A DNA stretch of 64,000 bases from Ferrovibrio sp. MS7 (lineage in GTDB: Bacteria > Pseudomonadota > Alphaproteobacteria > Ferrovibrionales > Ferrovibrionaceae): NCBI RefSeq assembly GCF_038404985.1, contig NZ_JBBKBA010000001.1, forward strand, positions 2,322,001 through 2,386,000. The letters are read 5' to 3'. This document shows, piece by piece, positions 1-64,000 of this stretch. Within the stretch, counting starts at the first letter, position 1; each line of letters opens with the position of its first letter. A program made the position numbers and the translations under genes. The notes below the pieces were generated by a model that saw nothing but the letters and a program-made list of their open reading frames with translations, ran no database searches and was not told the origin of the DNA.

Positions 1-27
1 GGCTCTAACCAGTTGAGCTACAGGCCC
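1..27 (-). tRNA. 5' part of a tRNA, cut by the window edge
   Basis: Read on the minus strand this begins with a 7-nt acceptor strand (GGGCCTG), then TA, then a D-arm with stem GCTC/GAGC and a loop containing GGTTA. This is the standard 5' half of a bacterial tRNA. The anticodon lies outside the window, so the isotype cannot be read. The acceptor and D-arm resemble alphaproteobacterial tRNA-Ile, which is only a guess. It lies on the same strand as rpoD and just downstream of it. Confidence 0.8.
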
Positions 28-31
28 GGAG

Positions 32-54
32 ACTTGAGGCGCTATTTATGCGCC

Positions 55-60
<6 letters not shown>
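32..60 (-). terminator. 11-bp perfect hairpin overlapping the rpoD stop codon
   Basis: Positions 32-42 and 50-60 are perfect inverted repeats around a 7-nt AT loop. The hairpin contains the rpoD stop codon (55-57) and ends 4 nt before the tRNA acceptor strand. No T-run follows on the minus strand, so intrinsic termination is not certain. It could also protect the mRNA 3' end or mark a processing site between rpoD and the tRNA. Confidence 0.5.
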
Positions 61-2133
<2,073 letters not shown>

Positions 2134-2225
2134 GCCGCTTCCTAAACCGTTACCTCGGCGCTTTTGCACCGGGCCTGTCCAAAACACACGGAGCCGCCCC
2201 GCGAGGAACGGCTCCATTCACATCA

Positions 2226-4127
2226 TCACTCGTCGTCCGAGGCCGATACCTGGCTTCGGGCCGCGCCCACTTCCGCCTGCAGTGCCGAAAAACGGCGCCA
2301 GGCATCCGGGCTCATATCCTCGGCGAGTTCCGCCTGGGCGGTCGCCAGTTCCTTTTCCAGCTCGTTCAACCGATAACGCTGCACGGCCTGGAACCAGCCT
2401 CTCTCAACCTTGTCTCGCAGGGTCTCTGCCTTGGTAAACGGCTCAAGTACCCGATATTCCTCGCCGAACACGAGGTCGAGCGACGTGCCAAGGCCCTGGC
2501 CCCTGAGATGGGACGCCAGACCCTCGCCGTCAAGACCGGGATGGCGGGAGGCTTCTTCTAGAATCCGCATCTTGAGGCTGTCAAGCAGGTGATTCGGGAA
2601 TGTCAGCCGCGCCACCGCCTCGGCATGGTCCTCAACCAGCCAGGGATGGCGGAGTAATCCCAGCAGCAGGGCCTTTTCCCGCCGGTCGCCGGCATCCGGG
2701 GCCTGGGGGGCGGCCAGATCCCCGATCGGGCGGCCAAAACCCGGTCGTCCACCGGTCCAGCGCTCGCCGGCCCAGCCGCCAGCGAAGCCGGGGCGGTTCT
2801 GGCCGCCACGCATCTGGCCGGGGCCGGGTGGGCGGCTGGGGCGGGCAGGGGCGAACAGGTTGCGCAGCCTCTCGCGCAGATGCTCGCGGTAGTGGTTCTG
2901 CACCGCCGGGTGCTTGATACGGAAGGCGGCAGCCTTGAGCGTGTTTTCCAGCGCGGCGCGGCGTTCCGGGGTGTCGATGGCCTGGCCCTCGGTTTCCTTG
3001 CGCCACAGCATTTCGGACAGCGGCAGGGCCTGGGCCAGCACTTCCTCCATGGCGGCGCGGCCGCCGGCCTTTACCAGATCGTCGGGGTCCTGGCCGGCGG
3101 GCAGCAGGGCGAAGCGGAAGGACTTGCCCGGCTCCAGCAGCGGCAGCGCGCGGTCGACAGCCCGCAACGCCGCCTTGAGGCCGGCCTTGTCGCCGTCGAA
3201 ACACAGGATCGGCTCCGCTGCCATGCGCCACAGCAACGCCATCTGATCCTCGGTCAGCGCGGTGCCGAGCGGCGCCACGGCATGGCTGATGCCGGCCTGG
3301 GCCAGCGCGATCACGTCCATGTAGCCTTCCGCCACCAGCACCGTGCCGGCCTCGCGTGAGGCCTCGCGGGCCAGCGCGATGTTGTAGAGCGTGTGGCTCT
3401 TGTGAAACAGCGGCGTTTCCGGCGAGTTGAGGTATTTCGCCGGCGCATCCGGGTCCAGCGCCCGGCCGCCGAAAGCGATCACCCGGCCGCGCCGGTCACT
3501 GATCGGAAACATCACCCGGTTGCGGAAACGGTCATAGCTCGCACCGCCATCGTCCGGCTTGATCAGCATGCCGGATTCGATCAGCAATGCTTCCGGGATA
3601 TTGCGCGCCAGCATGGCCTCTTTCAGCGCCGTGCGGGCTCCCCCTTTGCTGGAACCGGGGGCGTAGCCGATGCGGAAGCGGGCGATGGTTTCGCGCGAGA
3701 GGCCGCGGCGCTCGACATAAGCCTTGGCTTCGCGGCCCACGGCGGCCTGCAACTGGCCCTCATACCACTTGGCGCATTCTTCCAGCGCGGTGGAAAGCGA
3801 GGCCGCCTGCTTGTCGCGTTCGCGGTCCTCGGGCCGCTGCTGTGGCACCGCGAGTCCGGCTTCGCCGGCAAGCTGCTCGATAGCCTCGTGGAACGAGAGG
3901 CCACCCTTGCTTTTCATGAACTCGATGGCGTCGCCATGGGCGCCGCAGCCGAAGCAATGGTAATGGTCGTCGTAGACGTGGAAGGACGGCGTCTTTTCGT
4001 TATGGAACGGGCAGAGGCCGAGATAGTCGCGGCCACGCTTGGTCAGCCGCACATGCCGGCCGATCAGGCCAGGCAGCGACACCCGGTTACGCAGCTCCTC
4101 GAGAAACGACTCGGGAAATTGGGCCAT
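2226..4127 (-). CDS. dnaG: DNA primase DnaG
   Basis: Synthesises RNA primers for lagging-strand replication on template exposed by DnaB. The 633-residue protein starts with a CHC2 zinc finger (Cys39, His42, Cys58, Cys61), followed by the RNA polymerase core with a TOPRIM fold (VAEGYMDVIAL, then a CFDGDKAG acidic motif). The C-terminal part is the helicase-interacting region, reached through a Gly/Arg/Pro-rich linker. Length is normal for the family. It lies 23 bp after yqeY and 92 bp before rpoD, the usual alphaproteobacterial version of the macromolecular-synthesis operon with yqeY in place of rpsU. Confidence 0.97.
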   Translation of the reverse strand: MAQFPESFLEELRNRVSLPGLIGRHVRLTKRGRDYLGLCPFHNEKTPSFHVYDDHYHCFGCGAHGDAIEFMKSKGGLSFHEAIEQLAGEAGLAVPQQRPEDRERDKQAASLSTALEECAKWYEGQLQAAVGREAKAYVERRGLSRETIARFRIGYAPGSSKGGARTALKEAMLARNIPEALLIESGMLIKPDDGGASYDRFRNRVMFPISDRRGRVIAFGGRALDPDAPAKYLNSPETPLFHKSHTLYNIALAREASREAGTVLVAEGYMDVIALAQAGISHAVAPLGTALTEDQMALLWRMAAEPILCFDGDKAGLKAALRAVDRALPLLEPGKSFRFALLPAGQDPDDLVKAGGRAAMEEVLAQALPLSEMLWRKETEGQAIDTPERRAALENTLKAAAFRIKHPAVQNHYREHLRERLRNLFAPARPSRPPGPGQMRGGQNRPGFAGGWAGERWTGGRPGFGRPIGDLAAPQAPDAGDRREKALLLGLLRHPWLVEDHAEAVARLTFPNHLLDSLKMRILEEASRHPGLDGEGLASHLRGQGLGTSLDLVFGEEYRVLEPFTKAETLRDKVERGWFQAVQRYRLNELEKELATAQAELAEDMSPDAWRRFSALQAEVGAARSQVSASDDE

Positions 4128-4150
4128 GGCCCTTCCAGTCTATACCCGCT

Positions 4151-4609
4151 CTAGGTCAGCAGGCCCTTGAGTACCGCCGATGCCTTGCCGAAATCCATCT
4201 GGCCGACATATTTGGCTTTCAGCACGCCCATCGCCTTGCCCATATCCTTGATGCCGGTGGCGCCGACCTCGGCAATCGCCGCCTTGGCGGCGGCCTCGAT
4301 CTCGGCCGGCTCCATCTGCTTGGGCAGGAACGACTCGATGATGGCGATTTCTTCCTTTTCCTGGTCCACCAGGTCCGGCCGGCCGCCCGTTTCGTAGGCG
4401 GTGATCGATTCGCGGCGCTGGCGCACCATGGTCTGCAGCATGGAAAGGATGTCCTGCTCCGGGATGCCGGTGCGGTCGGCGCCATCGGTGCGGGCGTTGA
4501 TGTCGCGGTCCTTGAGCGCCGCCAGGATCAGACGCAAGGTACTGATACGGCGGGTATCTTTGGCCTTCATCGCCTCTTTCAAGGCGTCGTTCAGCGTCGT
4601 CCGCAGCAT
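4151..4609 (-). CDS. yqeY: GatB/YqeY domain protein
   Basis: A 152-residue protein made of one YqeY domain, the helical tail also found in the amidotransferase subunit GatB. It begins MLRTTLNDALKEAMKAKD and carries the family segments RRESITAYETGGRPDLVDQE and IKDMGKAMGVLKAKY. The domain is thought to contact tRNA; the role of the stand-alone protein is not established. It is the first gene of the yqeY-dnaG-rpoD operon and has GGGGA upstream of its ATG. A promoter-like pair lies 37-66 bp further upstream. Confidence 0.93.
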   Translation of the reverse strand: MLRTTLNDALKEAMKAKDTRRISTLRLILAALKDRDINARTDGADRTGIPEQDILSMLQTMVRQRRESITAYETGGRPDLVDQEKEEIAIIESFLPKQMEPAEIEAAAKAAIAEVGATGIKDMGKAMGVLKAKYVGQMDFGKASAVLKGLLT

Positions 4610-4646
4610 CGTTTTATATCCCCACTTAAGCTACCGGAAAGGGGCG

Positions 4647-4675
4647 AGCATACTCGAACAACCGATTCCAGGCAA
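4647..4675 (-). promoter_or_regulatory. sigma-70-type promoter of yqeY-dnaG-rpoD
   Basis: On the minus strand, TTGCCT (4675-4670) and TATGCT (4652-4647) are separated by 17 bp, a close match to the -35/-10 consensus. The pair sits about 37 bp upstream of the yqeY start codon in the yqeY/carA divergent region. Confidence 0.65.
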
Positions 4676-4723
4676 AAACTATAACCTGTTGATAACTCTG
4701 AATGTTTCGATACATGTTGCGAC

Positions 4724-4751
4724 TTGACGGAACGGCCTGATTTGCTATGGT
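4724..4751 (+). promoter_or_regulatory. extended -10 promoter, probably for carAB
   Basis: TTGACG (4724-4729) and TATGGT (4746-4751) are 16 bp apart, and TGC directly before the -10 box gives an extended -10 element. The predicted start leaves a leader of about 145 nt before carA. No clear attenuator or arginine/pyrimidine operator could be picked out in that leader. Confidence 0.6.
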
Positions 4752-4904
4752 CCGGCCCCGGTCGGCGGGGCAGGTCAGCGCCCGGCCGCTCATCCACAAC
4801 AGGGCCCTTAAAGCCCGGAGCCGAGGTTTTCGCTTAACCCCGCTCCGGCAGCTTCATGCGGCCCGAATACTGCGCCTGCAGTGGCGCCAGATGGAGTACC
4901 GGAC

Positions 4905-6083
4905 ATGTCGCCGCAGCCGATCGACCCGCAGCCGCCGCAACCAGGGCTGACGGGAATCGTCGTTCTGGCCGATGGCAGTGTCTTCCGCGGCTATGGCCTC
5001 GGCGCCGAGGGCGTGGCGGAAGGCGAAATCTGCTTCAACACCTCGATGACAGGCTACCAGGAAATCCTCACCGATCCTTCCTATGCCGGCCAGATCATCA
5101 CCTTCACCTTCCCGCATATCGGCAACACCGGCACCAACCCGGAAGATATCGAGACCCAGGGCATCGCCGCGCGCGGCCTGATCCTGCGCGCCCCGATCAC
5201 CGATCCGTCCAACTTCCGCAGCGATCATCACCTGGATGCCTGGCTCAAGGCGCGCAACCTGGTCGGCCTCTCCGGCATCGACACCCGCGCCATGACCCGG
5301 CGCATCCGCGATCTTGGCGCGCCGAATGGCGTCATCGCCTACCGTAAGGACGGCAAGTTCGACCTTGCCGCGCTCACCGCCCAGGCCAAGGCCTGGCCGG
5401 GCCTGGAAGGCATGGATCTCGCCAAGGATGTGAGCTGCCGCCAGACCTATGGCTGGGACGAGACGCTGTGGACCCTGGGCCAGGGCTACGGCAAGCAGAC
5501 GGCGCCGAAATATCACGTCGTGGCGCTCGACTACGGCATTAAGCGCAACATCCTGCGCAATCTGGCTTCTGTCGGCTGCCGTGTCACCGTGCTGCCCGGC
5601 AACAGCACGGCGGAAGATGTGCTGCGCCACAAGCCGGACGGCATCTTCCTGTCCAACGGCCCCGGCGATCCGGCGGCCACCGGCGTCTATGCCGTGCCGA
5701 CGATCAAGGCCCTGGTGGAGAGCGGCAAGCCGGTTTTTGGCATCTGCCTCGGCCACCAGATGCTCGCGTTGGCGCTTGGCGGCAAGACCGCGAAGATGGA
5801 ACGCGGCCATCGCGGCGCCAATCACCCGGTGAAGGACCTGGAGACCGGCAAGGTGGAGATCACCAGCCAGAATCACGGCTTCTGCGTGGTGGAGGAAAGC
5901 CTGCCGGCCAATGTCGTGCGCACCCATGTGTCGCTGTTCGACGGCTCGAATGAAGGCATCAAGCTGACCGACAAGCCGGTCTTCTCGGTGCAGTATCACC
6001 CGGAAGCCTCGCCTGGCCCGCAGGACAGCCACTACCTTTTCCAGCGCTTCGTCGGCCTGATCGAGAAGGCCCAGGCGAAGTGA
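4905..6083 (+). CDS. carA: carbamoyl-phosphate synthase small subunit (glutaminase)
   Basis: Hydrolyses glutamine and passes ammonia to CarB for carbamoyl phosphate synthesis, which feeds arginine and pyrimidine pathways. The N-terminal CPSase small-chain domain (GYGLGAEG, FNTSMTGYQEI) is followed by a class I glutamine amidotransferase domain. Its nucleophile is Cys281 in FGICLGHQ, and the His/Glu pair is in VQYHPEASPGP. The ATG at 4905 has GGAG 8 nt upstream; an in-frame GTG at 4881 would add 8 residues but lacks such a site. The protein is 392 residues. carB follows after 18 bp. Confidence 0.97.
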   Translation: MSPQPIDPQPPQPGLTGIVVLADGSVFRGYGLGAEGVAEGEICFNTSMTGYQEILTDPSYAGQIITFTFPHIGNTGTNPEDIETQGIAARGLILRAPITDPSNFRSDHHLDAWLKARNLVGLSGIDTRAMTRRIRDLGAPNGVIAYRKDGKFDLAALTAQAKAWPGLEGMDLAKDVSCRQTYGWDETLWTLGQGYGKQTAPKYHVVALDYGIKRNILRNLASVGCRVTVLPGNSTAEDVLRHKPDGIFLSNGPGDPAATGVYAVPTIKALVESGKPVFGICLGHQMLALALGGKTAKMERGHRGANHPVKDLETGKVEITSQNHGFCVVEESLPANVVRTHVSLFDGSNEGIKLTDKPVFSVQYHPEASPGPQDSHYLFQRFVGLIEKAQAK

Positions 6084-6101
6084 CCCAGACCGAGATTTCC
6101 C

Positions 6102-9332
<3,231 letters not shown>

Positions 9333-9352
9333 GGTTTGCGAGGAAGGGAACC

Positions 9353-9826
9353 ATGCAGCGCATACCCATGACCGCATCAGGCTTTCACCGCCTGGAAGCG
9401 GAATTGAAGCACCTGAAGAGCGTGGAACGGCCGGAGGTGATCCGGGCGATCTCCGAGGCGCGCGAGCATGGTGACTTGTCGGAAAACGCCGAATACCACG
9501 CCGCCAAGGAAAAGCAGGGCTGGATCGAGACCCGGGTGATGGAGCTGGAGGACAAGCTGGCCCGCGCCGATGTCATCGACGTGTCGAAGCTGACCGGCTC
9601 CACCGTCAAGTTCGGCGCCACCGTGGTGCTGGCCGACGAGGATACCGACGAGAAAATGACCTACCAGATCGTCGGCGCCGATGAATCCGACATCAAGGGC
9701 GGCCTGCTCTCGATCACCGCGCCGCTGGCCCGCGCCCTGATGGGCAAGAGCGCCGGCGACAGCGTGGAGGTGGCCGCCCCCGGCGGCGCCAAGGGCTACG
9801 AGATCGTTTCCGTCAGCTTCAAGTAA
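9353..9826 (+). CDS. greA: transcription elongation factor GreA
   Basis: Rescues backtracked RNA polymerase by stimulating cleavage of the transcript 3' end. The 157-residue protein has the N-terminal coiled coil with the acidic tip ([15 protein letters not shown]) and a C-terminal FKBP-like domain ([27 protein letters not shown]). Both ATG9353 and the ATG six codons... downstream in MQRIPMT are in frame; the first has GGAAGG upstream and fits the family. carA-carB-greA is a common alphaproteobacterial order. Confidence 0.96.
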
Positions 9827-9866
9827 CTGCCCGCATAAAGGGTGGTTCGCCCGCGCGGCCACGGCA

Positions 9867-9895
9867 GCCGGGCATTCTCCCGCAATGCACCCGGC
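9867..9895 (+). terminator. weak hairpin after greA
   Basis: A 10-bp stem (9867-9876 with 9884-9895) contains a 2-nt bulge, and no U-run follows. It may end or slow transcription from carAB-greA, but the call rests only on its position and pairing. The rest of 9827-10032 holds a -10-like element. Confidence 0.25.
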
Positions 9896-9943
9896 AGACG
9901 GGGGAGTGACGGCGGTCACAGAGCTATTTTCCGCCCTTTTCGC

Positions 9944-9949
9944 TATACT
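9944..9949 (+). promoter_or_regulatory. -10-like element before the response regulator gene
   Basis: TATACT matches the sigma-70 -10 box and lies 83 bp upstream of the start codon at 10033. No good -35 hexamer is present at 16-18 bp, so if this is a promoter it is weak or activator-dependent. Confidence 0.35.
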
Positions 9950-10032
9950 GGTCTTTCCGGGGCAACCCGGACCGGTCGCCTGTCCGTGTGGCGGGGCCGG
10001 GTTTGAGCCAGGCAGCGAGGAGCGCATAGCGC

Positions 10033-10725
10033 ATGAGTGGTCCGAAGCGCGTTCTGCTGGTCGATGACGACCGTACCCTGCAAGGCCTGCTGGCTGAACA
10101 GCTGGAGGCGACTAAGGAATTCGCCACCACCTGCGTCAATGACGGCAAGGCGGCCTTGGATATCGTGCAGCGCGAGCTGTTCGACCTGATCCTGCTCGAT
10201 GTCGGCCTGCCGGACCTGGATGGCCGCGAGGTCTGCCGCGAAATGCGTCGCCAGAGCGTGCGCACCCCGGTGATCATGCTCACCGCCGCCGATAGCGAAG
10301 CCGATACCATTCACGGCCTGGAAGCTGGCGCCAACGACTACGTCTCCAAGCCGTTCAAGATGGGCGTGCTGATCGCCCGCGCCCGTGCTCAGTTGCGCCA
10401 GTTCGAGCAGAGCGAGGATGCCGTCTTCGCCATCGGGCCCTACAGCTTCCGCCCGGCCAACAAGCTGCTGCTCGACAATGAGAAGGTGGGCAAGAAGGTG
10501 CGGCTGACGGAAAAGGAAACCGCGATCCTGAAATACCTGCTGCGCGCCGGCCAGAAGCCGGTGCCGCGCGAGACCTTGCTCACCGAGGTCTGGGGTTACA
10601 ATGCCGGGGTTTCCACCCATACTCTGGAAACCCATGTTTATCGCCTGCGCCAGAAGATCGAGCGTAATCCGGCGGAAGCCAAGCTGCTGCTGACCGAACC
10701 GGGCGGCTACCGGCTGTCGCCATGA
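10033..10725 (+). CDS. OmpR/PhoB-family response regulator
   Basis: A two-component transcription factor of 230 residues. The receiver domain (about 1-120) has the acidic pair Asp11/Asp12, the phospho-acceptor Asp56 in LILLDVGLP, the Thr in MLTAAD and Lys106 in SKPF. The C-terminal winged helix (about 130-230) has the typical TEKETAILKYLLR and VSTHTLETHVYRLRQKIE motifs. No histidine kinase gene is adjacent, so the partner is unknown. The gene starts 206 bp after greA and ends 16 bp before a convergent gene. Confidence 0.93.
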   Translation: MSGPKRVLLVDDDRTLQGLLAEQLEATKEFATTCVNDGKAALDIVQRELFDLILLDVGLPDLDGREVCREMRRQSVRTPVIMLTAADSEADTIHGLEAGANDYVSKPFKMGVLIARARAQLRQFEQSEDAVFAIGPYSFRPANKLLLDNEKVGKKVRLTEKETAILKYLLRAGQKPVPRETLLTEVWGYNAGVSTHTLETHVYRLRQKIERNPAEAKLLLTEPGGYRLSP

Positions 10726-10741
10726 ACGCAGTGGCGTCGCG

Positions 10742-11497
10742 TCATTTGCCCTGGAAGCGCGGCGGCCGTTTTTCGGCCATCGCCTGGCGGCCTTCCACGG
10801 CATCGGCGCTGCGGAAGGAATTGGCCGAGCGGTCGCGCGCGGCGCGCTCGTCCAGGATGCCGTTGGCGATTTCGTTCAGCGTCTGCTTCATGCCCTTGAG
10901 CGAGAGCGGCGCCAGGCCGGTGAGCGTAGCGGTCAGCGCCTCGGCGCGGGCCTCGAGTTCGGCGGCCGGCACCAGCCAGTCGAGGAAGCCGGTGCGCAGC
11001 ATTTCAGTGGCATCGAATGTCTCGGTGGCGAGGAACAGCCGCTTCGCAGCACTGAGGCCCAGTCGCGACACCGCGCGCCGCAGCCCATGCGGATGGTACT
11101 GGATGCCAAGCTTGGCCGGCGGGATGAAGCTGCGGATGCCTTCGGCGCCGAGCCGGAAGTCGCAGGCCAGCGCGATATCGGTGCCGCCGCCATACACGCC
11201 GCCCTGCAGCACGCAGAGCGTCGGGCAGGGGAAGGCTTCGAGGCGGTCAGCAACGCGCTCCAGCGGATTGTCGCGCCAGTCATGGCTGCCGACATCGCCC
11301 AAGTCGACGCCGGAACAGAAGCTCTTGCCCTTGGCGCGCAGCACCAGCAGCCGCAGCGCCGGCTTCGCCGCCAGCTCCAGCAGGGCGGCGTCAAGCGCGT
11401 CTAGGTCGTTGATGTCCAGCGCGTTGTGCTTTTCCGGCCGGTTCAGGGTCAGCGTTGCACGGTCGTCCTGGGTCTCTACAATGAAGGCGTCGGACAT
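10742..11497 (-). CDS. enoyl-CoA hydratase/isomerase family protein
   Basis: A 251-residue crotonase-fold protein beginning MSDAFIVETQDDRATLTLNRPEKHNALD. The oxyanion-hole segment is seen in VLRAKGKSFCSGVDLGD and CVLQGGVYGGGTDIALACDFR. An acidic residue typical of the hydratase active site is not evident by eye, so the reaction (hydration, isomerisation or thioester hydrolysis) cannot be assigned. The reading frame stays open upstream to 12319, but only the start at 11497 gives a normal family N terminus. It is divergent from the metallo-hydrolase gene with 87 bp between them. Confidence 0.88.
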   Translation of the reverse strand: MSDAFIVETQDDRATLTLNRPEKHNALDINDLDALDAALLELAAKPALRLLVLRAKGKSFCSGVDLGDVGSHDWRDNPLERVADRLEAFPCPTLCVLQGGVYGGGTDIALACDFRLGAEGIRSFIPPAKLGIQYHPHGLRRAVSRLGLSAAKRLFLATETFDATEMLRTGFLDWLVPAAELEARAEALTATLTGLAPLSLKGMKQTLNEIANGILDERAARDRSANSFRSADAVEGRQAMAEKRPPRFQGK

Positions 11498-11584
11498 GGC
11501 GTTTGGGGACCTGTTCTTGGAGAGGGTGGCGGCATTTCCGCATAGCGCGGCTGTGGCTGCAAGCGGCAGCCGGGAGGCAGGCGC

Positions 11585-12412
11585 ATGAGCCAGGATTTTT
11601 ATGTCCGCTTCTGGGGCGTGCGCGGCTCCATCGCCGTCGGCTCGGCCGATGTGATGCGCTATGGCGGCAATACCTCCTGCCTGGAAATCCGCTGCGGCGA
11701 GCATGTGCTGGTATTCGACAGCGGCACCGGCATCCGTGCGCTGGGCAATTTGCTGCAGCGCCAGGCGCCGATCAACGCCGATGTCTTCCTCACCCATACG
11801 CATTACGACCATGTTTGCGGCATGCCGCATTTCTGCCCGTTCTTCGATCCGCGCAATACATTCCGCATCCATTCCGGCCATGTTACCGATACCGGCGGTA
11901 TCAAGAGCGTGCTGAAGCAGTTGATGACCTCGCCGCTTTTCCCGGTGCCGCTGGAAATCTTCCAGGCGAATCTGAGTTTCCATGATTTCCGCCAAGGCGA
12001 GGTGATCGAGCCGGCGCCTGGCATCAAAGTGCGCACCGCGCCGCTCAGCCATCCCGATCTTGCCACCGGCTACCGCGTCGAATTCCAGGGCAAGTCGATC
12101 TGCTACCTCACCGATACCGAGCATCCGCCGGAAGGATTCTGCGCCGAGCTGGCCGAATTCGTGCGCGGCGCCGATATCGTGGTCTATGACTCGATGTATA
12201 CGCCGGCGCAGTACAAGACGCGCAAGGGCTGGGGCCATTCCACCTGGGAGGCTGGCGTTGCCTTGTGCGACGCCGCCAAGGCCAAGACCTATGTGGTGTT
12301 TCACCACGAGCCCGAGCATGACGATGCCGCCATGGATGCCATCGCCGCCGATGTCGAGGTGGCGCGGCCTGGCTCTGTGGTGGCGCGCGAGGGCATGGTG
12401 CTGCGGCCCTGA
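11585..12412 (+). CDS. metallo-beta-lactamase-fold hydrolase
   Basis: A 275-residue cytosolic MBL-fold protein. The zinc motif HxHxDH is at residues 71-76 (THTHYDHVCG), later metal ligands are in SHPDLATGY and LTDTEH, and a conserved GWGHSTW stretch follows. The early GVRGSI and YGGNTSC motifs place it with the PhnP/RNase Z-like phosphodiesterase group rather than beta-lactamases. The substrate is unknown. Its stop codon overlaps the start of the methyltransferase gene by one base (TGATG), so the two are translated together. Confidence 0.85.
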   Translation: MSQDFYVRFWGVRGSIAVGSADVMRYGGNTSCLEIRCGEHVLVFDSGTGIRALGNLLQRQAPINADVFLTHTHYDHVCGMPHFCPFFDPRNTFRIHSGHVTDTGGIKSVLKQLMTSPLFPVPLEIFQANLSFHDFRQGEVIEPAPGIKVRTAPLSHPDLATGYRVEFQGKSICYLTDTEHPPEGFCAELAEFVRGADIVVYDSMYTPAQYKTRKGWGHSTWEAGVALCDAAKAKTYVVFHHEPEHDDAAMDAIAADVEVARPGSVVAREGMVLRP

Positions 12413-13239
12413 TGACGCCGCGTATCTACTGGCGCCGCCTGCGCATGGGGCTTGAAACGCTGTTCGGCCTCCGCCGTCAGGGTTTTTTCATTCCCTATCG
12501 CTATGCCGATGGTATTGCGCCCGCGCAGCCGCTCTATGCTGAAGTGGCGACGCTGATGCAGGGGCGCGAAGCGGCGTTCCGCGAGGTGCTGGCCGGCATC
12601 GCAGAGCATGCGGCGGATTTCGCCGGCTTCAAGGGCAGCCCGCGTTTCGAGCAGGACTGGTTCCCCACCCTGGATGCGGCGGCAGCCTATACGCTGGTGC
12701 GGCGCTGGCAACCCGGCCGCATTGTCGAGGTCGGCTCCGGCCATTCCACCCGCTTCATGGCCCGCGCCGTGAGCGATGGCGCGCTCCACACCAGTATCAC
12801 CGCGATCGACCCGGCGCCGCGCGCCTCGCTGAAAGGCCTGGCAGTGGATTTCCGCCCCGGCATCGCCCAGAGCGCCGACCCGGCAATCTTCGATGCCTTG
12901 CTGGCCAACGACCTGCTGTTCATCGATTCCAGCCATATCCTGATGCCGGGCAGCGATGTGGACTGGCTGTTCAACCGCGTGCTGCCCAGGCTGCCCTCGG
13001 GCTGCCATGTGCATATCCACGATATCTTCCTGCCCGATGATTATCCCGCCGACTGGCTGTGGCGCGGCTATAACGAGCAGCAGGCTTTGCCGCTGCTGCT
13101 GGCCGGCGGCGGCTGGCGACTGGATTTCGCCAGCCATTATGCCGCGACAAGGCTTACCAAAGAGGTGGATCAGGCATTGGGGCCGCTGCCGCGCGCCGCC
13201 GGCGCCCGCCCGGCCAGTATCTGGCTGACGCGGCTTTAG
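12412..13239 (+). CDS. class I SAM-dependent methyltransferase
   Basis: A 275-residue protein with the SAM-binding motif I VEVGSGHSTRFMARAV near residues 103-118 and an acidic motif in ITAIDPAP. FIDSSH and HIHDIFLP motifs follow, typical of the Methyltransf_24-like group. The substrate cannot be told. It is translationally coupled to the upstream metallo-hydrolase gene and converges on the receiver-protein gene, with a 4-bp end overlap (13236-13239). Confidence 0.82.
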   Translation: MTPRIYWRRLRMGLETLFGLRRQGFFIPYRYADGIAPAQPLYAEVATLMQGREAAFREVLAGIAEHAADFAGFKGSPRFEQDWFPTLDAAAAYTLVRRWQPGRIVEVGSGHSTRFMARAVSDGALHTSITAIDPAPRASLKGLAVDFRPGIAQSADPAIFDALLANDLLFIDSSHILMPGSDVDWLFNRVLPRLPSGCHVHIHDIFLPDDYPADWLWRGYNEQQALPLLLAGGGWRLDFASHYAATRLTKEVDQALGPLPRAAGARPASIWLTRL

Positions 13240-13637
13240 CCGCGCAGGACGATAGCAATCTTGGCTTCCAACTGCTGCGGCGTCACCGGCTTCACCAGAT
13301 AGGCGTTCACGCCGACATCGCGCGCCTTGATCACATAGTCGCGCTCGCCATGGCCGGTGATCATGATCGCCGGGGTGTCGCTCGGTGTCGCCCAGGGCAG
13401 GTCGCCGGAGCGCAGCTTGGCGACCAGGGCGGCACCGCTATTCCCGGTCATGGCGTAATCGGTAAGCAGCAGATGGAAGGATTGCTTGTTCAGCAGTTCC
13501 TCGGCCTCGCGTGCGCTATGCGCGGTATGCAGATCGGCAAAACCCATGCGCCGCAGCATGCGCGACAGCAGGTCGATCATTTCGCTCTGGTCATCGACAA
13601 TCAGGACACGGTAGGCGGCAAAGGATTGGCGGCTCAT
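13236..13637 (-). CDS. receiver-only response regulator
   Basis: A 133-residue single REC domain with no output domain. It has the acidic pair Asp15/Asp16, phospho-acceptor Asp60 (LLLTDYAMT), Thr in MITGHG and Lys116 in LVKPV. The CheY-like build suggests protein-protein signalling or a phosphorelay step. It overlaps the upstream receiver gene by 4 bp (ATGA) and is the last gene of kinase-REC-REC. Confidence 0.9.
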   Translation of the reverse strand: MSRQSFAAYRVLIVDDQSEMIDLLSRMLRRMGFADLHTAHSAREAEELLNKQSFHLLLTDYAMTGNSGAALVAKLRSGDLPWATPSDTPAIMITGHGERDYVIKARDVGVNAYLVKPVTPQQLEAKIAIVLRG

Positions 13638-14013
13638 GCGGGCGGCGTTTCGCTGGAGAGGAGGGTTCCGATCTTGCTCAGCAGCCGGTCGAGGTCGACC
13701 GGCTTGGTGTCGTAGTCGGCGCAGCCGGCGGCGAGGCATTTCTCGCGGTCGGTGGCCAGCGCATGGGCGGTGAGCGCGATGACCGGGATCTGTGTCATCA
13801 AAGGGTCGGCCTTCAGCCGCCGCGTCGTCTCCAGCCCGTCGATGCCTTCGCCAAGCCCGATATCCATCAGCACCAGATCCGGCATCTCGCGCGGCGCCAC
13901 ATCCAGGCATTCCTCGCCGGTGATGGCGAAGCAGACGGCGAAGCCGCGCTTGGCCAGGCGTCGGCCCAGCATGTCGCGGTTCATTTCGTTGTCTTCGACA
14001 ATCAGGATCTTGG

Positions 14014-14017
<4 letters not shown>
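13634..14017 (-). CDS. receiver-only response regulator (DivK/CheY-like)
   Basis: A 127-residue single receiver domain with Glu8/Asp9, phospho-acceptor Asp52 (VLMDIGLG), Thr83 and Lys105 (DTKPV). The sequence MTKILIVEDNEMNRDMLGRRL resembles DivK-type and hybrid-kinase receivers. It overlaps the kinase gene before it and the receiver gene after it by 4 bp each, so the three proteins are likely made in fixed ratio and work in one pathway. Confidence 0.9.
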
Positions 14018-15768
<1,751 letters not shown>

Positions 15769-15883
15769 TTAAGCCATCCCCGCTTGCCAACAACGCAGGC
15801 CATATGATGCTCCCCGCCCACGGAAATGGAAAGGGAAAACAACCACCAAGGGTTGCTGAACTTTTAGGCGCAAAGCGGCGGCA

Positions 15884-17053
15884 TCAACGATAGGGATCGG
15901 CTGCGTCGCGCAACCCGTCGCCGAAGAAGTTGAAGGCCAAAACCACCAGGACGACCGGAATGGCCGGGGCCATCAGCCACGGGTAAAGCGCCACCACGTT
16001 GATATTCTGCGCCTCGTTCAGCAGCACGCCCCAGGAGGTGATTGGCGGCCGCAGGCCAAGGCCGAGGAAGGACAAAGCCGTCTCGCCCAGGATCATGGAC
16101 GGGATCGACAGCGTTGCCGAGGCGATCAGGTGGCTCATGAAGCTTGGCATCAGGTGACGGCCGATAATGCGGCTGGGGCTGGCGCCCATGAGCTGCGCGG
16201 CAGTGCAGAAATCCTCCTCGCGCAAGCTGAGCAGTTTGGAGCGCACGGCGCGGGCGAGGCCCGGCCAGTCGAGTAGGCCGAGGATGATGGTGATGCCGAA
16301 ATAGACCAGGATCGGCGACCAGGTGACCGGCAGGGCGGCGGATAGCGCCATCCAGAGCGGCAGTTCGGGCAAACTTCGGATGATTTCGATCATGCGCTGG
16401 ATCACATTGTCGATCCAGCCGCCGTAATAGCCAGAGATGCCGCCCAGCACGATGCCGATGATGAAGCTGATGGCGATGCCGATCAGGCCGACGGTAAGCG
16501 AGATGCGGGTGCCGTAGACGATGCGGGAGTAGATGTCGCGCCCGAGCCGGTCGGTGCCCATCAGGTAGAAATGCCCATCCTCCGCCGGGCAGACGAAGTG
16601 GAAGCGCATCGGGATCATGCCCCAGAACTGGTAGGCATCGCCCTGGCAGAAGAAGCGCAGCGGCAGCACGCGCCGCGTATCCTCGGTATATTCGCGTTTC
16701 AGCGTATCGACATTGAGCTTGAAGCGCAGGCCATAGACAAACGGGCCGACGAACTCGCCCTCATGGAACAGGTGGATCTCGCTCGGCGGCGCGTAGATGG
16801 CGCGGGCGTTGCGAGTCTGCACATTGTAAGGCGCGATGAATTCGGAAATCAGCGTCGAGCCATAGATCAGCAGCAGGATCACGGCGCTCCAGACGCCGAG
16901 GCGGTGGCGCTTGAACTTCCACCACATCATCTGCCATTGCGAAGCTTGGTAGTAGCGCTCCTGCTCCGGCGACAGCTTCTCGACGGAATAGGGATCGAAG
17001 GGCTCCTTCGAGACCCAGTGTTGCAGGCGGGTGTCGTTGGTGCTGTCGGTCAT
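15884..17053 (-). CDS. oligopeptide-type ABC transporter permease (OppC-like)
   Basis: A 389-residue inner-membrane permease. After a hydrophilic N-terminal stretch rich in aromatic residues comes a first membrane span (VWSAVILLLIYG), then a periplasmic loop of about 120 residues, then the BPD_transp_1 domain. The EAA loop is visible in FCTAAQLMGASPSRIIGRHLMP. The end FNFFGDGLRDAADPYR is typical of DppC/OppC proteins. It follows the OppB-like gene by 1 bp and is the last gene of the operon. Confidence 0.92.
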   Translation of the reverse strand: MTDSTNDTRLQHWVSKEPFDPYSVEKLSPEQERYYQASQWQMMWWKFKRHRLGVWSAVILLLIYGSTLISEFIAPYNVQTRNARAIYAPPSEIHLFHEGEFVGPFVYGLRFKLNVDTLKREYTEDTRRVLPLRFFCQGDAYQFWGMIPMRFHFVCPAEDGHFYLMGTDRLGRDIYSRIVYGTRISLTVGLIGIAISFIIGIVLGGISGYYGGWIDNVIQRMIEIIRSLPELPLWMALSAALPVTWSPILVYFGITIILGLLDWPGLARAVRSKLLSLREEDFCTAAQLMGASPSRIIGRHLMPSFMSHLIASATLSIPSMILGETALSFLGLGLRPPITSWGVLLNEAQNINVVALYPWLMAPAIPVVLVVLAFNFFGDGLRDAADPYR

Positions 17054-17054
17054 G

Positions 17055-18080
17055 CTACTTGGCCTTGCCGCCGGTGAGCCGGATGCGCGGATCGAGCAGG
17101 GCCAGCAGAATATCGGAAACCAGCATGCCGAACACGGTCAGCACCGCCAGGAACATCAGGAACGAGCCGGCGAGATACTGATCCAGCGATTGCAGCGCGC
17201 CGAGCAGCATCGGGCCTGCGGTCGGCAGGCTCATCACCACCGAAACGATCACCGAGCCGGACACCATATGCGGCAGCAGGTTGCCGATATCGGCGATGAA
17301 CGGATTCAGCGCCATGCGGATCGGGTATTTCACCAGCAGCTTAATCGGTGGCACGCCCTTGGCGCGCGCGGTGGTGACATACTGCTTCTGCAATTCATCT
17401 AGCAGGTTGGCGCGCAGGCGGCGGATCATCGCCGCCGTGCCGGACGTGCCGATCACCACCACCGGCACGATCATATGTGCCATCAGCGACTTGAATTTCT
17501 CCCAGCCCCAGGGTGCATCAATCAGATGCTCGTCCACCAGGCCGCCGATGCTCATGCCGAACCAGATGTTGAAATAATACAGCATCACCAAAGCGAGCAG
17601 GAAATTCGGCGTCGCGAGGCCGAGATAGCCGAGCAGGGTGAAGCCGTAATCGCCCCAGCTATATTGCCGCGTGGCGGAATAGACGCCGATCGGGAAGGAG
17701 ACGATGTAGACGAACAGGATGGTGAAGAAATTGATCACCGCCGTCATCACCAGGCGGTCGCCGATCAACTCGCTCACCGGCCGGTTATACTCGAACGACC
17801 AGCCCCAATCGCCCTGCAGCAGGCCGGCAAAGCCGTTCGGGCCAGGAATGAAGCCCATCCAGATGGCGTATTGCTCGATCAGGCTGCGGTCCAGTGCATA
17901 TTGGTGGCGCAGGTATTCGGCACGCTCCATCGCCGAGCCTTCGCCCTGGGCGCGCAGCTCGGCAATCTGGTTGCTGAGGAAGTCGCCGGGCGGCAGCTTG
18001 ATGATGATGAAGATCAAGGCGCTGATGATCAGCAAGGTCGGGATCATCAGCAGCAGCCGGCGGGCCAGGTACATCAGCAT
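17055..18080 (-). CDS. oligopeptide-type ABC transporter permease (OppB-like)
   Basis: A 341-residue permease beginning MLMYLARRLLLMIPTLLIISALIFI, the usual DppB/OppB N terminus. It has about six membrane spans and the EAA loop (YVTTARAKGVPPIKLLVKYPIRMALNP). It pairs with the OppC-like permease to form the membrane channel of the importer. It lies 10 bp after the binding-protein gene and 1 bp before the second permease gene. Confidence 0.93.
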   Translation of the reverse strand: MLMYLARRLLLMIPTLLIISALIFIIIKLPPGDFLSNQIAELRAQGEGSAMERAEYLRHQYALDRSLIEQYAIWMGFIPGPNGFAGLLQGDWGWSFEYNRPVSELIGDRLVMTAVINFFTILFVYIVSFPIGVYSATRQYSWGDYGFTLLGYLGLATPNFLLALVMLYYFNIWFGMSIGGLVDEHLIDAPWGWEKFKSLMAHMIVPVVVIGTSGTAAMIRRLRANLLDELQKQYVTTARAKGVPPIKLLVKYPIRMALNPFIADIGNLLPHMVSGSVIVSVVMSLPTAGPMLLGALQSLDQYLAGSFLMFLAVLTVFGMLVSDILLALLDPRIRLTGGKAK

Positions 18081-18090
18081 GGAATGGCGC

Positions 18091-19995
18091 TCACTGCTTC
18101 ATCCAGAAAATTTCCGGCCGGTACATGCCGATCAGTGCGCCGGGATCCCAGTTGTAGATGCCTTCATCGGGCACATTGGCCAGCTTGCGGTTCACCACGA
18201 TCGGCTGGAACACGCCGGTGATCACGCCGATGGTGTACATCTGGTCCATATGGATGGTGAGCATGCGGTGCCAGATCTGCTCGCGCGTCGTCAGGTCGCC
18301 GGCCTCGGTCCAGTCCTCGTTCAGCTTCAGCAGTTCCTTGGCCTCGGTCATGTCCGGCGCTTCGCCATTCTGGCCCTTGGTCTCATAGAACTGGCCCCAT
18401 TTCGGCCATTGCAACTGGAACTGCGAGGTCGGCGCCAGTTCGGACGGGCTGGCGGCGGCATTCGGCACGCCATTCTCCAGGCCCGACCACACGCTCATCA
18501 ATGCCTCGCCGGCGAAGATGCGGTTGCGCAGCACGTCGCGCTGGCTCGGCTTCGGGAACATCTTGATGCCGAGCTTGAGCCAGCTTTCGGCGATCAGTTC
18601 CAGGATGTCGATCTGCTCGGAAACCTCGCCGGCGGTCTCGATGATGATTTCCATCGGTCGGCCATCGGGCAGCAGGCGGATGCCATCGGCGCCACGCTTG
18701 GCAAGCCCCAGTTCATCCAGCAGCTTGTTCGCCTTGGCGATGTCGAACTCGATGTCGCGGGTCTGATACATCGGGCGGAACAGCGGGCTGTCGGGCAGCA
18801 CGGTGTTGTTGGCTTCCTGCGCCAGGCCGTAGAACAGCGACTGGTTCACCGCCTCGCGGTCGATGCCATGCGAGAGCGCGCGGCGGAAGCGCACGTCGCG
18901 CACCAGCTTGCGCCAAGTGGCATCATTCACGTTGAAATTCGGGAAGATGGTGAAATGCGAGCCCTTGGCGGTCTTCCACAGCAGGGTGCGGTAACCGGCG
19001 CGCTTCTCGTTCTCTTTCAGGAAGGTGAAATTGGAGAAGGCGATGGTGCGGAACTGCACATCGGCCTCGCCGGCACCGGCCTTGGCCGGGATCAGCTTCG
19101 GGTCGGCCTGGGCCAGCACCACGCGGTCGAGATAGGGCAGTTGTACGCCATTGGCATCGACGCGGTGGTAATAGGGATTGCGCACGGCAACGAAGCGGAT
19201 CGATGGCGGCCGGGTCTGGATCATCCAGGCATCCAGCGTCGGCAGGTCCGGGTTGTCGTTCTCCACCATGTTGTCGATCTTGTTGTGCAACGCCGCCCAG
19301 TTGGCGCGCTTCTCGGCCGCCGCCAGCTTCGCCAGCGCCGCCGGATCGGCGTATTTGGCGTGGTATTTCTTCAGGTAGGTGGAGGGGCGGTAGAGATAGA
19401 AGGCCGAGGTGCCGGCAATGCGCGGCAGGAAGCGCGGGTTGCGCTGCTTCCAGCTATAGCGGACGGTATAGGCGTCGGGGAATTCCACCAGCGGCCGCTC
19501 GCCATCCACCAGCAGGTCGACCGGCGGGCCCGAAGGGCTCAATTCCGGATTGTTGGCGATATCTTCCCAGTAGTAGCGGAAATCCTCCGCCGTGAAGGGC
19601 GAGCCATCGGACCATTTATGGCCCTTGCGCAGATGGAAGGTGAAAACCCGCTCGTCCTCCACCTCGAAGCGTTCGCAGAGGTCCGGCACGAAATCGTATT
19701 TCTCGTTATAGACCACCAGGCGGTTGTAGCTGATGGTGTTGAGCAGTCGCAATTCGCGGGCGCGGCCGATCAGGGTGCGCATTTCGCCACCCTGCTGGCC
19801 GATCTTGTAGGGCGGCTTGAACTCCACCAGCATCGGCTTTTCCGGCAGCCGCTTTTCAATCGGCGGCAGCTTGCCGGCGCCGACATCGGCGGCCAGCGAA
19901 GCGGTTTCCTTCAGCGTCACCTGTGCCCAGGCTGCCGTGGTGGATGTGGTAGTGAGAGCGGCGAGCAGAAGGGCGGCGCGGGCGAAGTGTTTCAT
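18091..19995 (-). CDS. extracellular solute-binding protein, family 5
   Basis: A 634-residue periplasmic binding protein with a signal peptide ([24 protein letters not shown]). The SBP_bac_5 fold shows FTFHLRKGHKWSDGSPFTAEDFRYY-type sequence and VRFRRALSHGIDREAVNQ. At over 600 residues it is longer than DppA/OppA and closer to the large subgroup that includes YejA. The ligand (peptide, opine, sugar or antibiotic-like) is not deducible. It overlaps the ATPase gene by 4 bp. Confidence 0.92.
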   Translation of the reverse strand: MKHFARAALLLAALTTTSTTAAWAQVTLKETASLAADVGAGKLPPIEKRLPEKPMLVEFKPPYKIGQQGGEMRTLIGRARELRLLNTISYNRLVVYNEKYDFVPDLCERFEVEDERVFTFHLRKGHKWSDGSPFTAEDFRYYWEDIANNPELSPSGPPVDLLVDGERPLVEFPDAYTVRYSWKQRNPRFLPRIAGTSAFYLYRPSTYLKKYHAKYADPAALAKLAAAEKRANWAALHNKIDNMVENDNPDLPTLDAWMIQTRPPSIRFVAVRNPYYHRVDANGVQLPYLDRVVLAQADPKLIPAKAGAGEADVQFRTIAFSNFTFLKENEKRAGYRTLLWKTAKGSHFTIFPNFNVNDATWRKLVRDVRFRRALSHGIDREAVNQSLFYGLAQEANNTVLPDSPLFRPMYQTRDIEFDIAKANKLLDELGLAKRGADGIRLLPDGRPMEIIIETAGEVSEQIDILELIAESWLKLGIKMFPKPSQRDVLRNRIFAGEALMSVWSGLENGVPNAAASPSELAPTSQFQLQWPKWGQFYETKGQNGEAPDMTEAKELLKLNEDWTEAGDLTTREQIWHRMLTIHMDQMYTIGVITGVFQPIVVNRKLANVPDEGIYNWDPGALIGMYRPEIFWMKQ

Positions 19996-21893
19996 GCCAC
20001 AAGCTCCCGGGCATCGGCGGAAGCCGCAGCCCGAACGTAATGGCCCTCGCCGAGATCGATCAGGGCGGGGCGCGTGGTGCCATCAATGGTGAAAGGGGCG
20101 GGCCAGGCTGCGGGGATGGAGGCCTTGCCTTCCATCAGCAGCTTGAGATCGAGCCGGGCATTCGGATCCGGCTTCGGCACGGCGGCAAGCAATGCCTTGG
20201 TGTAGGGATGCACCGGGCGCTTGAACAGCAATTCGCGCGGCGCCAGTTCCACCAGCCGGCCGGCGCACATCACCGCGATGCGGTCGGCGATATAATCGAC
20301 CACGGCGAGATTGTGCGAGATGAACAGGTAGGTGAGGCCGAGTTCCTTCTTCAGGTCCTTCAGCAGGTTCAGTACCTGGGCCTGGATCGACACGTCGAGT
20401 GCCGAAACCGGCTCGTCGCAGATCAGCAATTCCGGCTGCAAGGCGAGCGCGCGGGCGATGCCGATGCGCTGGCGCTGGCCGCCGGAGAAACTGTGCGGAT
20501 AGCGGCGCAGGTGGCGCACATCCAGGCCGACCAGGGTCATCAATTCCTTCACGCGCTCGAACCGCTCCGTTTCGTCGCCGATCTGGTGGATCACCAGCGG
20601 CTCGGACACGATGTCGAACACCGTCATGCGCGGATTGAGCGAGGAGAACGGGTCCTGGAAGATGAACTGCACCTTGCGGCGGAAGTCGAACAGCGCCTGG
20701 CCTTCCAGTTGCAGCACATCAACATCCTGATCGCCGCCATGGAAGCGGATGCTGCCTTCGTCCGGCGTCAGCGCCCGCATGATCATCTTGCTGGTGGTGG
20801 TCTTGCCGCAGCCGCTTTCGCCCACCAGCCCTAAGCATTCGCCGCGCTGCACGGCGAAGCTGACATCATCCACCGCCAGCGCCACGGCATTCGACTTGCC
20901 ACTGAAAAAACCGCCCTTGCGGATGGAGAAGCGCTTGGTCAGGCCGCTCACTTCCAAGAGCGGCTTGCCGGCCTGTTCGGCCACGGGTGCGCGGCGCTTC
21001 AGCATACCGCCAACTTCCGCCTTGATTTCGCGGATCGGCACCAGCCGTTCGCCCGGCTTCATGTCGAAGCGCGGCACGGCATTCAGCAGCGCCTTGAGAT
21101 AGGGATGTTCGGGATGGCGGAAGATGTCGTCGAGCGAACCGCGCTCCATCACCTTGCCGTGGTACATCACCACAATCTCGTCGGCCATGTTGGCAACAAC
21201 ACCGAGATCATGGGTGATCATCAGCACTGCCATGCCGAGTTCGGTCTGCAGGTCCTTGATCAGTTTCAGGATCTGCGCCTGGATCGTCACGTCCAGCGCC
21301 GTGGTCGGCTCGTCGGCGATCAGCAGGGCCGGGCGGCAGACCAGCGCCATGGCGATCATGGCGCGCTGGCGCAGGCCACCGGAAAGCTCGAAGGCATAGG
21401 TGTTCATGGCGCGGGCCGGATCGGGGAAGCCGACCAGGCGCAGCATGTCGGTGGCGAGCTTGTCGGCCTCTTCCTGGCTGGCGTTGCGGTGCAGCCGCAG
21501 GGCTTCCGTCACCTGGTTGCCGATGGTGTGCAGCGGCGACAGCGAGGTCATCGGCTCCTGGAAGATGATCGAGAGGCGGCCGCCCTGCAGCTTGCGCATC
21601 TCATCGCCATCGCGCTGCAGCTTGGCGATATCGACAATGGTGCCGCTCCGCGCCGGGTCGCGGAACAGGATCTCGCCGCTGGCGATGTGTGCCGCCCGCG
21701 GCAGGATGCCCATGATCGCCTGGCTGACCACTGACTTGCCGCTGCCGGACTCGCCCACCAAAGCCACGGTCTTGCCCTGTGGGACGCGGAAGCTGATGCC
21801 ATCCACCGCCTTGATCACGCCTTCGGAGACGCGGAACTGCACCCGCAGGTCGCGAACGTCGATCACCGGGGTGAAGTCATCGGCGGCACTCAT
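19992..21893 (-). CDS. fused double ATPase of the oligopeptide ABC importer
   Basis: One 633-residue chain carries two complete nucleotide-binding domains. Domain 1 (about 8-300) has Walker A GESGSGKS and Walker B LLIADEP. Domain 2 (about 310-633) has Walker A GESGCGKT, signature FSGGQRQR and Walker B LLICDEP. Each domain is followed by the oligopeptide-type C-terminal extension. This is a DppD-DppF (GsiA/YejF-like) fusion, so one protein powers the importer. It overlaps its neighbours by 4 bp on both sides. Confidence 0.95.
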
Positions 21894-22402
21894 GCCCTGG
21901 CCTCGTCGTGCAAGGCGCCGGCCTGCAGCAGGCGGGCATTGTTCAAGGTGTCGGCATCCGGCGTCAGGCCAAGTTTGTCAGCAGCCGCCAGAGCCACGGC
22001 AGCAAGACGCTCGAATCCCTCAAGGTCGCTATCGGCGCGCAATGTTGTTCCCCCGCGGCCCGTTATACTCACCGTCATCCAGCCGCCGCTGCGGTCGCGC
22101 CTGGTGGAGTAGTAGCGCAGCCGGACGCTGCGTAATTCCTCCCAGGCCACGCGCCGCCGAGACGCCAGGCCCCAGCGACTGATCCGTGCCACGCCCAGGT
22201 CGTCGAGTTCGAACTCGATCTGTTGGCGCCACAGCGTGTGGCAGCCCAGCCAGGCCAGCAGCAGGCTCACGCCGCCAAGTAGGAAAAAGATGACAGATAT
22301 AGGGGAGTTAAACAACATCAGAGCGAGGCAAAAGGCGAGCGCGGGCCAGGCGCGGAGATGGTCGCGCCAGAGGTGATGCAGCGGGTAGTACAGCCGGGTC
22401 AT
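21890..22402 (-). CDS. small membrane protein of unknown function
   Basis: A 170-residue protein with two closely spaced hydrophobic segments (about residues 15-60). A soluble beta-rich region follows (IEFELDDLGVARISRWGL, VAWEELRSVRLRYYSTRRDRSGGW) that reads like a bacterial PH-type domain, and the C terminus is helical. No catalytic motif is seen. It is the first gene of the ABC importer operon, joined to the ATPase gene by a 4-bp overlap, and may be an accessory of that transporter. It follows the deacetylase-like gene by 23 bp. Confidence 0.7.
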   Translation of the reverse strand: MTRLYYPLHHLWRDHLRAWPALAFCLALMLFNSPISVIFFLLGGVSLLLAWLGCHTLWRQQIEFELDDLGVARISRWGLASRRRVAWEELRSVRLRYYSTRRDRSGGWMTVSITGRGGTTLRADSDLEGFERLAAVALAAADKLGLTPDADTLNNARLLQAGALHDEARA

Positions 22403-22425
22403 GACAGGGATATTACGTGCAAAAA

Positions 22426-23196
22426 TTAACCCGGTGGCGGCCCGGCGCCGAAGGCCGTATCGATATCCACCCAGAACGCGGCGCGATGCGCCTGGGTATG
22501 GGCAATGAAGCGGGCGGTGAAAGCCCAGGTCGCCTCATCCTGCTGCGCATGGTGGGTGAGCAGGCCGAGCGGCTCGGCATCAGGGGTTTCCCGCGCCAGA
22601 CGAAGCTGGCGCAGCGCCTGGTCGAGGCAGGCGGCTTCACCGAGAAAACCCGCACCCTGGCGCCAATCCACCGGATCGAGATGGGTATTCACCTGCATCA
22701 GGCCCGGCGCCGCCCATGCTTCCTCGCGCGCCTTGTAGGTGGAAAGGCCATGCAGCCCCAGGCGCGGCAGATGTGGCAGCAGGGCGGGCGCGATGCGGTT
22801 CCAGGGCGGCACCAGCACCGGGCGCAGGCCGATACCGAACAGTTTTTTCAAGCTTTCGCGGCCCTGGCGCAGGTCGGCCAGGGCTTCCTGGGCCGGGCGG
22901 GCACTGGGGAATTCCGCCTTCTTCTCGCCCGCCGGGGCATGGTTCCGGTGCGCGAAACCATGTTGCAGTACAGCAATCGAGTCACGGCCCCGCAGCGCCT
23001 GGGCCAGCTCGGCGCCGGCGCGGGCTGGGATCACCGCCAGGCTGAGCGGCGCAGCGTTTGCCGCCTGCAGGTCCAGCAGCCGCTGCAATTCTGGCGTCAG
23101 TGCGCCGGCATCATCGTCGCGCCACCAGAACAGGGCTTTGCGGCCCAGCGTCGCCCAGGCATCGAGTTCGGCATCAAGTGCTGCCCAGTTACTCAC
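22426..23196 (-). CDS. polysaccharide deacetylase-like protein
   Basis: A 256-residue protein from a GTG start at 23196 that forms a GTGA overlap with the preceding transferase gene. It has the LFWWRDDDAG motif near residue 20, where the paired aspartates bind metal in NodB-like deacetylases. QHGFAHRNH is a likely metal-binding histidine motif, and LVPPWNRI and LLTHHAQQDEAT motifs also fit. No signal peptide is seen, so it would act in the cytoplasm on an intracellular glycan or glycolipid precursor. It is the last gene of the glycosyltransferase operon. Confidence 0.78.
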   Translation of the reverse strand: MSNWAALDAELDAWATLGRKALFWWRDDDAGALTPELQRLLDLQAANAAPLSLAVIPARAGAELAQALRGRDSIAVLQHGFAHRNHAPAGEKKAEFPSARPAQEALADLRQGRESLKKLFGIGLRPVLVPPWNRIAPALLPHLPRLGLHGLSTYKAREEAWAAPGLMQVNTHLDPVDWRQGAGFLGEAACLDQALRQLRLARETPDAEPLGLLTHHAQQDEATWAFTARFIAHTQAHRAAFWVDIDTAFGAGPPPG

Positions 23197-24335
23197 GCGA
23201 GCAGCCGGTGGAGAAGGGCAGCCGTGTTGGCGGCGCCATCCAGGTCCAGCACCGGCTTGTCGGGCAAAGCCATGTCCAGGGCGCGGTCGACAGCCTCGGC
23301 CAGCGCCGCCGGCGTTGCCTCGGACTCGCGCAGGGCCTGCACTGCGCCGCGCTGGCGCAGCAGGTCGGCGCGCAGGGCCTGCTCGGTCTCGTCGCCGCCC
23401 GAGAACGGCACCACCACGGCGCGGGCGCGGGCGGCGAGTGTTTCCATCACCGTGTTGTAGCCGGCCTTGCTGATCGAGACGCGGCAATGCCGCAGCATGC
23501 TGGGGAAATCCGGCCGCGCCCAATCGACGATCACGCCATCGGGTGCCATGGCGCGCAAGGCCGCCACATCCTCGGCGCTTTCCTGCCGGCTTACCAGCAG
23601 GCGCCAGGTGAGATCGCGCGCCCGCGAGAGTGGCCGCGCGGCGATGGCCGTGCGGAACAGCGGCATGCCGACCGCGCCGCCGCCGGCCGAGACCAGCACT
23701 TCATCGCGCCCGGCCTCGGTCGGCTGCAATTCGGATTGCTCGACGATATAGCCGGTGTAATGCAACGGGGTGGTGATGCGGCCAGCCAGCGGGAAAGTCT
23801 GCTCGAACGGGATGAAACGCGGGTCGCCGTGGATCAGCGTGCCGTCGTAATGGTTTTCCAGCCAGGCCAGCACATCCAGGTCGCGCTCTGGCTTGGTGCG
23901 GTCGACCAGGATGTCGCGCACCGAACTCAGCACCAGCGGGCGCGCTTTGCTCGAACGGATATGCGCCAGCCAGGGCAGCAATTCATGCCGCATCGGCCGG
24001 CGCGCATAGGGAAACAGTTCGGTGATCACGGCCGCCGGCTGGAACTCATCGAACAGGCGGTAAAGCTCGGCGCGGCGCTGTTCCCACCAGGCATCATCGA
24101 CGCGGTTGCCGGCGAAATCGAGGATGATGCGGAAACTGGCATCGGCGGCGCGAGCCGGCGGCAATTGTGCGAAGCGGATACCATCCAGCTTGCCCAGTGT
24201 CGGATCGGGATAGCCGCCGGAAACCAGCAGCACCTCGAAGTCGGCGCGGGCCAGCGCGCGGGCAATCGCGGCGACGCGGTGCAGATGGCCGACGCCAAGC
24301 AGATGCTGCACATAGATCAGGACTTTGGCACTCAT
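23193..24335 (-). CDS. MurG-like glycosyltransferase (GT28 type)
   Basis: A 380-residue protein beginning MSAKVLIYVQHLLGVGHLHRV, a GT-B N-terminal nucleotide fold with the GxGH loop. The C-terminal half has EVLVSAGGGAVG and SISKAGYNTVMETLAARARAVVVPF, the donor-binding part of the GT28/MurG group. It probably transfers a nucleotide-sugar unit; donor and acceptor are unknown. It overlaps the genes on both sides by 4 bp. It resembles the first transferase of the operon (27281-28510) in layout, so the two may be paralogues. Confidence 0.82.
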   Translation of the reverse strand: MSAKVLIYVQHLLGVGHLHRVAAIARALARADFEVLLVSGGYPDPTLGKLDGIRFAQLPPARAADASFRIILDFAGNRVDDAWWEQRRAELYRLFDEFQPAAVITELFPYARRPMRHELLPWLAHIRSSKARPLVLSSVRDILVDRTKPERDLDVLAWLENHYDGTLIHGDPRFIPFEQTFPLAGRITTPLHYTGYIVEQSELQPTEAGRDEVLVSAGGGAVGMPLFRTAIAARPLSRARDLTWRLLVSRQESAEDVAALRAMAPDGVIVDWARPDFPSMLRHCRVSISKAGYNTVMETLAARARAVVVPFSGGDETEQALRADLLRQRGAVQALRESEATPAALAEAVDRALDMALPDKPVLDLDGAANTAALLHRLLA

Positions 24336-24913
24336 CGCGGCACCAGCGGAATATTCATCTGTTCGGGGCGCGGCAAGCCGTCGGCCTCCAGGCGGAAGAC
24401 ATGCAGGCAGGTCCAGTCCAGCTTCACCGGCGGCTTGCCCAGCATCGGCCAGTCATAGGCCAGCGCCAGTATGGCACGGATTACGCCCTTGTGGCTCATG
24501 GCGCCGCAATTCACGCCGGCTTCGGCACGGGCGCGCAGCCAGGGCTTGAGGCGGTCCTGCACCTGGCGCGGGCTTTCGCCATTCGGCGGCTGCAGGTCCA
24601 GGCCGCGCGATTCATTCTCCAGGAAATCGCCGAGATGACTCAGGTCGTCCAGCGTCTTGCCTTCATACTCGCCCCAATGGGTCTCGATCAATGCGGCGTC
24701 AGGCGCCGGTTCAAGGCCGAGGGCTTTTGCCGTCTGCCGCGTGCGGATCAGCGGGCTGGTGAACCACGGCCAGGCATCGTAGGGCGCAGGCAGCTTCTGC
24801 TGTTGCAGTTTCGCCAGCGCGCTATCGAGTGCCGGAATATCGGCGCGGCCTTGCAGCCGGCCGGCTTCGTTCCAGGCGGTGCGGGTATGGCGGTAGAGCG
24901 CGAGCAGCGTCAT
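24332..24913 (-). CDS. histidine phosphatase family protein
   Basis: A 193-residue protein of the phosphoglycerate-mutase-like superfamily. The phospho-acceptor motif is LYRHTRTAWNEAGRLQG, with RHT at residues 8-10 instead of the common RHG. Later parts are an ETHWGEYEGKTLDD acid segment and the second histidine in SHKGVIRAIL. It probably removes a phosphate from a sugar phosphate or lipid-linked intermediate of the surrounding glycan operon. It overlaps both neighbouring glycosyltransferase genes by 4 bp. Confidence 0.85.
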   Translation of the reverse strand: MTLLALYRHTRTAWNEAGRLQGRADIPALDSALAKLQQQKLPAPYDAWPWFTSPLIRTRQTAKALGLEPAPDAALIETHWGEYEGKTLDDLSHLGDFLENESRGLDLQPPNGESPRQVQDRLKPWLRARAEAGVNCGAMSHKGVIRAILALAYDWPMLGKPPVKLDWTCLHVFRLEADGLPRPEQMNIPLVPR

Positions 24914-26049
24914 GCCGGCAGGCCGAGTTTACGGAACACGGCATGGAAATGGCGCTGCGCCGCCGGGATGTCATGCTCCATGGCGACATTGCTCAGTGCC
25001 GCCTCGCGCATGCGTGCCAGCCGGCCCGGCGCATCCAGCAGGTCGCCGAGCGCCACCGCCATCGCCGGCCAATCATCCATCGGCGTCAGCCAGCCGGTTT
25101 CGCCGGTCTTGACGATATCGGGCACGCCGCGCGTATCGGAAGCCAGCACCGGCAGGCCGCAGGCCTGGGCTTCCAGCAAGGCCATGCCATAGGCCTCATT
25201 CACCGCCGGCCAGACATAGAGATCGCTCACGGCATAGACGCCTGCGAGTTCTTCCGGCGTCAGCAGCCCGGTGAAGGTGGCGCGCGCACCAAGCGGCGCC
25301 AGGGCGGCTTCCACATCGGCGCGTGCCGAGCCGTCCCCCACCACCAGCAGCCGCCAGGGTTTATGCAGCGCGCGGCGCAGCACGTCGCCGAGCGCGCGGA
25401 AGGAGGCAAGCTTGTCGCCCGGCCGCATCATGCCGACAGCCAGCAGCCAGGGCTCGTCGGTGGGCAGGCGATAGCGCTGGCCCCAGACCGGGCGCAGCGC
25501 ATCGCGGTGCGCCAGCACGCGGGCATAGGGTTGCGCATCGAGGAAGGGCGGCAGCGAATACACCCGCTCCGCGCCGGCCAGGCGCTCGACGCAGGTGCGG
25601 TCCAGGTTGGTGAGGCAGAACAGCGCATCGGCCATGCGGATGGCATTGGCCGCCTGCACATAGCCCTTGGCCCAGGCGGAATTGGCGCGCTTCGGTGCCA
25701 CCGAAGGCTCGGCGATCACGTAAGGCTTGCCGAAGCGCTGCTTCAGCGCCGGGCCGATATAATCGGCGGCCTTGTGATAGACGTGATAGGTGAAGAACAG
25801 GTCCGGCAAGGACGCCGGCGGGCCGGAGAAAACCCGCGTCAGGCGCGAGACTTCGGCGGTGCTGGCGTCCGCGATGCCGGTTTCGCGTGCCGGATTGCCA
25901 TCGCTGTTATAGGTGCGCAGATCGGAGATCACCTGCACCTCATGGCCCATGCCCTGCAACGCCGCCATCAGCAGCCGCGCCATGCGGCGGTCGCCGGATG
26001 GCGAAGGATGGTCGGGCGGTTTCAGCGGGGCGTAGAAGCCAATGCGCAT
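24910..26049 (-). CDS. glycosyltransferase family 4 protein
   Basis: A 379-residue GT-B transferase beginning MRIGFYAPLKPPDHPSPSGDRR. The C-terminal GT4 core is clear: LLVVGDGSARADVEAAL, FTGLLTPEELAGVYAVSDLYVWPA and NEAYGMALLEAQACGLPVLA, which holds the ExxxxxxxE donor-binding motif. The ATG at 26049 gives a normal N terminus; the frame stays open upstream but overlaps the preceding gene. It is third in the operon, 2 bp after another GT4 gene. Confidence 0.9.
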   Translation of the reverse strand: MRIGFYAPLKPPDHPSPSGDRRMARLLMAALQGMGHEVQVISDLRTYNSDGNPARETGIADASTAEVSRLTRVFSGPPASLPDLFFTYHVYHKAADYIGPALKQRFGKPYVIAEPSVAPKRANSAWAKGYVQAANAIRMADALFCLTNLDRTCVERLAGAERVYSLPPFLDAQPYARVLAHRDALRPVWGQRYRLPTDEPWLLAVGMMRPGDKLASFRALGDVLRRALHKPWRLLVVGDGSARADVEAALAPLGARATFTGLLTPEELAGVYAVSDLYVWPAVNEAYGMALLEAQACGLPVLASDTRGVPDIVKTGETGWLTPMDDWPAMAVALGDLLDAPGRLARMREAALSNVAMEHDIPAAQRHFHAVFRKLGLPA

Positions 26050-26051
26050 CG

Positions 26052-27284
26052 CTACACTGCCTCCAGGCCGAAGCGCCGCGCCAGGTCGGCAATGCCGGCC
26101 TGCATGCTGAAAGTCTCGCGCACCCGGTTTGCTCCGGCTTCGCCCAAGCCTTGGCGCAAGGCCGGATCGGTGATCAGGCGCTGAAGGGCAGCGGCGAGCG
26201 CCGTTGCATCTTCGGGCGGCACCAGCAGCCCGGTTCGTTCCGGCTGGATCAGTTCGGGAATGGCGGAGAGATCGGTGCTGACGCAGGCGAGCCCCTGGCT
26301 CTGCGCTTCCATCAGCACATTCGGCAGGCCATCCATGTCGCCATCGCCATCCTGTCGGCTCGCCAGCGCGAACAGATCGGCCTGACGATAGGCCTCGATC
26401 ACCGCATCCTGGGCCTGGGCGCCACGCCAGGCGATACGGTCGGCAAGGCCGAGCCGCTGCGCCTGTTGTTTCAGCGCCGGCAACAATGGCCCGCCGCCGA
26501 TATGCTCGAAACGCCAATGCAGGTCGCGCGGCAGCTTTGCCAGGGCATCGAGCAGAATGTCGTAGCCCTTCTTGGCGACCGCGCGGCCGACCGAGACCAG
26601 CCGCACCGGATCGGCGGCGTCGCTGCCATCGCGCGCCGGGCGCGCTGCGGGTGGCGAAGGAAAGCGGCTGGCATCGATGCCGTGATAGACCAGGCTGACT
26701 TTCTCTGCGGCATTGATGCTGCGCAGATGCGCGATGTTATGCGCGTTGCAGGTGACGGCCCATTGGCAATCGGCAAGTTTCTCCTGCTTCTCCCAGGCTG
26801 GCGTGGTCCACAGGTCGCGGGCATGGGCCGAGGCGGTCCAGGGCAGGCCACAGAGATGCGCCGCGTAGCGCGCCACCGAGCCTGGTGTGTGCACGAAATG
26901 CGCATGGATATGGCGATAACGCGCGGGCAGTTCGGCGGCCAGCACCAGGGCCTGACCGAGCCGGCGGGCCCGGTTCGGCGTCAGGTCGCGCAGCAGGTCG
27001 CGCCACCACAGTTTCAACGTTTCGCCATAGCCGGGCAGGCGACGGGCCTGCCACCAGCCGCGCAGCACGCGCAGCGGTTCCTGGTAGAGATATTCCGGCA
27101 GATACAGGATCGGCGCACGGATGGCGTCGTTCAGCGCATGGCGCTTCTTATCGGTGGGATGGCGCAGCGAGACGATCATGATCTCGAGGCCAAGTTTTTC
27201 CAGCGCGGCGATTTCCTGGGCGATGAAGGTCTCTGAGAGACGCGGATAGCCCTTGAGCACAAAAGCGACGGGAACTGGACTCAC
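26052..27284 (-). CDS. glycosyltransferase family 4 protein (colanic-acid type)
   Basis: A 410-residue GT4 protein beginning with VAFVLKGYPRLSETFIAQEI, the hallmark of the colanic-acid/exopolysaccharide transferase group (WcaL/ExpE-like). The C-terminal core has LVSVGRAVAKKGYDILLDAL, FALASRQDGDGDMDGLPNVL and EAQSQGLACVSTDLSAIPEL. It is expected to add a hexose to a lipid-linked or surface glycan. It overlaps the upstream transferase gene by 4 bp. Confidence 0.9.
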   Translation of the reverse strand: MSPVPVAFVLKGYPRLSETFIAQEIAALEKLGLEIMIVSLRHPTDKKRHALNDAIRAPILYLPEYLYQEPLRVLRGWWQARRLPGYGETLKLWWRDLLRDLTPNRARRLGQALVLAAELPARYRHIHAHFVHTPGSVARYAAHLCGLPWTASAHARDLWTTPAWEKQEKLADCQWAVTCNAHNIAHLRSINAAEKVSLVYHGIDASRFPSPPAARPARDGSDAADPVRLVSVGRAVAKKGYDILLDALAKLPRDLHWRFEHIGGGPLLPALKQQAQRLGLADRIAWRGAQAQDAVIEAYRQADLFALASRQDGDGDMDGLPNVLMEAQSQGLACVSTDLSAIPELIQPERTGLLVPPEDATALAAALQRLITDPALRQGLGEAGANRVRETFSMQAGIADLARRFGLEAV

Positions 27285-28510
27285 GCGCGGAACTCGACCA
27301 CCTGGCCGGTCGGGGCTTCGCGCGGGGTCGGGCGCAGCCAGGGATGCACCAGACGGTTCACATTCTCCAGGCCTTCCAGCAGGCCCGGAATCACCACTTC
27401 GGAAGGCAGGCGCTGGCGCGGCAGGGCGCGGATCGCCGCCGACATCTCGGCTGCGTCATAGCGCTCGTCATCTTCCAGCATGCGGACCAGGCCCAGCTCC
27501 TGGGCGCGGGCGGCGCGGATATACTGCTCCATGCGCGGCTTCTTGCGCGGCACGATGATGGCGCGCTTGTTCAGCGACAGGATCTCGCAGAAGGTGTTGT
27601 AGCCGCCCATGGCGATGACACCGACGGCATTCTGCACCAGATGCTCCATATGGGCATCGAAGGTGATGGCCTCGACGCGCGGCAGCCGTGCCACGCGGGC
27701 GAGGAATTCCGCCCGGCGCTCGCGCTGCATGAACGGGCCCAGCACCAGCAGGGCCGGGTAGGGCAGCATCTCGTTGCTCTCATAGGCGCGCAGCACCCAT
27801 TCGATCAGGCCTTCGCCATCGCCGCCGCCGCCCGGCGTCACCAGCAGGAACGGGCGCTGGGTGATTTCGGGCAACTGGTGCTCGTTCGGCGGCTCACCGG
27901 AGGTGCGCGGCAGGTAGCCGGTATAGACGATCTTGCGCGCCACCTTCTCGGGCAGGTCGATGCCTTCCAGCGGGTCGCAGAATTGTGGCAGGCCGTAGAC
28001 CCAGATCTGGTCATAGAGATTGCGCAAAGCCGGCATCACATTTTTACGCCGCCATTCCGGCTCCAGCGCCTTCGGCTCGTCCATCACGTCGCGCAGGCCC
28101 AGTACCAGCTTGGTGCCCCGGGTCTTGAGCATGCGCAGCGTATCGGCAACCTCACCGCGCAGACCCAGGGGCTCCTTATCGACGATAAAGATATCGGGAT
28201 CGAAAGCCTGGGCGGTGTGCTGGATGATCTCGGCCCGCAGCTTCAGCGTATCCTCGATATGGATCGGCAGGCTCAGCGAGGTGTATTGCCCGTCGCGTAG
28301 CTTGATCACGCCGGGAATGCGCACGAAATCGACCCGGCTGCGGAAATCGAAACTGCCAATGATCGGTGAGCCGGACAGGATCAGCACCGACATATCCGGA
28401 TTGTTCTCGACCAGGGCATGGCCAAGGGTACGGCAACGGCGCAAATGGCCGAGGCCGAACGTGTCGTGGCTGTAGATCAGCACACGCGTTCCGTCGCTAC
28501 GCGACACCAT
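27281..28510 (-). CDS. predicted glycosyltransferase (COG4671-like)
   Basis: A 409-residue protein starting with a short basic tail, then VLIYSHDTFGLGHLRRCRTLG, the N-terminal GT-B loop seen in predicted MurG-like transferases. The C-terminal half has FLLVTPGGGGDGEGLIEW and GVIAMGGYNTFCEILSLNKRAIIVPRKKPRMEQ, a nucleotide-sugar binding region. It is the first gene of the six-gene glycan operon and is divergent from the ABC exporter-like gene with 187 bp between start codons. The sugar and acceptor are unknown. Confidence 0.83.
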   Translation of the reverse strand: MVSRSDGTRVLIYSHDTFGLGHLRRCRTLGHALVENNPDMSVLILSGSPIIGSFDFRSRVDFVRIPGVIKLRDGQYTSLSLPIHIEDTLKLRAEIIQHTAQAFDPDIFIVDKEPLGLRGEVADTLRMLKTRGTKLVLGLRDVMDEPKALEPEWRRKNVMPALRNLYDQIWVYGLPQFCDPLEGIDLPEKVARKIVYTGYLPRTSGEPPNEHQLPEITQRPFLLVTPGGGGDGEGLIEWVLRAYESNEMLPYPALLVLGPFMQRERRAEFLARVARLPRVEAITFDAHMEHLVQNAVGVIAMGGYNTFCEILSLNKRAIIVPRKKPRMEQYIRAARAQELGLVRMLEDDERYDAAEMSAAIRALPRQRLPSEVVIPGLLEGLENVNRLVHPWLRPTPREAPTGQVVEFRA

Positions 28511-28697
28511 GAGAACCCCCCGAGGGTCGAAACTTGCCCCGACTATGGCATGCCGGCCGGGGCCGGGCCAAGGGGTAACGGGGGGAGCTAACGTGTTAAT
28601 ATTCCATACACAAGTATAAGAATCTGAAGGCCGGGGTGCCGGTTGGCGGCGGCCTGCCGGCTGTTATAGAGTGGCCGGAACCCGCAGGGGGCAAGGC
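28511..28697. promoter_or_regulatory. divergent control region between glycan operon and ABC exporter-like gene
   Basis: The central stretch 28592-28622 is markedly AT-rich against GC-rich surroundings. Rightward, TATAAG at 28615-28620 is a plausible -10 box without a convincing -35 partner. Leftward, several AT-rich hexamers could serve but none stands out. One region therefore probably controls both gene sets. Confidence 0.4.
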
Positions 28698-31349
28698 GTG
28701 GAAAAGAACCTATACAAATTCATCATCAAGCATTCGTTGCGTCAGCAGGTGATCATTACCCTGCTATCGGTCGCATCCTTCATTCCCTACTACTATTACC
28801 TGTCGATGCCCAAGACGATCATCAACGAGGGCATCGCGGGCAAGGGCGTGCATTACCCCGTCGACCTCTTCGGCCTCGGCATCGTGGATCTCGGCAAGGT
28901 CGATTACCTGATGGTCCTGTGCCTTGGCTTCCTGTTCCTTGTGCTGGTGCAGCAGGCATTCAAATACGCTATCAACGTGTTCCAGGGCATTGCCGGCGAA
29001 CGCATGCTGCGTCGCCTGCGCTATGACCTCTACTGCCATGTGCTGCGCTTTCCGCTGCCGACTTTCCGCAAGACCAGCCAGGGCGAAATCATTCCGATGA
29101 TCATCGCCGAGGTGGAGCCGGTTGGCGGCTTCATCGGCGAAAGCTTCGCGCTGCCGATCTTCCAGGGCGGCATGCTGCTGGTGATCTTCGGCTTCCTGCT
29201 GATTCAGAATCCGGTGATGGCGCTGGCGGCGGTGGCGCTGTATCCGATCCAGTTCTACATCGTGCCGAAGCTGCAGCGCCGCGTGCGCGCGCTGGGCAAG
29301 GAGCGCATCAAGAACCAGCGCCGGCTCTCGGACCGCATCGGCGAGACGGTGACCGGTGTGGTCGAACTGCATACCCATGACGGTTCCAACCGCATGCTGG
29401 CGGATTTCTCCAAGAAGCTCGGCGTCAGCTACTGGATCCGCGTCGAAATCTTCCAGCGCAAGTTCGTCATCAAGTTCGTCAACAATTTCATCCAGCAGCT
29501 TGGGCCGTTCTTCTTCTACACCATCGGCGGCTATTTCGTGATCAAGGGCCAGATGGATGTGGGTACCGTGATCGCGGCGGTGAACGCGCATAAGGAAATG
29601 GCGGCGCCGTGGAAGGAGCTGCTGAACCACTACCAGACCCGCGAGGATGTGAAGCAGAAATACGAACAGGTGGTGAGCCAGTTCGAGCCGCAGGGCCTCA
29701 AGCCCGCGACCGACATCCTGGAAGAGCCCGCCGAGCCGGTGTCGCTGGCCGGCCCGATTGTCACCAGCAGCCTGGCCTTGAGCGACGACCAGGGCGTGAC
29801 GGTGCTGGACAATGTCGGTGTCACCTTGCCCTGGCCGGCACGCGTCGCCGTGGTTGGCGGCAGCGGACGCGAGGAATTCCTCCAGACCCTGGCGCGGCTG
29901 CATGAGCCGACACGCGGCAAGGTGTCGATCAATGGCTGCGTGCTGGCCGACCTGCCGGAAACCGTCACCGGGCGTCAGCTCGCCTATGTCGGCGCTTCGG
30001 CGCATATCTTCAACGCCACGCTGGGCGACAACCTGTTCCTCGGCCTGCGCCAGCGCCCGGTGCATGAGAAGCAGCGCGATGACGAAGCCAAGCGCCTCTA
30101 TGCCCGCGAGATGACCGAACTGCAGGCATCCGGCAATATCCTCTACGATGTCGATGCCGATTGGACCGATTACCGCCGCGCCGGCGCGGAAAGCCCGGAG
30201 CAACTGACCCAGCGCGCCATCCAGGCGCTGCAAGTCGCGGCCTTCGACGACGACGTGTATCAGCTAGGCATGCGCGGCACGATCAATCCGAAGCAGCAAT
30301 TCCGGCTGGCGGAACAGGTGCTGGAGGCCCGGCGTGCCTTCCGCTCGCGGCTGGCCGATAGCGACATTGCCGATCTGGTCGAGGGCTGGGATCCCGGGCG
30401 CTACAATTCCAACGCCACGGTGGCGGAAAACCTGATGTTCGGCACCGCGCGCGACGGCGCTTATGATGTCGACAACCTGTCGCGCGATCCGCATATCCTG
30501 AAAGTGCTCGATGAAGTGGGCCTGCGCGACCGCTTCGTGCAGATCGGCTATGACGTGGCCTCCACCATGGTCGAATTGTTCGCTGACCTGCCGCCGGACC
30601 ATGAATTCTTCCAGCAATTCAGTTTCATCTCGTCGGAAGACCTGCCGGAATACAAGGACATGCTGGCGCGCGCGCGGCCCGATGCGCTGGGCCAGTTGCG
30701 CGAGGAAGACCGCGTGCGGCTGATGTCGCTGCCGTTCAAGCTGATCCTAGCGCGGCATCGCTTGGGCCATTTCGACGAGGCCGAGCGCGAACAGATCCTC
30801 AAGGCGCGCAAGATTTTCGCCGACACGCTGCCGCCGGAACGCCGCGCCAGCATTGCCTTTTTCGATCCCGAGACCTTCAACGCCTCGGCCAGCATCGTCG
30901 ACAACATCCTGTTCGGCCGGGTCGCCTATGGCCAGGCCCAGGCGCAGGAGAAGATCGGTCGCGTGATGGCCGATGTGATCGAGCAGGGCGGCCTGCGCGA
31001 ACCGATCATCGCCGTCGGCTTCCAGTTCGAGGTCGGCATTGCCGGTGCCCGGCTCGGCGCGGCGCAGCGTCAGAAGCTGGCGATTGCGCGCGCCTTGCTG
31101 AAACAGCCGGACTGGCTGATGCTGTCGGAAAGCACCGCCTCGCTCGATCCGCGCAGCCATGCCGCCGTGCTGCGGCAGATGCTGGAGCAGCGCCAGGGCG
31201 CCGGCCTGGTCTGGTCTTTGCAGCGCGCCGCCGATGCGGCTGGATTCGATATGGTGCTGGTATTCGAGGAAGGCCATCTGGTTGCCCAGGGCAATTTCGC
31301 CGAACTGGCCGAACATAACGCGCGATTCAAACATCTGCTGGCCGGCTGA
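28698..31349 (+). CDS. ABC exporter-like protein with degenerate, expanded nucleotide-binding region
   Basis: An 883-residue protein. Residues about 1-310 form an exporter-type membrane domain (HSLRQQVIITLLSVASFIPYYYYL; FVNNFIQQLGPFFFYTIGGYFVI). The rest resembles an ABC ATPase with altered key sites. The P-loop reads VVGGSGREEF, with Glu where Lys belongs. The signature is LGAAQRQKLAIARAL in place of LSGGQ. Walker B has Ser810 in place of Asp, but the following Glu811 and the SLD D-loop remain. The Q-loop-side NAT-x-x-D/E-N-L/I motif appears three times (residues 439, 572, 728), spread over a roughly 300-residue expansion. GTG28698 is chosen because AGGGGG lies 7 nt upstream; GTG28671 has no such site. 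Substrate and activity are unknown. Confidence 0.85.
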   Translation: MEKNLYKFIIKHSLRQQVIITLLSVASFIPYYYYLSMPKTIINEGIAGKGVHYPVDLFGLGIVDLGKVDYLMVLCLGFLFLVLVQQAFKYAINVFQGIAGERMLRRLRYDLYCHVLRFPLPTFRKTSQGEIIPMIIAEVEPVGGFIGESFALPIFQGGMLLVIFGFLLIQNPVMALAAVALYPIQFYIVPKLQRRVRALGKERIKNQRRLSDRIGETVTGVVELHTHDGSNRMLADFSKKLGVSYWIRVEIFQRKFVIKFVNNFIQQLGPFFFYTIGGYFVIKGQMDVGTVIAAVNAHKEMAAPWKELLNHYQTREDVKQKYEQVVSQFEPQGLKPATDILEEPAEPVSLAGPIVTSSLALSDDQGVTVLDNVGVTLPWPARVAVVGGSGREEFLQTLARLHEPTRGKVSINGCVLADLPETVTGRQLAYVGASAHIFNATLGDNLFLGLRQRPVHEKQRDDEAKRLYAREMTELQASGNILYDVDADWTDYRRAGAESPEQLTQRAIQALQVAAFDDDVYQLGMRGTINPKQQFRLAEQVLEARRAFRSRLADSDIADLVEGWDPGRYNSNATVAENLMFGTARDGAYDVDNLSRDPHILKVLDEVGLRDRFVQIGYDVASTMVELFADLPPDHEFFQQFSFISSEDLPEYKDMLARARPDALGQLREEDRVRLMSLPFKLILARHRLGHFDEAEREQILKARKIFADTLPPERRASIAFFDPETFNASASIVDNILFGRVAYGQAQAQEKIGRVMADVIEQGGLREPIIAVGFQFEVGIAGARLGAAQRQKLAIARALLKQPDWLMLSESTASLDPRSHAAVLRQMLEQRQGAGLVWSLQRAADAAGFDMVLVFEEGHLVAQGNFAELAEHNARFKHLLAG

Positions 31350-31377
31350 GCCGCCGCAGGAGCGAAAGGATTGAGCC

Positions 31378-31830
31378 ATGAGCCTGAACGAAGAAGTGGA
31401 AGCCCTGCGGCGTATCCCGCTTTTCGCCAAGATCGAGCCGGCCAAGCTCAAGCTTCTGGCCTTCACCAGCCAGCGCATCACCTACAAGCCGGGCGACGTG
31501 CTGTTCAATCAGGGCGATCCCGGCGATGCCGCCTATGTCATCTTCGGCGGTGAGGCCGATGTTTCGGTCAACACGCCGAATGGCCCGCTCACCGTGGCGC
31601 GGCTGAAGCAGAATGATTTCGTCGGCGAAATCGCCATCCTCTGCGACGTGCCGCGCACCGCTACCGTCACCGCCAAGACCGAGCTGGTGACCTTGCGCAT
31701 CGCCAAGGACCTGTTCTTCCGCCTGATCAACGATTTCCCGCAGATTGCCATCGAGATCATGCGCGTGCTGGCGCAGCGCCTGGAGCGCACCACCGCCGAC
31801 CTGCGCGCTGCTGCCGCAAAGAATTCGTGA
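31378..31830 (+). CDS. cyclic nucleotide-binding domain protein
   Basis: A 150-residue protein that is essentially one cNMP-binding fold (PLFAKIEPAKLKLLAF, PGDVLFNQGDPGDAAYVIFGGEADV, FVGEIAILCDVPRTATVTA). The phosphate-binding-cassette position reads GEIAILCDVPRTAT, close to CRP-like proteins. No DNA-binding helix-turn-helix follows, so it is not a transcription factor of the CRP type. It starts 28 bp after the ABC exporter-like gene and may gate or regulate it. The real ligand is not shown by the sequence. Confidence 0.9.
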   Translation: MSLNEEVEALRRIPLFAKIEPAKLKLLAFTSQRITYKPGDVLFNQGDPGDAAYVIFGGEADVSVNTPNGPLTVARLKQNDFVGEIAILCDVPRTATVTAKTELVTLRIAKDLFFRLINDFPQIAIEIMRVLAQRLERTTADLRAAAAKNS

Positions 31831-31848
31831 TCGGGTGAGGCAGCGCGC

Positions 31849-32337
31849 GTGAGCCGGCTCGACAGTTTCATCCGTCGCCTTTCGGCGCAGCGTAGCGTGC
31901 TGGATTGGGCGGCCCAGGCGATCCGCGATGTGTCTGGCCCGGTGCTGGAAGTGGGCTTGGGCAATGGCCGCACCTACGATCACCTGCGCGAAAAGCTGCC
32001 CGGCCGCGACATCTACGCTTTTGACCGCGCCGACAACGCGCATCCGCAATCCAAGCCGGCCGGTGATCTGCTGGTGCTTGGGGAATTCTCCGTCACGCTG
32101 CCTGCCTTCGCCGCGCGCCATGGCGCTGTGGCGGCGCTGATCCATTGCGATACCGGCTCGGGCGACGCGGCGGCGAATGCGCGCCAGGCCGCCTGGCTGT
32201 CCGATCTGGTGCCGACCCTGGGCCGCACTGGCGCCATCGTGCTCTCCGACCAGCGTCTGACGCATCCTCGCCTCAGCGTCATGACGCCACCGGTGGAAAT
32301 CCCGCCGGAACGGTATTTCCTCTACACAATTTTCTAA
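31849..32337 (+). CDS. small class I SAM-dependent methyltransferase
   Basis: A 162-residue protein from GTG31849. It has motif I as PVLEVGLGNGRTYDHLRE near residues 28-45 and an acidic motif in YAFDRAD. The compact build matches the bacterial Methyltransf_17-like family. The substrate is unknown. It is 18 bp after the cNMP-binding gene and appears to be the last gene of a three-gene set with the ABC exporter-like gene. Confidence 0.8.
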   Translation: MSRLDSFIRRLSAQRSVLDWAAQAIRDVSGPVLEVGLGNGRTYDHLREKLPGRDIYAFDRADNAHPQSKPAGDLLVLGEFSVTLPAFAARHGAVAALIHCDTGSGDAAANARQAAWLSDLVPTLGRTGAIVLSDQRLTHPRLSVMTPPVEIPPERYFLYTIF

Positions 32338-32432
32338 AGCACGCTCACAAACAAACTAGGCCTCTCAGAACCCTGGCCGGCTATACTGTAGTTGGTTAGC
32401 ATCACGTCCTTCGCAGTTGCGGGAGGGATGGA

Positions 32433-33446
32433 ATGGGCGCGCCAGGGCCGCTCAATCGCATAACGGATATACCGGGTCTGCTGGTCGGCCAGGCCGCCGA
32501 TGAAGCTGTGCGCAGCGGCGTCAGCGTCATCCTGGCGGATAAGCGTTTCGCCGCCAGTGTCGATTGCCGTGGCGGGGCGCCGGGCACGCGCGAGACCGAT
32601 CTGCTGCGGCCCGAGGCGATGATGCCGGAGATCGACGCCCTCTGCCTTGCGGGCGGCTCGGCCTTTGGCCTCGATGCGGCGTCGGGCGTGGTGCATGCGC
32701 TGGCGCGTCAGGGCAAGGGCTTCGCCATGGCGCAGTTGCGGGTTCCAATCGTGCCCGCCGCGATCCTGTTCGACCTGATGAATGGCGGGAATAAGGACTG
32801 GCCGGAAGAATCGCCGTATCGCCGCTTAGGCATTGCCGCCTGTGGCGAGGCACGCGCCGATTTCGCGCTCGGCAATGCTGGCGCCGGGTTTGGCGCGGCG
32901 GCCGGCCGTATCAAGGGCGGCATCGGTTCCGCCTCCTGGGTCAGCGATGATGGCCTGATCGTCGGCGCCTATGTGGCGGTGAATGCGGTCGGCAGCGTGC
33001 TGACGCCAGGCAATCGCGCCTTCTGGGCGGCGCCCTGGGAACAGGGCAATGAATTCGGCGGGCTCGGCGTGGATACGCAGACCGGCGCCCTCGACCATGA
33101 ACTCGCCGCCGAGGGCCGCATCGCCGGCCATACCTGCATCGGCGCGGTGGCGACCAATGCGCGGCTGGACAAGAGTTGCCTGCGCCACATCGCCACCATG
33201 GCGCATGATGGCCTGGCCCGCGCCATCCGACCGGTGCATACGCCGTTCGATGGCGATACGGTATTCTCCCTGTCGCTGCCATCCTGGCAGGGGCAGCCGG
33301 ATGATGCCGCTATGCTGCCGCGCCTGGTGGCGCGCATCGGCAGCATCGCCGCCGATTGCCTGGTCCGTGCCGTGGCGCGCGGCGTCTGGGAGGCCGAACC
33401 GCTCGGCGCGCTGCCGGCGGCGAAACAGATTCTGCAACGGGTTTGA
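32433..33446 (+). CDS. P1 family peptidase (DmpA/NylC type)
   Basis: A 337-residue member of peptidase family S58/P1, N-terminal-nucleophile enzymes that cut themselves into two chains and act on peptides, amides or beta-peptides. The family opening is ITDIPGLLVGQA, followed by LCLAGGSAFGLDAASGV, GRIKGGIGSASW and GAYVAVNAVGSV. The likely autocleavage nucleophile is Thr241 in GAVATNARLDK; this is assigned by comparison with NylC and is an inference. No signal peptide is seen. A -10-like TATACT lies at 32382-32387. A peptide-type binding-protein gene follows after 26 bp, suggesting uptake and cleavage of small peptides. Confidence 0.88.
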   Translation: MGAPGPLNRITDIPGLLVGQAADEAVRSGVSVILADKRFAASVDCRGGAPGTRETDLLRPEAMMPEIDALCLAGGSAFGLDAASGVVHALARQGKGFAMAQLRVPIVPAAILFDLMNGGNKDWPEESPYRRLGIAACGEARADFALGNAGAGFGAAAGRIKGGIGSASWVSDDGLIVGAYVAVNAVGSVLTPGNRAFWAAPWEQGNEFGGLGVDTQTGALDHELAAEGRIAGHTCIGAVATNARLDKSCLRHIATMAHDGLARAIRPVHTPFDGDTVFSLSLPSWQGQPDDAAMLPRLVARIGSIAADCLVRAVARGVWEAEPLGALPAAKQILQRV

Positions 33447-33472
33447 GCACAGCTAAGTCAGGAGGCATCATC

Positions 33473-34969
33473 ATGCTGCGACGCTATTTCCTCACCGGTA
33501 CGCTTGCCATTGCCGCGCTGCTGCTGGCCTTGCCCGGCGCCAGTGCCTTGGCGCAAGCGAAGAAGGATACCGTGACGCTCGGCATGGTGCTGGAGCCGCC
33601 GGGGCTCGATCCCACCGTGGCGCCGGCCGCCGCCATCGGCGAGATCACGCATTTCAATATCTTCGAGGGCCTGACCCGCATCCGCGAGAATGGCACCGTG
33701 GCGCCGCTGCTCGCCGAAAGCTGGGTCGCCAGCACCGACATGAAGGAATTCACCTTCAAGCTCAAGGCCGGCGTGAAGTTCAGCGACGGCACGCCGCTCA
33801 CCTCGGCGGAAGTGAAATCCTCCTTCGAGACCTATGGCGGCGCGCAGAGCACCAACAAGCGCAAGGCGGTGTTCACCAACATGGCCGAGATCGGCGCACC
33901 CGATCCGCTCACCGTCACCATCAAGCTGAAGGAGACGGATGCGAATTTCCTGTTCTCGCTGGGTGAGAATACGGCGGTGATCACCGCGCCGGCCAGCCGC
34001 GCCAGCAATGCCATAAATCCCATCGGCACCGGCCCCTACAAGCTGGAGAAATGGGTGAAAGGCGATTCCGTCACGCTCGCGGCGCAGCCGAATTTCCGCG
34101 ATCCGGCTGCCATCCGCATCAAGACCGTCACTTTCCGCATCATCGCCGATCCGGCGGCGCAGGTGGCGGCATTGCTGGCCGGCGATATCGACGGTTTCCC
34201 GATCGGCATGAGCGGCGAGAATGTGCCGCAGTTCCAGAAGGACAAGCGTTTCCGCGTCACCACCGGCACCACCGAGGGCGAGGTGATGCTGGCGCTCAAC
34301 AACAAGCGCAAGCCGCTGGATGACCTGCGGGTGCGCCGCGCGCTGGCCCATGCCATCGACCGCAAGGCACTGATCGAGGCGGTGGCGTCGGGCTACGGCA
34401 CGGTGATCGGCAGCCATTTCCCGCCGCATGATCCGGCCTATGTCGATCTCTCGAATGCCTACCCGTATGATCCGGCGAAGGCCAAGGCGCTCTTGAAGGA
34501 AGCCGGGCTTGAGAAGCTGGAACTCACCCTGCGGCTGCCGCCGCCGGCCTATGCCCGGCGTGGCGGCGAAGTGGTGGCGGCGATGCTGGCGGAGGCCGGC
34601 ATCAATGCCAAGATCGAGAATATGGAATGGGCGCAGTGGCTGGACGTGGTGTTCAAGAATTTCAACTACGACCTGACCATCATCAATCATGTCGAGCCGA
34701 ACGACATCATCAAGTATGCCGAGCCGAATTACTATTGGCAGTATGACAGCCCGGAATTCCGCAACCTGCTGGCCCAGGCCAACACCACGCTGGATGGGAA
34801 GGAGCGCACCGAGATCATGCAGCGCATGCAGCGGGTGCTGTCGCGCGATGCGGTCAATGTGTGGCTCTACAATGCTTCGCGGGTCGCCATCTACAAGGTC
34901 AACCTCAAGGGCTTCTGGTCCAGCGCGCCGATCTTCGCCAACGATCTTTCGGCGGTGTATTGGGAGTAG
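33473..34969 (+). CDS. dipeptide-type ABC transporter substrate-binding protein
   Basis: A 498-residue periplasmic protein with a clear signal peptide (MLRRYFLTGTLAIAALLLAL, cleavage near ALA-QA). It has the SBP_bac_5 fold (LGMVLEPPGLDPTVAP, FKLKAGVKFSDGTPLTSAEV, VRRALAHAIDRKALIEAV). The ATG at 33473 has GGAGG 7 nt upstream. No permease or ATPase genes adjoin it, so it must feed a transporter encoded elsewhere. The importer at 15.9-21.9 kb is one possibility. It follows the P1 peptidase gene. Confidence 0.92.
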   Translation: MLRRYFLTGTLAIAALLLALPGASALAQAKKDTVTLGMVLEPPGLDPTVAPAAAIGEITHFNIFEGLTRIRENGTVAPLLAESWVASTDMKEFTFKLKAGVKFSDGTPLTSAEVKSSFETYGGAQSTNKRKAVFTNMAEIGAPDPLTVTIKLKETDANFLFSLGENTAVITAPASRASNAINPIGTGPYKLEKWVKGDSVTLAAQPNFRDPAAIRIKTVTFRIIADPAAQVAALLAGDIDGFPIGMSGENVPQFQKDKRFRVTTGTTEGEVMLALNNKRKPLDDLRVRRALAHAIDRKALIEAVASGYGTVIGSHFPPHDPAYVDLSNAYPYDPAKAKALLKEAGLEKLELTLRLPPPAYARRGGEVVAAMLAEAGINAKIENMEWAQWLDVVFKNFNYDLTIINHVEPNDIIKYAEPNYYWQYDSPEFRNLLAQANTTLDGKERTEIMQRMQRVLSRDAVNVWLYNASRVAIYKVNLKGFWSSAPIFANDLSAVYWE

Positions 34970-34982
34970 GGGGCGCTAAAGG

Positions 34983-35058
34983 AAATGGGCTCCTCGCTTT
35001 CGCGAGGATGACAATTGAGAAGCATCCGTCATGCCCGCGAAAGCGGGCATCCCATTTT
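34983..35058. repeat. intergenic palindromic repeat, family 1, copy A
   Basis: Two inverted half-units flank a 15-bp spacer: 34983-35012 and 35028-35058. Each half holds its own GC-rich hairpin (core CCCGCGAAAGCGGG or CCTCGCTTTCGCGAGG) and ends in CCCATTT at the outer side and GTCAT at the inner side. The same half-unit occurs twice more at 55402-55479. It lies between two convergent genes. Confidence 0.85.
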
Positions 35059-35098
35059 CTGGTTACGCGGACTTTCCGGCGACGTTGAAAGACCCGGC

Positions 35099-35923
35099 CT
35101 AATTCGCCGGTGGGGCGCCCATGAAGCTTTCGACCAGGGCGGCGCAGACCAGGTTCCAGCCATCCACCAGCACGAAGAAGATCAGCTTGAACGGCAGCGA
35201 GATCACCACTGGCGGCAGCATCATCATGCCCATCGACATCAGGATGGAGGCCACCACCATGTCGACGACAATGAAGGGAATGAACAGCAGGAAGCCGATC
35301 TCGAAGGCGCGTTTAAGCTCGCTGATCATGTAGGCCGGCACCAGCACGCGCAGCGGGATGGCTTCCGGGTTGGCTGGCGGCGCTAGCCGGGCGAAATTGG
35401 CGAACAGCGCCAGATCCTTCTCGCGCACATGGCCGCGCATGAACTGGTGGAATGGCGCCACGGCGCGGTCAAATGCCGTCTGCTGGTCGATGCGCTCCTC
35501 GATCAGCGGCTGGATGCCTTCGTTATAGGAACGCTCCAGCGTCGGCTGCATGATGAAGAAGGTGAGGAACAGCGCCAGGCTGATCAGCACGGTGTTCGGC
35601 GGCGTCGACTGGGTGCCGAGCGCGGTGCGCAGGATCGAGAATACCACGACGATGCGGATGAAGCTGGTCAGCACGATCAGGATCGAGGGCGCCAGCGTCA
35701 GCACCGTGGTGAGCGCGACGAGCTGGATGACCCGGCCGGTGAGTGAGCCGGTGCCCTCGCCAAGATCGATATTGATCGATTGCGCCATGGCCGGGCCGAA
35801 GAAGGCCAGCGCGGCATAGGCGAGCGCGGCACCGCTGAGCAGCATCACCATGCTGCCCGGCAGCCAGCCAGCGCGGCGTTTCCAGGCAGCCCGGCATTTC
35901 CACGCGGCGATCTCAGTCCGCAC
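35099..35923 (-). CDS. fliP: flagellar type III export protein FliP
   Basis: Core membrane component of the flagellar export gate, with FliQ and FliR. The 274-residue protein has an N-terminal hydrophobic leader, then the conserved FliP body (VIQLVALTTVLTLAPSILI, LTSFIRIVVVFSILRTALGTQSTPPN, FELGF-like FEIGFLLFIPFIVVDMVVAS, MGMMMLPPVVISLPFKLIFF). The start is GTG at 35923 with GGAG upstream, overlapping the end of fliO by 11 bp; Met25 (35851) is an alternative. It is the last of three leftward flagellar genes. Confidence 0.95.
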   Translation of the reverse strand: MRTEIAAWKCRAAWKRRAGWLPGSMVMLLSGAALAYAALAFFGPAMAQSINIDLGEGTGSLTGRVIQLVALTTVLTLAPSILIVLTSFIRIVVVFSILRTALGTQSTPPNTVLISLALFLTFFIMQPTLERSYNEGIQPLIEERIDQQTAFDRAVAPFHQFMRGHVREKDLALFANFARLAPPANPEAIPLRVLVPAYMISELKRAFEIGFLLFIPFIVVDMVVASILMSMGMMMLPPVVISLPFKLIFFVLVDGWNLVCAALVESFMGAPPAN

Positions 35924-36275
35924 CGCTGGCTCCGTCCTTGTTCGGGTCGCGGCCGGGCATGCGCAGGGAAGGGAACATCGGCGCCTTGGGCAAGGTATCG
36001 GCTTCGGTCTTGGCCACCGGGATGCCGGTTTCGATCACCACGTCGCCATCATCGCCGAGCAGCAGCAGATGCTCGACATTGTCGCGCCGTACCAGGATGA
36101 GGCGGCGCGTGCCATCCACCGGCGCCAGTTCGATCACGCCGATGCGCTGGCCGCTGCGCCATTTGCCGACACGCATGTTGCCGGCGAAATATTTCATCGC
36201 CCAGTAGAACGCCCCGAGCAGGATGAGCACGACGCCCAAGCCAATGCCGACGCGCATATAATCGATCTGGTCCAT
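35913..36275 (-). CDS. fliO: flagellar biosynthesis protein FliO
   Basis: A 120-residue single-span membrane protein: YMRVGIGLGVVLILLGAFYWAMKY near the N terminus, then the FliO domain (IGVIELAPVDGTRRLILVRR, HLLLLGDDGDVVIETGI). FliO helps assemble the FliP-FliR core of the export apparatus. The ATG at 36275 has AGGAG a few bases upstream; an in-frame start at 36308 is less likely. It overlaps fliP by 11 bp. Confidence 0.85.
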   Translation of the reverse strand: MDQIDYMRVGIGLGVVLILLGAFYWAMKYFAGNMRVGKWRSGQRIGVIELAPVDGTRRLILVRRDNVEHLLLLGDDGDVVIETGIPVAKTEADTLPKAPMFPSLRMPGRDPNKDGASGAD

Positions 36276-36319
36276 GGTGCTCCTGCTTCGGTCGAATGTG
36301 CGTGCCACGCCCGATTCGC

Positions 36320-36354
36320 GTCAAGGAAGATTGGGTCGGGTCAAGGAAGATTGG
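36320..36354. repeat. 15-bp direct repeat
   Basis: GTCAAGGAAGATTGG occurs at 36320-36334 and again at 36340-36354, a 20-bp period, in the gap between the FlhB-like gene and fliO. It may be a small local duplication; no function is evident. Confidence 0.6.
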
Positions 36355-36363
36355 TCCGCGGGC

Positions 36364-36654
36364 TTAAGCGCCCGGCGTCTTGCCCTGGGTGCGGTAGATG
36401 TAGCTGAGGATTTCCGCCACGGCGGCGAAGGCCTCGACCGGGATCAGGGTATCGATATCGAGCTTGCCGAGGATCTCCACCAGGTCCGAATCCTGGCGGA
36501 TGGTGATGCCGTTATCCATGGCAATGCGGATCACTTGTTCCGCCATATGCCCTTGGGCATTGGCCACCACGCGAGGCGCATCTTCCTTTGCGGCATCGTA
36601 GCGCAGGGCTACGGCCTTTAGTTTTTTTGGCGGTTTTCCAGTCTCGTCAGCCAT
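36364..36654 (-). CDS. FlhB C-terminal-domain-like protein (FhlB family)
   Basis: A 96-residue soluble protein matching the cytoplasmic export-switch part of FlhB after its autocleavage site (AVALRYDAAKEDAPRVVANAQGH..., AMDNGITIRQDSDLVEILGKLD, IPVEAFAAVAEILSYIY). The NPTH cleavage motif and the membrane part are absent. Such stand-alone proteins can substitute for or modulate the FlhB switch in some bacteria. A full-length FlhB is encoded at 39038-40105. It is the first of the leftward genes before fliO and fliP. Confidence 0.87.
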   Translation of the reverse strand: MADETGKPPKKLKAVALRYDAAKEDAPRVVANAQGHMAEQVIRIAMDNGITIRQDSDLVEILGKLDIDTLIPVEAFAAVAEILSYIYRTQGKTPGA

Positions 36655-36676
36655 TTCTCAGGCCCTCAGACGGTTT

Positions 36677-36713
36677 CATTTATTAATATATCCCGGCAAT
36701 TCGTTAATAAATG
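36677..36713. promoter_or_regulatory. 10-bp inverted repeat in the divergent flagellar promoter region
   Basis: CATTTATTAA (36677-36686) and its exact complement TTAATAAATG (36704-36713) are separated by 17 bp, between the FlhB-like gene and flgB. The region is AT-rich amid GC-rich DNA and each arm contains TTAA. It looks like a dimeric regulator site acting on both directions; which regulator is unknown. Confidence 0.55.
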
Positions 36714-36742
36714 ATTCAATGATTCCGGGCATCCTCGCCGCC

Positions 36743-37159
36743 ATGGACCTGAACCGCATCAACATCATGAAAGCGATTGCCCGCCGGATGGAGTATACCG
36801 GCGAACGGCAGCGCGTGCTGGCCGAGAATATCGCCAATGCGGATACGCCGAACTACAAGCCCAAGGACCTGCAGAAGGCCACGTTCACCGATCTGGTGAA
36901 GGGGCCGAGCCAGCGCGTTGCCATCGCCGCCACCCAGCCCGGCCATATCAGCCGCACTTCGGCGGGCAGCAGCAACGGTAGCTGGAAGGTGGAACGCGCC
37001 AAGGGCGATTTCGAAGTGGCGCCGAACGGCAATGCGGTGAACCTGGAACAGCAGACCATGATGCTGGCGGAAAACCAGGGCGAACATAATCTGATGACCA
37101 ACCTGTATCGCAAGCAGGTCGGTCTGCTGCGCAAGGCCCTCGGGCCGCGTCAGCAATAA
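36743..37159 (+). CDS. flgB: flagellar basal-body rod protein FlgB
   Basis: Proximal rod protein of the flagellar basal body, secreted through the flagellar export gate. The N-terminal motif VLAENIANADTPNYKPKD is diagnostic and the C-terminal helix (LMTNLYRKQVGLLRKALG) is present. Start ATG36743 gives MDLNRINIMKAIARR and places the NIANADTP motif where the family has it. ATG36719 would add 8 residues. Neither has a strong Shine-Dalgarno site. The protein is 138 residues. It is the first gene of flgB-flgC-fliE-fliQ-fliR-flhB. Confidence 0.93.
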   Translation: MDLNRINIMKAIARRMEYTGERQRVLAENIANADTPNYKPKDLQKATFTDLVKGPSQRVAIAATQPGHISRTSAGSSNGSWKVERAKGDFEVAPNGNAVNLEQQTMMLAENQGEHNLMTNLYRKQVGLLRKALGPRQQ

Positions 37160-37175
37160 GCAATAGGAGCGGGCG

Positions 37176-37586
37176 ATGGAACTCAAGGATGCGATGAAGA
37201 TTTCCGCCTCGGGCATGAAGGCCCAGAGCGACCGCCTCAAGGTCATCGCGGAAAACCTCGCCAATTCGGACTCGCTGGGCAAGACCCCGGGTTCCGACCC
37301 GTATCGCCGCAAGGTGGTAAGCTTCAAGAACGAACTCGACCGCGCCACCGGCGTTACCATGGTCAAGACCAAGCCGCCGACCCGCGACCGCTCGGATTTC
37401 GAGCTGAAATACGATCCGGGCCATCCGGCCGCCAATGCCGATGGCTATGTGAAGCTGCCGAATGTGCGCCCGGTGATCGAAATGGCCGATATGCGCGAAG
37501 CGCAGCGGTCCTACGAAGCCAATCTGAACGTCATCGAAGGCGCCAAGTCGATGGTCAACCGCACCATCGACCTGCTGCGCAACTGA
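37176..37586 (+). CDS. flgC: flagellar basal-body rod protein FlgC
   Basis: A 136-residue proximal rod protein. It has the rod N-terminal motif (MKAQSDRLKVIAENLANSDS), the FlgC body (DPYRRKVVSFKNELD, GHPAANADGYVKLPNV), and the C-terminal MREAQRSYEANLNVIEGAK segment. GGAG precedes the ATG. It lies 16 bp after flgB and 18 bp before fliE. Confidence 0.95.
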   Translation: MELKDAMKISASGMKAQSDRLKVIAENLANSDSLGKTPGSDPYRRKVVSFKNELDRATGVTMVKTKPPTRDRSDFELKYDPGHPAANADGYVKLPNVRPVIEMADMREAQRSYEANLNVIEGAKSMVNRTIDLLRN

Positions 37587-37604
37587 TCCGGATAGGGGCA
37601 AAGC

Positions 37605-37910
37605 ATGGCTGACATACGTATCGGCGGGCTTGCCGACGGGCTTGCCATCGTAGGCCGCGCCAACCAGGGCGGCGGCGCTAATCCGGTGGGCGACAGTGGT
37701 TTCGGCGATATGGTGCGCCAGGCGCTGAATTCCACCGTGGAAGCCCAGCAGAAGGCCGAAACCCTGTCCACCCAGGCGGTGAACGGCAAGGCCGATGTCA
37801 CCGAGATCGTCACCGCCGTGACCAACGCGGAACTGGCGCTCGATACCGCCATCGCGGTGCGCGACAAGGTGATCAACGCCTACCAGGAAATCATGCGCAT
37901 GCCCATTTGA
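37605..37910 (+). CDS. fliE: flagellar hook-basal body complex protein FliE
   Basis: A 101-residue protein that joins the MS ring to the rod. The conserved C-terminal half is present (FGDMVRQALNSTVEAQQKAE, VTEIVTAVTNAELALDTAIAVRDKVINAYQEIMRMPI). The length is normal. It sits between flgC and fliQ in the standard order. Confidence 0.94.
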   Translation: MADIRIGGLADGLAIVGRANQGGGANPVGDSGFGDMVRQALNSTVEAQQKAETLSTQAVNGKADVTEIVTAVTNAELALDTAIAVRDKVINAYQEIMRMPI

Positions 37911-37972
37911 TGGCCCATTTGTTGGGTCGCATCGCGCGAATCAGGTATACACTGCGGAAAACGAGCGAATCG

Positions 37973-38239
37973 ATGACCGCAGTAGAAGTAACCGATGTGA
38001 TGCGCGATGCCATCTGGGTCCTGATCAAGGTCTCCGGGCCGGCGATGGCTGTCTCGCTGATCATCGGCTTGGCGATTGCGCTGTTTCAGGCGCTGACCCA
38101 GTTGCAGGAACCCACGCTCACCTTCGTGCCCAAGATCCTGGCGATTTTCGGCACCCTGATCATTTCCATGCCGTTCATGATCGGCACCATGGTGGCCTTC
38201 ATGGAGCAATTGGCGCAGCGCATCGCCGGATTGAATTAG
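37973..38239 (+). CDS. fliQ: flagellar export protein FliQ
   Basis: An 88-residue protein with two membrane spans (LIKVSGPAMAVSLIIGLAIALFQ; KILAIFGTLIISMPFMIG) and the FliQ motif QALTQLQEPTLTFVPK. It is part of the FliPQR export gate. ATG37973 gives the normal length; the frame continues upstream to 37907 but that part does not look like FliQ. Confidence 0.95.
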   Translation: MTAVEVTDVMRDAIWVLIKVSGPAMAVSLIIGLAIALFQALTQLQEPTLTFVPKILAIFGTLIISMPFMIGTMVAFMEQLAQRIAGLN

Positions 38240-38251
38240 CGGCGGCCCCGG

Positions 38252-39025
38252 ATGCTGCAGCAGATCGTCGCCGGCAACGTCTTCATCTTCATGCTGATCC
38301 TGTGCCGGATCGGCAGTGCCATGATGTCGCTGCCGGGCATCGGCGAAGCCTCGATCCCGCCGCGCGTCCGCCTCAGCCTGGCCTTGCTGATGTCTGGCCT
38401 GCTGGTGCCGATCCTGGGGCCGAGCCTGCCGACCTTGCCGGCACAGCCGATGAACCTGGCCTTCCTGCTGCTCACCGAAATCGGCTTCGGCCTCGCCATC
38501 GGCCTGGTCACCCGCATGCTGCTCACCGCCATGCATGTCGCCGGCACGGTGATCGCCATGCAGGCCGGCCTTTCGGCCGCCACCTTCTTCGATCCCAACA
38601 TGGGCGGCCAGAACGCCATCCTCAGCGGCGCACTGATCTTCATGGGCACTGCCTTGCTGTTCGCCACCGACATGCACCTGGTGCTGTTGCAGGCGGTGTA
38701 TGACAGCTACACCCTGTTTCCGCCGCTGCGCGTGCCGGCTTTTGGCGATTTCGCGCAAGTCACCGTGCAACTCCTCAGCGATGCCTTCTCGCTCGGCATG
38801 CGCATGGCGGCGCCCTTCATCGTCTATGGCGTGGTGTTCAACGTTGCGCTCGGGCTGCTCAACCGCCTGATGCCGACCCTGCAGATTTTCTTCATCATGC
38901 AGGCGCCGCAGATCGCCCTGTCCTTCGTGCTGTTCGGCTTCACGCTCACCGCCATCGGCATCGCCTACACCACGTATTTCGAGCAGACCGTCGCCCAGTT
39001 CCTGGCGCCGGCCGCGCCGCGATAG
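38252..39025 (+). CDS. fliR: flagellar export protein FliR
   Basis: A 257-residue membrane protein of the export gate with about six membrane spans. Typical segments are RIGSAMMSLPGIGEASIPPRVRL, EIGFGLAIGLVTRMLLTAMHVAG and GGQNAILS. It lies 12 bp after fliQ and 12 bp before flhB. Confidence 0.94.
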   Translation: MLQQIVAGNVFIFMLILCRIGSAMMSLPGIGEASIPPRVRLSLALLMSGLLVPILGPSLPTLPAQPMNLAFLLLTEIGFGLAIGLVTRMLLTAMHVAGTVIAMQAGLSAATFFDPNMGGQNAILSGALIFMGTALLFATDMHLVLLQAVYDSYTLFPPLRVPAFGDFAQVTVQLLSDAFSLGMRMAAPFIVYGVVFNVALGLLNRLMPTLQIFFIMQAPQIALSFVLFGFTLTAIGIAYTTYFEQTVAQFLAPAAPR

Positions 39026-39037
39026 GGAGGCCGCCGC

Positions 39038-40105
39038 ATGTCGGAAGATGCCGATCCCGAATCCAAAACCGAAGACCCATCTGAGAAGCGGCTGCGCGAT
39101 GCCGAAGAGAAAGGCAACATCGCGCGGTCGCAGGAAATCGGGCACTGGTTCACCTTCATGGCCGCGATGATCGGCATGTACATGCTGGGCGACGCCCTGG
39201 TGCGCCGCTTCACCGGCAGCACAACGGTATTCTTCCAGGCGCCGCATAAAATTCCGATGGACCCGGCGCATATCACGCGCCTCGCCATGGACATGATGAT
39301 CGACATCAGCGCGGTGCTGCTGCCGATCCTCGGCCTGTTCGCGGTGTTCGGCCTGGCCGGCAGCCTGATCCAGAATCCGCTGCATTTCAGTCCCGACAAG
39401 CTGATGCCGGATATCAACAAGCTCAACCCGCTGACCGGCCTCAAGCGCATCGCCTCGGTGGCGACCCTGGTGGAGTTCGTCAAGAACATCATCAAGATCA
39501 CGGTGATCGGCGTGCTGCTGGTCTACCTGATCCTGCCGGAACTGGATTCGCTGGAAACCCTGGTGGCGCTGGATATCAGCCTGATGCTGCCGCATACCAT
39601 GCGCATCGTGTTCAAGCTGCTCGGCGCCATGCTGATCATCGTGTTCCTGGTGGCCGTGGCCGACTATCTCTACCAGCGCTACAACCACATGAAACAGCTC
39701 CGCATGACCAAGCAGGAGTTGAAGGACGAATACAAGGAAAGCGAAGGCGACCCGCATATCAAGGCGCGGCTGCGCCAGTTGCGCATGCAGCGCGTGCGCC
39801 AGCGCATGATGGCGGCGGTGCCGGAAGCCAGCGTGGTGGTCACCAACCCGACCCACTATGCCGTGGCGCTGAAATACGAGATCGGCAAGATGGACGCGCC
39901 CATCGTGGTGGCCAAGGGCGCCGACCTGATCGCCAAGCGCATCCGCGAACTCGCCACCGAGCATGAAGTGCCGATTGTCGAGAATGTGCCGCTGGCCCGC
40001 GCGCTGTTCCTGGTCGAGATCGACGACCCGATCCCGGTGGAGCATTACAAGGCGGTGGCCGATGTCATCAGCTACGTGATGAAGCTGAAGGACAAGCTGA
40101 ATTAG
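39038..40105 (+). CDS. flhB: flagellar export switch protein FlhB
   Basis: A 355-residue inner-membrane protein that switches export specificity from rod/hook to filament proteins. It opens with the SEKRLRDAEEKGNIARSQE motif, has four membrane spans, and carries the self-cleavage site NPTH in VVVTNPTHYAVALKYE. A cytoplasmic C-domain follows. GGAGG precedes the ATG. It ends the export operon; a palindromic repeat lies 32 bp downstream and may help end the transcript. Confidence 0.96.
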   Translation: MSEDADPESKTEDPSEKRLRDAEEKGNIARSQEIGHWFTFMAAMIGMYMLGDALVRRFTGSTTVFFQAPHKIPMDPAHITRLAMDMMIDISAVLLPILGLFAVFGLAGSLIQNPLHFSPDKLMPDINKLNPLTGLKRIASVATLVEFVKNIIKITVIGVLLVYLILPELDSLETLVALDISLMLPHTMRIVFKLLGAMLIIVFLVAVADYLYQRYNHMKQLRMTKQELKDEYKESEGDPHIKARLRQLRMQRVRQRMMAAVPEASVVVTNPTHYAVALKYEIGKMDAPIVVAKGADLIAKRIRELATEHEVPIVENVPLARALFLVEIDDPIPVEHYKAVADVISYVMKLKDKLN

Positions 40106-40136
40106 GGGCTGCTGGGTTCAAGCCCAACCATCCTCC

Positions 40137-40215
40137 GTCGTCATGCCCGGACTTGATCCGGGCATCTTGTGCAAGCAGACTATGAGACCGCCGGGTCGAG
40201 CCCGGCGGTGACGAC
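40137..40215. repeat. intergenic palindromic repeat, family 2, copy C
   Basis: A 79-bp element with inverted ends (GTCGTCA and TGACGAC) that contains two GC-rich hairpins: CCCGGACTTGATCCGGG and CCGCCGGGTCGAGCCCGGCGG-type. A second copy of nearly the same length is at 51572-51649. It follows flhB and could act as a terminator-like structure. Confidence 0.85.
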
Positions 40216-40336
40216 GCTATAAAAATATGATCGCGGAAGTTAAACGGGTAACTCGTCACTCCTGTCCCACCGCCGCTTATTTCACAAAATGTTCTCATTT
40301 GCTCCGCCGGCATCCCCCGGGCGGTTAATTCTTTGC

Positions 40337-40357
40337 GTCCTGACGTTGCGTCAGGAC
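40337..40357. repeat. 9-bp perfect inverted repeat with 3-nt loop
   Basis: GTCCTGACG (40337-40345) pairs with CGTCAGGAC (40349-40357). It lies in the flhB-flgE gap, about 180 bp upstream of the sigma-54 promoter. It could be an operator or a terminator-like hairpin, though no T-run follows it. Confidence 0.4.
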
Positions 40358-40451
40358 TTGACAGGCGACACACCCCGCGATTCGCTGGAACTATGGTAAA
40401 TAGCCGTAAACTATGCAGTTTTTGCCGCTGGAGGCACAATCTGCCGGGGTG

Positions 40452-40460
40452 TTATCCACA
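40452..40460 (+). promoter_or_regulatory. single perfect DnaA-box sequence
   Basis: TTATCCACA matches the DnaA-box consensus exactly. A single 9-mer can occur by chance, and no cluster of boxes is seen here, so this is not an origin. It could be a DnaA titration or control site upstream of flgE. Confidence 0.35.
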
Positions 40461-40466
40461 GCTTGA

Positions 40467-40519
40467 GGTTAACCCCGGTTAACCCTGCGGTAATAATTCT
40501 TAAGATTGAATGACTTAAG
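40467..40519. promoter_or_regulatory. TTAA-rich candidate regulator sites upstream of flgE
   Basis: Two GGTTAACC palindromes (40467-40474 and 40477-40484) have centres 10 bp apart, that is, on one face of the helix. Two CTTAAG palindromes follow (40499-40504 and 40514-40519). TTAA-N6-TTAAC at 40469-40483 is one base short of the CtrA consensus TTAA-N7-TTAAC. All lie in the 20-70 bp upstream of a sigma-54 promoter. Confidence 0.35.
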
Positions 40520-40534
40520 TATTTTTTCCTATTT

Positions 40535-40549
40535 TGGCATGCGCCTTGC
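40535..40549 (+). promoter_or_regulatory. sigma-54 promoter of flgE
   Basis: TGGCAT (40535-40540), five bases, then TTGC (40546-40549). The invariant GG (40536-40537) and GC (40548-40549) are exactly 10 bp apart, as required for -24/-12 recognition by RpoN. The start codon of flgE is 55 bp downstream. Class II/III flagellar genes are often RpoN-dependent. Confidence 0.75.
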
Positions 40550-40603
40550 TCTCCGGTGGGTGCGGTTCCGCCGCGCGACCCTCAGCAAGGAAAAGGAGAC
40601 AGC

Positions 40604-41938
40604 ATGTCCATCAGTGCCGCGATGCAGGCGGCCTTGGCCGGCCTGAACGGCCAGGCCGCCGCCATCGGCTTCATATCCGACAACGTCGCCAATGCCTCGA
40701 CGCCTGGCTACAAGAAGGTGGAGTCGCGTTTCTCCACGCTGATCACGCAGTCGAGCGCCCAGGCCAACAGCCATTCGCCGGGCGGCGTGCAGAACCGCCC
40801 GTTCTTCGCCAACAATGCGCAAGGCCCGATCCAGCAGGTCGCCTCGGGCACGTCATTCGCCGTCTCGGGCGATGGCTTCATCCCGGTGTCGAAGCAGGTC
40901 GGCATCGGCGCCGATGGCCAGCCGGTGTTCGAGCAGACCGCGTATTACACGCGGGTCGGTGATTTCACCCAGAACACCAAGGGCTATCTCGTCAACTCGT
41001 CGGGTTACTATCTGCAGGGCTGGGCGGTGGACCCGGTGACGGGGGCGGTGGATACCTCGCAGACGCGCGAGATCCGCGTCTCCGATCTGCTCGACCAGCC
41101 GGTGCAGACCAGCCAGATCGAGTATTCCGCCACGCTGCCGGCCAATGCGCTGGACGCGGATGGCAACCTCCCGGCGACGCTGCCGGTTTCTTCCTTCCAG
41201 GTCTATGACGCGCTCGGCAATGCCCGCACGCTGAACCTGACCTGGACCCGCACGGCAGCGAGCGAATGGGAATTGACCATCGACGCGCCGGGCAGCACGC
41301 CATCGAGCTTCGGCCCGGCCACGGTGAGCTTCGGCGGCGATGTCAACGGCACGGCAGCACCTGCCGGCACCATCTCAGGCCTTGGCACCGGCGGCGGCCT
41401 TACCGGCACGGTCGGCACTGCGCTTGGCGACGATGCCTCCTTCAGCCTGGATCTCGATTTTGGCTCCGGGCCGCAGGCGGTGCGTTTCGATCTCGGCTCG
41501 TTCGGTTCCACCAACGGCACCACGCAGTTCGGCGGCACCACGCTGCAGCTCAACGATTTGCAGCAGAACGGCGTGCCGCAGGGCAATTACAAGAGCCTGG
41601 CGATCGATGCCAACGGCATGGTCTCGGTCACCTTCGACAACGGCAATGTGAAAACCTTCTACCAGGTGCCGTTGGCGAAATTCCGCGACCCCACCGAACT
41701 CGACCGCGTCGATGGCAATGCCTTCGTCGCCACGCCGCAATCGGGCACTGCCGTGCTCGGCCAGGCCGGCGGCAGCGGCGTCGGCGACATCGTCGCCTCG
41801 GCCATCGAGCAATCCAACGTCGATATCGCGGAAGAGTTCGCCAAGATGATCGTGGCGCAGCGGGCCTATTCGGCCAATGCCCGGCTGGTCACGGTGGCGG
41901 ACGAATTGCTGCAGGAAACCCTCAATATCAGCCGTTGA
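40604..41938 (+). CDS. flgE: flagellar hook protein FlgE
   Basis: A 444-residue hook subunit. It has the N-terminal rod/hook motif (MQAALAGLNGQAAAIGFISDNVANASTPGYKKVESRF) split over the usual helix, a central FlgE domain (TLNLTWTRTAASEWELTID), and the C-terminal motif SNVDIAEEFAKMIVAQRAYSANARLV. The ATG at 40604 is preceded by AAGGAG. It is transcribed from the sigma-54 promoter 55 bp upstream and is followed by flgD after 30 bp. Confidence 0.93.
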   Translation: MSISAAMQAALAGLNGQAAAIGFISDNVANASTPGYKKVESRFSTLITQSSAQANSHSPGGVQNRPFFANNAQGPIQQVASGTSFAVSGDGFIPVSKQVGIGADGQPVFEQTAYYTRVGDFTQNTKGYLVNSSGYYLQGWAVDPVTGAVDTSQTREIRVSDLLDQPVQTSQIEYSATLPANALDADGNLPATLPVSSFQVYDALGNARTLNLTWTRTAASEWELTIDAPGSTPSSFGPATVSFGGDVNGTAAPAGTISGLGTGGGLTGTVGTALGDDASFSLDLDFGSGPQAVRFDLGSFGSTNGTTQFGGTTLQLNDLQQNGVPQGNYKSLAIDANGMVSVTFDNGNVKTFYQVPLAKFRDPTELDRVDGNAFVATPQSGTAVLGQAGGSGVGDIVASAIEQSNVDIAEEFAKMIVAQRAYSANARLVTVADELLQETLNISR

Positions 41939-41968
41939 GATACCGGCTAAGCCAAAAGGAACGACACC

Positions 41969-42646
41969 ATGACCATGATCTCCACCGTCGGTAACAGCAC
42001 CGCGAACCAGAACACGACGCAGAATGCCGCCTCGAACAAGCTCACGGCGGATATGCAGACCTTCCTCAAGCTGCTGACCACGCAGCTCAAGAACCAGGAC
42101 CCGACCAACCCGATGGACCCGAAGGACTTCACCGAGCAACTGGTGCAGTTCTCGCAGATCGAGCAGCAGATCCAGCAGACCGGCAAGCTCGACCAGATTC
42201 TTGCTGCGCTGGATGGCAGCAAGTCCAGCGATGCCCTGGCCTATATCGGCAAGGAAGTGCAGGCGATGGGCAACGTCAATTACCTGGAGGATGGCGAGGC
42301 CAAGTTCTCCTATGGCGTGCCCAAGGGCGCCGTCACCGTCGAGATCAAGGTCTATGACGCGGATGGCAAGGTGGTCTACACCGGCACCGGCGACACTTCC
42401 TTCGGCCGGCATGATTTCACCTGGGACGGCAAGACCACCGAGGGCGTGCAGAAGCCCGATGGCGGTGCCTACAAGATCGAGGTGACGGCCAAGGATGCCA
42501 AGGGCGAGAAGCTCGAAACCGACGTGCTGGTGCGCGGCGTGGTCGATGCGGTCGAGACCATGGACGGCAAGGCCTATCTGGTGATCGGCAAGCTCGGCAT
42601 CGACCCGGATGACGTGGTGCTGTCGCGCCAGCCCAGCGATGCCTGA
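41969..42646 (+). CDS. flgD: flagellar hook assembly (cap) protein FlgD
   Basis: A 225-residue hook-cap protein. The N-terminal motif FLKLLTTQLKNQDPTNPMD and the following EQLVQFSQIEQQIQ are diagnostic. A FlgD Ig-like/tudor part follows (YDADGKVVYTGTGDTSFGRHDFTWDGK). Many genomes place flgD before flgE; here it follows flgE, sharing the same promoter. Downstream 42647-42868 holds no recognised gene. Confidence 0.93.
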   Translation: MTMISTVGNSTANQNTTQNAASNKLTADMQTFLKLLTTQLKNQDPTNPMDPKDFTEQLVQFSQIEQQIQQTGKLDQILAALDGSKSSDALAYIGKEVQAMGNVNYLEDGEAKFSYGVPKGAVTVEIKVYDADGKVVYTGTGDTSFGRHDFTWDGKTTEGVQKPDGGAYKIEVTAKDAKGEKLETDVLVRGVVDAVETMDGKAYLVIGKLGIDPDDVVLSRQPSDA

Positions 42647-42868
42647 ACTCTGGCAATAAGGGCAGGGGCTTCAAGCGGTGTACGGGCCGGTTTGCCGCTC
42701 TCCCGGGCGGCAGGCCGATAAATGCGACGGCACCTCTTGACGTTCCCAGCAAGGCTTCCCACTTGCGCTCTGAACCCTTGGTCCGGGCCCCTCTGGCGAG
42801 CGTAGCCGGCTTACTCGCGATGTCGGACCTGCTTCTGACATCGTTTTCCGGCTGACATGGAGAGATCC

Positions 42869-43861
42869 GTGGCGTTCGAATTCCTGTATGCCGACTGGCT
42901 CGGCAAACCCCTGTGGATGTGGTTCGTTTTCCTTGGCATTGTGGTCGCGCTGCTGGTCTTTGACCTCGGCATCCTGCACCGCGAGACGCGCGAAATCGGT
43001 GTGCGTGAAAGCCTGGTCATGTCGGGCGTGTATCTCAGTCTCGGCATGCTGTTCGGCACCTGGATCTGGTGGCAGCTTGGCGCCACTGCCGGCATGAACT
43101 ATGTCACCGGTTTCGCTGTGGAGAAGGCGTTGGCGATGGACAACGTCTTCGTCATGGCGATGATCTTCGCATACCTCGGAATTCCGGCAAAATACCAGCA
43201 TCGTGTGCTGTTCTGGGGCATTCTGGGCGTTATCGTGCTGCGCGCGGTGATGATCGGCGCCGGTGCGGCGGTGGTCAGCCAGTTTTCCTGGGTGCTGCAT
43301 GTTTTCGCGGTATTCCTGATCGCCACCGGCATCAAGATGCTGGCCTTTGCCGACAAGGAATATGATGTCGGCAGCAACCCGATCCTCCGCTTCATGCGCC
43401 GGCGTTTCCGGGTCACCGACGAACTGCATGGCGAGAAATTCTTTGTCATGCAGCCGAATGCGGCCGGTGCCAATGTGCGCTACATGACGCCGCTGTTCAT
43501 GGCGCTGGTGCTGATCGAATTGGCGGATGTCATCTTCGCGGTTGACTCGGTGCCGGCGATTTTCGCCATCACCACCGATCCGTTCATTGTCTACACCTCG
43601 AATATCTTCGCCATCCTGGGCTTGCGCGCGCTGTATTTTGCCCTGGCGGCGATGATCCATCGCTTCCACTACCTGAAATATGCGCTGGCGGCGGTGCTCA
43701 TCTTCATCGGCGGCAAGATCATCGGTGCGGACCTGCTCGGGATCGAGAAAGTTCCCGCCGTGGTTTCGCTCGGTGTCACCTTCACGCTGCTGATTTCCGG
43801 TGTGGTCTGGAGCTTGTACAAGACGCGGGCGACAGCCGGCGTCAGCGAAGAAAGGATATAA
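42869..43861 (+). CDS. TerC family membrane protein
   Basis: A 330-residue polytopic inner-membrane protein of the TerC/Alx family, linked to manganese export or metal and tellurite resistance. It has about eight membrane spans with the acidic motifs VALLVFDLGILHRE, FAVEKALAMDNVFVMAMIF and LIELADVIFAVDSVPAIFAIT, whose aspartates and asparagines likely bind metal. The GTG at 42869 is chosen because GGAGA lies just upstream; the ATG at 42857 overlaps that site and adds only four residues. The upstream 222 bp show no clear manganese riboswitch by eye. Confidence 0.9.
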   Translation: MAFEFLYADWLGKPLWMWFVFLGIVVALLVFDLGILHRETREIGVRESLVMSGVYLSLGMLFGTWIWWQLGATAGMNYVTGFAVEKALAMDNVFVMAMIFAYLGIPAKYQHRVLFWGILGVIVLRAVMIGAGAAVVSQFSWVLHVFAVFLIATGIKMLAFADKEYDVGSNPILRFMRRRFRVTDELHGEKFFVMQPNAAGANVRYMTPLFMALVLIELADVIFAVDSVPAIFAITTDPFIVYTSNIFAILGLRALYFALAAMIHRFHYLKYALAAVLIFIGGKIIGADLLGIEKVPAVVSLGVTFTLLISGVVWSLYKTRATAGVSEERI

Positions 43862-43865
43862 TGCC

Positions 43866-44171
43866 ATGGAAGCGCTGTTTACCTGGGTCATCAACGCCAT
43901 CCTGCTGGGGCCGCTGCAGGCGGAGATTTTCGGTGAACTCGCCTCGGCCCGAACCGTTGCACCGATCATCACGGAAGCCAAAACATGCATCGCGGCCGGT
44001 ATCCCTGCACTGGCGCAGGATATGCTAAGAGAACCCGGCGCGGCCTTTGACTCTCTGGTGCGTTACTGGCTGGATATGACACAGCCACGGCAACTGGTTG
44101 CCGAGATGCTGCCGCAATGCGCCAATCTGATTGATGCGGCTGGGCTGATCGAGCGCACGGCATCGCGCTGA
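43866..44171 (+). CDS. small hypothetical protein
   Basis: A 101-residue protein not recognised. It begins MEALFTWVINAILLGPLQAE, a moderately hydrophobic stretch, and the rest is helical and slightly acidic with two cysteines (TCIAAG, QCANLI). No motif or signal peptide is clear. GAAAGGA lies upstream of the ATG, and the gene starts 4 bp after the TerC gene, so it is probably co-expressed with it. Confidence 0.6.
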   Translation: MEALFTWVINAILLGPLQAEIFGELASARTVAPIITEAKTCIAAGIPALAQDMLREPGAAFDSLVRYWLDMTQPRQLVAEMLPQCANLIDAAGLIERTASR

Positions 44172-44194
44172 TCCGAATCTGAGGGTGGATAATA

Positions 44195-44785
44195 ATGGTG
44201 TGGTCGCGCGCGGCAGGATCGAGAAGGACACAATGGCGCTTGCTGCTGCTTGCCCCCATCGTTCTGCTGCTGCTCGGCTGCACCGCGCCGCCGGATGGCG
44301 TGACACCGCTATCGGATTTCGATAGCCGGCGCTATCTCGGGCAATGGTACGAAATCGCCCGCCTGGATCACCGCTTCGAGCGCGGCCTGTCGAATGTCAC
44401 CGCGCAGTATGAGGCCAATGCCGATGGCAGCCTGCGAGTCATCAATCGCGGGCTGGAGCGCGGCGCCTGCAGGTGGAAGCAGGCCGAGGGCAAGGCCCGG
44501 TTTCTCGGGGCACCTTCGGTTGCCAGCCTCAGCGTGACCTTTTTCTGGCCGTTCTCCGGCGGCTATCATGTCATTGCCCTCGACCGCCAGGATTATGCCT
44601 GGGCCATGGTTTCCGGCCCGTCGCGGGACTATCTATGGATTCTGGCCCGGCGGCCTGAACTGGACGCGAAAATCCAGGCGCAACTGATCGAACAGGCGCG
44701 CGGCCTGGGTTTCGAAACCGCGGCGCTGATCCTGGTGGATCAATCCACACCGCCCTGCGCGCCTGCCAGCGCCCCGGCCCGGTGA
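44195..44785 (+). CDS. lipocalin-family lipoprotein (Blc-like)
   Basis: A 196-residue protein with a basic N terminus, a hydrophobic stretch and a lipobox LLLGC near residue 29, so it is probably a lipoprotein of the outer membrane. The lipocalin signature is SRRYLGQWYEIARLDHRFERG, with later motifs LSNVTAQYEANADGSLRV and YAWAMVSGPSRDYLWILAR. Bacterial lipocalins bind fatty acids or lysophospholipids and help in envelope stress. It follows the small hypothetical gene by 23 bp. Confidence 0.9.
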   Translation: MVWSRAAGSRRTQWRLLLLAPIVLLLLGCTAPPDGVTPLSDFDSRRYLGQWYEIARLDHRFERGLSNVTAQYEANADGSLRVINRGLERGACRWKQAEGKARFLGAPSVASLSVTFFWPFSGGYHVIALDRQDYAWAMVSGPSRDYLWILARRPELDAKIQAQLIEQARGLGFETAALILVDQSTPPCAPASAPAR

Positions 44786-44818
44786 AACAGCCGGCTTGAC
44801 GCCCCAGCACGGCAACGC

Positions 44819-44927
44819 CCATAACCGATGACGCAAGACTCAGCGGAGTCGGTTATGGCGCAAACATGCCCGCGTCCATAACCGGTATTCCGCGACAAGG
44901 CGGAGTACCGGTTATGGCGCAATCATG
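44819..44927 (+). repeat. tandem duplicated hairpin region at the cckA start
   Basis: Two similar units of 50 and 52 bp lie in tandem (44819-44868 and 44876-44927). Each opens with CCATAACCG, holds GCGGAGT, and closes with CGGTTATGGCGCAA then CATG. Each unit is a hairpin: stem 44819-44828 with 44849-44858 (10 bp), and 44876-44887 with 44906-44917 (12 bp). In both, the GGAG ribosome site is in the loop and the ATG is in the 3' arm. The second unit supplies the start of cckA. Confidence 0.8.
44855..44881 (+). other. possible 8-codon leader ORF before cckA
   Basis: In the first duplicated unit, the copied GGAG and ATG open a frame of eight codons (MAQTCPRP) that ends with TAA at 44879-44881, inside the 5' arm of the second hairpin. 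It has the same start context as cckA. Translation of it could melt the first hairpin or affect the second. There is no proof it is translated. Confidence 0.35.
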
Positions 44928-47295
44928 GTTGTCCGGGCTGCTGGGCGGCGCTGCCGCTCCGGACCGCGCGGCTTTGGCGCAGATCGTTGCCGATGCCGCG
45001 CCGCATGCCCGCGTCATCACCCGCGCCGCCGCCTTGCCGGGCCAGTCGAAAGCCCTGGTGGTGGTCTGTGCCAATGCCATCTATGGCCGTCTGGCGCAAA
45101 GCTGCGGCCAGCCCGAGCGGGTCTCGCCGCTGGAACTCAGCCCCCAGGCGCAATTGGCACTGGAACGCCTCAGCCGCCGCGTGCCGGCCTCGGGTGCCGT
45201 CACCGATCAGGTGATGTTCAGCCGCGCCGATGGTGCTGAACTGTGGCTCGCGGTCAGCGTCATGGTGCGGCCCGATGAAGCCGCCGAGCTGATCTGGGAT
45301 TTCGCCGATATCACCCATGAGCATCACGCGCTGATGGACATGGCGGTGCAGCGCGATGCGCTGGCCGGTTTTCTGGACAACGCGCCGGTGGGACTCTATT
45401 CCATCGCGCCGGACGGGCATTTCCTGTTCGCCAACCGGACCTTCTCGGCCTGGCTGGGCTTGAGCCCCGATGCACTGACCGGCGGCGCGCTGAAACTCAA
45501 CGATGTGCTGCTGCCAGCCGATGAGTCCGGTACTGCGCAAGGCACGGGCCGCGCCATCACGCCGGATTGGGAGGGCGGCGAGGCCAAGCTCAGCCCGCCC
45601 GGCACGGCGCATGGCTCGGCCGCCGAGCCGCTGCGTCTGGTCGGCGTCAGCCAGTCGGCGGTGCCGGGCGCCGATGGCCATGTCCTGCGCTATTCCGCCG
45701 TGGTGCATGACCTGAGCCGCGAATTGCGCGTGCGCGGCACTTTGCGCCCGGTGGAAGCCGAGTTCCGCCGCTTCTTCGATCAGGCCCCCATCGGCATCCT
45801 GGTGCTGGATGCGGCGGGCAGCATCATCGAGGGCAATGCGGCTTTCGGCGTGCTCTGTGGCCGTCATGACTGGCCGGGCCAGCGCCTTGCCGCCGTGGTG
45901 CGTGAGGAGGATGGTGCCGAACTGAACCGCCATCTCATGGCGGTGCGGCGCAACGAGGCGGTGACGCGGCCGCTGGAGGTGCGTTTCCCGGGCCAGGACC
46001 CGGCGCGGCCGCGCATTGCGGAATTGTTTGCCGCCTCGCTCGATGCCGGCGCCGACAGTCAGGCGACGCAGCTTGTCTACCTGGTCGACACCACGCACCA
46101 GCGCAACCTGCAACAGCAATTCAATCAGAGCCAGAAGATGCAGGCGGTGGGCCAGCTCGCCGGCGGCATTGCGCATGACTTCAACAACCTGCTCACCGCC
46201 ATGATCGGCTTCTGCGACCTGCTGCTGCAGCGCCACCAGCCCGGCGACCAGAGCTTCGCCGATATCATGCAGGTGAAGCAGAATGCCAACCGCGCCGCCA
46301 ATCTGGTGCGCCAGCTGCTCGCCTTCTCGCGCCAGCAGACTTTGATGCCGAAGGTGCTGGATGTCACCGATGTGTTGGCCGACCTGCGCAACCTGATCGG
46401 TCGCCTGATTGGCGAGACCATCCAGCTTCGCCTGGTGCATGGCCGCGATCTCGGCCTGGTGCGCGTCGACCAGGGCCAGCTTGAACAGGTGATCATCAAC
46501 CTGGCGGTGAATGCGCGCGACGCCATGCTGCATGGTGCCGGCGGCAGTGCGGGAAGTGGCGGCGAATTGCGCATCCGCACTGCCTATTGGCGGCCGCAGC
46601 AGCCGACGCTGACGCTCGGCGGCGAAATGATGCCGCCCGGCGATTATGTGCTGATCGAGGTCAGCGACAGCGGCCACGGCATCGCGCCGGAGAATCTGGC
46701 GAAGATTTTCGATCCCTTCTTCACCACCAAGGCGGTGGGCGCCGGCACCGGGCTTGGCCTCTCCACCGTCTACGGCATCATCAAGCAGACCGGCGGCTTC
46801 ATCCAGGTGGAAAGCGAAGTCGGGCAGGGCGCCACCTTCCGCATCTTCCTGCCGCGCCATGAGCCGAGCGCCACCGAACGCTCCGCCACCCGCGACGATG
46901 GCCGCGCGGTCGCCGCGCCCGATCTCACCGGCCAGGGCCTGGTGCTGCTGGTGGAGGATGAGGATGCGGTGCGCGCCTTCGCCACCCGGGCTTTGCGCAA
47001 CAAGGGTTACACCGTGATCGAGGCCAATTCCGGCGAGCAGGCATTGAGCCTGCCGGCGGAACAGCTCGATCGTGTCGAGGTGCTGGTGACCGATGTGGTG
47101 ATGCCGAACATGGATGGGCCGACCTTGGCCGAACACATGCGCCAGCGCCGCCCGGATTTGAAGATCCTGTTCATCTCCGGCTATGCCGAGGATGCGCTGC
47201 GCCGCAGCCTCGCCAATGCCGATAACGTGTCGTTCCTGCCCAAGCCGTTCTCCCTCAGCCAGCTCGCCGGTAAGTTGAAGGACGTGATGGGCTGA
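44914..47295 (+). CDS. cckA: cell-cycle hybrid histidine kinase CckA
   Basis: A 793-residue hybrid kinase that in alphaproteobacteria drives the ChpT-CtrA phosphorelay. It has PAS-like regions (about 145-270 and 285-390), a HisKA domain with His421 in [20 protein letters not shown], an HATPase_c domain ([32 protein letters not shown]) and a C-terminal receiver with Asp727 ([12 protein letters not shown]). The kinase core is very close to CckA. ATG44914 has GGAG 8 nt upstream; ATG44866 is a weaker option. The N terminus shows no membrane spans, unlike typical CckA. It sits between flagellar genes and recA, as in relatives. Confidence 0.92.
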
Positions 47296-47517
47296 CAGCC
47301 CCGGCGCGTGGCTGTTCCGTGGGAATCGCTAAGGCGTGCCCGGAAACCGGAACGGGCCAGAACAGAGCCGGGTATGTTCCCGGAACAAAGCAAAAAAATG
47401 AGGGAAACCAGCGAGTTATAGATTTCGCTGGACAACGCATACAAAATTAGAACATATACGGGGTTAACCGAGCCTCGTTGCAATTCCGCGGGGGCCGTGA
47501 AAGGATGGGGTCCACCA

Positions 47518-48603
47518 ATGGCAGCCACTGCCGCCGCTACTTCCGCCAGCCTCCGTTTAGTGGACAAGGACAACATGGATAAGGGTAAAGCTCTCGAAGC
47601 CGCGCTCAGCCAGATCGAGCGTTCCTTCGGCAAGGGCTCGATCATGCGCCTCGGTCAGCGCCAGAGCATGGAAGTGGAGGAAATCTCCACCGGTTCGCTC
47701 GGCCTGGATATCGCGCTCGGCATCGGCGGCCTGCCCAAGGGCCGTATCATCGAAATCTACGGCCCGGAATCCTCGGGCAAGACCACCGTCGCCCTGCATG
47801 TGGTGGCGGAAGCCCAGAAGCGTGGCGGCACCTGCGCCTTCGTCGACGCCGAACATGCCCTCGATCCGGCCTATGCCCGCAAGCTGGGTGTGAATATCGG
47901 CGACCTGCTGATCTCGCAGCCCGATACCGGCGAACAGGCGCTTGAGATCGCCGATACCCTGGTGCGCTCCGGCGCCATCGAGGTGCTGGTGGTCGACTCG
48001 GTCGCCGCCCTGGTGCCGAAGGCCGAACTGGAAGGCGAGATGGGCGATTCTCTGCCCGGACTGCAGGCCCGCCTGATGAGCCAGGCTCTGCGCAAGCTCA
48101 CCGCGTCGATTTCCAAGTCGAACTGCATGGTGATCTTCATCAATCAGATCCGCATGAAGATCGGCGTCATGTTCGGCAACCCGGAAACCACCACCGGCGG
48201 CCATGCGCTGAAATTCTATGCTTCCGTGCGCCTCGATATCCGCCGCATCGGCGCGATCAAGAACAAGGACGACGTGGTCGGCAACCAGACCCGCGTCAAG
48301 GTGGTGAAGAACAAGGTGGCGCCGCCGTTCAAGGTGGTCGAGTTCGACATCATGTATGGCGAAGGCATTTCCAAGACCGGCGAACTGGTCGACCTCGGCG
48401 TCAAGGCCAATGTGGTCGAGAAGTCGGGCGCCTGGTTCTCCTATGACAGCCAGCGCATCGGCCAGGGCCGTGAGCAGGCGAAGAACTTCCTGAAAGAGAA
48501 TCCCGAAGTCGCCGCCAAGATCGAGGCCGCGATCCGCGCCAATGCCGGCGTGGTGGCCGCTGCCATCGATGCCGGGCCGGGCGAGGATGACGACGAGGAA
48601 TAG
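47518..48603 (+). CDS. recA: recombinase RecA
   Basis: A 361-residue DNA strand-exchange ATPase and co-protease for LexA. Walker A is GPESSGKT at residues 82-89. Further motifs are [40 protein letters not shown] and [22 protein letters not shown]. The C terminus is acidic (GEDDDEE). ATG47518 adds a short Ala/Thr-rich tail; Met20 (47575) is a possible shorter start. A strong terminator lies 70 bp downstream. Confidence 0.98.
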
Positions 48604-48673
48604 TTTCTAGTTTTCCCAGCGTGGGCAGCCGGTAATCCACGGCTTCCCCCACGATTTTTCTCCTCCATGGGAC

Positions 48674-48708
48674 CCCCGGCGCCGGAACTCGGCGCCGGGG
48701 TTTTTTTT
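48674..48708 (+). terminator. rho-independent terminator after recA
   Basis: An 11-bp perfect GC stem (48674-48684 with 48690-48700) with a 5-nt loop is followed at once by eight T residues (48701-48708). It ends the recA transcript. Confidence 0.95.
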
Positions 48709-48770
48709 GGCCCCGCGCAAGACTTTCGCCCCGGGCAAAGCTGTGGCGCGGTTCCAAAGGCCGGGCCGGT

Positions 48771-48779
48771 TGCTATAGT
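48771..48779 (+). promoter_or_regulatory. extended -10 promoter before the RraA-like gene
   Basis: TGCTATAGT is an extended -10 element (TGn-TATAGT), 33 bp upstream of the ATG at 48813. The -35 region is weak (GTTCCA, 17 bp upstream). It directly follows the recA terminator, so it probably starts the RraA-like/dehydratase operon. Confidence 0.5.
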
Positions 48780-48812
48780 GAGCAGCAATATTCAGCCGGA
48801 GGAAAAACGCCC

Positions 48813-49529
48813 ATGTCCGTTGAAGCGCAGCCGCTCGATCCCCAGGTGATCGAGACCCTGAAGGGCATCACCACAGCCACGCTCACCACTGTGCTGTTGA
48901 AGAAGGGCCTGCGCAATGTCTGGCTGCGCGGCGCCAAGCCGTTGAAGCCCGGCCAGCCGCGCATTGTCGGCCGTGCCTTCACGCTGCGCTTTGTGCCGGC
49001 GCGCGAGGATCTGGCGACGCCGGAATCCTGGGCCTCGCCGAAATCCACCCGCGGCGCCATCGAGGCGATGCCAGCGGGCTGCATCGCCGTGGTCGATGCC
49101 ATGGGCGTGAAAGACGCCGGCATTTTCGGCGATATCCTTTGCGCCCGCATGCAGAAGCGCGGCGTTGCCGCCCTGGTGACGGATGGCGTGGTGCGCGATG
49201 TCGCCGGCGTGCTCGGCACCGGCCTGCCGGTCTGGTGCGATGGTTATGCCGCGCCGCCCTCGGTGGCCGGCCTCACCTTCGTCGACTGGCAGGAGCCGAT
49301 TGCCTGCGGCGGTGTCGCCGTGTTCCCGAACGACATCATCGTGGTGGATGACGATGGCGCCGTGCTGATCCCGCAGGCTCTGCTTGATGCCGTGCTGCCG
49401 CTGGCCGTCGAGCAGGAGCGCCAGGAAGCCTGGATCATGGGCGAGATCGATGCCGGCGTGCCGCTGCCCGGTCTCTATCCGCCGAATGAAGCCACCAAGG
49501 CGCGCTACGAAGCCTCGAAGAAGAAGTGA
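48813..49529 (+). CDS. RraA-like / HMG aldolase-like protein
   Basis: A 238-residue protein of the RraA/dimethylmenaquinone methyltransferase-like fold. The segment ALVTDGVVRDVAGV carries the DGxxRD pattern that in 4-hydroxy-4-methyl-2-oxoglutarate aldolases binds metal and substrate. This makes an aldolase or decarboxylase more likely than an RNase E regulator. GGAGG lies upstream of the ATG. A sugar-acid-type dehydratase gene follows after 7 bp, which fits a two-step breakdown of a sugar acid to a 2-oxo acid and then to smaller units. The substrate is an inference. Confidence 0.85.
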   Translation: MSVEAQPLDPQVIETLKGITTATLTTVLLKKGLRNVWLRGAKPLKPGQPRIVGRAFTLRFVPAREDLATPESWASPKSTRGAIEAMPAGCIAVVDAMGVKDAGIFGDILCARMQKRGVAALVTDGVVRDVAGVLGTGLPVWCDGYAAPPSVAGLTFVDWQEPIACGGVAVFPNDIIVVDDDGAVLIPQALLDAVLPLAVEQERQEAWIMGEIDAGVPLPGLYPPNEATKARYEASKKK

Positions 49530-49536
49530 GCCGACC

Positions 49537-51255
49537 ATGAGCCAGGGCACCAGCAAGCGGGGATTGCGCAAAGGCCTGACCAGCTATGGCGATGCCGAAT
49601 TCTCGCTGTTCCTGCGCAAGGTGTTCATCAAGGCGGCGGGCTATTCCGACGATGCGCTGGACCGCCCGATTGTCGGCATCACCAACACCTACAGCGATTT
49701 CAATCCCTGCCACGGCAACGTGCCGGACCTGATCGAAGCGGTGAAGCGCGGCGTCATGCTGTCGGGTGCGCTGCCGATGGTGTTTCCCACCATCTCGATC
49801 CATGAAAGCTTCGCCCATCCGACCTCGATGTTCCTGCGCAACCTGATGGCGATGGACACCGAGGAAATGCTGCGGGCGCAGCCGATGGATGCCGTGGTGC
49901 TGATTGGCGGCTGCGACAAGACCGTGCCGGCACAGCTCATGGGCGCGATCAGCACCGATCTGCCCACCGTGTTTCTGCCCGTCGGCCCGATGGTGGTGGG
50001 GCATCATCAGGGCGAGGTGCTGGGCGCCTGCACCGATTGCCGCCGGCTCTGGGGCAGCTATCGCGGCGGCCAGATGGCGGAAGCCGAAATCGAGGCGGTG
50101 TCGAACCGCCTGGCGCCCTCGGTTGGCACCTGCATGGTGATGGGCACCGCCTCCACCATGGCCTGCATTTCCGAGGCGCTTGGCTTCACCCTGCCGCTCG
50201 GCGGCACCGTGCCCGCGCCCCATGCCGAACGCCGCCGCATCGCCGAGGCCTCTGGCATGCGCGCCGCCGAAATGGCCAAGACCGGCGGGCCGCGCCCCAG
50301 CGAACTGATGACGCCGGCCAGTTTGCGCAACGCCCAGGTGGTGCTGCAGGCCATTGGTGGCTCCACCAACGGCATCGTGCATCTGGCCGCCATGGCCGGC
50401 CGCGCCGGGCTGGAGCTGGACCTCAACAGCTTCGACGAGATCGGCCGCAACACGCCGGTACTGATCGACCTCAAGCCGTCCGGCAACGATTACATGGAGC
50501 ATTTCCACCATGCCGGCGGCGTGCCGCGCCTGATGCGCGAACTGGCCGACCTGCTGGATCTTTCCGCCCCCACCGTAGCCGGCGGCACGCTGGCCGATGT
50601 GGTGGCGGCTGCCGAGGAAGTGCGCGGCCAGACTGCCATTCGCCCGCGCAGCAATCCGCTCAAGGCGGAGGGCGGCATGGCAGTGCTGCATGGCAACCTG
50701 GCGCCGCGCGGCGCGGTGATCAAGCAGGCGGCGGCTTCGCCCAAGCTGATGCAGCATGAGGGCCGCGCCGTGGTGTTCACCTCGGTTGAGGACATGACCA
50801 ACCGTGTCGACGACCCGGACCTGGATGTGACCGCCGATGACGTGCTGGTATTGCTCAATGCCGGGCCGAAGGGCGCGCCGGGCATGCCGGAAGCCGGCTA
50901 TCTGCCAATCCCGAAAAAGCTGGCCCGCCAGGGCGTGAAGGACATGGTGCGAATCTCCGATGCGCGCATGAGCGGCACGGCGTTCGGCACTATCGTATTG
51001 CATATCACACCGGAATCCGCCGATGGCGGCCCGCTCGGCCTGGTGCGGACCGGCGACCGCATCCGCCTGGATGTGGCAAAGCGCCGCATCGACCTTCTGG
51101 TGGAAGATGACGAATTGTCACGCCGCGCCGCCGAGCCTGTCACATTGCCGCATGAACTGCCGACGCGCGGCTATGCCAAGCTGTACATGGACACTGTATT
51201 GCAGGCCGATGGCGGCTGCGACTTCGACTTTCTGGTGCCTGGTAAACAAGCATAA
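49537..51255 (+). CDS. IlvD/Edd family dehydratase (sugar-acid type)
   Basis: A 572-residue Fe-S dehydratase. The likely cluster ligands are Cys58 (NPCHGN), Cys126 (GGCDKT) and Cys199 (GTCMVMGTASTMA). The C-terminal motif SDARMSGTAFGTIVLHITPE is typical of arabonate/xylonate-type dehydratases rather than of IlvD itself. It would convert an aldonic acid to a 2-keto-3-deoxy acid. ATG49537 is 7 bp after the RraA-like gene; the frame is open further upstream inside that gene but does not look like the family. Confidence 0.9.
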   Translation: MSQGTSKRGLRKGLTSYGDAEFSLFLRKVFIKAAGYSDDALDRPIVGITNTYSDFNPCHGNVPDLIEAVKRGVMLSGALPMVFPTISIHESFAHPTSMFLRNLMAMDTEEMLRAQPMDAVVLIGGCDKTVPAQLMGAISTDLPTVFLPVGPMVVGHHQGEVLGACTDCRRLWGSYRGGQMAEAEIEAVSNRLAPSVGTCMVMGTASTMACISEALGFTLPLGGTVPAPHAERRRIAEASGMRAAEMAKTGGPRPSELMTPASLRNAQVVLQAIGGSTNGIVHLAAMAGRAGLELDLNSFDEIGRNTPVLIDLKPSGNDYMEHFHHAGGVPRLMRELADLLDLSAPTVAGGTLADVVAAAEEVRGQTAIRPRSNPLKAEGGMAVLHGNLAPRGAVIKQAAASPKLMQHEGRAVVFTSVEDMTNRVDDPDLDVTADDVLVLLNAGPKGAPGMPEAGYLPIPKKLARQGVKDMVRISDARMSGTAFGTIVLHITPESADGGPLGLVRTGDRIRLDVAKRRIDLLVEDDELSRRAAEPVTLPHELPTRGYAKLYMDTVLQADGGCDFDFLVPGKQA

Positions 51256-51313
51256 GCAATAGGTCATACTGAGAAGTATTGCCTTGTAGCGCGAACTACC
51301 TTATTCGGGAGTT

Positions 51314-51547
51314 ATGCTTCCCGAATCATTCATCTTTGGCAGCCAGCGTTTCTTCCCGAAGGACACCGATGTGGTCGTCGCCCGTTGGTGCGCCGATCAG
51401 GGTCGCACGCTGGATGACCTCGCGCCCAAGGTCGGCCTGTCGCGCATGGCGCTGAGCCTGATCCTGCGCGGCATCGATCCGGTCACCCCGGCCATCGAGC
51501 GCAAGCTGCGCGAATTGATGACCGGCGCGCAGCAGCGCTCGGCTTAA
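51314..51547 (+). CDS. small HTH-like protein
   Basis: A 77-residue protein with a probable helix-turn-helix (TLDDLAPKVGLSRMALSLILRG), similar in pattern to lambda-repressor/XRE domains. The N-terminal part (ESFIFGSQRFFPKDTDVVVARW) is not recognised. GGGAG lies only 2-3 nt before the ATG, so the start is not secure. It could regulate the adjacent dehydratase operon. It is 58 bp after the dehydratase gene. Confidence 0.6.
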   Translation: MLPESFIFGSQRFFPKDTDVVVARWCADQGRTLDDLAPKVGLSRMALSLILRGIDPVTPAIERKLRELMTGAQQRSA

Positions 51548-51571
51548 AGCAGCCACAACATTCCAGTGTGT

Positions 51572-51649
51572 TCGTCATGCCAGGACTTGATCCGGGCATC
51601 TCGCGCAAGCACGCAGTGAGACCGCCGGGTCAAGCCCGGCGGTGACGAC
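51572..51649. repeat. intergenic palindromic repeat, family 2, copy D
   Basis: A 78-bp copy of the element at 40137-40215, with the same two hairpins and TCGTCA/TGACGA ends. It differs by scattered substitutions, for example CCAGG in place of CCCGG in the first arm, which weakens that hairpin. It lies between convergent genes. Confidence 0.85.
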
Positions 51650-51726
51650 ATTAAGGAATCAGGGCTTAATGGCAGGCTAAAGTCGGGCATGACGATGTGT
51701 TAGGGTTGATCGCACAAGCTGAAACG

Positions 51727-51754
51727 AAAAAGCCCGGCGCTAAGGCCGGGCTTT
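51727..51754 (-). terminator. rho-independent terminator after fccB
   Basis: A 10-bp stem (51729-51738 with 51745-51754) around a 6-nt loop is followed on the minus strand by five T residues (complement of 51731-51727). It lies 23 bp after the stop of the flavoprotein gene. On the plus strand only three T residues follow the stem, so it is weaker in that direction. Confidence 0.8.
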
Positions 51755-51776
51755 CCGTAGTTGATGTAGCCGTGTC

Positions 51777-53060
51777 TCAGCCGAAGGCGTCGGCGATGAT
51801 GCCGGCATACCAGCCCAGCGTATGCTCGGCTTCCTGCTTGCGGAAGGCCGCATCGGCGCGGGCGGGGCTGACGCCGCCGCTGTTCGGCACTTCCGCCACG
51901 GTTTCGCCCGGGCGATAGGTGCCGGTGACGGAGATGCCGTAATCCGGCGACACCAGGCTGTAGCAGGTGTTGTGGAACACCGCCGGCGGCGCGGCCTGGC
52001 CGCGCAGCGAGGCGACGATGTTGGCGGCCACCACCTTGGCCTGGCTGTTCGCCGCCGAGCCGGATTTCGGCATCGCGCCGGCAATCGAGGCATCGCCCAG
52101 CACATGCACGTCGGCCGCCTTGCGCGAGGCGAAGGACTTCGGATCGACGGCGCACCAGCCGTTGCTTTCGGCGAGCCCGGCATCGATGGCGATCTTGCCG
52201 GCGGTCTGCGGCGGGATCAGGTTCAGCACATTGGCCTTCTCGGTGCCGAAGCCGGCCTTGATCGAGAGATTGGCGACATCTACTTCCTCCACCTTGCCGC
52301 CATCCTTGCCGGCGACCCAGGTGATCATGCCGGGATATTCCGACTCCCAGGCAGCCTGGAACAGGCCCTGCTTGGAGAAGGCATCCTTGGCGTCGAAGAT
52401 CAGGATCTTCGACTTCGGCTTCTTGGTCTTGAGATACCAGGCGATCATGCTCACCCGCTCATACGGGCCGGGCGGGCAGCGGAACGGATTGGCCGGCGGC
52501 GCGATGATCACGGTGCCGCCATCGGGCATGGCTTCAAGCTGGCGGCGCAGCAGGGCGGTCTGTGCTCCGGCCTTCCAGGCATGCGGCACGCGCTCGGCGC
52601 CCTTTTCGCTGTAGCCCGGCACGCCGCCATAGTTCAGCTCGATGCCCGGCGCCACCACCAGCTTGTCGTAGGGCAGCACGGCGCCATCGGCCAGCCGCAC
52701 GCGCTTGGCGCCGGTGTCGATGGCGGTGGCGCTGGCCCGCACCAGCTTCACGCCCCAGCGCTGCTGCAGCGGATCGCGGCGGTGCTGGATCGAGTCCAGG
52801 CTGCGCACGCCGGCCAGCACATAATTCGAGAACGGGCAGGTGGTGTAGATGGCGTCGCGGTCGATCAGCGTCACGTCGAGGCTGGGATCGAACAGCTTGA
52901 GATAGCGTGCGGCGGTGGCGCCGCCGAAGCCGCCGCCAACCACGACCACACGGGCCGGGGCATTGCGGTTGACCTGGGCTGCGGCGAAGCCGGGGAAGGT
53001 GAAGCAGGCGCTGGCGGCGATGCCGGCGCCGAGCAGTTGACGGCGATTGAAGTCGGTCAT
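51777..53060 (-). CDS. fccB: flavocytochrome c sulfide dehydrogenase, flavoprotein subunit
   Basis: A 427-residue periplasmic FAD enzyme that oxidises sulfide and passes electrons to the cytochrome subunit. A twin-arginine-type leader (NRRQLLGAGIAASACF) precedes the FAD-binding VVVVGGGFGGATAARYL. Redox-active cysteines are Cys75 (TTCPFSNY) and probably Cys366 (NTCYSLVSPDYG), the pair expected in FccB/SoxF. A second nucleotide segment is near VHVLGDASIAGAMPKSG. The cytochrome gene lies 11 bp upstream on the same strand. Confidence 0.92.
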   Translation of the reverse strand: MTDFNRRQLLGAGIAASACFTFPGFAAAQVNRNAPARVVVVGGGFGGATAARYLKLFDPSLDVTLIDRDAIYTTCPFSNYVLAGVRSLDSIQHRRDPLQQRWGVKLVRASATAIDTGAKRVRLADGAVLPYDKLVVAPGIELNYGGVPGYSEKGAERVPHAWKAGAQTALLRRQLEAMPDGGTVIIAPPANPFRCPPGPYERVSMIAWYLKTKKPKSKILIFDAKDAFSKQGLFQAAWESEYPGMITWVAGKDGGKVEEVDVANLSIKAGFGTEKANVLNLIPPQTAGKIAIDAGLAESNGWCAVDPKSFASRKAADVHVLGDASIAGAMPKSGSAANSQAKVVAANIVASLRGQAAPPAVFHNTCYSLVSPDYGISVTGTYRPGETVAEVPNSGGVSPARADAAFRKQEAEHTLGWYAGIIADAFG

Positions 53061-53071
53061 GGCATCCCCCT

Positions 53072-53392
53072 TCAGTTACGCGCCAGATGTTCGGCGATCG
53101 CCTTGAGCTGATCGTCCGAATAGCCGCGCGCGATGCGGCCCATGATGGTGGAGGGCTTCTTGTTGGTCTTCACCTCGATCAGCGCCTCATACAGCGTCTT
53201 GGCATCGACGCCGTGGATCGGCGGCATGGTCGGCGACACATAGGTCGGGCTGCCATGGCAGAGGTTGCAGGTCTGGGCCGCGAAAGCGGCTTCCGAAAGC
53301 GGTTGCGGAGCCTGCTGCGCGAGCGCGGGGGCAGCAAGCCCGAGGCCGGCCACAAGCGCGGCGGCAAGCATAGTGGGGCGGTACATCGACAT
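53072..53392 (-). CDS. fccA: flavocytochrome c sulfide dehydrogenase, cytochrome subunit
   Basis: A 106-residue class I c-type cytochrome. It has a signal peptide (MSMYRPTMLAAALVAGLGLA, cleavage near ALA-QQ), one haem motif CNLCH (Cys42, Cys45, His46) and a distal ligand Met84 in STIMGRIARGYS. The single haem makes it similar to the small SoxE/FccA type. It is the first gene of fccA-fccB, and an AT-rich stretch lies upstream. Confidence 0.88.
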   Translation of the reverse strand: MSMYRPTMLAAALVAGLGLAAPALAQQAPQPLSEAAFAAQTCNLCHGSPTYVSPTMPPIHGVDAKTLYEALIEVKTNKKPSTIMGRIARGYSDDQLKAIAEHLARN

Positions 53393-53431
53393 CCTCCCTG
53401 GTGACGAACCGGGAGGACGCTATCCCAGAGT

Positions 53432-53488
53432 AAAAATTCAATCAACTTCGTTTGTGATTATATTAATTAAACAAAGAAATTATGTTTT
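53432..53488. promoter_or_regulatory. AT-rich control region upstream of fccAB
   Basis: About 60 bp are strongly AT-rich in otherwise GC-rich DNA, with ATTAATTAA near the centre. Leftward there are several promoter-like hexamers, for example TTGATT with AT-rich boxes downstream, none decisive. A regulator site, for instance for a sulfide-responsive repressor, is possible but not identified. Confidence 0.4.
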
Positions 53489-54382
53489 TTATGGTTCGCC
53501 AGGAATCTTCGGCGTGCCTCGCGCGGAAACCACAATGGCCAGCAGGATAAGCCCGGCCCCGGCCAGCATCGGCCAGGAAATTGGCTCGGCGAAGGCCAGC
53601 AGGCCGACCAGCAGCGAGGTGATGAGTTCACCAGCGCCGGCAATCGCCGAACGCTCCGGCCCGGCGATGGGGGCGCCCAGCAGCAGCAGGCCGAGCGCGC
53701 CGAAGGTGCTCAAAATCGCCAGCGCCGCGGCCGCGCCCCAGGCCTTGAAGGATGTCGGCACGATCACGCCGCCTTCCCAGATCAGGCATAGCCCCAGCAT
53801 TGCCAGGAAGCCGCCGATGAACACGCCGCCGAGCCGCACCGGCACGATGATGTGGCTCAGGCGCCGCGCCGCAATATGGATGAACAGGGAATAGGCGGTG
53901 GGCGGGATGAAGCAGAGCAGCACCGGCAGCAAAGGCGCGCCGGCCACTGCATCGGGAGAGAGGATCAGGGCGGCGGCGATGAACACCAGGGCAGCGGCGA
54001 TCAGATTGGCGCGGGTCAGCTTCTCGCCGAAGGCCAGCCAGCCGAGCAGGATGGTGAACAAAGGATAGGTGAACAGGATCAGCACCGTCAGCGCCACGGT
54101 GAGGTATTGCAGCGCGATGAAGTAGAACAGCATCGAGCTCATATAGGCGGCGCCGGCGATGAAGGCGAAAACGAAGTCGCGGCGCTGTTTCAGAATGGCG
54201 GGCAGGAAGGGCAGGCAGCAGGCCGCCGCGATGGCGAAGCGCCACACCAGCAGCGATAGCGGCGTTTGACCTTCCTCGTAGGCCATGCGGATGAACAGCG
54301 GCATGATGCCGAAGCCGATGGCACCGAAACCGACCAGGGCCATGCCGAAAAGCGGCGAGCGGGTGAAGCGGGGAGACGACAT
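53489..54382 (-). CDS. EamA/DMT-family transporter
   Basis: A 297-residue protein of about ten membrane spans in two EamA repeats (GFGAIGFGIMPLFIRMAY with WRFAIAAACCLPFLP; later GAAAALAILSTFGALGLLLLGAP and GELITSLLVGLLAFAEPI). DMT carriers usually export amino acids or metabolites; the substrate is unknown. It is on the same strand as fccAB, with its stop about 100 bp upstream of the fccA start, and divergent from a binding-protein gene. Confidence 0.9.
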   Translation of the reverse strand: MSSPRFTRSPLFGMALVGFGAIGFGIMPLFIRMAYEEGQTPLSLLVWRFAIAAACCLPFLPAILKQRRDFVFAFIAGAAYMSSMLFYFIALQYLTVALTVLILFTYPLFTILLGWLAFGEKLTRANLIAAALVFIAAALILSPDAVAGAPLLPVLLCFIPPTAYSLFIHIAARRLSHIIVPVRLGGVFIGGFLAMLGLCLIWEGGVIVPTSFKAWGAAAALAILSTFGALGLLLLGAPIAGPERSAIAGAGELITSLLVGLLAFAEPISWPMLAGAGLILLAIVVSARGTPKIPGEP

Positions 54383-54461
54383 GGCGGCGACCGGAGGTAA
54401 GCTGACGGGGCGTCACCTTGGCATGGCCCGCCGAATCATGAAAGCCGCGTGATCGGATCGA

Positions 54462-54487
54462 AAACCGCTATGGCGCGAAAGCGGTTT
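54462..54487. repeat. 8-bp inverted repeat before the binding-protein gene
   Basis: AAACCGCT (54462-54469) pairs with AGCGGTTT (54480-54487). It lies in the 152-bp divergent gap between the DMT gene and the binding-protein gene, 48 bp before the latter's ATG. It could be an operator; no regulator is known. Confidence 0.35.
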
Positions 54488-54534
54488 ACGCCTAGACTTG
54501 TCCTCAGCCGCGCTCAAGACGGCGGGAGGAAACG

Positions 54535-55365
54535 ATGCGTATTCCAATGATGCGTGTTGTGTTGTCGCGCCTTGGTTTGGTGGCGGCACTGCTGATCTCG
54601 GGAGAAGCCATGGCTCAGACCGCCGCGCCACCGCTGGATGTGCTGGCGCCAAAAGGCCCGTTGCGCGTCGCCATTGCCATTTCGCCCGCGCCCTCGGCGC
54701 TCTATGCCGTGAAGGATGCCGGCGGCCAGTTCAAGGGCGTCACCGTCGATCTCGGCCGCGCCTTGGCTGCCAAGATCGGGCGCCCGCTGCACTTCGTCGA
54801 CTACGCTTCCACCGGTGAAATCACGGCTGCCGGCGACAAGGATGCCTGGGATGTCACCTTCATGCCGCATGACGCGGCACGCGCCAAGCTGGTGGATTTC
54901 GGCGCTGCCTATCACCTGCTGCAAAGCACGCTGCTGGTGGTGGAGCGCGCCAAGGCGAACACGTTGGCGGAAGTCGACCGCGCCGATATCCGCATCGCCG
55001 GCGTGGAAGGTACCGCCACGGGTCGCGCTGCCTCTGTCTATTACAAGCAGGCCAAGATTGTCTGGGTGCGCGGCGTCGATGATGCTGTGGCCTTGGTCAA
55101 TGCCGGCAATGCCGAGGCTATCGGGCTATCGCGCGAGTCTTTGCTTGGCCTGCTCGGCAAGGTGCCGAATTCCAAGGTGCTCGATGGCGGCTTCCTCAAT
55201 TCCACCACGTCGGTCGCCGTGCCGCGCGGCAAGGGCGCGGCGGTTTTGCCTTATGTGAATGCCTTCATTGAGGAGCAGAAGGCCAATGGCAATGTGCGCA
55301 AGTCGCTCGATGCCATGGGGCTTACAGCGTCGATGGTGGCGCCCGCCGGCATGAAAGCGGAATAG
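54535..55365 (+). CDS. amino-acid-type ABC transporter substrate-binding protein (family 3)
   Basis: A 276-residue periplasmic protein with a signal peptide (cleavage near AMA-QT). It has the SBP_bac_3 fold: LRVAIAISPAPSALYAVKD, FKGVTVDLGRALAAKIG, WDVTFMPHDAARAKLVDFGAAY and IRIAGVEGTATGRAAS. GGGAGG precedes the ATG. No transporter subunit genes adjoin it, so it works with a system elsewhere or has a sensing role. The ligand is unknown. Confidence 0.88.
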   Translation: MRIPMMRVVLSRLGLVAALLISGEAMAQTAAPPLDVLAPKGPLRVAIAISPAPSALYAVKDAGGQFKGVTVDLGRALAAKIGRPLHFVDYASTGEITAAGDKDAWDVTFMPHDAARAKLVDFGAAYHLLQSTLLVVERAKANTLAEVDRADIRIAGVEGTATGRAASVYYKQAKIVWVRGVDDAVALVNAGNAEAIGLSRESLLGLLGKVPNSKVLDGGFLNSTTSVAVPRGKGAAVLPYVNAFIEEQKANGNVRKSLDAMGLTASMVAPAGMKAE

Positions 55366-55401
55366 GGCGGAGAGAAGCCGTCATACCCGCGCCCCCTTTA
55401 C

Positions 55402-55479
55402 GTCATACTCGCGAAAGCGAGTATCCCATTTGGTAATGAGCTGACAAGAAAATGGGACCCTCGCTTTCGCGAGGGTGAC
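55402..55479. repeat. intergenic palindromic repeat, family 1, copy B
   Basis: Two half-units (55402-55431 and 55449-55479) face each other with the CCCATTT ends inside, the opposite arrangement to copy A at 34983-35058. Each half has a hairpin with GCGAAAGC or GCTTTCGC at its tip. A short extra GTCATACCCGCG fragment lies just upstream (from 55380). It separates two convergent genes. Confidence 0.85.
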
Positions 55480-55503
55480 AAGTAAGGCGGGGTCTCTATT
55501 GCG

Positions 55504-56259
55504 TCACGCCCCGAACATCATTTCCAGCGGCGCCATGCCGGCGAAGCTGCCGCGCAGGCGGGTGCCGGGCTTGAAAAAGCGCAGGCCGGTGAAAGCGCCG
55601 GTGGTGACGATCTGGCCCGGCTGCACGCCGCCGCAATGATCCTTCACCTGGCGCAGCAATTCGATCAGCAGATCGAAGGGCGAGCCGCCCGGCTGGGTCA
55701 ACAGGCCATCGACGACAATGCTGGCATCGGCGATCAGTTCACCGTTCAGGCGAATGAAATCATCGGGCTGCCATGGCTTGTCATACGCCGTGCCGGTGAT
55801 CATCCCGGCATTGATCTGCATATCCGCCAGTCGCCAATGCGCGTCAGTGGTTTCCATGTTGAGCAGCCGGCTATCCAGCACCTCGAAGACCGGCAGCGGC
55901 GTGACCGAGGCGGCGAGTTTCGCGGCATAGTCCGGCGCATCCAGGGGCGGCAGGGCGCTGTCGATGCGGAAGGCGATTTCCAGTTCCAGGCCGCAGAGCC
56001 GGGAGTCTTCGCGCGGCCACAGCTTGGGCGCGGCCGCGATGCCGCTGGCGCGGATCGGGGCGAAGATGATCGGCTGGTCCGGCGCACCGCGCCCGACCTT
56101 CCAGCCGCCGACCGGGCCTAATGCTGCCATCACGCCGGCCTGAATGGCGAGGACATCGGCATGGTCGATGGCAATGCCGGCGGGGTCGAATAGCGGGCCG
56201 CCCTGGCGGGCGGCGAGCAGCCGCGCAACGATCTCGCCGCGCTGCTGATCCGTGATCAT
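55504..56259 (-). CDS. 2-keto-4-pentenoate hydratase-like protein
   Basis: A 251-residue protein of the MhpD/fumarylacetoacetase-like family. It has the metal-binding ELEIAFRI segment after GLE, the GGWKVGRGAPDQP motif and the VTTGAFTGLRFFKPGTRLRG end. It would hydrate 2-hydroxy-dienoates or decarboxylate 4-oxalocrotonate-type acids; the true substrate is unknown. ATG56259 overlaps the SDR gene by 4 bp. It is the last gene of the long minus-strand run. Confidence 0.85.
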   Translation of the reverse strand: MITDQQRGEIVARLLAARQGGPLFDPAGIAIDHADVLAIQAGVMAALGPVGGWKVGRGAPDQPIIFAPIRASGIAAAPKLWPREDSRLCGLELEIAFRIDSALPPLDAPDYAAKLAASVTPLPVFEVLDSRLLNMETTDAHWRLADMQINAGMITGTAYDKPWQPDDFIRLNGELIADASIVVDGLLTQPGGSPFDLLIELLRQVKDHCGGVQPGQIVTTGAFTGLRFFKPGTRLRGSFAGMAPLEMMFGA

Positions 56260-56966
56260 TTGAAATCGCGCGCGTTCAGCCATTCGCCATGGCGCGTCGA
56301 GCTTGCCTCGGCCAGCGCGACGAAAATCTCCACGATGTCTTCTGGCGCTGGCAGGGTCAGTGGGTCTTCGCCGGGGAAGGCGGCGGCGCGCATCTCGGTG
56401 CGGGTGCCGCCGGGATTGACCACGTTGACACGGATGCTGCCGGCTTCGACCTCGCGGGCATAGGTCAGCGCCATGTTGTCGAGCGCTGCCTTGCTGGCGG
56501 CATAGGCGCCCCAATAGGCGCGCGGCTCGCGGGCGACGGTGGAGGAAACGAAGATGACGCGGCCCGAACCCGAGGCATGCAGCAGCGGATGCGTGGCGCG
56601 CAGCAGCCGCTGGTTGGCATGCACATTCAGCTTGAACACCTTCTCCCACAGATCCGGCGGATATTGCGGCGTCGGTGTCAGCTTGCCGAATAGGCCGGCA
56701 TTGGCCACAAGGATGTCGAGCTTGCCGAACCGCTCGAACAGCGGCGCGGCCAGGCCGTCGATCAGCTCGGTCTTTTCCATGTCCATCGGCACCAGCGTGG
56801 CGCTGCCGCCGATGCCGCGAATCTCGTCATCGAGTTCTTCCAGCGCACCGACGGTGCGGGCGACCAGGATGACGTGGGCGCCCTCGCGGGCATACTGCTT
56901 GGCAATCGCGGCGCCGATGCCGCGGCTGGCGCCGGTGATCAGCGCGATCCGGTCCTTGAGACGCAT
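56256..56966 (-). CDS. short-chain dehydrogenase/reductase
   Basis: A 236-residue SDR. The NAD(P)-binding TGASRGIG is at residues 11-18, NAG is in LVANAGLFG, and the catalytic Ser-Tyr-Lys triad is in VSSTVAREPRAYWGAYAASKAAL. The substrate is unknown. It follows purF by 26 bp and overlaps the hydratase gene, so it belongs to the same transcript. Confidence 0.92.
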   Translation of the reverse strand: MRLKDRIALITGASRGIGAAIAKQYAREGAHVILVARTVGALEELDDEIRGIGGSATLVPMDMEKTELIDGLAAPLFERFGKLDILVANAGLFGKLTPTPQYPPDLWEKVFKLNVHANQRLLRATHPLLHASGSGRVIFVSSTVAREPRAYWGAYAASKAALDNMALTYAREVEAGSIRVNVVNPGGTRTEMRAAAFPGEDPLTLPAPEDIVEIFVALAEASSTRHGEWLNARDFK

Positions 56967-56992
56967 GATTGAGATTCTCTAACGTTCAGCGA

Positions 56993-58453
56993 TCAGCCGG
57001 TTTCGGCCAACAGGGTGAGCTGGCGCGGGCCGCGCGCGGTACGATCTGCTTCATCGGTCAGCCCGATGGGGTAGTCGCCGGAGAAGCAGGCATCGCAATA
57101 GGCCGGGTTGGCCGGATCGCGGCTCTGGCGGCCCATGGCGCGGTAGAGGCCATCCATGCTGAGGAAGGCAAGGCTGTCGGCCTTGATGAACTTCGCCATC
57201 TCTTCGACGCTGTGGGTTGCCGCCAGCAGCTTGGAGCGTTCCGGTGTATCGACGCCGTAGAAGCAGCTATGCGTCGTCGGCGGCGAGGCAATGCGCATGT
57301 GCACTTCCTTGGCGCCGGCTTCGCGCACCATTTCCACGATCTTGGTGGAGGTGGTGCCGCGCACGATGGAATCGTCCACCAGGATCACCCGCTTGCCCTG
57401 GATATAGGCGCGGTTGGCATTGTGCTTCAGCTTGACGCCGAGATGGCGGATCTGGTCGGTCGGTTCGATGAAGGTGCGGCCGACATAATGGTTGCGGATG
57501 ATGCCAAGCTCGAACGGGATGCCGCTCTCGGCGGCATAGCCGATCGCCGCCGGCACGCCGCTATCGGGCACCGGGATCACCACATCGGCATCGACATGAT
57601 TCTCGCGCGCCAGCTCGGCGCCGATGCGCTTGCGCGATTCATAGACGCTCAGGCCCTCGACCTGGGAATCGGGCCGCGCGAAGTAGATATACTCAAAAAT
57701 GCAGAAGCGGCGCTTCACCGGCGGGAAGGGGTGATGGCTGTGGATGCCCTCGGCGTCGATCACCACCAACTCGCCCGGCTCGACATCGCGCACATAATCG
57801 GCGCCCATGATATCCAGCGCGCAGGTCTCGGAGGCGAGGATCGGCGCACCCTTGAGGTTGCCCAGCACCAGCGGCCGCACGCCCCAGGGATCGCGCACGC
57901 CGATCAGCTTCTTCGGCGTCAGGCAGACCAGCGCATAGGCGCCCTCGATCTGCTTCAGCGCATCGACGATACGCTCGACCACGGAAGCCTTGCGGCTGAG
58001 CGCCACCAGATGGGTGATCACCTCGGTGTCCATGGTGGACTGGAAGATCGAGCCCTTGGCCACCAGGTCGTCGCGGATCTGGCGCGCATTGGTCAGGTTG
58101 CCGTTATGCGCCAGCGCGATGCCGCCGCCTTCGAGATCGGCATAGATCGGCTGCACGTTGCGCAGCAGCGTCGCACCCGAGGTCGAGTAGCGCACATGGC
58201 CGATGGCGGTGAGGCCGGGCAGTTCGCGGATCACCTTCTCGGAGGAGAAGTTCGGCGCCACATGGCCGAGCGCGCGGTGGCTGTTGAAGCGGCCTTCGTG
58301 GAAACTGACGATGCCGGCGGCTTCCTGGCCGCGATGCTGTAGCGCATGCAGCCCCAGCACCGTGTTGGCCGCCGCGTCGGGCGTGCCGTAGATGCCGAAG
58401 ATGCCGCACTCCTCGCGGAGTTTGTCGTCGTCGAAGGGGTTGGTGTGCAGCAT
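56993..58453 (-). CDS. purF: amidophosphoribosyltransferase
   Basis: First enzyme of purine synthesis: makes phosphoribosylamine from PRPP and glutamine. A short propeptide precedes the nucleophile Cys16 in REECGIFGIYG. The glutaminase domain (HRGQEAAGIVSF, GHVRYSTSG) is followed by the phosphoribosyltransferase domain with the PRPP loop VILVDDSIVRGTTS. Three in-frame ATGs stand in a row (58459, 58456, 58453) after GGAG; the third is best spaced and gives 486 residues. A start at 58480 lacks a ribosome site. Confidence 0.96.
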   Translation of the reverse strand: MLHTNPFDDDKLREECGIFGIYGTPDAAANTVLGLHALQHRGQEAAGIVSFHEGRFNSHRALGHVAPNFSSEKVIRELPGLTAIGHVRYSTSGATLLRNVQPIYADLEGGGIALAHNGNLTNARQIRDDLVAKGSIFQSTMDTEVITHLVALSRKASVVERIVDALKQIEGAYALVCLTPKKLIGVRDPWGVRPLVLGNLKGAPILASETCALDIMGADYVRDVEPGELVVIDAEGIHSHHPFPPVKRRFCIFEYIYFARPDSQVEGLSVYESRKRIGAELARENHVDADVVIPVPDSGVPAAIGYAAESGIPFELGIIRNHYVGRTFIEPTDQIRHLGVKLKHNANRAYIQGKRVILVDDSIVRGTTSTKIVEMVREAGAKEVHMRIASPPTTHSCFYGVDTPERSKLLAATHSVEEMAKFIKADSLAFLSMDGLYRAMGRQSRDPANPAYCDACFSGDYPIGLTDEADRTARGPRQLTLLAETG

Positions 58454-58496
58454 CATCATTGCTCCGCCGCCCGATGGCATGTCGCCAACGGACGGT

Positions 58497-59180
58497 TCAT
58501 GGCTTGTCCTGCGTGCGGATTAGGCTCTCGATGCCCCGGCGTTCCTCGGTCTTATAGCCGGAATCGCGGCCGGAGTCAGCGCCGCTGCCGACCGGTGTAC
58601 GGTTCGGCACCGGCGTCGGACGGCCGCCGCCTCCGGATGTTGGGCTGGCCGGCGCGGGGCTAGCTGCCCCGGCGCCCCGGCTGCCAGTGAGTTGCTCAAT
58701 GACGCGGTCATGCAGCCAGGTATAGGCCTGGGTCGCCAGGGGGCGGGTACGCGACTCGGTGTACCAGCCCGGCTCTGCATTGGGTTTCATCACGAACTTA
58801 TCCAGGACCCAGAAGGCCACCACCACGATCAGCGCACCACGGGCCAAACCGAGCAAAAAGCCCAGCGAGCGGTCGATGGCGCTGATCGCAGAGGTGCGGA
58901 CCCGCTCGGCGATGAGATGGGTCAGCAGGGAGCAAAAGATAAGGGTGGGGAGGAAAATTCCTGCGCCGGCGGCAATGCCGGCCAGCAGCCCGGACTGGAT
59001 ATACTGCCGCGCGAAGGCCTCGGCGGGCACGAAGAAATACCAGGTGGCGATCACCGCGGCGATCCAGCCGGCGGTGGACAGCACCAGCCCGACAAAGCCC
59101 CTAAACAGCGCCAGCAACGCGGAAATCAGCAGAATCGCGAAGACGCCGAGGTCTACCGGGTTGATCGGCAGCTTGTCCAT
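58497..59180 (-). CDS. cvpA: CvpA family membrane protein
   Basis: A 227-residue inner-membrane protein with four or five spans (LGVFAILLISALLALFRGFVGLVL; IFLPTLIFCSLLTHLI; LGLARGALIVVVAFWVLD). The C-terminal tail is Pro/Gly/Ser-rich, probably cytoplasmic, and longer than in many CvpA proteins. CvpA is needed for colicin V production in E. coli and is often next to purF, as here (43 bp). ATG59180 is 7 bp after radA. Confidence 0.9.
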   Translation of the reverse strand: MDKLPINPVDLGVFAILLISALLALFRGFVGLVLSTAGWIAAVIATWYFFVPAEAFARQYIQSGLLAGIAAGAGIFLPTLIFCSLLTHLIAERVRTSAISAIDRSLGFLLGLARGALIVVVAFWVLDKFVMKPNAEPGWYTESRTRPLATQAYTWLHDRVIEQLTGSRGAGAASPAPASPTSGGGGRPTPVPNRTPVGSGADSGRDSGYKTEERRGIESLIRTQDKP

Positions 59181-59187
59181 CAGCCTC

Positions 59188-60648
59188 TCACTCCTCGTCG
59201 TCCATGGCGCCGGAACGGCCACCCTGGCGGCCGCCATACTGACTGGCGCGTTGGGACGCCCGGCGGGCATCGGGGAACAGTTCCACCAGCTCGCCCAGGC
59301 GAATCAGCTCCACGCCCTTGATGCCTTTTACCTTACTTTTGCCGGCAAGGGGCATAATGGCTTGCTGGAACCCGAGTTTCGCCGCCTCTTTCAGCCGTGC
59401 CTCGGCCTGGCTGACCGGGCGGACCTCCCCGGCCAGGCTGATCTCGCCGAAAAACACGCTGCGTTCCGGCACCGGGGTATCGGCGAGCGCCGAGAGCAGG
59501 GCGGCGGCCACCGCCAGGTCGGCGGCAGGCTCCACCACCCGCAAGCCGCCGGCAACGTTGAGATAGACGTCGCAGCCGGCGAAGCGCAGGCCGCAGCGGG
59601 CATCCAGCACCGCCAGCACCATGGCCAGCCGGCCAGAATCCCAGCCGACCACGGTGCGGCGCGGGGTGGCCAGCGGCGAGGGCGCCACCAGGGCCTGGAT
59701 CTCCACCAGCAGCGGCCGGGTGCCTTCCATGCCGGCCAGCACGGCGGCGCCGCTCATCGGTTTGGTCTTGCCGGCATCCTCGGCGCCGCCGAGGAACAGG
59801 GCGGAGGGATTGGCCACTTCCGACAGGCCACCATCGGTCATTGAGAACACGCCGATCTCGTCGGTGGCGCCGAAGCGGTTCTTCACCGCGCGCAGGATAC
59901 GGAACTGGTGCCCGCGCTCGCCCTCGAAATACAGCACCGTGTCGACCATGTGCTCGACCACGCGCGGGCCGGCGATCTGGCCATCCTTGGTGACATGGCC
60001 GACCAGGAACACGGCGGCCGAGGACCGCTTGGCGACGCGGATCAGCTCCTGGGCGCAGGTGCGGACCTGGGTGACGGTGCCGGGTGCGGAATCGATATTG
60101 TCGGCGAAGATGGTCTGGATCGAGTCGATCACGATCACAGCGGGGCCGGCTCCCTTGGCGGTCACGCTCTCGATGCCGGCGAGGATGTCGCGCAAGGAAT
60201 TGGCCGAAGCCAGCTTCACCGGTGCATCGGCAAGGCCCAGCCGCTGGGCCCGCATGCCGATCTGGCCGACGGCTTCTTCGCCCGAGATGTACAATGTCGT
60301 GACACCGCGCCGTGCGATGGCGGCGGTGGCCTGCAGCAGCAAAGTCGATTTGCCGATGCCGGGATCGCCGCCGATCAGGATGGCCGAGCCGGGCACCAGG
60401 CCGCCGCCGAGCACGCGGTCGAATTCGTTGATCCCGGTGATGGTGCGGGTGACATTCTCCGGCTGTGCATCCAGGGCGGAGAAGGCCAGCGCCTTGCCCT
60501 TGCCCGCCGAGAGACCCTTGGGCACCGGCGTCGCCGCGGCTTCCTCCTGGATGCGGTTCCAGGCACCGCAGGCATCGCAGCGGCCCTGCCATTTGCGGTA
60601 GACGGCGCCGCAATCCTGGCAGACGAAATTTTCCGAGGCGCGCGCCAT
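59188..60648 (-). CDS. radA: DNA repair protein RadA
   Basis: A 486-residue DNA branch-migration helicase acting in recombination. The N-terminal zinc finger has Cys10, Cys13, Cys24 and Cys27. The RecA-like ATPase has Walker A GGDPGIGKS (93-101) and the RadA-specific motif KNRFG (VKNRFGATDEIG). A Lon-like C-terminal domain ends the protein (SVFFGEISLAGEVRPV). Its start overlaps the mlaF stop by one base. Confidence 0.97.
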   Translation of the reverse strand: MARASENFVCQDCGAVYRKWQGRCDACGAWNRIQEEAAATPVPKGLSAGKGKALAFSALDAQPENVTRTITGINEFDRVLGGGLVPGSAILIGGDPGIGKSTLLLQATAAIARRGVTTLYISGEEAVGQIGMRAQRLGLADAPVKLASANSLRDILAGIESVTAKGAGPAVIVIDSIQTIFADNIDSAPGTVTQVRTCAQELIRVAKRSSAAVFLVGHVTKDGQIAGPRVVEHMVDTVLYFEGERGHQFRILRAVKNRFGATDEIGVFSMTDGGLSEVANPSALFLGGAEDAGKTKPMSGAAVLAGMEGTRPLLVEIQALVAPSPLATPRRTVVGWDSGRLAMVLAVLDARCGLRFAGCDVYLNVAGGLRVVEPAADLAVAAALLSALADTPVPERSVFFGEISLAGEVRPVSQAEARLKEAAKLGFQQAIMPLAGKSKVKGIKGVELIRLGELVELFPDARRASQRASQYGGRQGGRSGAMDDEE

Positions 60649-61421
60649 CAGGGCTTCAGCACGTCCATCTTGATCGGACCTTCGGCGCGGCCATGGATGA
60701 ACTGATCGACATAGGCATTGCCGGAATTGTCGATTTCGCTCACCGGCCCCTGCCAGATGATGCGGCCCTTGTAGATCATGGCGATGCGGTCGGCGATCTT
60801 GCGCGCCGAGGCCATGTCGTGGGTGATGGAAAGGGTGGAGGCGCCGAGCTTCTTGGCGCAGGAAACGATCAGGTCGTTGATCACATCGGCCATGATCGGA
60901 TCGAGGCCGGTGGTCGGTTCGTCGAAGAAGATGATTTCCGGCTCGGCGGCGATGGCGCGCGCCAGCGCCACGCGCTTCTGCATGCCGCCGGAAAGCTCGG
61001 CTGGCGACAATTCGCCGACATCCGGGGTGAGGCCGACCTGGGCCAGCTTGTCCAGCGCGATCTGCTTCGCCTTGGTGCGTTCCATCTTGCGGCCCTGGAT
61101 CAGGCCGAAAGCCACGTTCTCCCAGACCTTGAGGCTGTCGAACAGCGCACCGCCCTGGAACAGCATGCCGAACTTGCGCAAGGCCTGCTCGCGCTGGGTG
61201 GCATCGAATTTCATCGACTCCTGGCCGTCGATCAGGATGCTGCCGCTATCGGCCTTGATCAGGCCTAGCACGCATTTCAGCATCACCGACTTGCCGGTGC
61301 CGGAGCCGCCGATCACCACCACGGACTCGCCCTTGCGCACATCCAGCGACAGGCCGTCGAGCACTGTCTTCGGCCCGAAGCGTTTTCTCACATCCTTGAG
61401 GGAGAGTTTCAGGTCGGTCAT
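60648..61421 (-). CDS. mlaF: MlaF-like ABC transporter ATPase (phospholipid transport)
   Basis: A 257-residue ATPase of the Mla-type lipid transporter. Walker A is GGSGTGKS, the signature is LSGGMQKRVALARA, Walker B is IIFFDEPTTGLDP, and the H-loop is in LSITHDMASA. The SGGMQ form of the signature is typical of MlaF. ATG61421 overlaps the permease gene by 4 bp. The substrate-binding MlaD subunit is not encoded in this window. Confidence 0.93.
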   Translation of the reverse strand: MTDLKLSLKDVRKRFGPKTVLDGLSLDVRKGESVVVIGGSGTGKSVMLKCVLGLIKADSGSILIDGQESMKFDATQREQALRKFGMLFQGGALFDSLKVWENVAFGLIQGRKMERTKAKQIALDKLAQVGLTPDVGELSPAELSGGMQKRVALARAIAAEPEIIFFDEPTTGLDPIMADVINDLIVSCAKKLGASTLSITHDMASARKIADRIAMIYKGRIIWQGPVSEIDNSGNAYVDQFIHGRAEGPIKMDVLKP

Positions 61422-62194
61422 TTGGTGGCGAAGAACAGTTCGGTGACGAGGTAGTTCGACACCAGGATCAGGATCGAGGCGGAGACCACGGCATCGGTGG
61501 TGGCGCGGCCGACGCCCTGGGCGCCGCCCTTGGAATGGAAGCCGTGGTAGCAGCCCATCAGCGCGATGATGAAACCGAACACCCCGGCCTTCACCAGGCC
61601 CGACACCACGTCCAGCGTTTCCAGGAAATCGAAGGTGTTCTTCAGGTAGGTGCCCTGGTTGAAGCCGAGCTTCTGCGTGCCGATGACATAGCCGCCCATC
61701 ACGCCGATGATATCGGCCACCAGCACCAGGATCGGCAGCGTGATGATGCCGGCATAGAGGCGCGGCGCCACCAGATACTTGAACGGGTTGGTGGACAAGG
61801 TGGTCAGCGCGTCGATCTGCTCGGTCACGCGCATGGTGCCGATTTCGGCCGCCATCGCGGAGGCAACGCGGCCCGCCACCATCAGGCCGCCGAGCACCGG
61901 GCCGAGTTCGCGGGTGATGCCGATCACCACGATGGTGGCGACGGCGCTTTCGGCGTTGAAGCGCGCCGAGCCGATATAGATCTGCAGCGCCAGCACCATG
62001 CCGGTGAACAGGGCGGTGAGGCCGACCACGGGCAGCGAGTAATAACCGATCACCATCATCTGGCGCAGGATCAGCCGGCCGTAGAAGGGCGGGGTGAGGC
62101 AATGGCGCAGCCCGGTGCCGGCGAACATCGCCAGACGGCCAATCGCGGCAAGGAAATCGAGGAAGATGCGGCCGACGATGGCAAGCGGGTTCAT
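61418..62194 (-). CDS. mlaE: MlaE-like ABC permease
   Basis: A 258-residue inner-membrane permease of the MlaE family. It has five or six spans and the conserved segments LILRQMMVIGYYSLPVVGLTALFTGMVLALQ, ELGPVLGGLMVAGRVASAMAAEIGTMRVTEQIDAL and GATTDAVVSASI-like RATTDAVVSASILILVSNYLVT. With MlaF it moves phospholipids between inner membrane and periplasm, keeping outer-membrane asymmetry. It overlaps alr and mlaF by 4 bp each. Confidence 0.93.
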   Translation of the reverse strand: MNPLAIVGRIFLDFLAAIGRLAMFAGTGLRHCLTPPFYGRLILRQMMVIGYYSLPVVGLTALFTGMVLALQIYIGSARFNAESAVATIVVIGITRELGPVLGGLMVAGRVASAMAAEIGTMRVTEQIDALTTLSTNPFKYLVAPRLYAGIITLPILVLVADIIGVMGGYVIGTQKLGFNQGTYLKNTFDFLETLDVVSGLVKAGVFGFIIALMGCYHGFHSKGGAQGVGRATTDAVVSASILILVSNYLVTELFFATK

Positions 62195-63324
62195 CGGTAG
62201 ACTCGTGCGTAGCGCTTGCCGAGATCGGTGAGCAGTTCGTAGGCGATGGTGCCGGCATGGCCGGCCTGCTCATCGAGCGGCACGGCGCCGCCGATCAGCG
62301 TGGCGCGCATGCCAGGGCGGCAATGCTCCGGCGGCAGGGCGGAAACGTCGAGCGTGATCATGTCCATGGAGACCCGTCCGACCAGCGGCACCCGCATTTC
62401 GCCCGCTTGCCCATCCGGTCCAATTCCCTTGAGCGCGGCAAAGCCACGGTTGGAGAGAGAGCGGAGAAAACCGTCCGCGTAACCCACCGCCAGGGTGGCA
62501 ATTCGGCTCGGTTTTTCAACGCGATACGCGGCACCGTAGCCAACCGTTTCGGGGAAGTCAATGTCGCGTACCTGCAGGATCGCAGCTTCCAGCCGCACCA
62601 CTTCGCGCATGCTGATTCCGGGCCCCGGACTGGCCCCATAAAGCGCAATGCCGGGGCGCAGGATATCGTGATGGTAGGGCTTGCCCAGGAAGATGCCGGC
62701 GGAATTGGCGAAGCTGGCCTTGAGGCCGGGGAAGCAGGCGCGCAAGGCATTGAAACGCAGCCGCTGGGCCTCGTTGAGCGGATGCTCCGGCTCGTCGGCG
62801 CAGGCCAGGTGGCTCATCACGAAATCCAGCGTGATTCCATCCAGCGCCTTGGGATCGGCAAGCAGGGCATCCACTTCGCTGGGCTGCAGGCCTAAGCGGT
62901 TCATGCCGGTATCGGCCTGCAAGGCAGCGGGCAGGGCGCGGCCGGCTTTGCGTGCCGCTTCGCGCCAGCGCGTGATCTGCTCGGGCGTGGAAAGCACCGG
63001 CACGATGCCGGCGATCAGGCAATCGGTTTCGGCCCCGGCGGGAATGCCATGCAGGCAATAAATCGTCGCCTTGGGCAGGGCCTGGCGCAGCTTTATGGCT
63101 TCTTCCATATGCGCCACGAAGAAGCGGCGGCAGCCGGCCTCGAACAGCGCCTGGCCAACTTTGTCAGCGCCCAGGCCATAGCCATCGGCCTTCACCACGG
63201 CGGCGCATTCGGCCTCGGGCGCCATGGCACCGAGGCGGCGCCAATTGGCCACCAGGGCAGCGAGGTCGATGGTCAGGATGCCCCGATCACCGAAAATGGC
63301 CGGGGTGCCGGAAATGCTGGTCAT
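62191..63324 (-). CDS. alr: alanine racemase
   Basis: A PLP enzyme of 377 residues that makes D-alanine for peptidoglycan. The PLP lysine is Lys45 in AAVVKADGYGLGA. The barrel continues with TGMNRLGL and FANSAGIFL, and the C-terminal domain carries ETVGYGAAYRVE with the second catalytic tyrosine region, and VGRVSMDMITLDVS. It is the first gene of alr-mlaE-mlaF-radA-cvpA-purF-SDR-hydratase. Confidence 0.96.
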   Translation of the reverse strand: MTSISGTPAIFGDRGILTIDLAALVANWRRLGAMAPEAECAAVVKADGYGLGADKVGQALFEAGCRRFFVAHMEEAIKLRQALPKATIYCLHGIPAGAETDCLIAGIVPVLSTPEQITRWREAARKAGRALPAALQADTGMNRLGLQPSEVDALLADPKALDGITLDFVMSHLACADEPEHPLNEAQRLRFNALRACFPGLKASFANSAGIFLGKPYHHDILRPGIALYGASPGPGISMREVVRLEAAILQVRDIDFPETVGYGAAYRVEKPSRIATLAVGYADGFLRSLSNRGFAALKGIGPDGQAGEMRVPLVGRVSMDMITLDVSALPPEHCRPGMRATLIGGAVPLDEQAGHAGTIAYELLTDLGKRYARVYR

Positions 63325-63374
63325 GGGCTGTGTTTATCCTGAAAGCAGCGGGGTTAAAACCCTTGGCATTGCTT

Positions 63375-63419
63375 GCCCGGGTACAGCTAGCCCAGGCACA
63401 GCTTGCCCAGGCACAGCTT
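63375..63419. repeat. three tandem 15-bp repeats upstream of alr
   Basis: Unit GCCCAGGCACAGCTT occurs at 63390-63404 and 63405-63419 as exact copies. A diverged copy precedes it (63375-63389) and a partial one follows. The repeats lie in the 214-bp gap between alr and a divergent transporter gene. They may bind a regulator or be slippage products. Confidence 0.7.
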
Positions 63420-63538
63420 GCTCTGGCAGGTCGGGCAGGGCAGACTGGCCGGGTCGGGGGACCGGCCCCGGAAGAGGGCTGCCACTACATACTATTCCAG
63501 TTGTCAGGACGGCATCCGGCCGGCCAGTCCGAGGTTTC

Positions 63539-64000
63539 ATGTCCGCCCCGTCTTCCAATTCTGGCCCGTCTTCCGCCTCTGGCCCGCCCTCAGCTTCCCC
63601 TCCAGGCCTGTTCGCGCGCCTCAATGGCAATGCCTATCTGCTGCTGACCCTGACCATGATGATGTGGGCGGGCCATGCCTCGGTCAGCCGTCTGGCGGTC
63701 GGCGAAATCTCGCCGGCCTCGCTCACCTTCCTGCGCTGGTTCGTCGTCGCCGGCATCATGTACGGCCTGTGCCGCCAGGGCCTGCGCGAGCATTGGCCGG
63801 TGCTGAAGCCGCGGATGTTCTATCTCGCCCTCATGGGGGCGCTGGGCTACACCAGCTACAACATCCTGCTCTACTGGTCAGCGCATAGCACCACCGCGAT
63901 CAACATCAGCATCATCAACGGCGCCATGCCGGCGCTGATCTTCATTTTCGCCCTGGTGTTTTTCGGCCAGCGGGTTTCGGCGCTGCAATGGATCGGCATG
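63539..64000 (+). CDS. EamA/DMT-family transporter, 3' end outside window
   Basis: The first 154 residues of a DMT carrier. A Ser/Pro/Gly-rich tail comes first, then YLLLTLTMMMWAGHASVSRLAVG, PASLTFLRWFVVAGIMYGL and NILLYWSAHSTTAINISIINGAMPALIFIF, which are EamA repeat features. GAGG lies before the ATG. The gene runs off the window. It is divergent from alr; the substrate is unknown. Confidence 0.85.
   Translation, partial: MSAPSSNSGPSSASGPPSASPPGLFARLNGNAYLLLTLTMMMWAGHASVSRLAVGEISPASLTFLRWFVVAGIMYGLCRQGLREHWPVLKPRMFYLALMGALGYTSYNILLYWSAHSTTAINISIINGAMPALIFIFALVFFGQRVSALQWIGM

Follow-up and report, generated by a model that had tools for sequence, protein, structure and literature searches.

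The 883-aa protein encoded at 28698..31349 of the window, the 64,000-nucleotide stretch of Ferrovibrio sp. MS7 DNA analyzed here, belongs to an alphaproteobacterial family, so far without a name. Its members, the pseudo-ABC exporters, combine an exporter membrane domain (TMD) with an enlarged nucleotide-binding domain (NBD) in which the ATPase motifs are degenerate and one segment is triplicated. Because motor parts are lost, a segment is present in extra copies and a cyclic-nucleotide (cNMP) sensor is the usual companion, these features suggest a transporter under the control of a signal molecule rather than one powered by ATP. The open-access literature searched, a partial coverage with few subscription papers and with several searches on neighboring topics, yielded no description of the family. 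The locus is organized as follows:

15884..17053, − strand: OppC-type permease
17055..18080, − strand: OppB-type permease
18091..19995, − strand: SBP_bac_5 solute-binding protein
19992..21893, − strand: Opp-type importer ATPase; two NBDs, each Walker motif (A and B) present twice
22426..23523, − strand: related to a protein annotated as polysaccharide deacetylase family, start uncertain
23193..24335, − strand: glycosyltransferase GTd (GT28_C)
24332..24913, − strand: histidine phosphatase (PF00300)
24910..26055, − strand: glycosyltransferase GTc (GT4)
26052..27284, − strand: glycosyltransferase GTb (GT4; EpsE is the best NCBIfam match, though under its cut-off)
27281..28510, − strand: glycosyltransferase GTa (GT28_C), divergent operon
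28698..31349, + strand: pseudo-ABC exporter, 883 aa, TMD plus enlarged degenerate NBD, GTG start
31378..31830, + strand: cNMP-binding protein (PF00027), 150 aa, lacking a DNA-binding domain; phosphate-binding cassette GEIAILCDVPRTATV
31849..32337, + strand: Methyltransf_17 protein (PF12692), a frequent but optional neighbor

Pseudo-ABC exporters form a conserved family and are not products of decay. Matches occur in 98 of 289 sampled alphaproteobacterial genomes, about a third, and 80 of 90 family members are 860–925 aa long. Judging from dN/dS values of 0.17–0.27 over the whole gene in four comparisons (L007 and L008 not being independent), purifying selection acts on the gene. Decay might be invoked from the missing catalytic motifs and from the copy of Sinorhizobium meliloti 1021, which is split over two frames; we give this reading practically no weight, and for the window gene it is refuted by the spread, the dN/dS values, the kept length and the invariant repeat motifs described below. 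The S. meliloti locus lies on pSymB, where two pSymB records carry no annotation. In the window gene, an in-frame GTG at 28671, nine codons upstream of 28698, is a possible alternative start; homologues align from 28698. The protein comprises the following elements, all on the + strand:

28698..29687: TMD, residues 1–330 (PF00664 at residues 66–294)
within 28698..29687: conserved cytoplasmic loops ICL1 (residues 113–127) and ICL2 (215–238)
29850..29879: degenerate P-loop VVGGSGREEF, residues 385–394 (R391, E392)
30012..30044: repeat motif copy 1, NATLGDNLFLG, residues 439–449, Q-loop-proximal
30051..30845: insert within the NBD, residues 452–716, rest of copy 1 plus copy 2
30402..30443: repeat motif copy 2, residues 569–582 (NATVAENLMFG at 572)
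30876..30917: repeat motif copy 3, residues 727–740 (NASASIVDNILFG at 728)
31053..31067: degenerate signature LGAAQ, residues 786–790
31113..31130: degenerate Walker B WLMLSE, residues 806–811

The membrane domain is of the type IV exporter kind (Pfam PF00664, E 5.1e-24). This match, together with exporter folds recovered at Z about 30, bears out the exporter membrane domain claimed by the sequence-only reading. The protein scores far below the NCBIfam cut-offs (159.6 bits against 602 for the MsbA equivalog TIGR02203), and the PHROGs matches are generic ABC or unknown families only. Structures were predicted as single chains and the 883-aa protein was compared by VIA; residues 160–183 and 297–302 of the predicted TMD are of low confidence (pLDDT under 50). 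The ComA NBD superimposes on the predicted NBD over 238 of its 240 residues (Z 30.5, 1.9 Å), and TM287/288 (Z 30.3) and the TAP1 NBD (Z 29.1) also match. The TMD fold and the complete NBD fold are thus shared with type IV ABC exporters such as MsbA, Sav1866, TM287/288, PCAT1 and ComA, as is the conservation of docking loops, whereas the degenerate ATPase motifs, an NBD about 300 residues longer and the cNMP partner set the family apart.

The ATPase changes that had been read in the window protein are all present: Arg391 stands in place of the P-loop lysine, LGAAQ replaces LSGGQ, and Walker B carries Ser810 for Asp with Glu811 retained. That list was incomplete, however: Ala433, Gln842 and Glu392 take the places of the Q-loop Gln, the H-loop His and the Walker A Ser/Thr. 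Among 90 aligned homologues, over which all motif counts were taken, not one carries the complete set of ATPase motifs, and the motifs for standard hydrolysis are lost across the family, in line with the earlier proposal that the protein does not work by standard ATP hydrolysis. Walker A retains both K and S/T in two homologues (the window has GGSGRE against GxxGxGK[ST]), the S/T-G-G-Q signature is found in one, Walker B has both D and E in three, and the Q-loop Gln is kept in 25. A role of Glu811 as key residue, which had been considered, appears unlikely from the alignment because only 39 of the 90 homologues keep it.

ATP might still be bound or slowly hydrolyzed with altered chemistry, the cNMP subunit modulating an ordinary ATP-driven cycle. 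We regard this as improbable. The glycine-rich loop is mostly retained (G387 and G390 in 80/90 each), position 391 is R or K in 81/90, the D-loop Asp is present in 78/90, and one homologue, L089, has K and S in Walker A together with D and E but lacks the signature. Since the Walker A Lys is kept in 31/90 and Glu811 in 39/90, nucleotide binding or slow hydrolysis is possible in some lineages. Yet the Mg-ligand Ser/Thr is replaced by Glu or Asp in 73/90, the Walker B Asp survives in 10/90 and the H-loop His in 25/90, both signature glycines are found in a single homologue, and a homodimer would be affected at both of its composite sites. A well-known type of exporter is a heterodimer with one degenerate site, and the protein could be the degenerate half of such a pair, completed by a normal exporter whose gene lies elsewhere; its structural matches include TmrAB and TM287/288, and the Ferrovibrio genome has seven other PF00664 matches, of which six exceed the cut-off. 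No partner could restore either site, though, because degeneracy affects the signature as well as Walker A and Walker B, and a canonical exporter occurs in the examined flanks at only 1 of 79 loci. The latter count led us to reject a heterodimer with a linked exporter, and the heterodimer in general is very unlikely.

The ATPase half is about twice the normal size, as first read: residues 347–882 contain a complete NBD fold plus about 298 additional residues. All three NAT/EN-type motifs reported at 439, 572 and 728 were found, copy 3 (NASASIVDNILFG) exceeding the other two by two residues. These motifs go beyond chance, because the three segments match one another as profiles, every pair beating all 100 column-shuffled controls (for each of the three pairs, 0/100 scored as high as the real segments), and because Asn445, Asn578 and Asn736 are invariant in 90/90 homologues. 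The Q-loop-to-signature segment is triplicated in the NBD; the repeated duplication of one ABC sub-segment proposed earlier agrees with the profile matches and draws weaker support from the fold of the insert. In the predicted structure of the insert alone, ABC proteins fill the first seven VIA rows, the best being CFTR NBD1 with a weak score (Z 5.8, under 8; 72 residues, 2.4 Å), and Foldseek gave no match for this model at E ≤ 0.001. In ABC proteins the Q-loop-to-signature segment of an NBD touches both the membrane domain and the NBD facing it.

Related genes without an NBD, some of which lie in copper-resistance clusters, are represented by 14 open ORFs. They retain the transmembrane core (consensus identity 0.37–0.46, gaps up to 0.02), including strongly conserved residues, many of them charged. 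Conversely, ICL1 and ICL2 fall to 0.06 and 0.10 consensus with 0.22 and 0.24 gaps, against 0.68 and 0.58 in full-length members: the NBD-less relatives have lost both NBD-docking loops. Their clade has a support of 0.94, the next node having 0.02, and it lies inside the family only in the sense that three divergent full-length members fall outside it (0.76, 0.93). Their job may differ from that of the full-length members. In PMC13316013, the SbmA/BacA (SLiPT) secondary transporters are described as ABC TMDs uncoupled from ATP in which the NBD and the docking loops are absent. The NBD-less relatives resemble them in both respects, whereas the window protein has a folded NBD and docking loops; by that description only the NBD-less relatives show the SLiPT combination. 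The window protein and the two NBD-less relatives tested fall in PF00664 in Pfam, which sets them apart from SbmA/BacA. SLiPT proteins, compared here by description, are further marked by a glutamate ladder and proton coupling.

A cNMP-binding partner, read from the window as a neighbor without a DNA-binding domain, proved to be a family trait. PF00027 (E 4.5e-20) is the sole Pfam domain over the cut-off in the 150-aa partner, and no CRP/FNR-type C-terminal DNA-binding domain was found at that cut-off. A cNMP domain is encoded next to the pseudo-ABC gene at 63 and fused to its product at 8 of 74 testable loci (71/74); at L081, L083 and L086 none was found. PF00027 verified the C-terminal fusions in 8/8 cases and in three further records. 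The phosphate-binding cassette pattern tested, G-E-x(n)-R-x-A, is present in the window partner (GEIAILCDVPRTATV) and in 59 of the 64 separate partners listed, compared with just 2 of 8 fused domains. In PRTA the cassette Arg is followed by Thr, a feature that may resemble cGMP-selective eukaryotic domains. The partner matches TIGR03896 weakly (43.1 bits, below the cut-off of 161.05). That family, named "bacteriocin-type transport-associated protein", is likewise a cNMP-domain protein tied, by its name, to transport; unlike that name, no bacteriocin system was seen at the pseudo-ABC locus. Eleven PF00211 cyclase matches are present in the Ferrovibrio genome, and the clusters of Rhizobium leguminosarum and S. 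meliloti include a cyclase; a cyclase relative is nearby in only 3 of the 61 loci with long flanks.

In the same 61 loci, at least two glycosyltransferase genes are present in 45, divergent and upstream in 42 of those 45, and linked ones were not found at 16. Inflation of this count by cross-matching of the queries was rejected, a non-overlapping recount again giving 45/61, with GTa alone dropping from 42 to 34. As the cyclase is near 3/61 loci and glycosyltransferases are missing from 16/61, neither link is universal. The second downstream gene does encode a methyltransferase (PF12692, E 8.8e-55), as first read; it accompanies 23/61 loci, fewer than the glycosyltransferase operon. The product of 22426..23523 shares 38.8% identity (E 8e-47) with Sulfitobacter L125:5137-5895 and has no Pfam match. 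An exporter gene adjoining glycosyltransferase genes is also described for MsbA2 of S. meliloti (SMb21191), for which export of an unknown polysaccharide was proposed (PMC3687685). Compared by description, its gene set (an acyltransferase and two glycosyltransferases) differs from the window cluster, and the passages on MsbA2 mention no cNMP partner, in contrast to the pseudo-ABC family (PMC3687685).

These neighbors also bear on a different reading, to which we assign roughly one chance in four: the protein would not transport at all and would act as a membrane cNMP sensor or scaffold, like SUR for the KATP channel, relaying the cNMP state either to the glycosyltransferases or to the Opp-type importer of the cluster. 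The degenerate ATP sites fit this reading, as do the Opp-type ATPase of the same cluster, with relatives at 35/61 loci, and the structural ranking, which is led by the non-transporting SUR2A (Z 32.4) and SUR2B (Z 31.4), about 2 and 1 Z units above the ComA NBD and TM287/288. Other SUR2B entries, however, rank amid the exporters (Z 29.6), the ABC–cNMP pair is also found without the glycosyltransferase operon, and the conserved TMD core, surviving in NBD-less relatives, suggests a pathway. In SUR1/SUR2 and CFTR the exporter fold serves gating and not pumping, as we propose for the pseudo-ABC protein. SUR and CFTR each keep at least one ATP site, unlike the 883-aa protein with its degenerate ATPase motifs; no kinship with them beyond general ABC relatedness was seen, and other ABCB-type proteins lead the sequence listing.

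Our preferred reading, held at about even odds, is an exporter-like protein gated by cAMP or cGMP through a non-hydrolyzing NBD and serving the linked glycan cluster; the regulated export or flippase role suggested from the sequence alone may apply to it. The protein would presumably form a homodimer through its normal type IV exporter membrane domain, with the NBD folded and docked on it without standard ATP hydrolysis and enlarged by two extra Q-loop-to-signature copies. The cNMP subunit, neighbor-encoded or C-terminally fused, would bind cAMP or cGMP and act through the enlarged NBD, so that the membrane pathway opens or closes. The likeliest cargo would be the product of the linked glycosyltransferases, an oligosaccharide or glycolipid, and energy could come from a proton or substrate gradient, as in SbmA.

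More tentatively, and with the odds somewhat against it, these proteins may be widespread signal-gated ABC-fold transporters in which control has shifted from ATP hydrolysis to cAMP or cGMP binding by a sensor that is docked or fused, with the NBD as a mechanical adaptor enlarged by triplication. The branch that shed the NBD would then be a copper-resistance secondary transporter or channel on a separate, SbmA-like path. ABC transporter function without ATP hydrolysis is hard to study, and this family supplies natural variants within one bacterial class: a dead-looking conserved NBD, sensor-fused versions, and relatives without NBD and docking loops. With these variants, a role of the NBD other than hydrolysis becomes directly testable. 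The family also hints that cyclic nucleotides and glycan export may be linked in Alphaproteobacteria, rhizobial plasmids included.

The ABC protein and its surroundings were characterized from the following gene:

window 28698-31349, + strand, ABC protein (pseudo-ABC exporter), 883 residues

Pfam recognizes an exporter membrane domain (TMD; PF00664) at residues 66-294, and ABC_tran only as broken pieces. Beyond PF00664 and PF00005, no curated Pfam or NCBIfam family model scores over its cut-off, the top NCBIfam score being that of MsbA (159.6 bits vs. a cut-off of 602). We found no close paralogue in the same genome, where the next match reaches 55.9 bits. A Ferrovibrio MAG (L005) shows 100% identity over the ABC protein and 97-100% over its neighbors. 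The gene of the cNMP partner starts 28 bases past the ABC gene and encodes 150 aa with a single cNMP-binding domain and no other Pfam domain over cut-off; a gene for a Methyltransf_17 protein (Pfam) comes after it. The divergent side of the locus encodes four glycosyltransferases (GTs), a histidine phosphatase, a polysaccharide-deacetylase relative (38.8% identity to a Sulfitobacter protein annotated polysaccharide deacetylase), and an Opp-type importer (OppDF fusion, SBP_5, OppB, and OppC; window 15884-21893). The importer's ATPase contains the Walker A and Walker B motifs twice each, and an importer of this type is also present in Rhizobium, Sinorhizobium, and Azospirillum clusters. A second solute-binding protein, SBP_bac_5, is encoded at window 33467-34969, just 3' of a Peptidase_S58 gene (32433-33446).

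The predicted model of the ABC protein (pLDDT 81.8 overall, block means 75-96 from residue 341 on; pTM 0.74) contains a nucleotide-binding domain (NBD) that, as modeled, is complete and enlarged. The ComA NBD aligns with model residues 347-882 over 238 of its 240 residues (1.9 Å, Z 30.5) and that of TAP1 with residues 343-883 over 244 of 251 (Z 29.1). As these NBDs align almost whole, about 300 NBD residues are extra. The top two structural matches are SUR2A and SUR2B (Z 32.4 and 31.4), and the main rival to a transporter function is that the ABC protein would be a SUR-like, non-transporting sensor or scaffold.

The sequence-only reading had suggested repeated duplication of one ABC sub-segment, and the extra residues are indeed the product of duplication. 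Profiles of residues 418-545 (copy 1), 546-700 (copy 2), and 701-815 (copy 3) score 43.8 (1-2), 68.2 (2-3), and 33.2 (1-3) against each other, the maxima of 100 shuffles each being 22.5, 22.5, and 20.8. Compared with canonical NBDs, copy 3 matches across the whole Q-loop-to-signature stretch (probability 99.3); the match of copy 1 spans 25 columns (94.1), and copy 2 has hardly any sequence match (8.2). The motif Asn of each copy is invariant in 90/90 family members. Folded alone, the insert (residues 452-716) gives a mean pLDDT of 83.4 and a pTM of 0.60. The first seven VIA rows for this model are ABC proteins, row 8 is 7ekm ("Mitochondrial outer membrane protein", a title without ABC), and row 9 is CFTR NBD1; insert residues 116-258 (protein 567-709) resemble CFTR 494-565 with a modest Z of 5.8 (2.4 Å). 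Foldseek with the insert alone returned no match at E≤0.001.

Homologs are widespread in the Alphaproteobacteria, to which Ferrovibrio belongs. With the C-terminal 549 residues as query (E≤1e-30), a sample of 289 genomes of the class contains 98 with a match, and one of 299 genomes of the phylum contains 25, every one of them again from this class. Plasmid records provide 346 matches, chiefly from rhizobia and roseobacters; in 262 the match covers 80% or more of the query. Our alignment comprises 90 distinct members, each 800 aa or longer, and one canonical exporter from the same genome; 80 of these members fall between 860 and 925 aa. Against four Ferrovibrio relatives, in comparisons not all independent, dN/dS is 0.17-0.27 for the whole gene and 0.09-0.22 for the TMD. 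Class-wide spread, steady length, and dN/dS rule out a decaying gene. The S. meliloti 1021 pSymB copy (L119:19724-22427) is split over two frames; that of USDA1021 (L116) is open. Two divergent members (L081 and L083; 826 and 870 aa) give tblastn matches only from about residue 347-352, and the branch of their N-terminal part in the TMD tree is very long.

Judging by the alignment, the ATPase motifs have been lost across the whole family. The Walker A Lys is present in 31/90 members (Lys and Ser/Thr in two), the Q-loop Gln and the H-loop His in 25/90 each, the Walker B Asp in 10/90 (Asp and Glu in three), and an S/T-G-G-Q signature in one; in 73/90, Glu or Asp stands in place of the Mg-binding Ser/Thr. 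The D-loop Asp is retained in 78/90. Of the seven canonical elements, at most five are present in any one member. L089 (1103 aa, cNMP-fused), which approaches the canonical set, has Walker A (K/S) and the Walker B Asp and Glu without the signature, and is a possible evolutionary intermediate. Both sites would be hit in a homodimer of this family, in contrast to those heterodimeric exporters that retain a good site.

The cNMP partner is the usual companion. Among 74 testable loci (those with a fusion or with 600 or more bases of downstream sequence), a cNMP gene lies on the same strand within 1.5 kb downstream in 63, and eight have a cNMP domain fused at the C-terminus of the ABC protein; neither was found in L081, L083, and L086. 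PF00027 was verified in all eight fusions and in the Azospirillum, Ruegeria, and Sulfitobacter proteins. The cNMP cassette pattern is present in 59 of the 64 separate partners listed, and thus the cNMP site was mostly kept there while the ATP sites decayed; it is found in 2/8 fused domains. Class III cyclases are matched 11 times in the host genome. A cyclase gene is part of the cluster in Rhizobium leguminosarum and in S. meliloti; among the 61 loci with long flanks, only three have a relative of this cyclase.

These 61 distinct loci (at least 5.5 kb each side, non-overlapping hits) show the glycan linkage: 45 carry at least two GT genes, upstream and divergent in 42 of them, and 16 have no GT found within these flanks. 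They also encode a histidine phosphatase (36/61), a deacetylase relative (37/61), an Opp-type ATPase relative, not necessarily of the same importer (35/61), and Methyltransf_17 (23/61). A canonical exporter lies near the family gene in only one of 79 loci whose flanking sequence was examined; a linked second half is therefore not the rule.

Roseobacter plasmids also encode a TMD-only protein, annotated as 420-434 aa, which in Phaeobacter has 38% identity to ABC protein residues 1-333. In Phaeobacter, Dinoroseobacter, and Pseudosulfitobacter the gene lies inside copper-resistance gene sets; another such gene, from Defluviicoccus, has no clear setting of this kind.

NBD-less TMD genes in copper-resistance clusters, roseobacters and one further genome of the class:
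L120:11773-13077
L124:5773-7077
L122:5761-7023
L146:6040-7281

With the TMD-only query, 95 of the 289 class genomes match, and several carry a second, short gene. Ten of 13 such loci examined are clean open frames (326-415 aa), and one adjoins CopB, a multicopper oxidase, and a PCuAC protein. L147-L155 are shorter NBD-less relatives of this kind (326-400 aa, second copies); a pirin gene adjoins that of L148 and lies about 1 kb off in L151, and an amino acid permease gene adjoins that of L154. Using tblastn with canonical NBD queries, we found no NBD gene adjacent to the NBD-less genes in 17 loci; five (L148, L149, L150, L153, and L155) have matches, each more than 1 kb away. The NBD-less proteins form one clade in the TMD tree (support 0.94); its putative origin inside the family hinges on three divergent full-length members placed outside (0.76, 0.93). 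Over 14 NBD-less proteins, consensus identity is 0.37-0.46 in the six TM segments, almost without gaps, but only 0.06 and 0.10, with 22-24% gaps, in the two cytoplasmic loops that serve as NBD-docking loops in exporters. In full-length members the docking loops reach 0.68 and 0.58, comparable to their own TM segments (0.59-0.73). As the docking loops are constrained where an NBD is present, the NBD still communicates with the TMD; as the hydrolysis motifs are unconstrained, an ATP cycle is unlikely to be what it transmits.

We found no description of this family in the mainly open-access literature searched, although subscription papers may describe it. The simplest reading of the window system is a ligand-gated transporter with a cNMP sensor as its usual companion. 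The extra helical segments of the NBD would be the likely seat of this sensor, and we infer both the energy source and the substrate, which would be the linked glycan.
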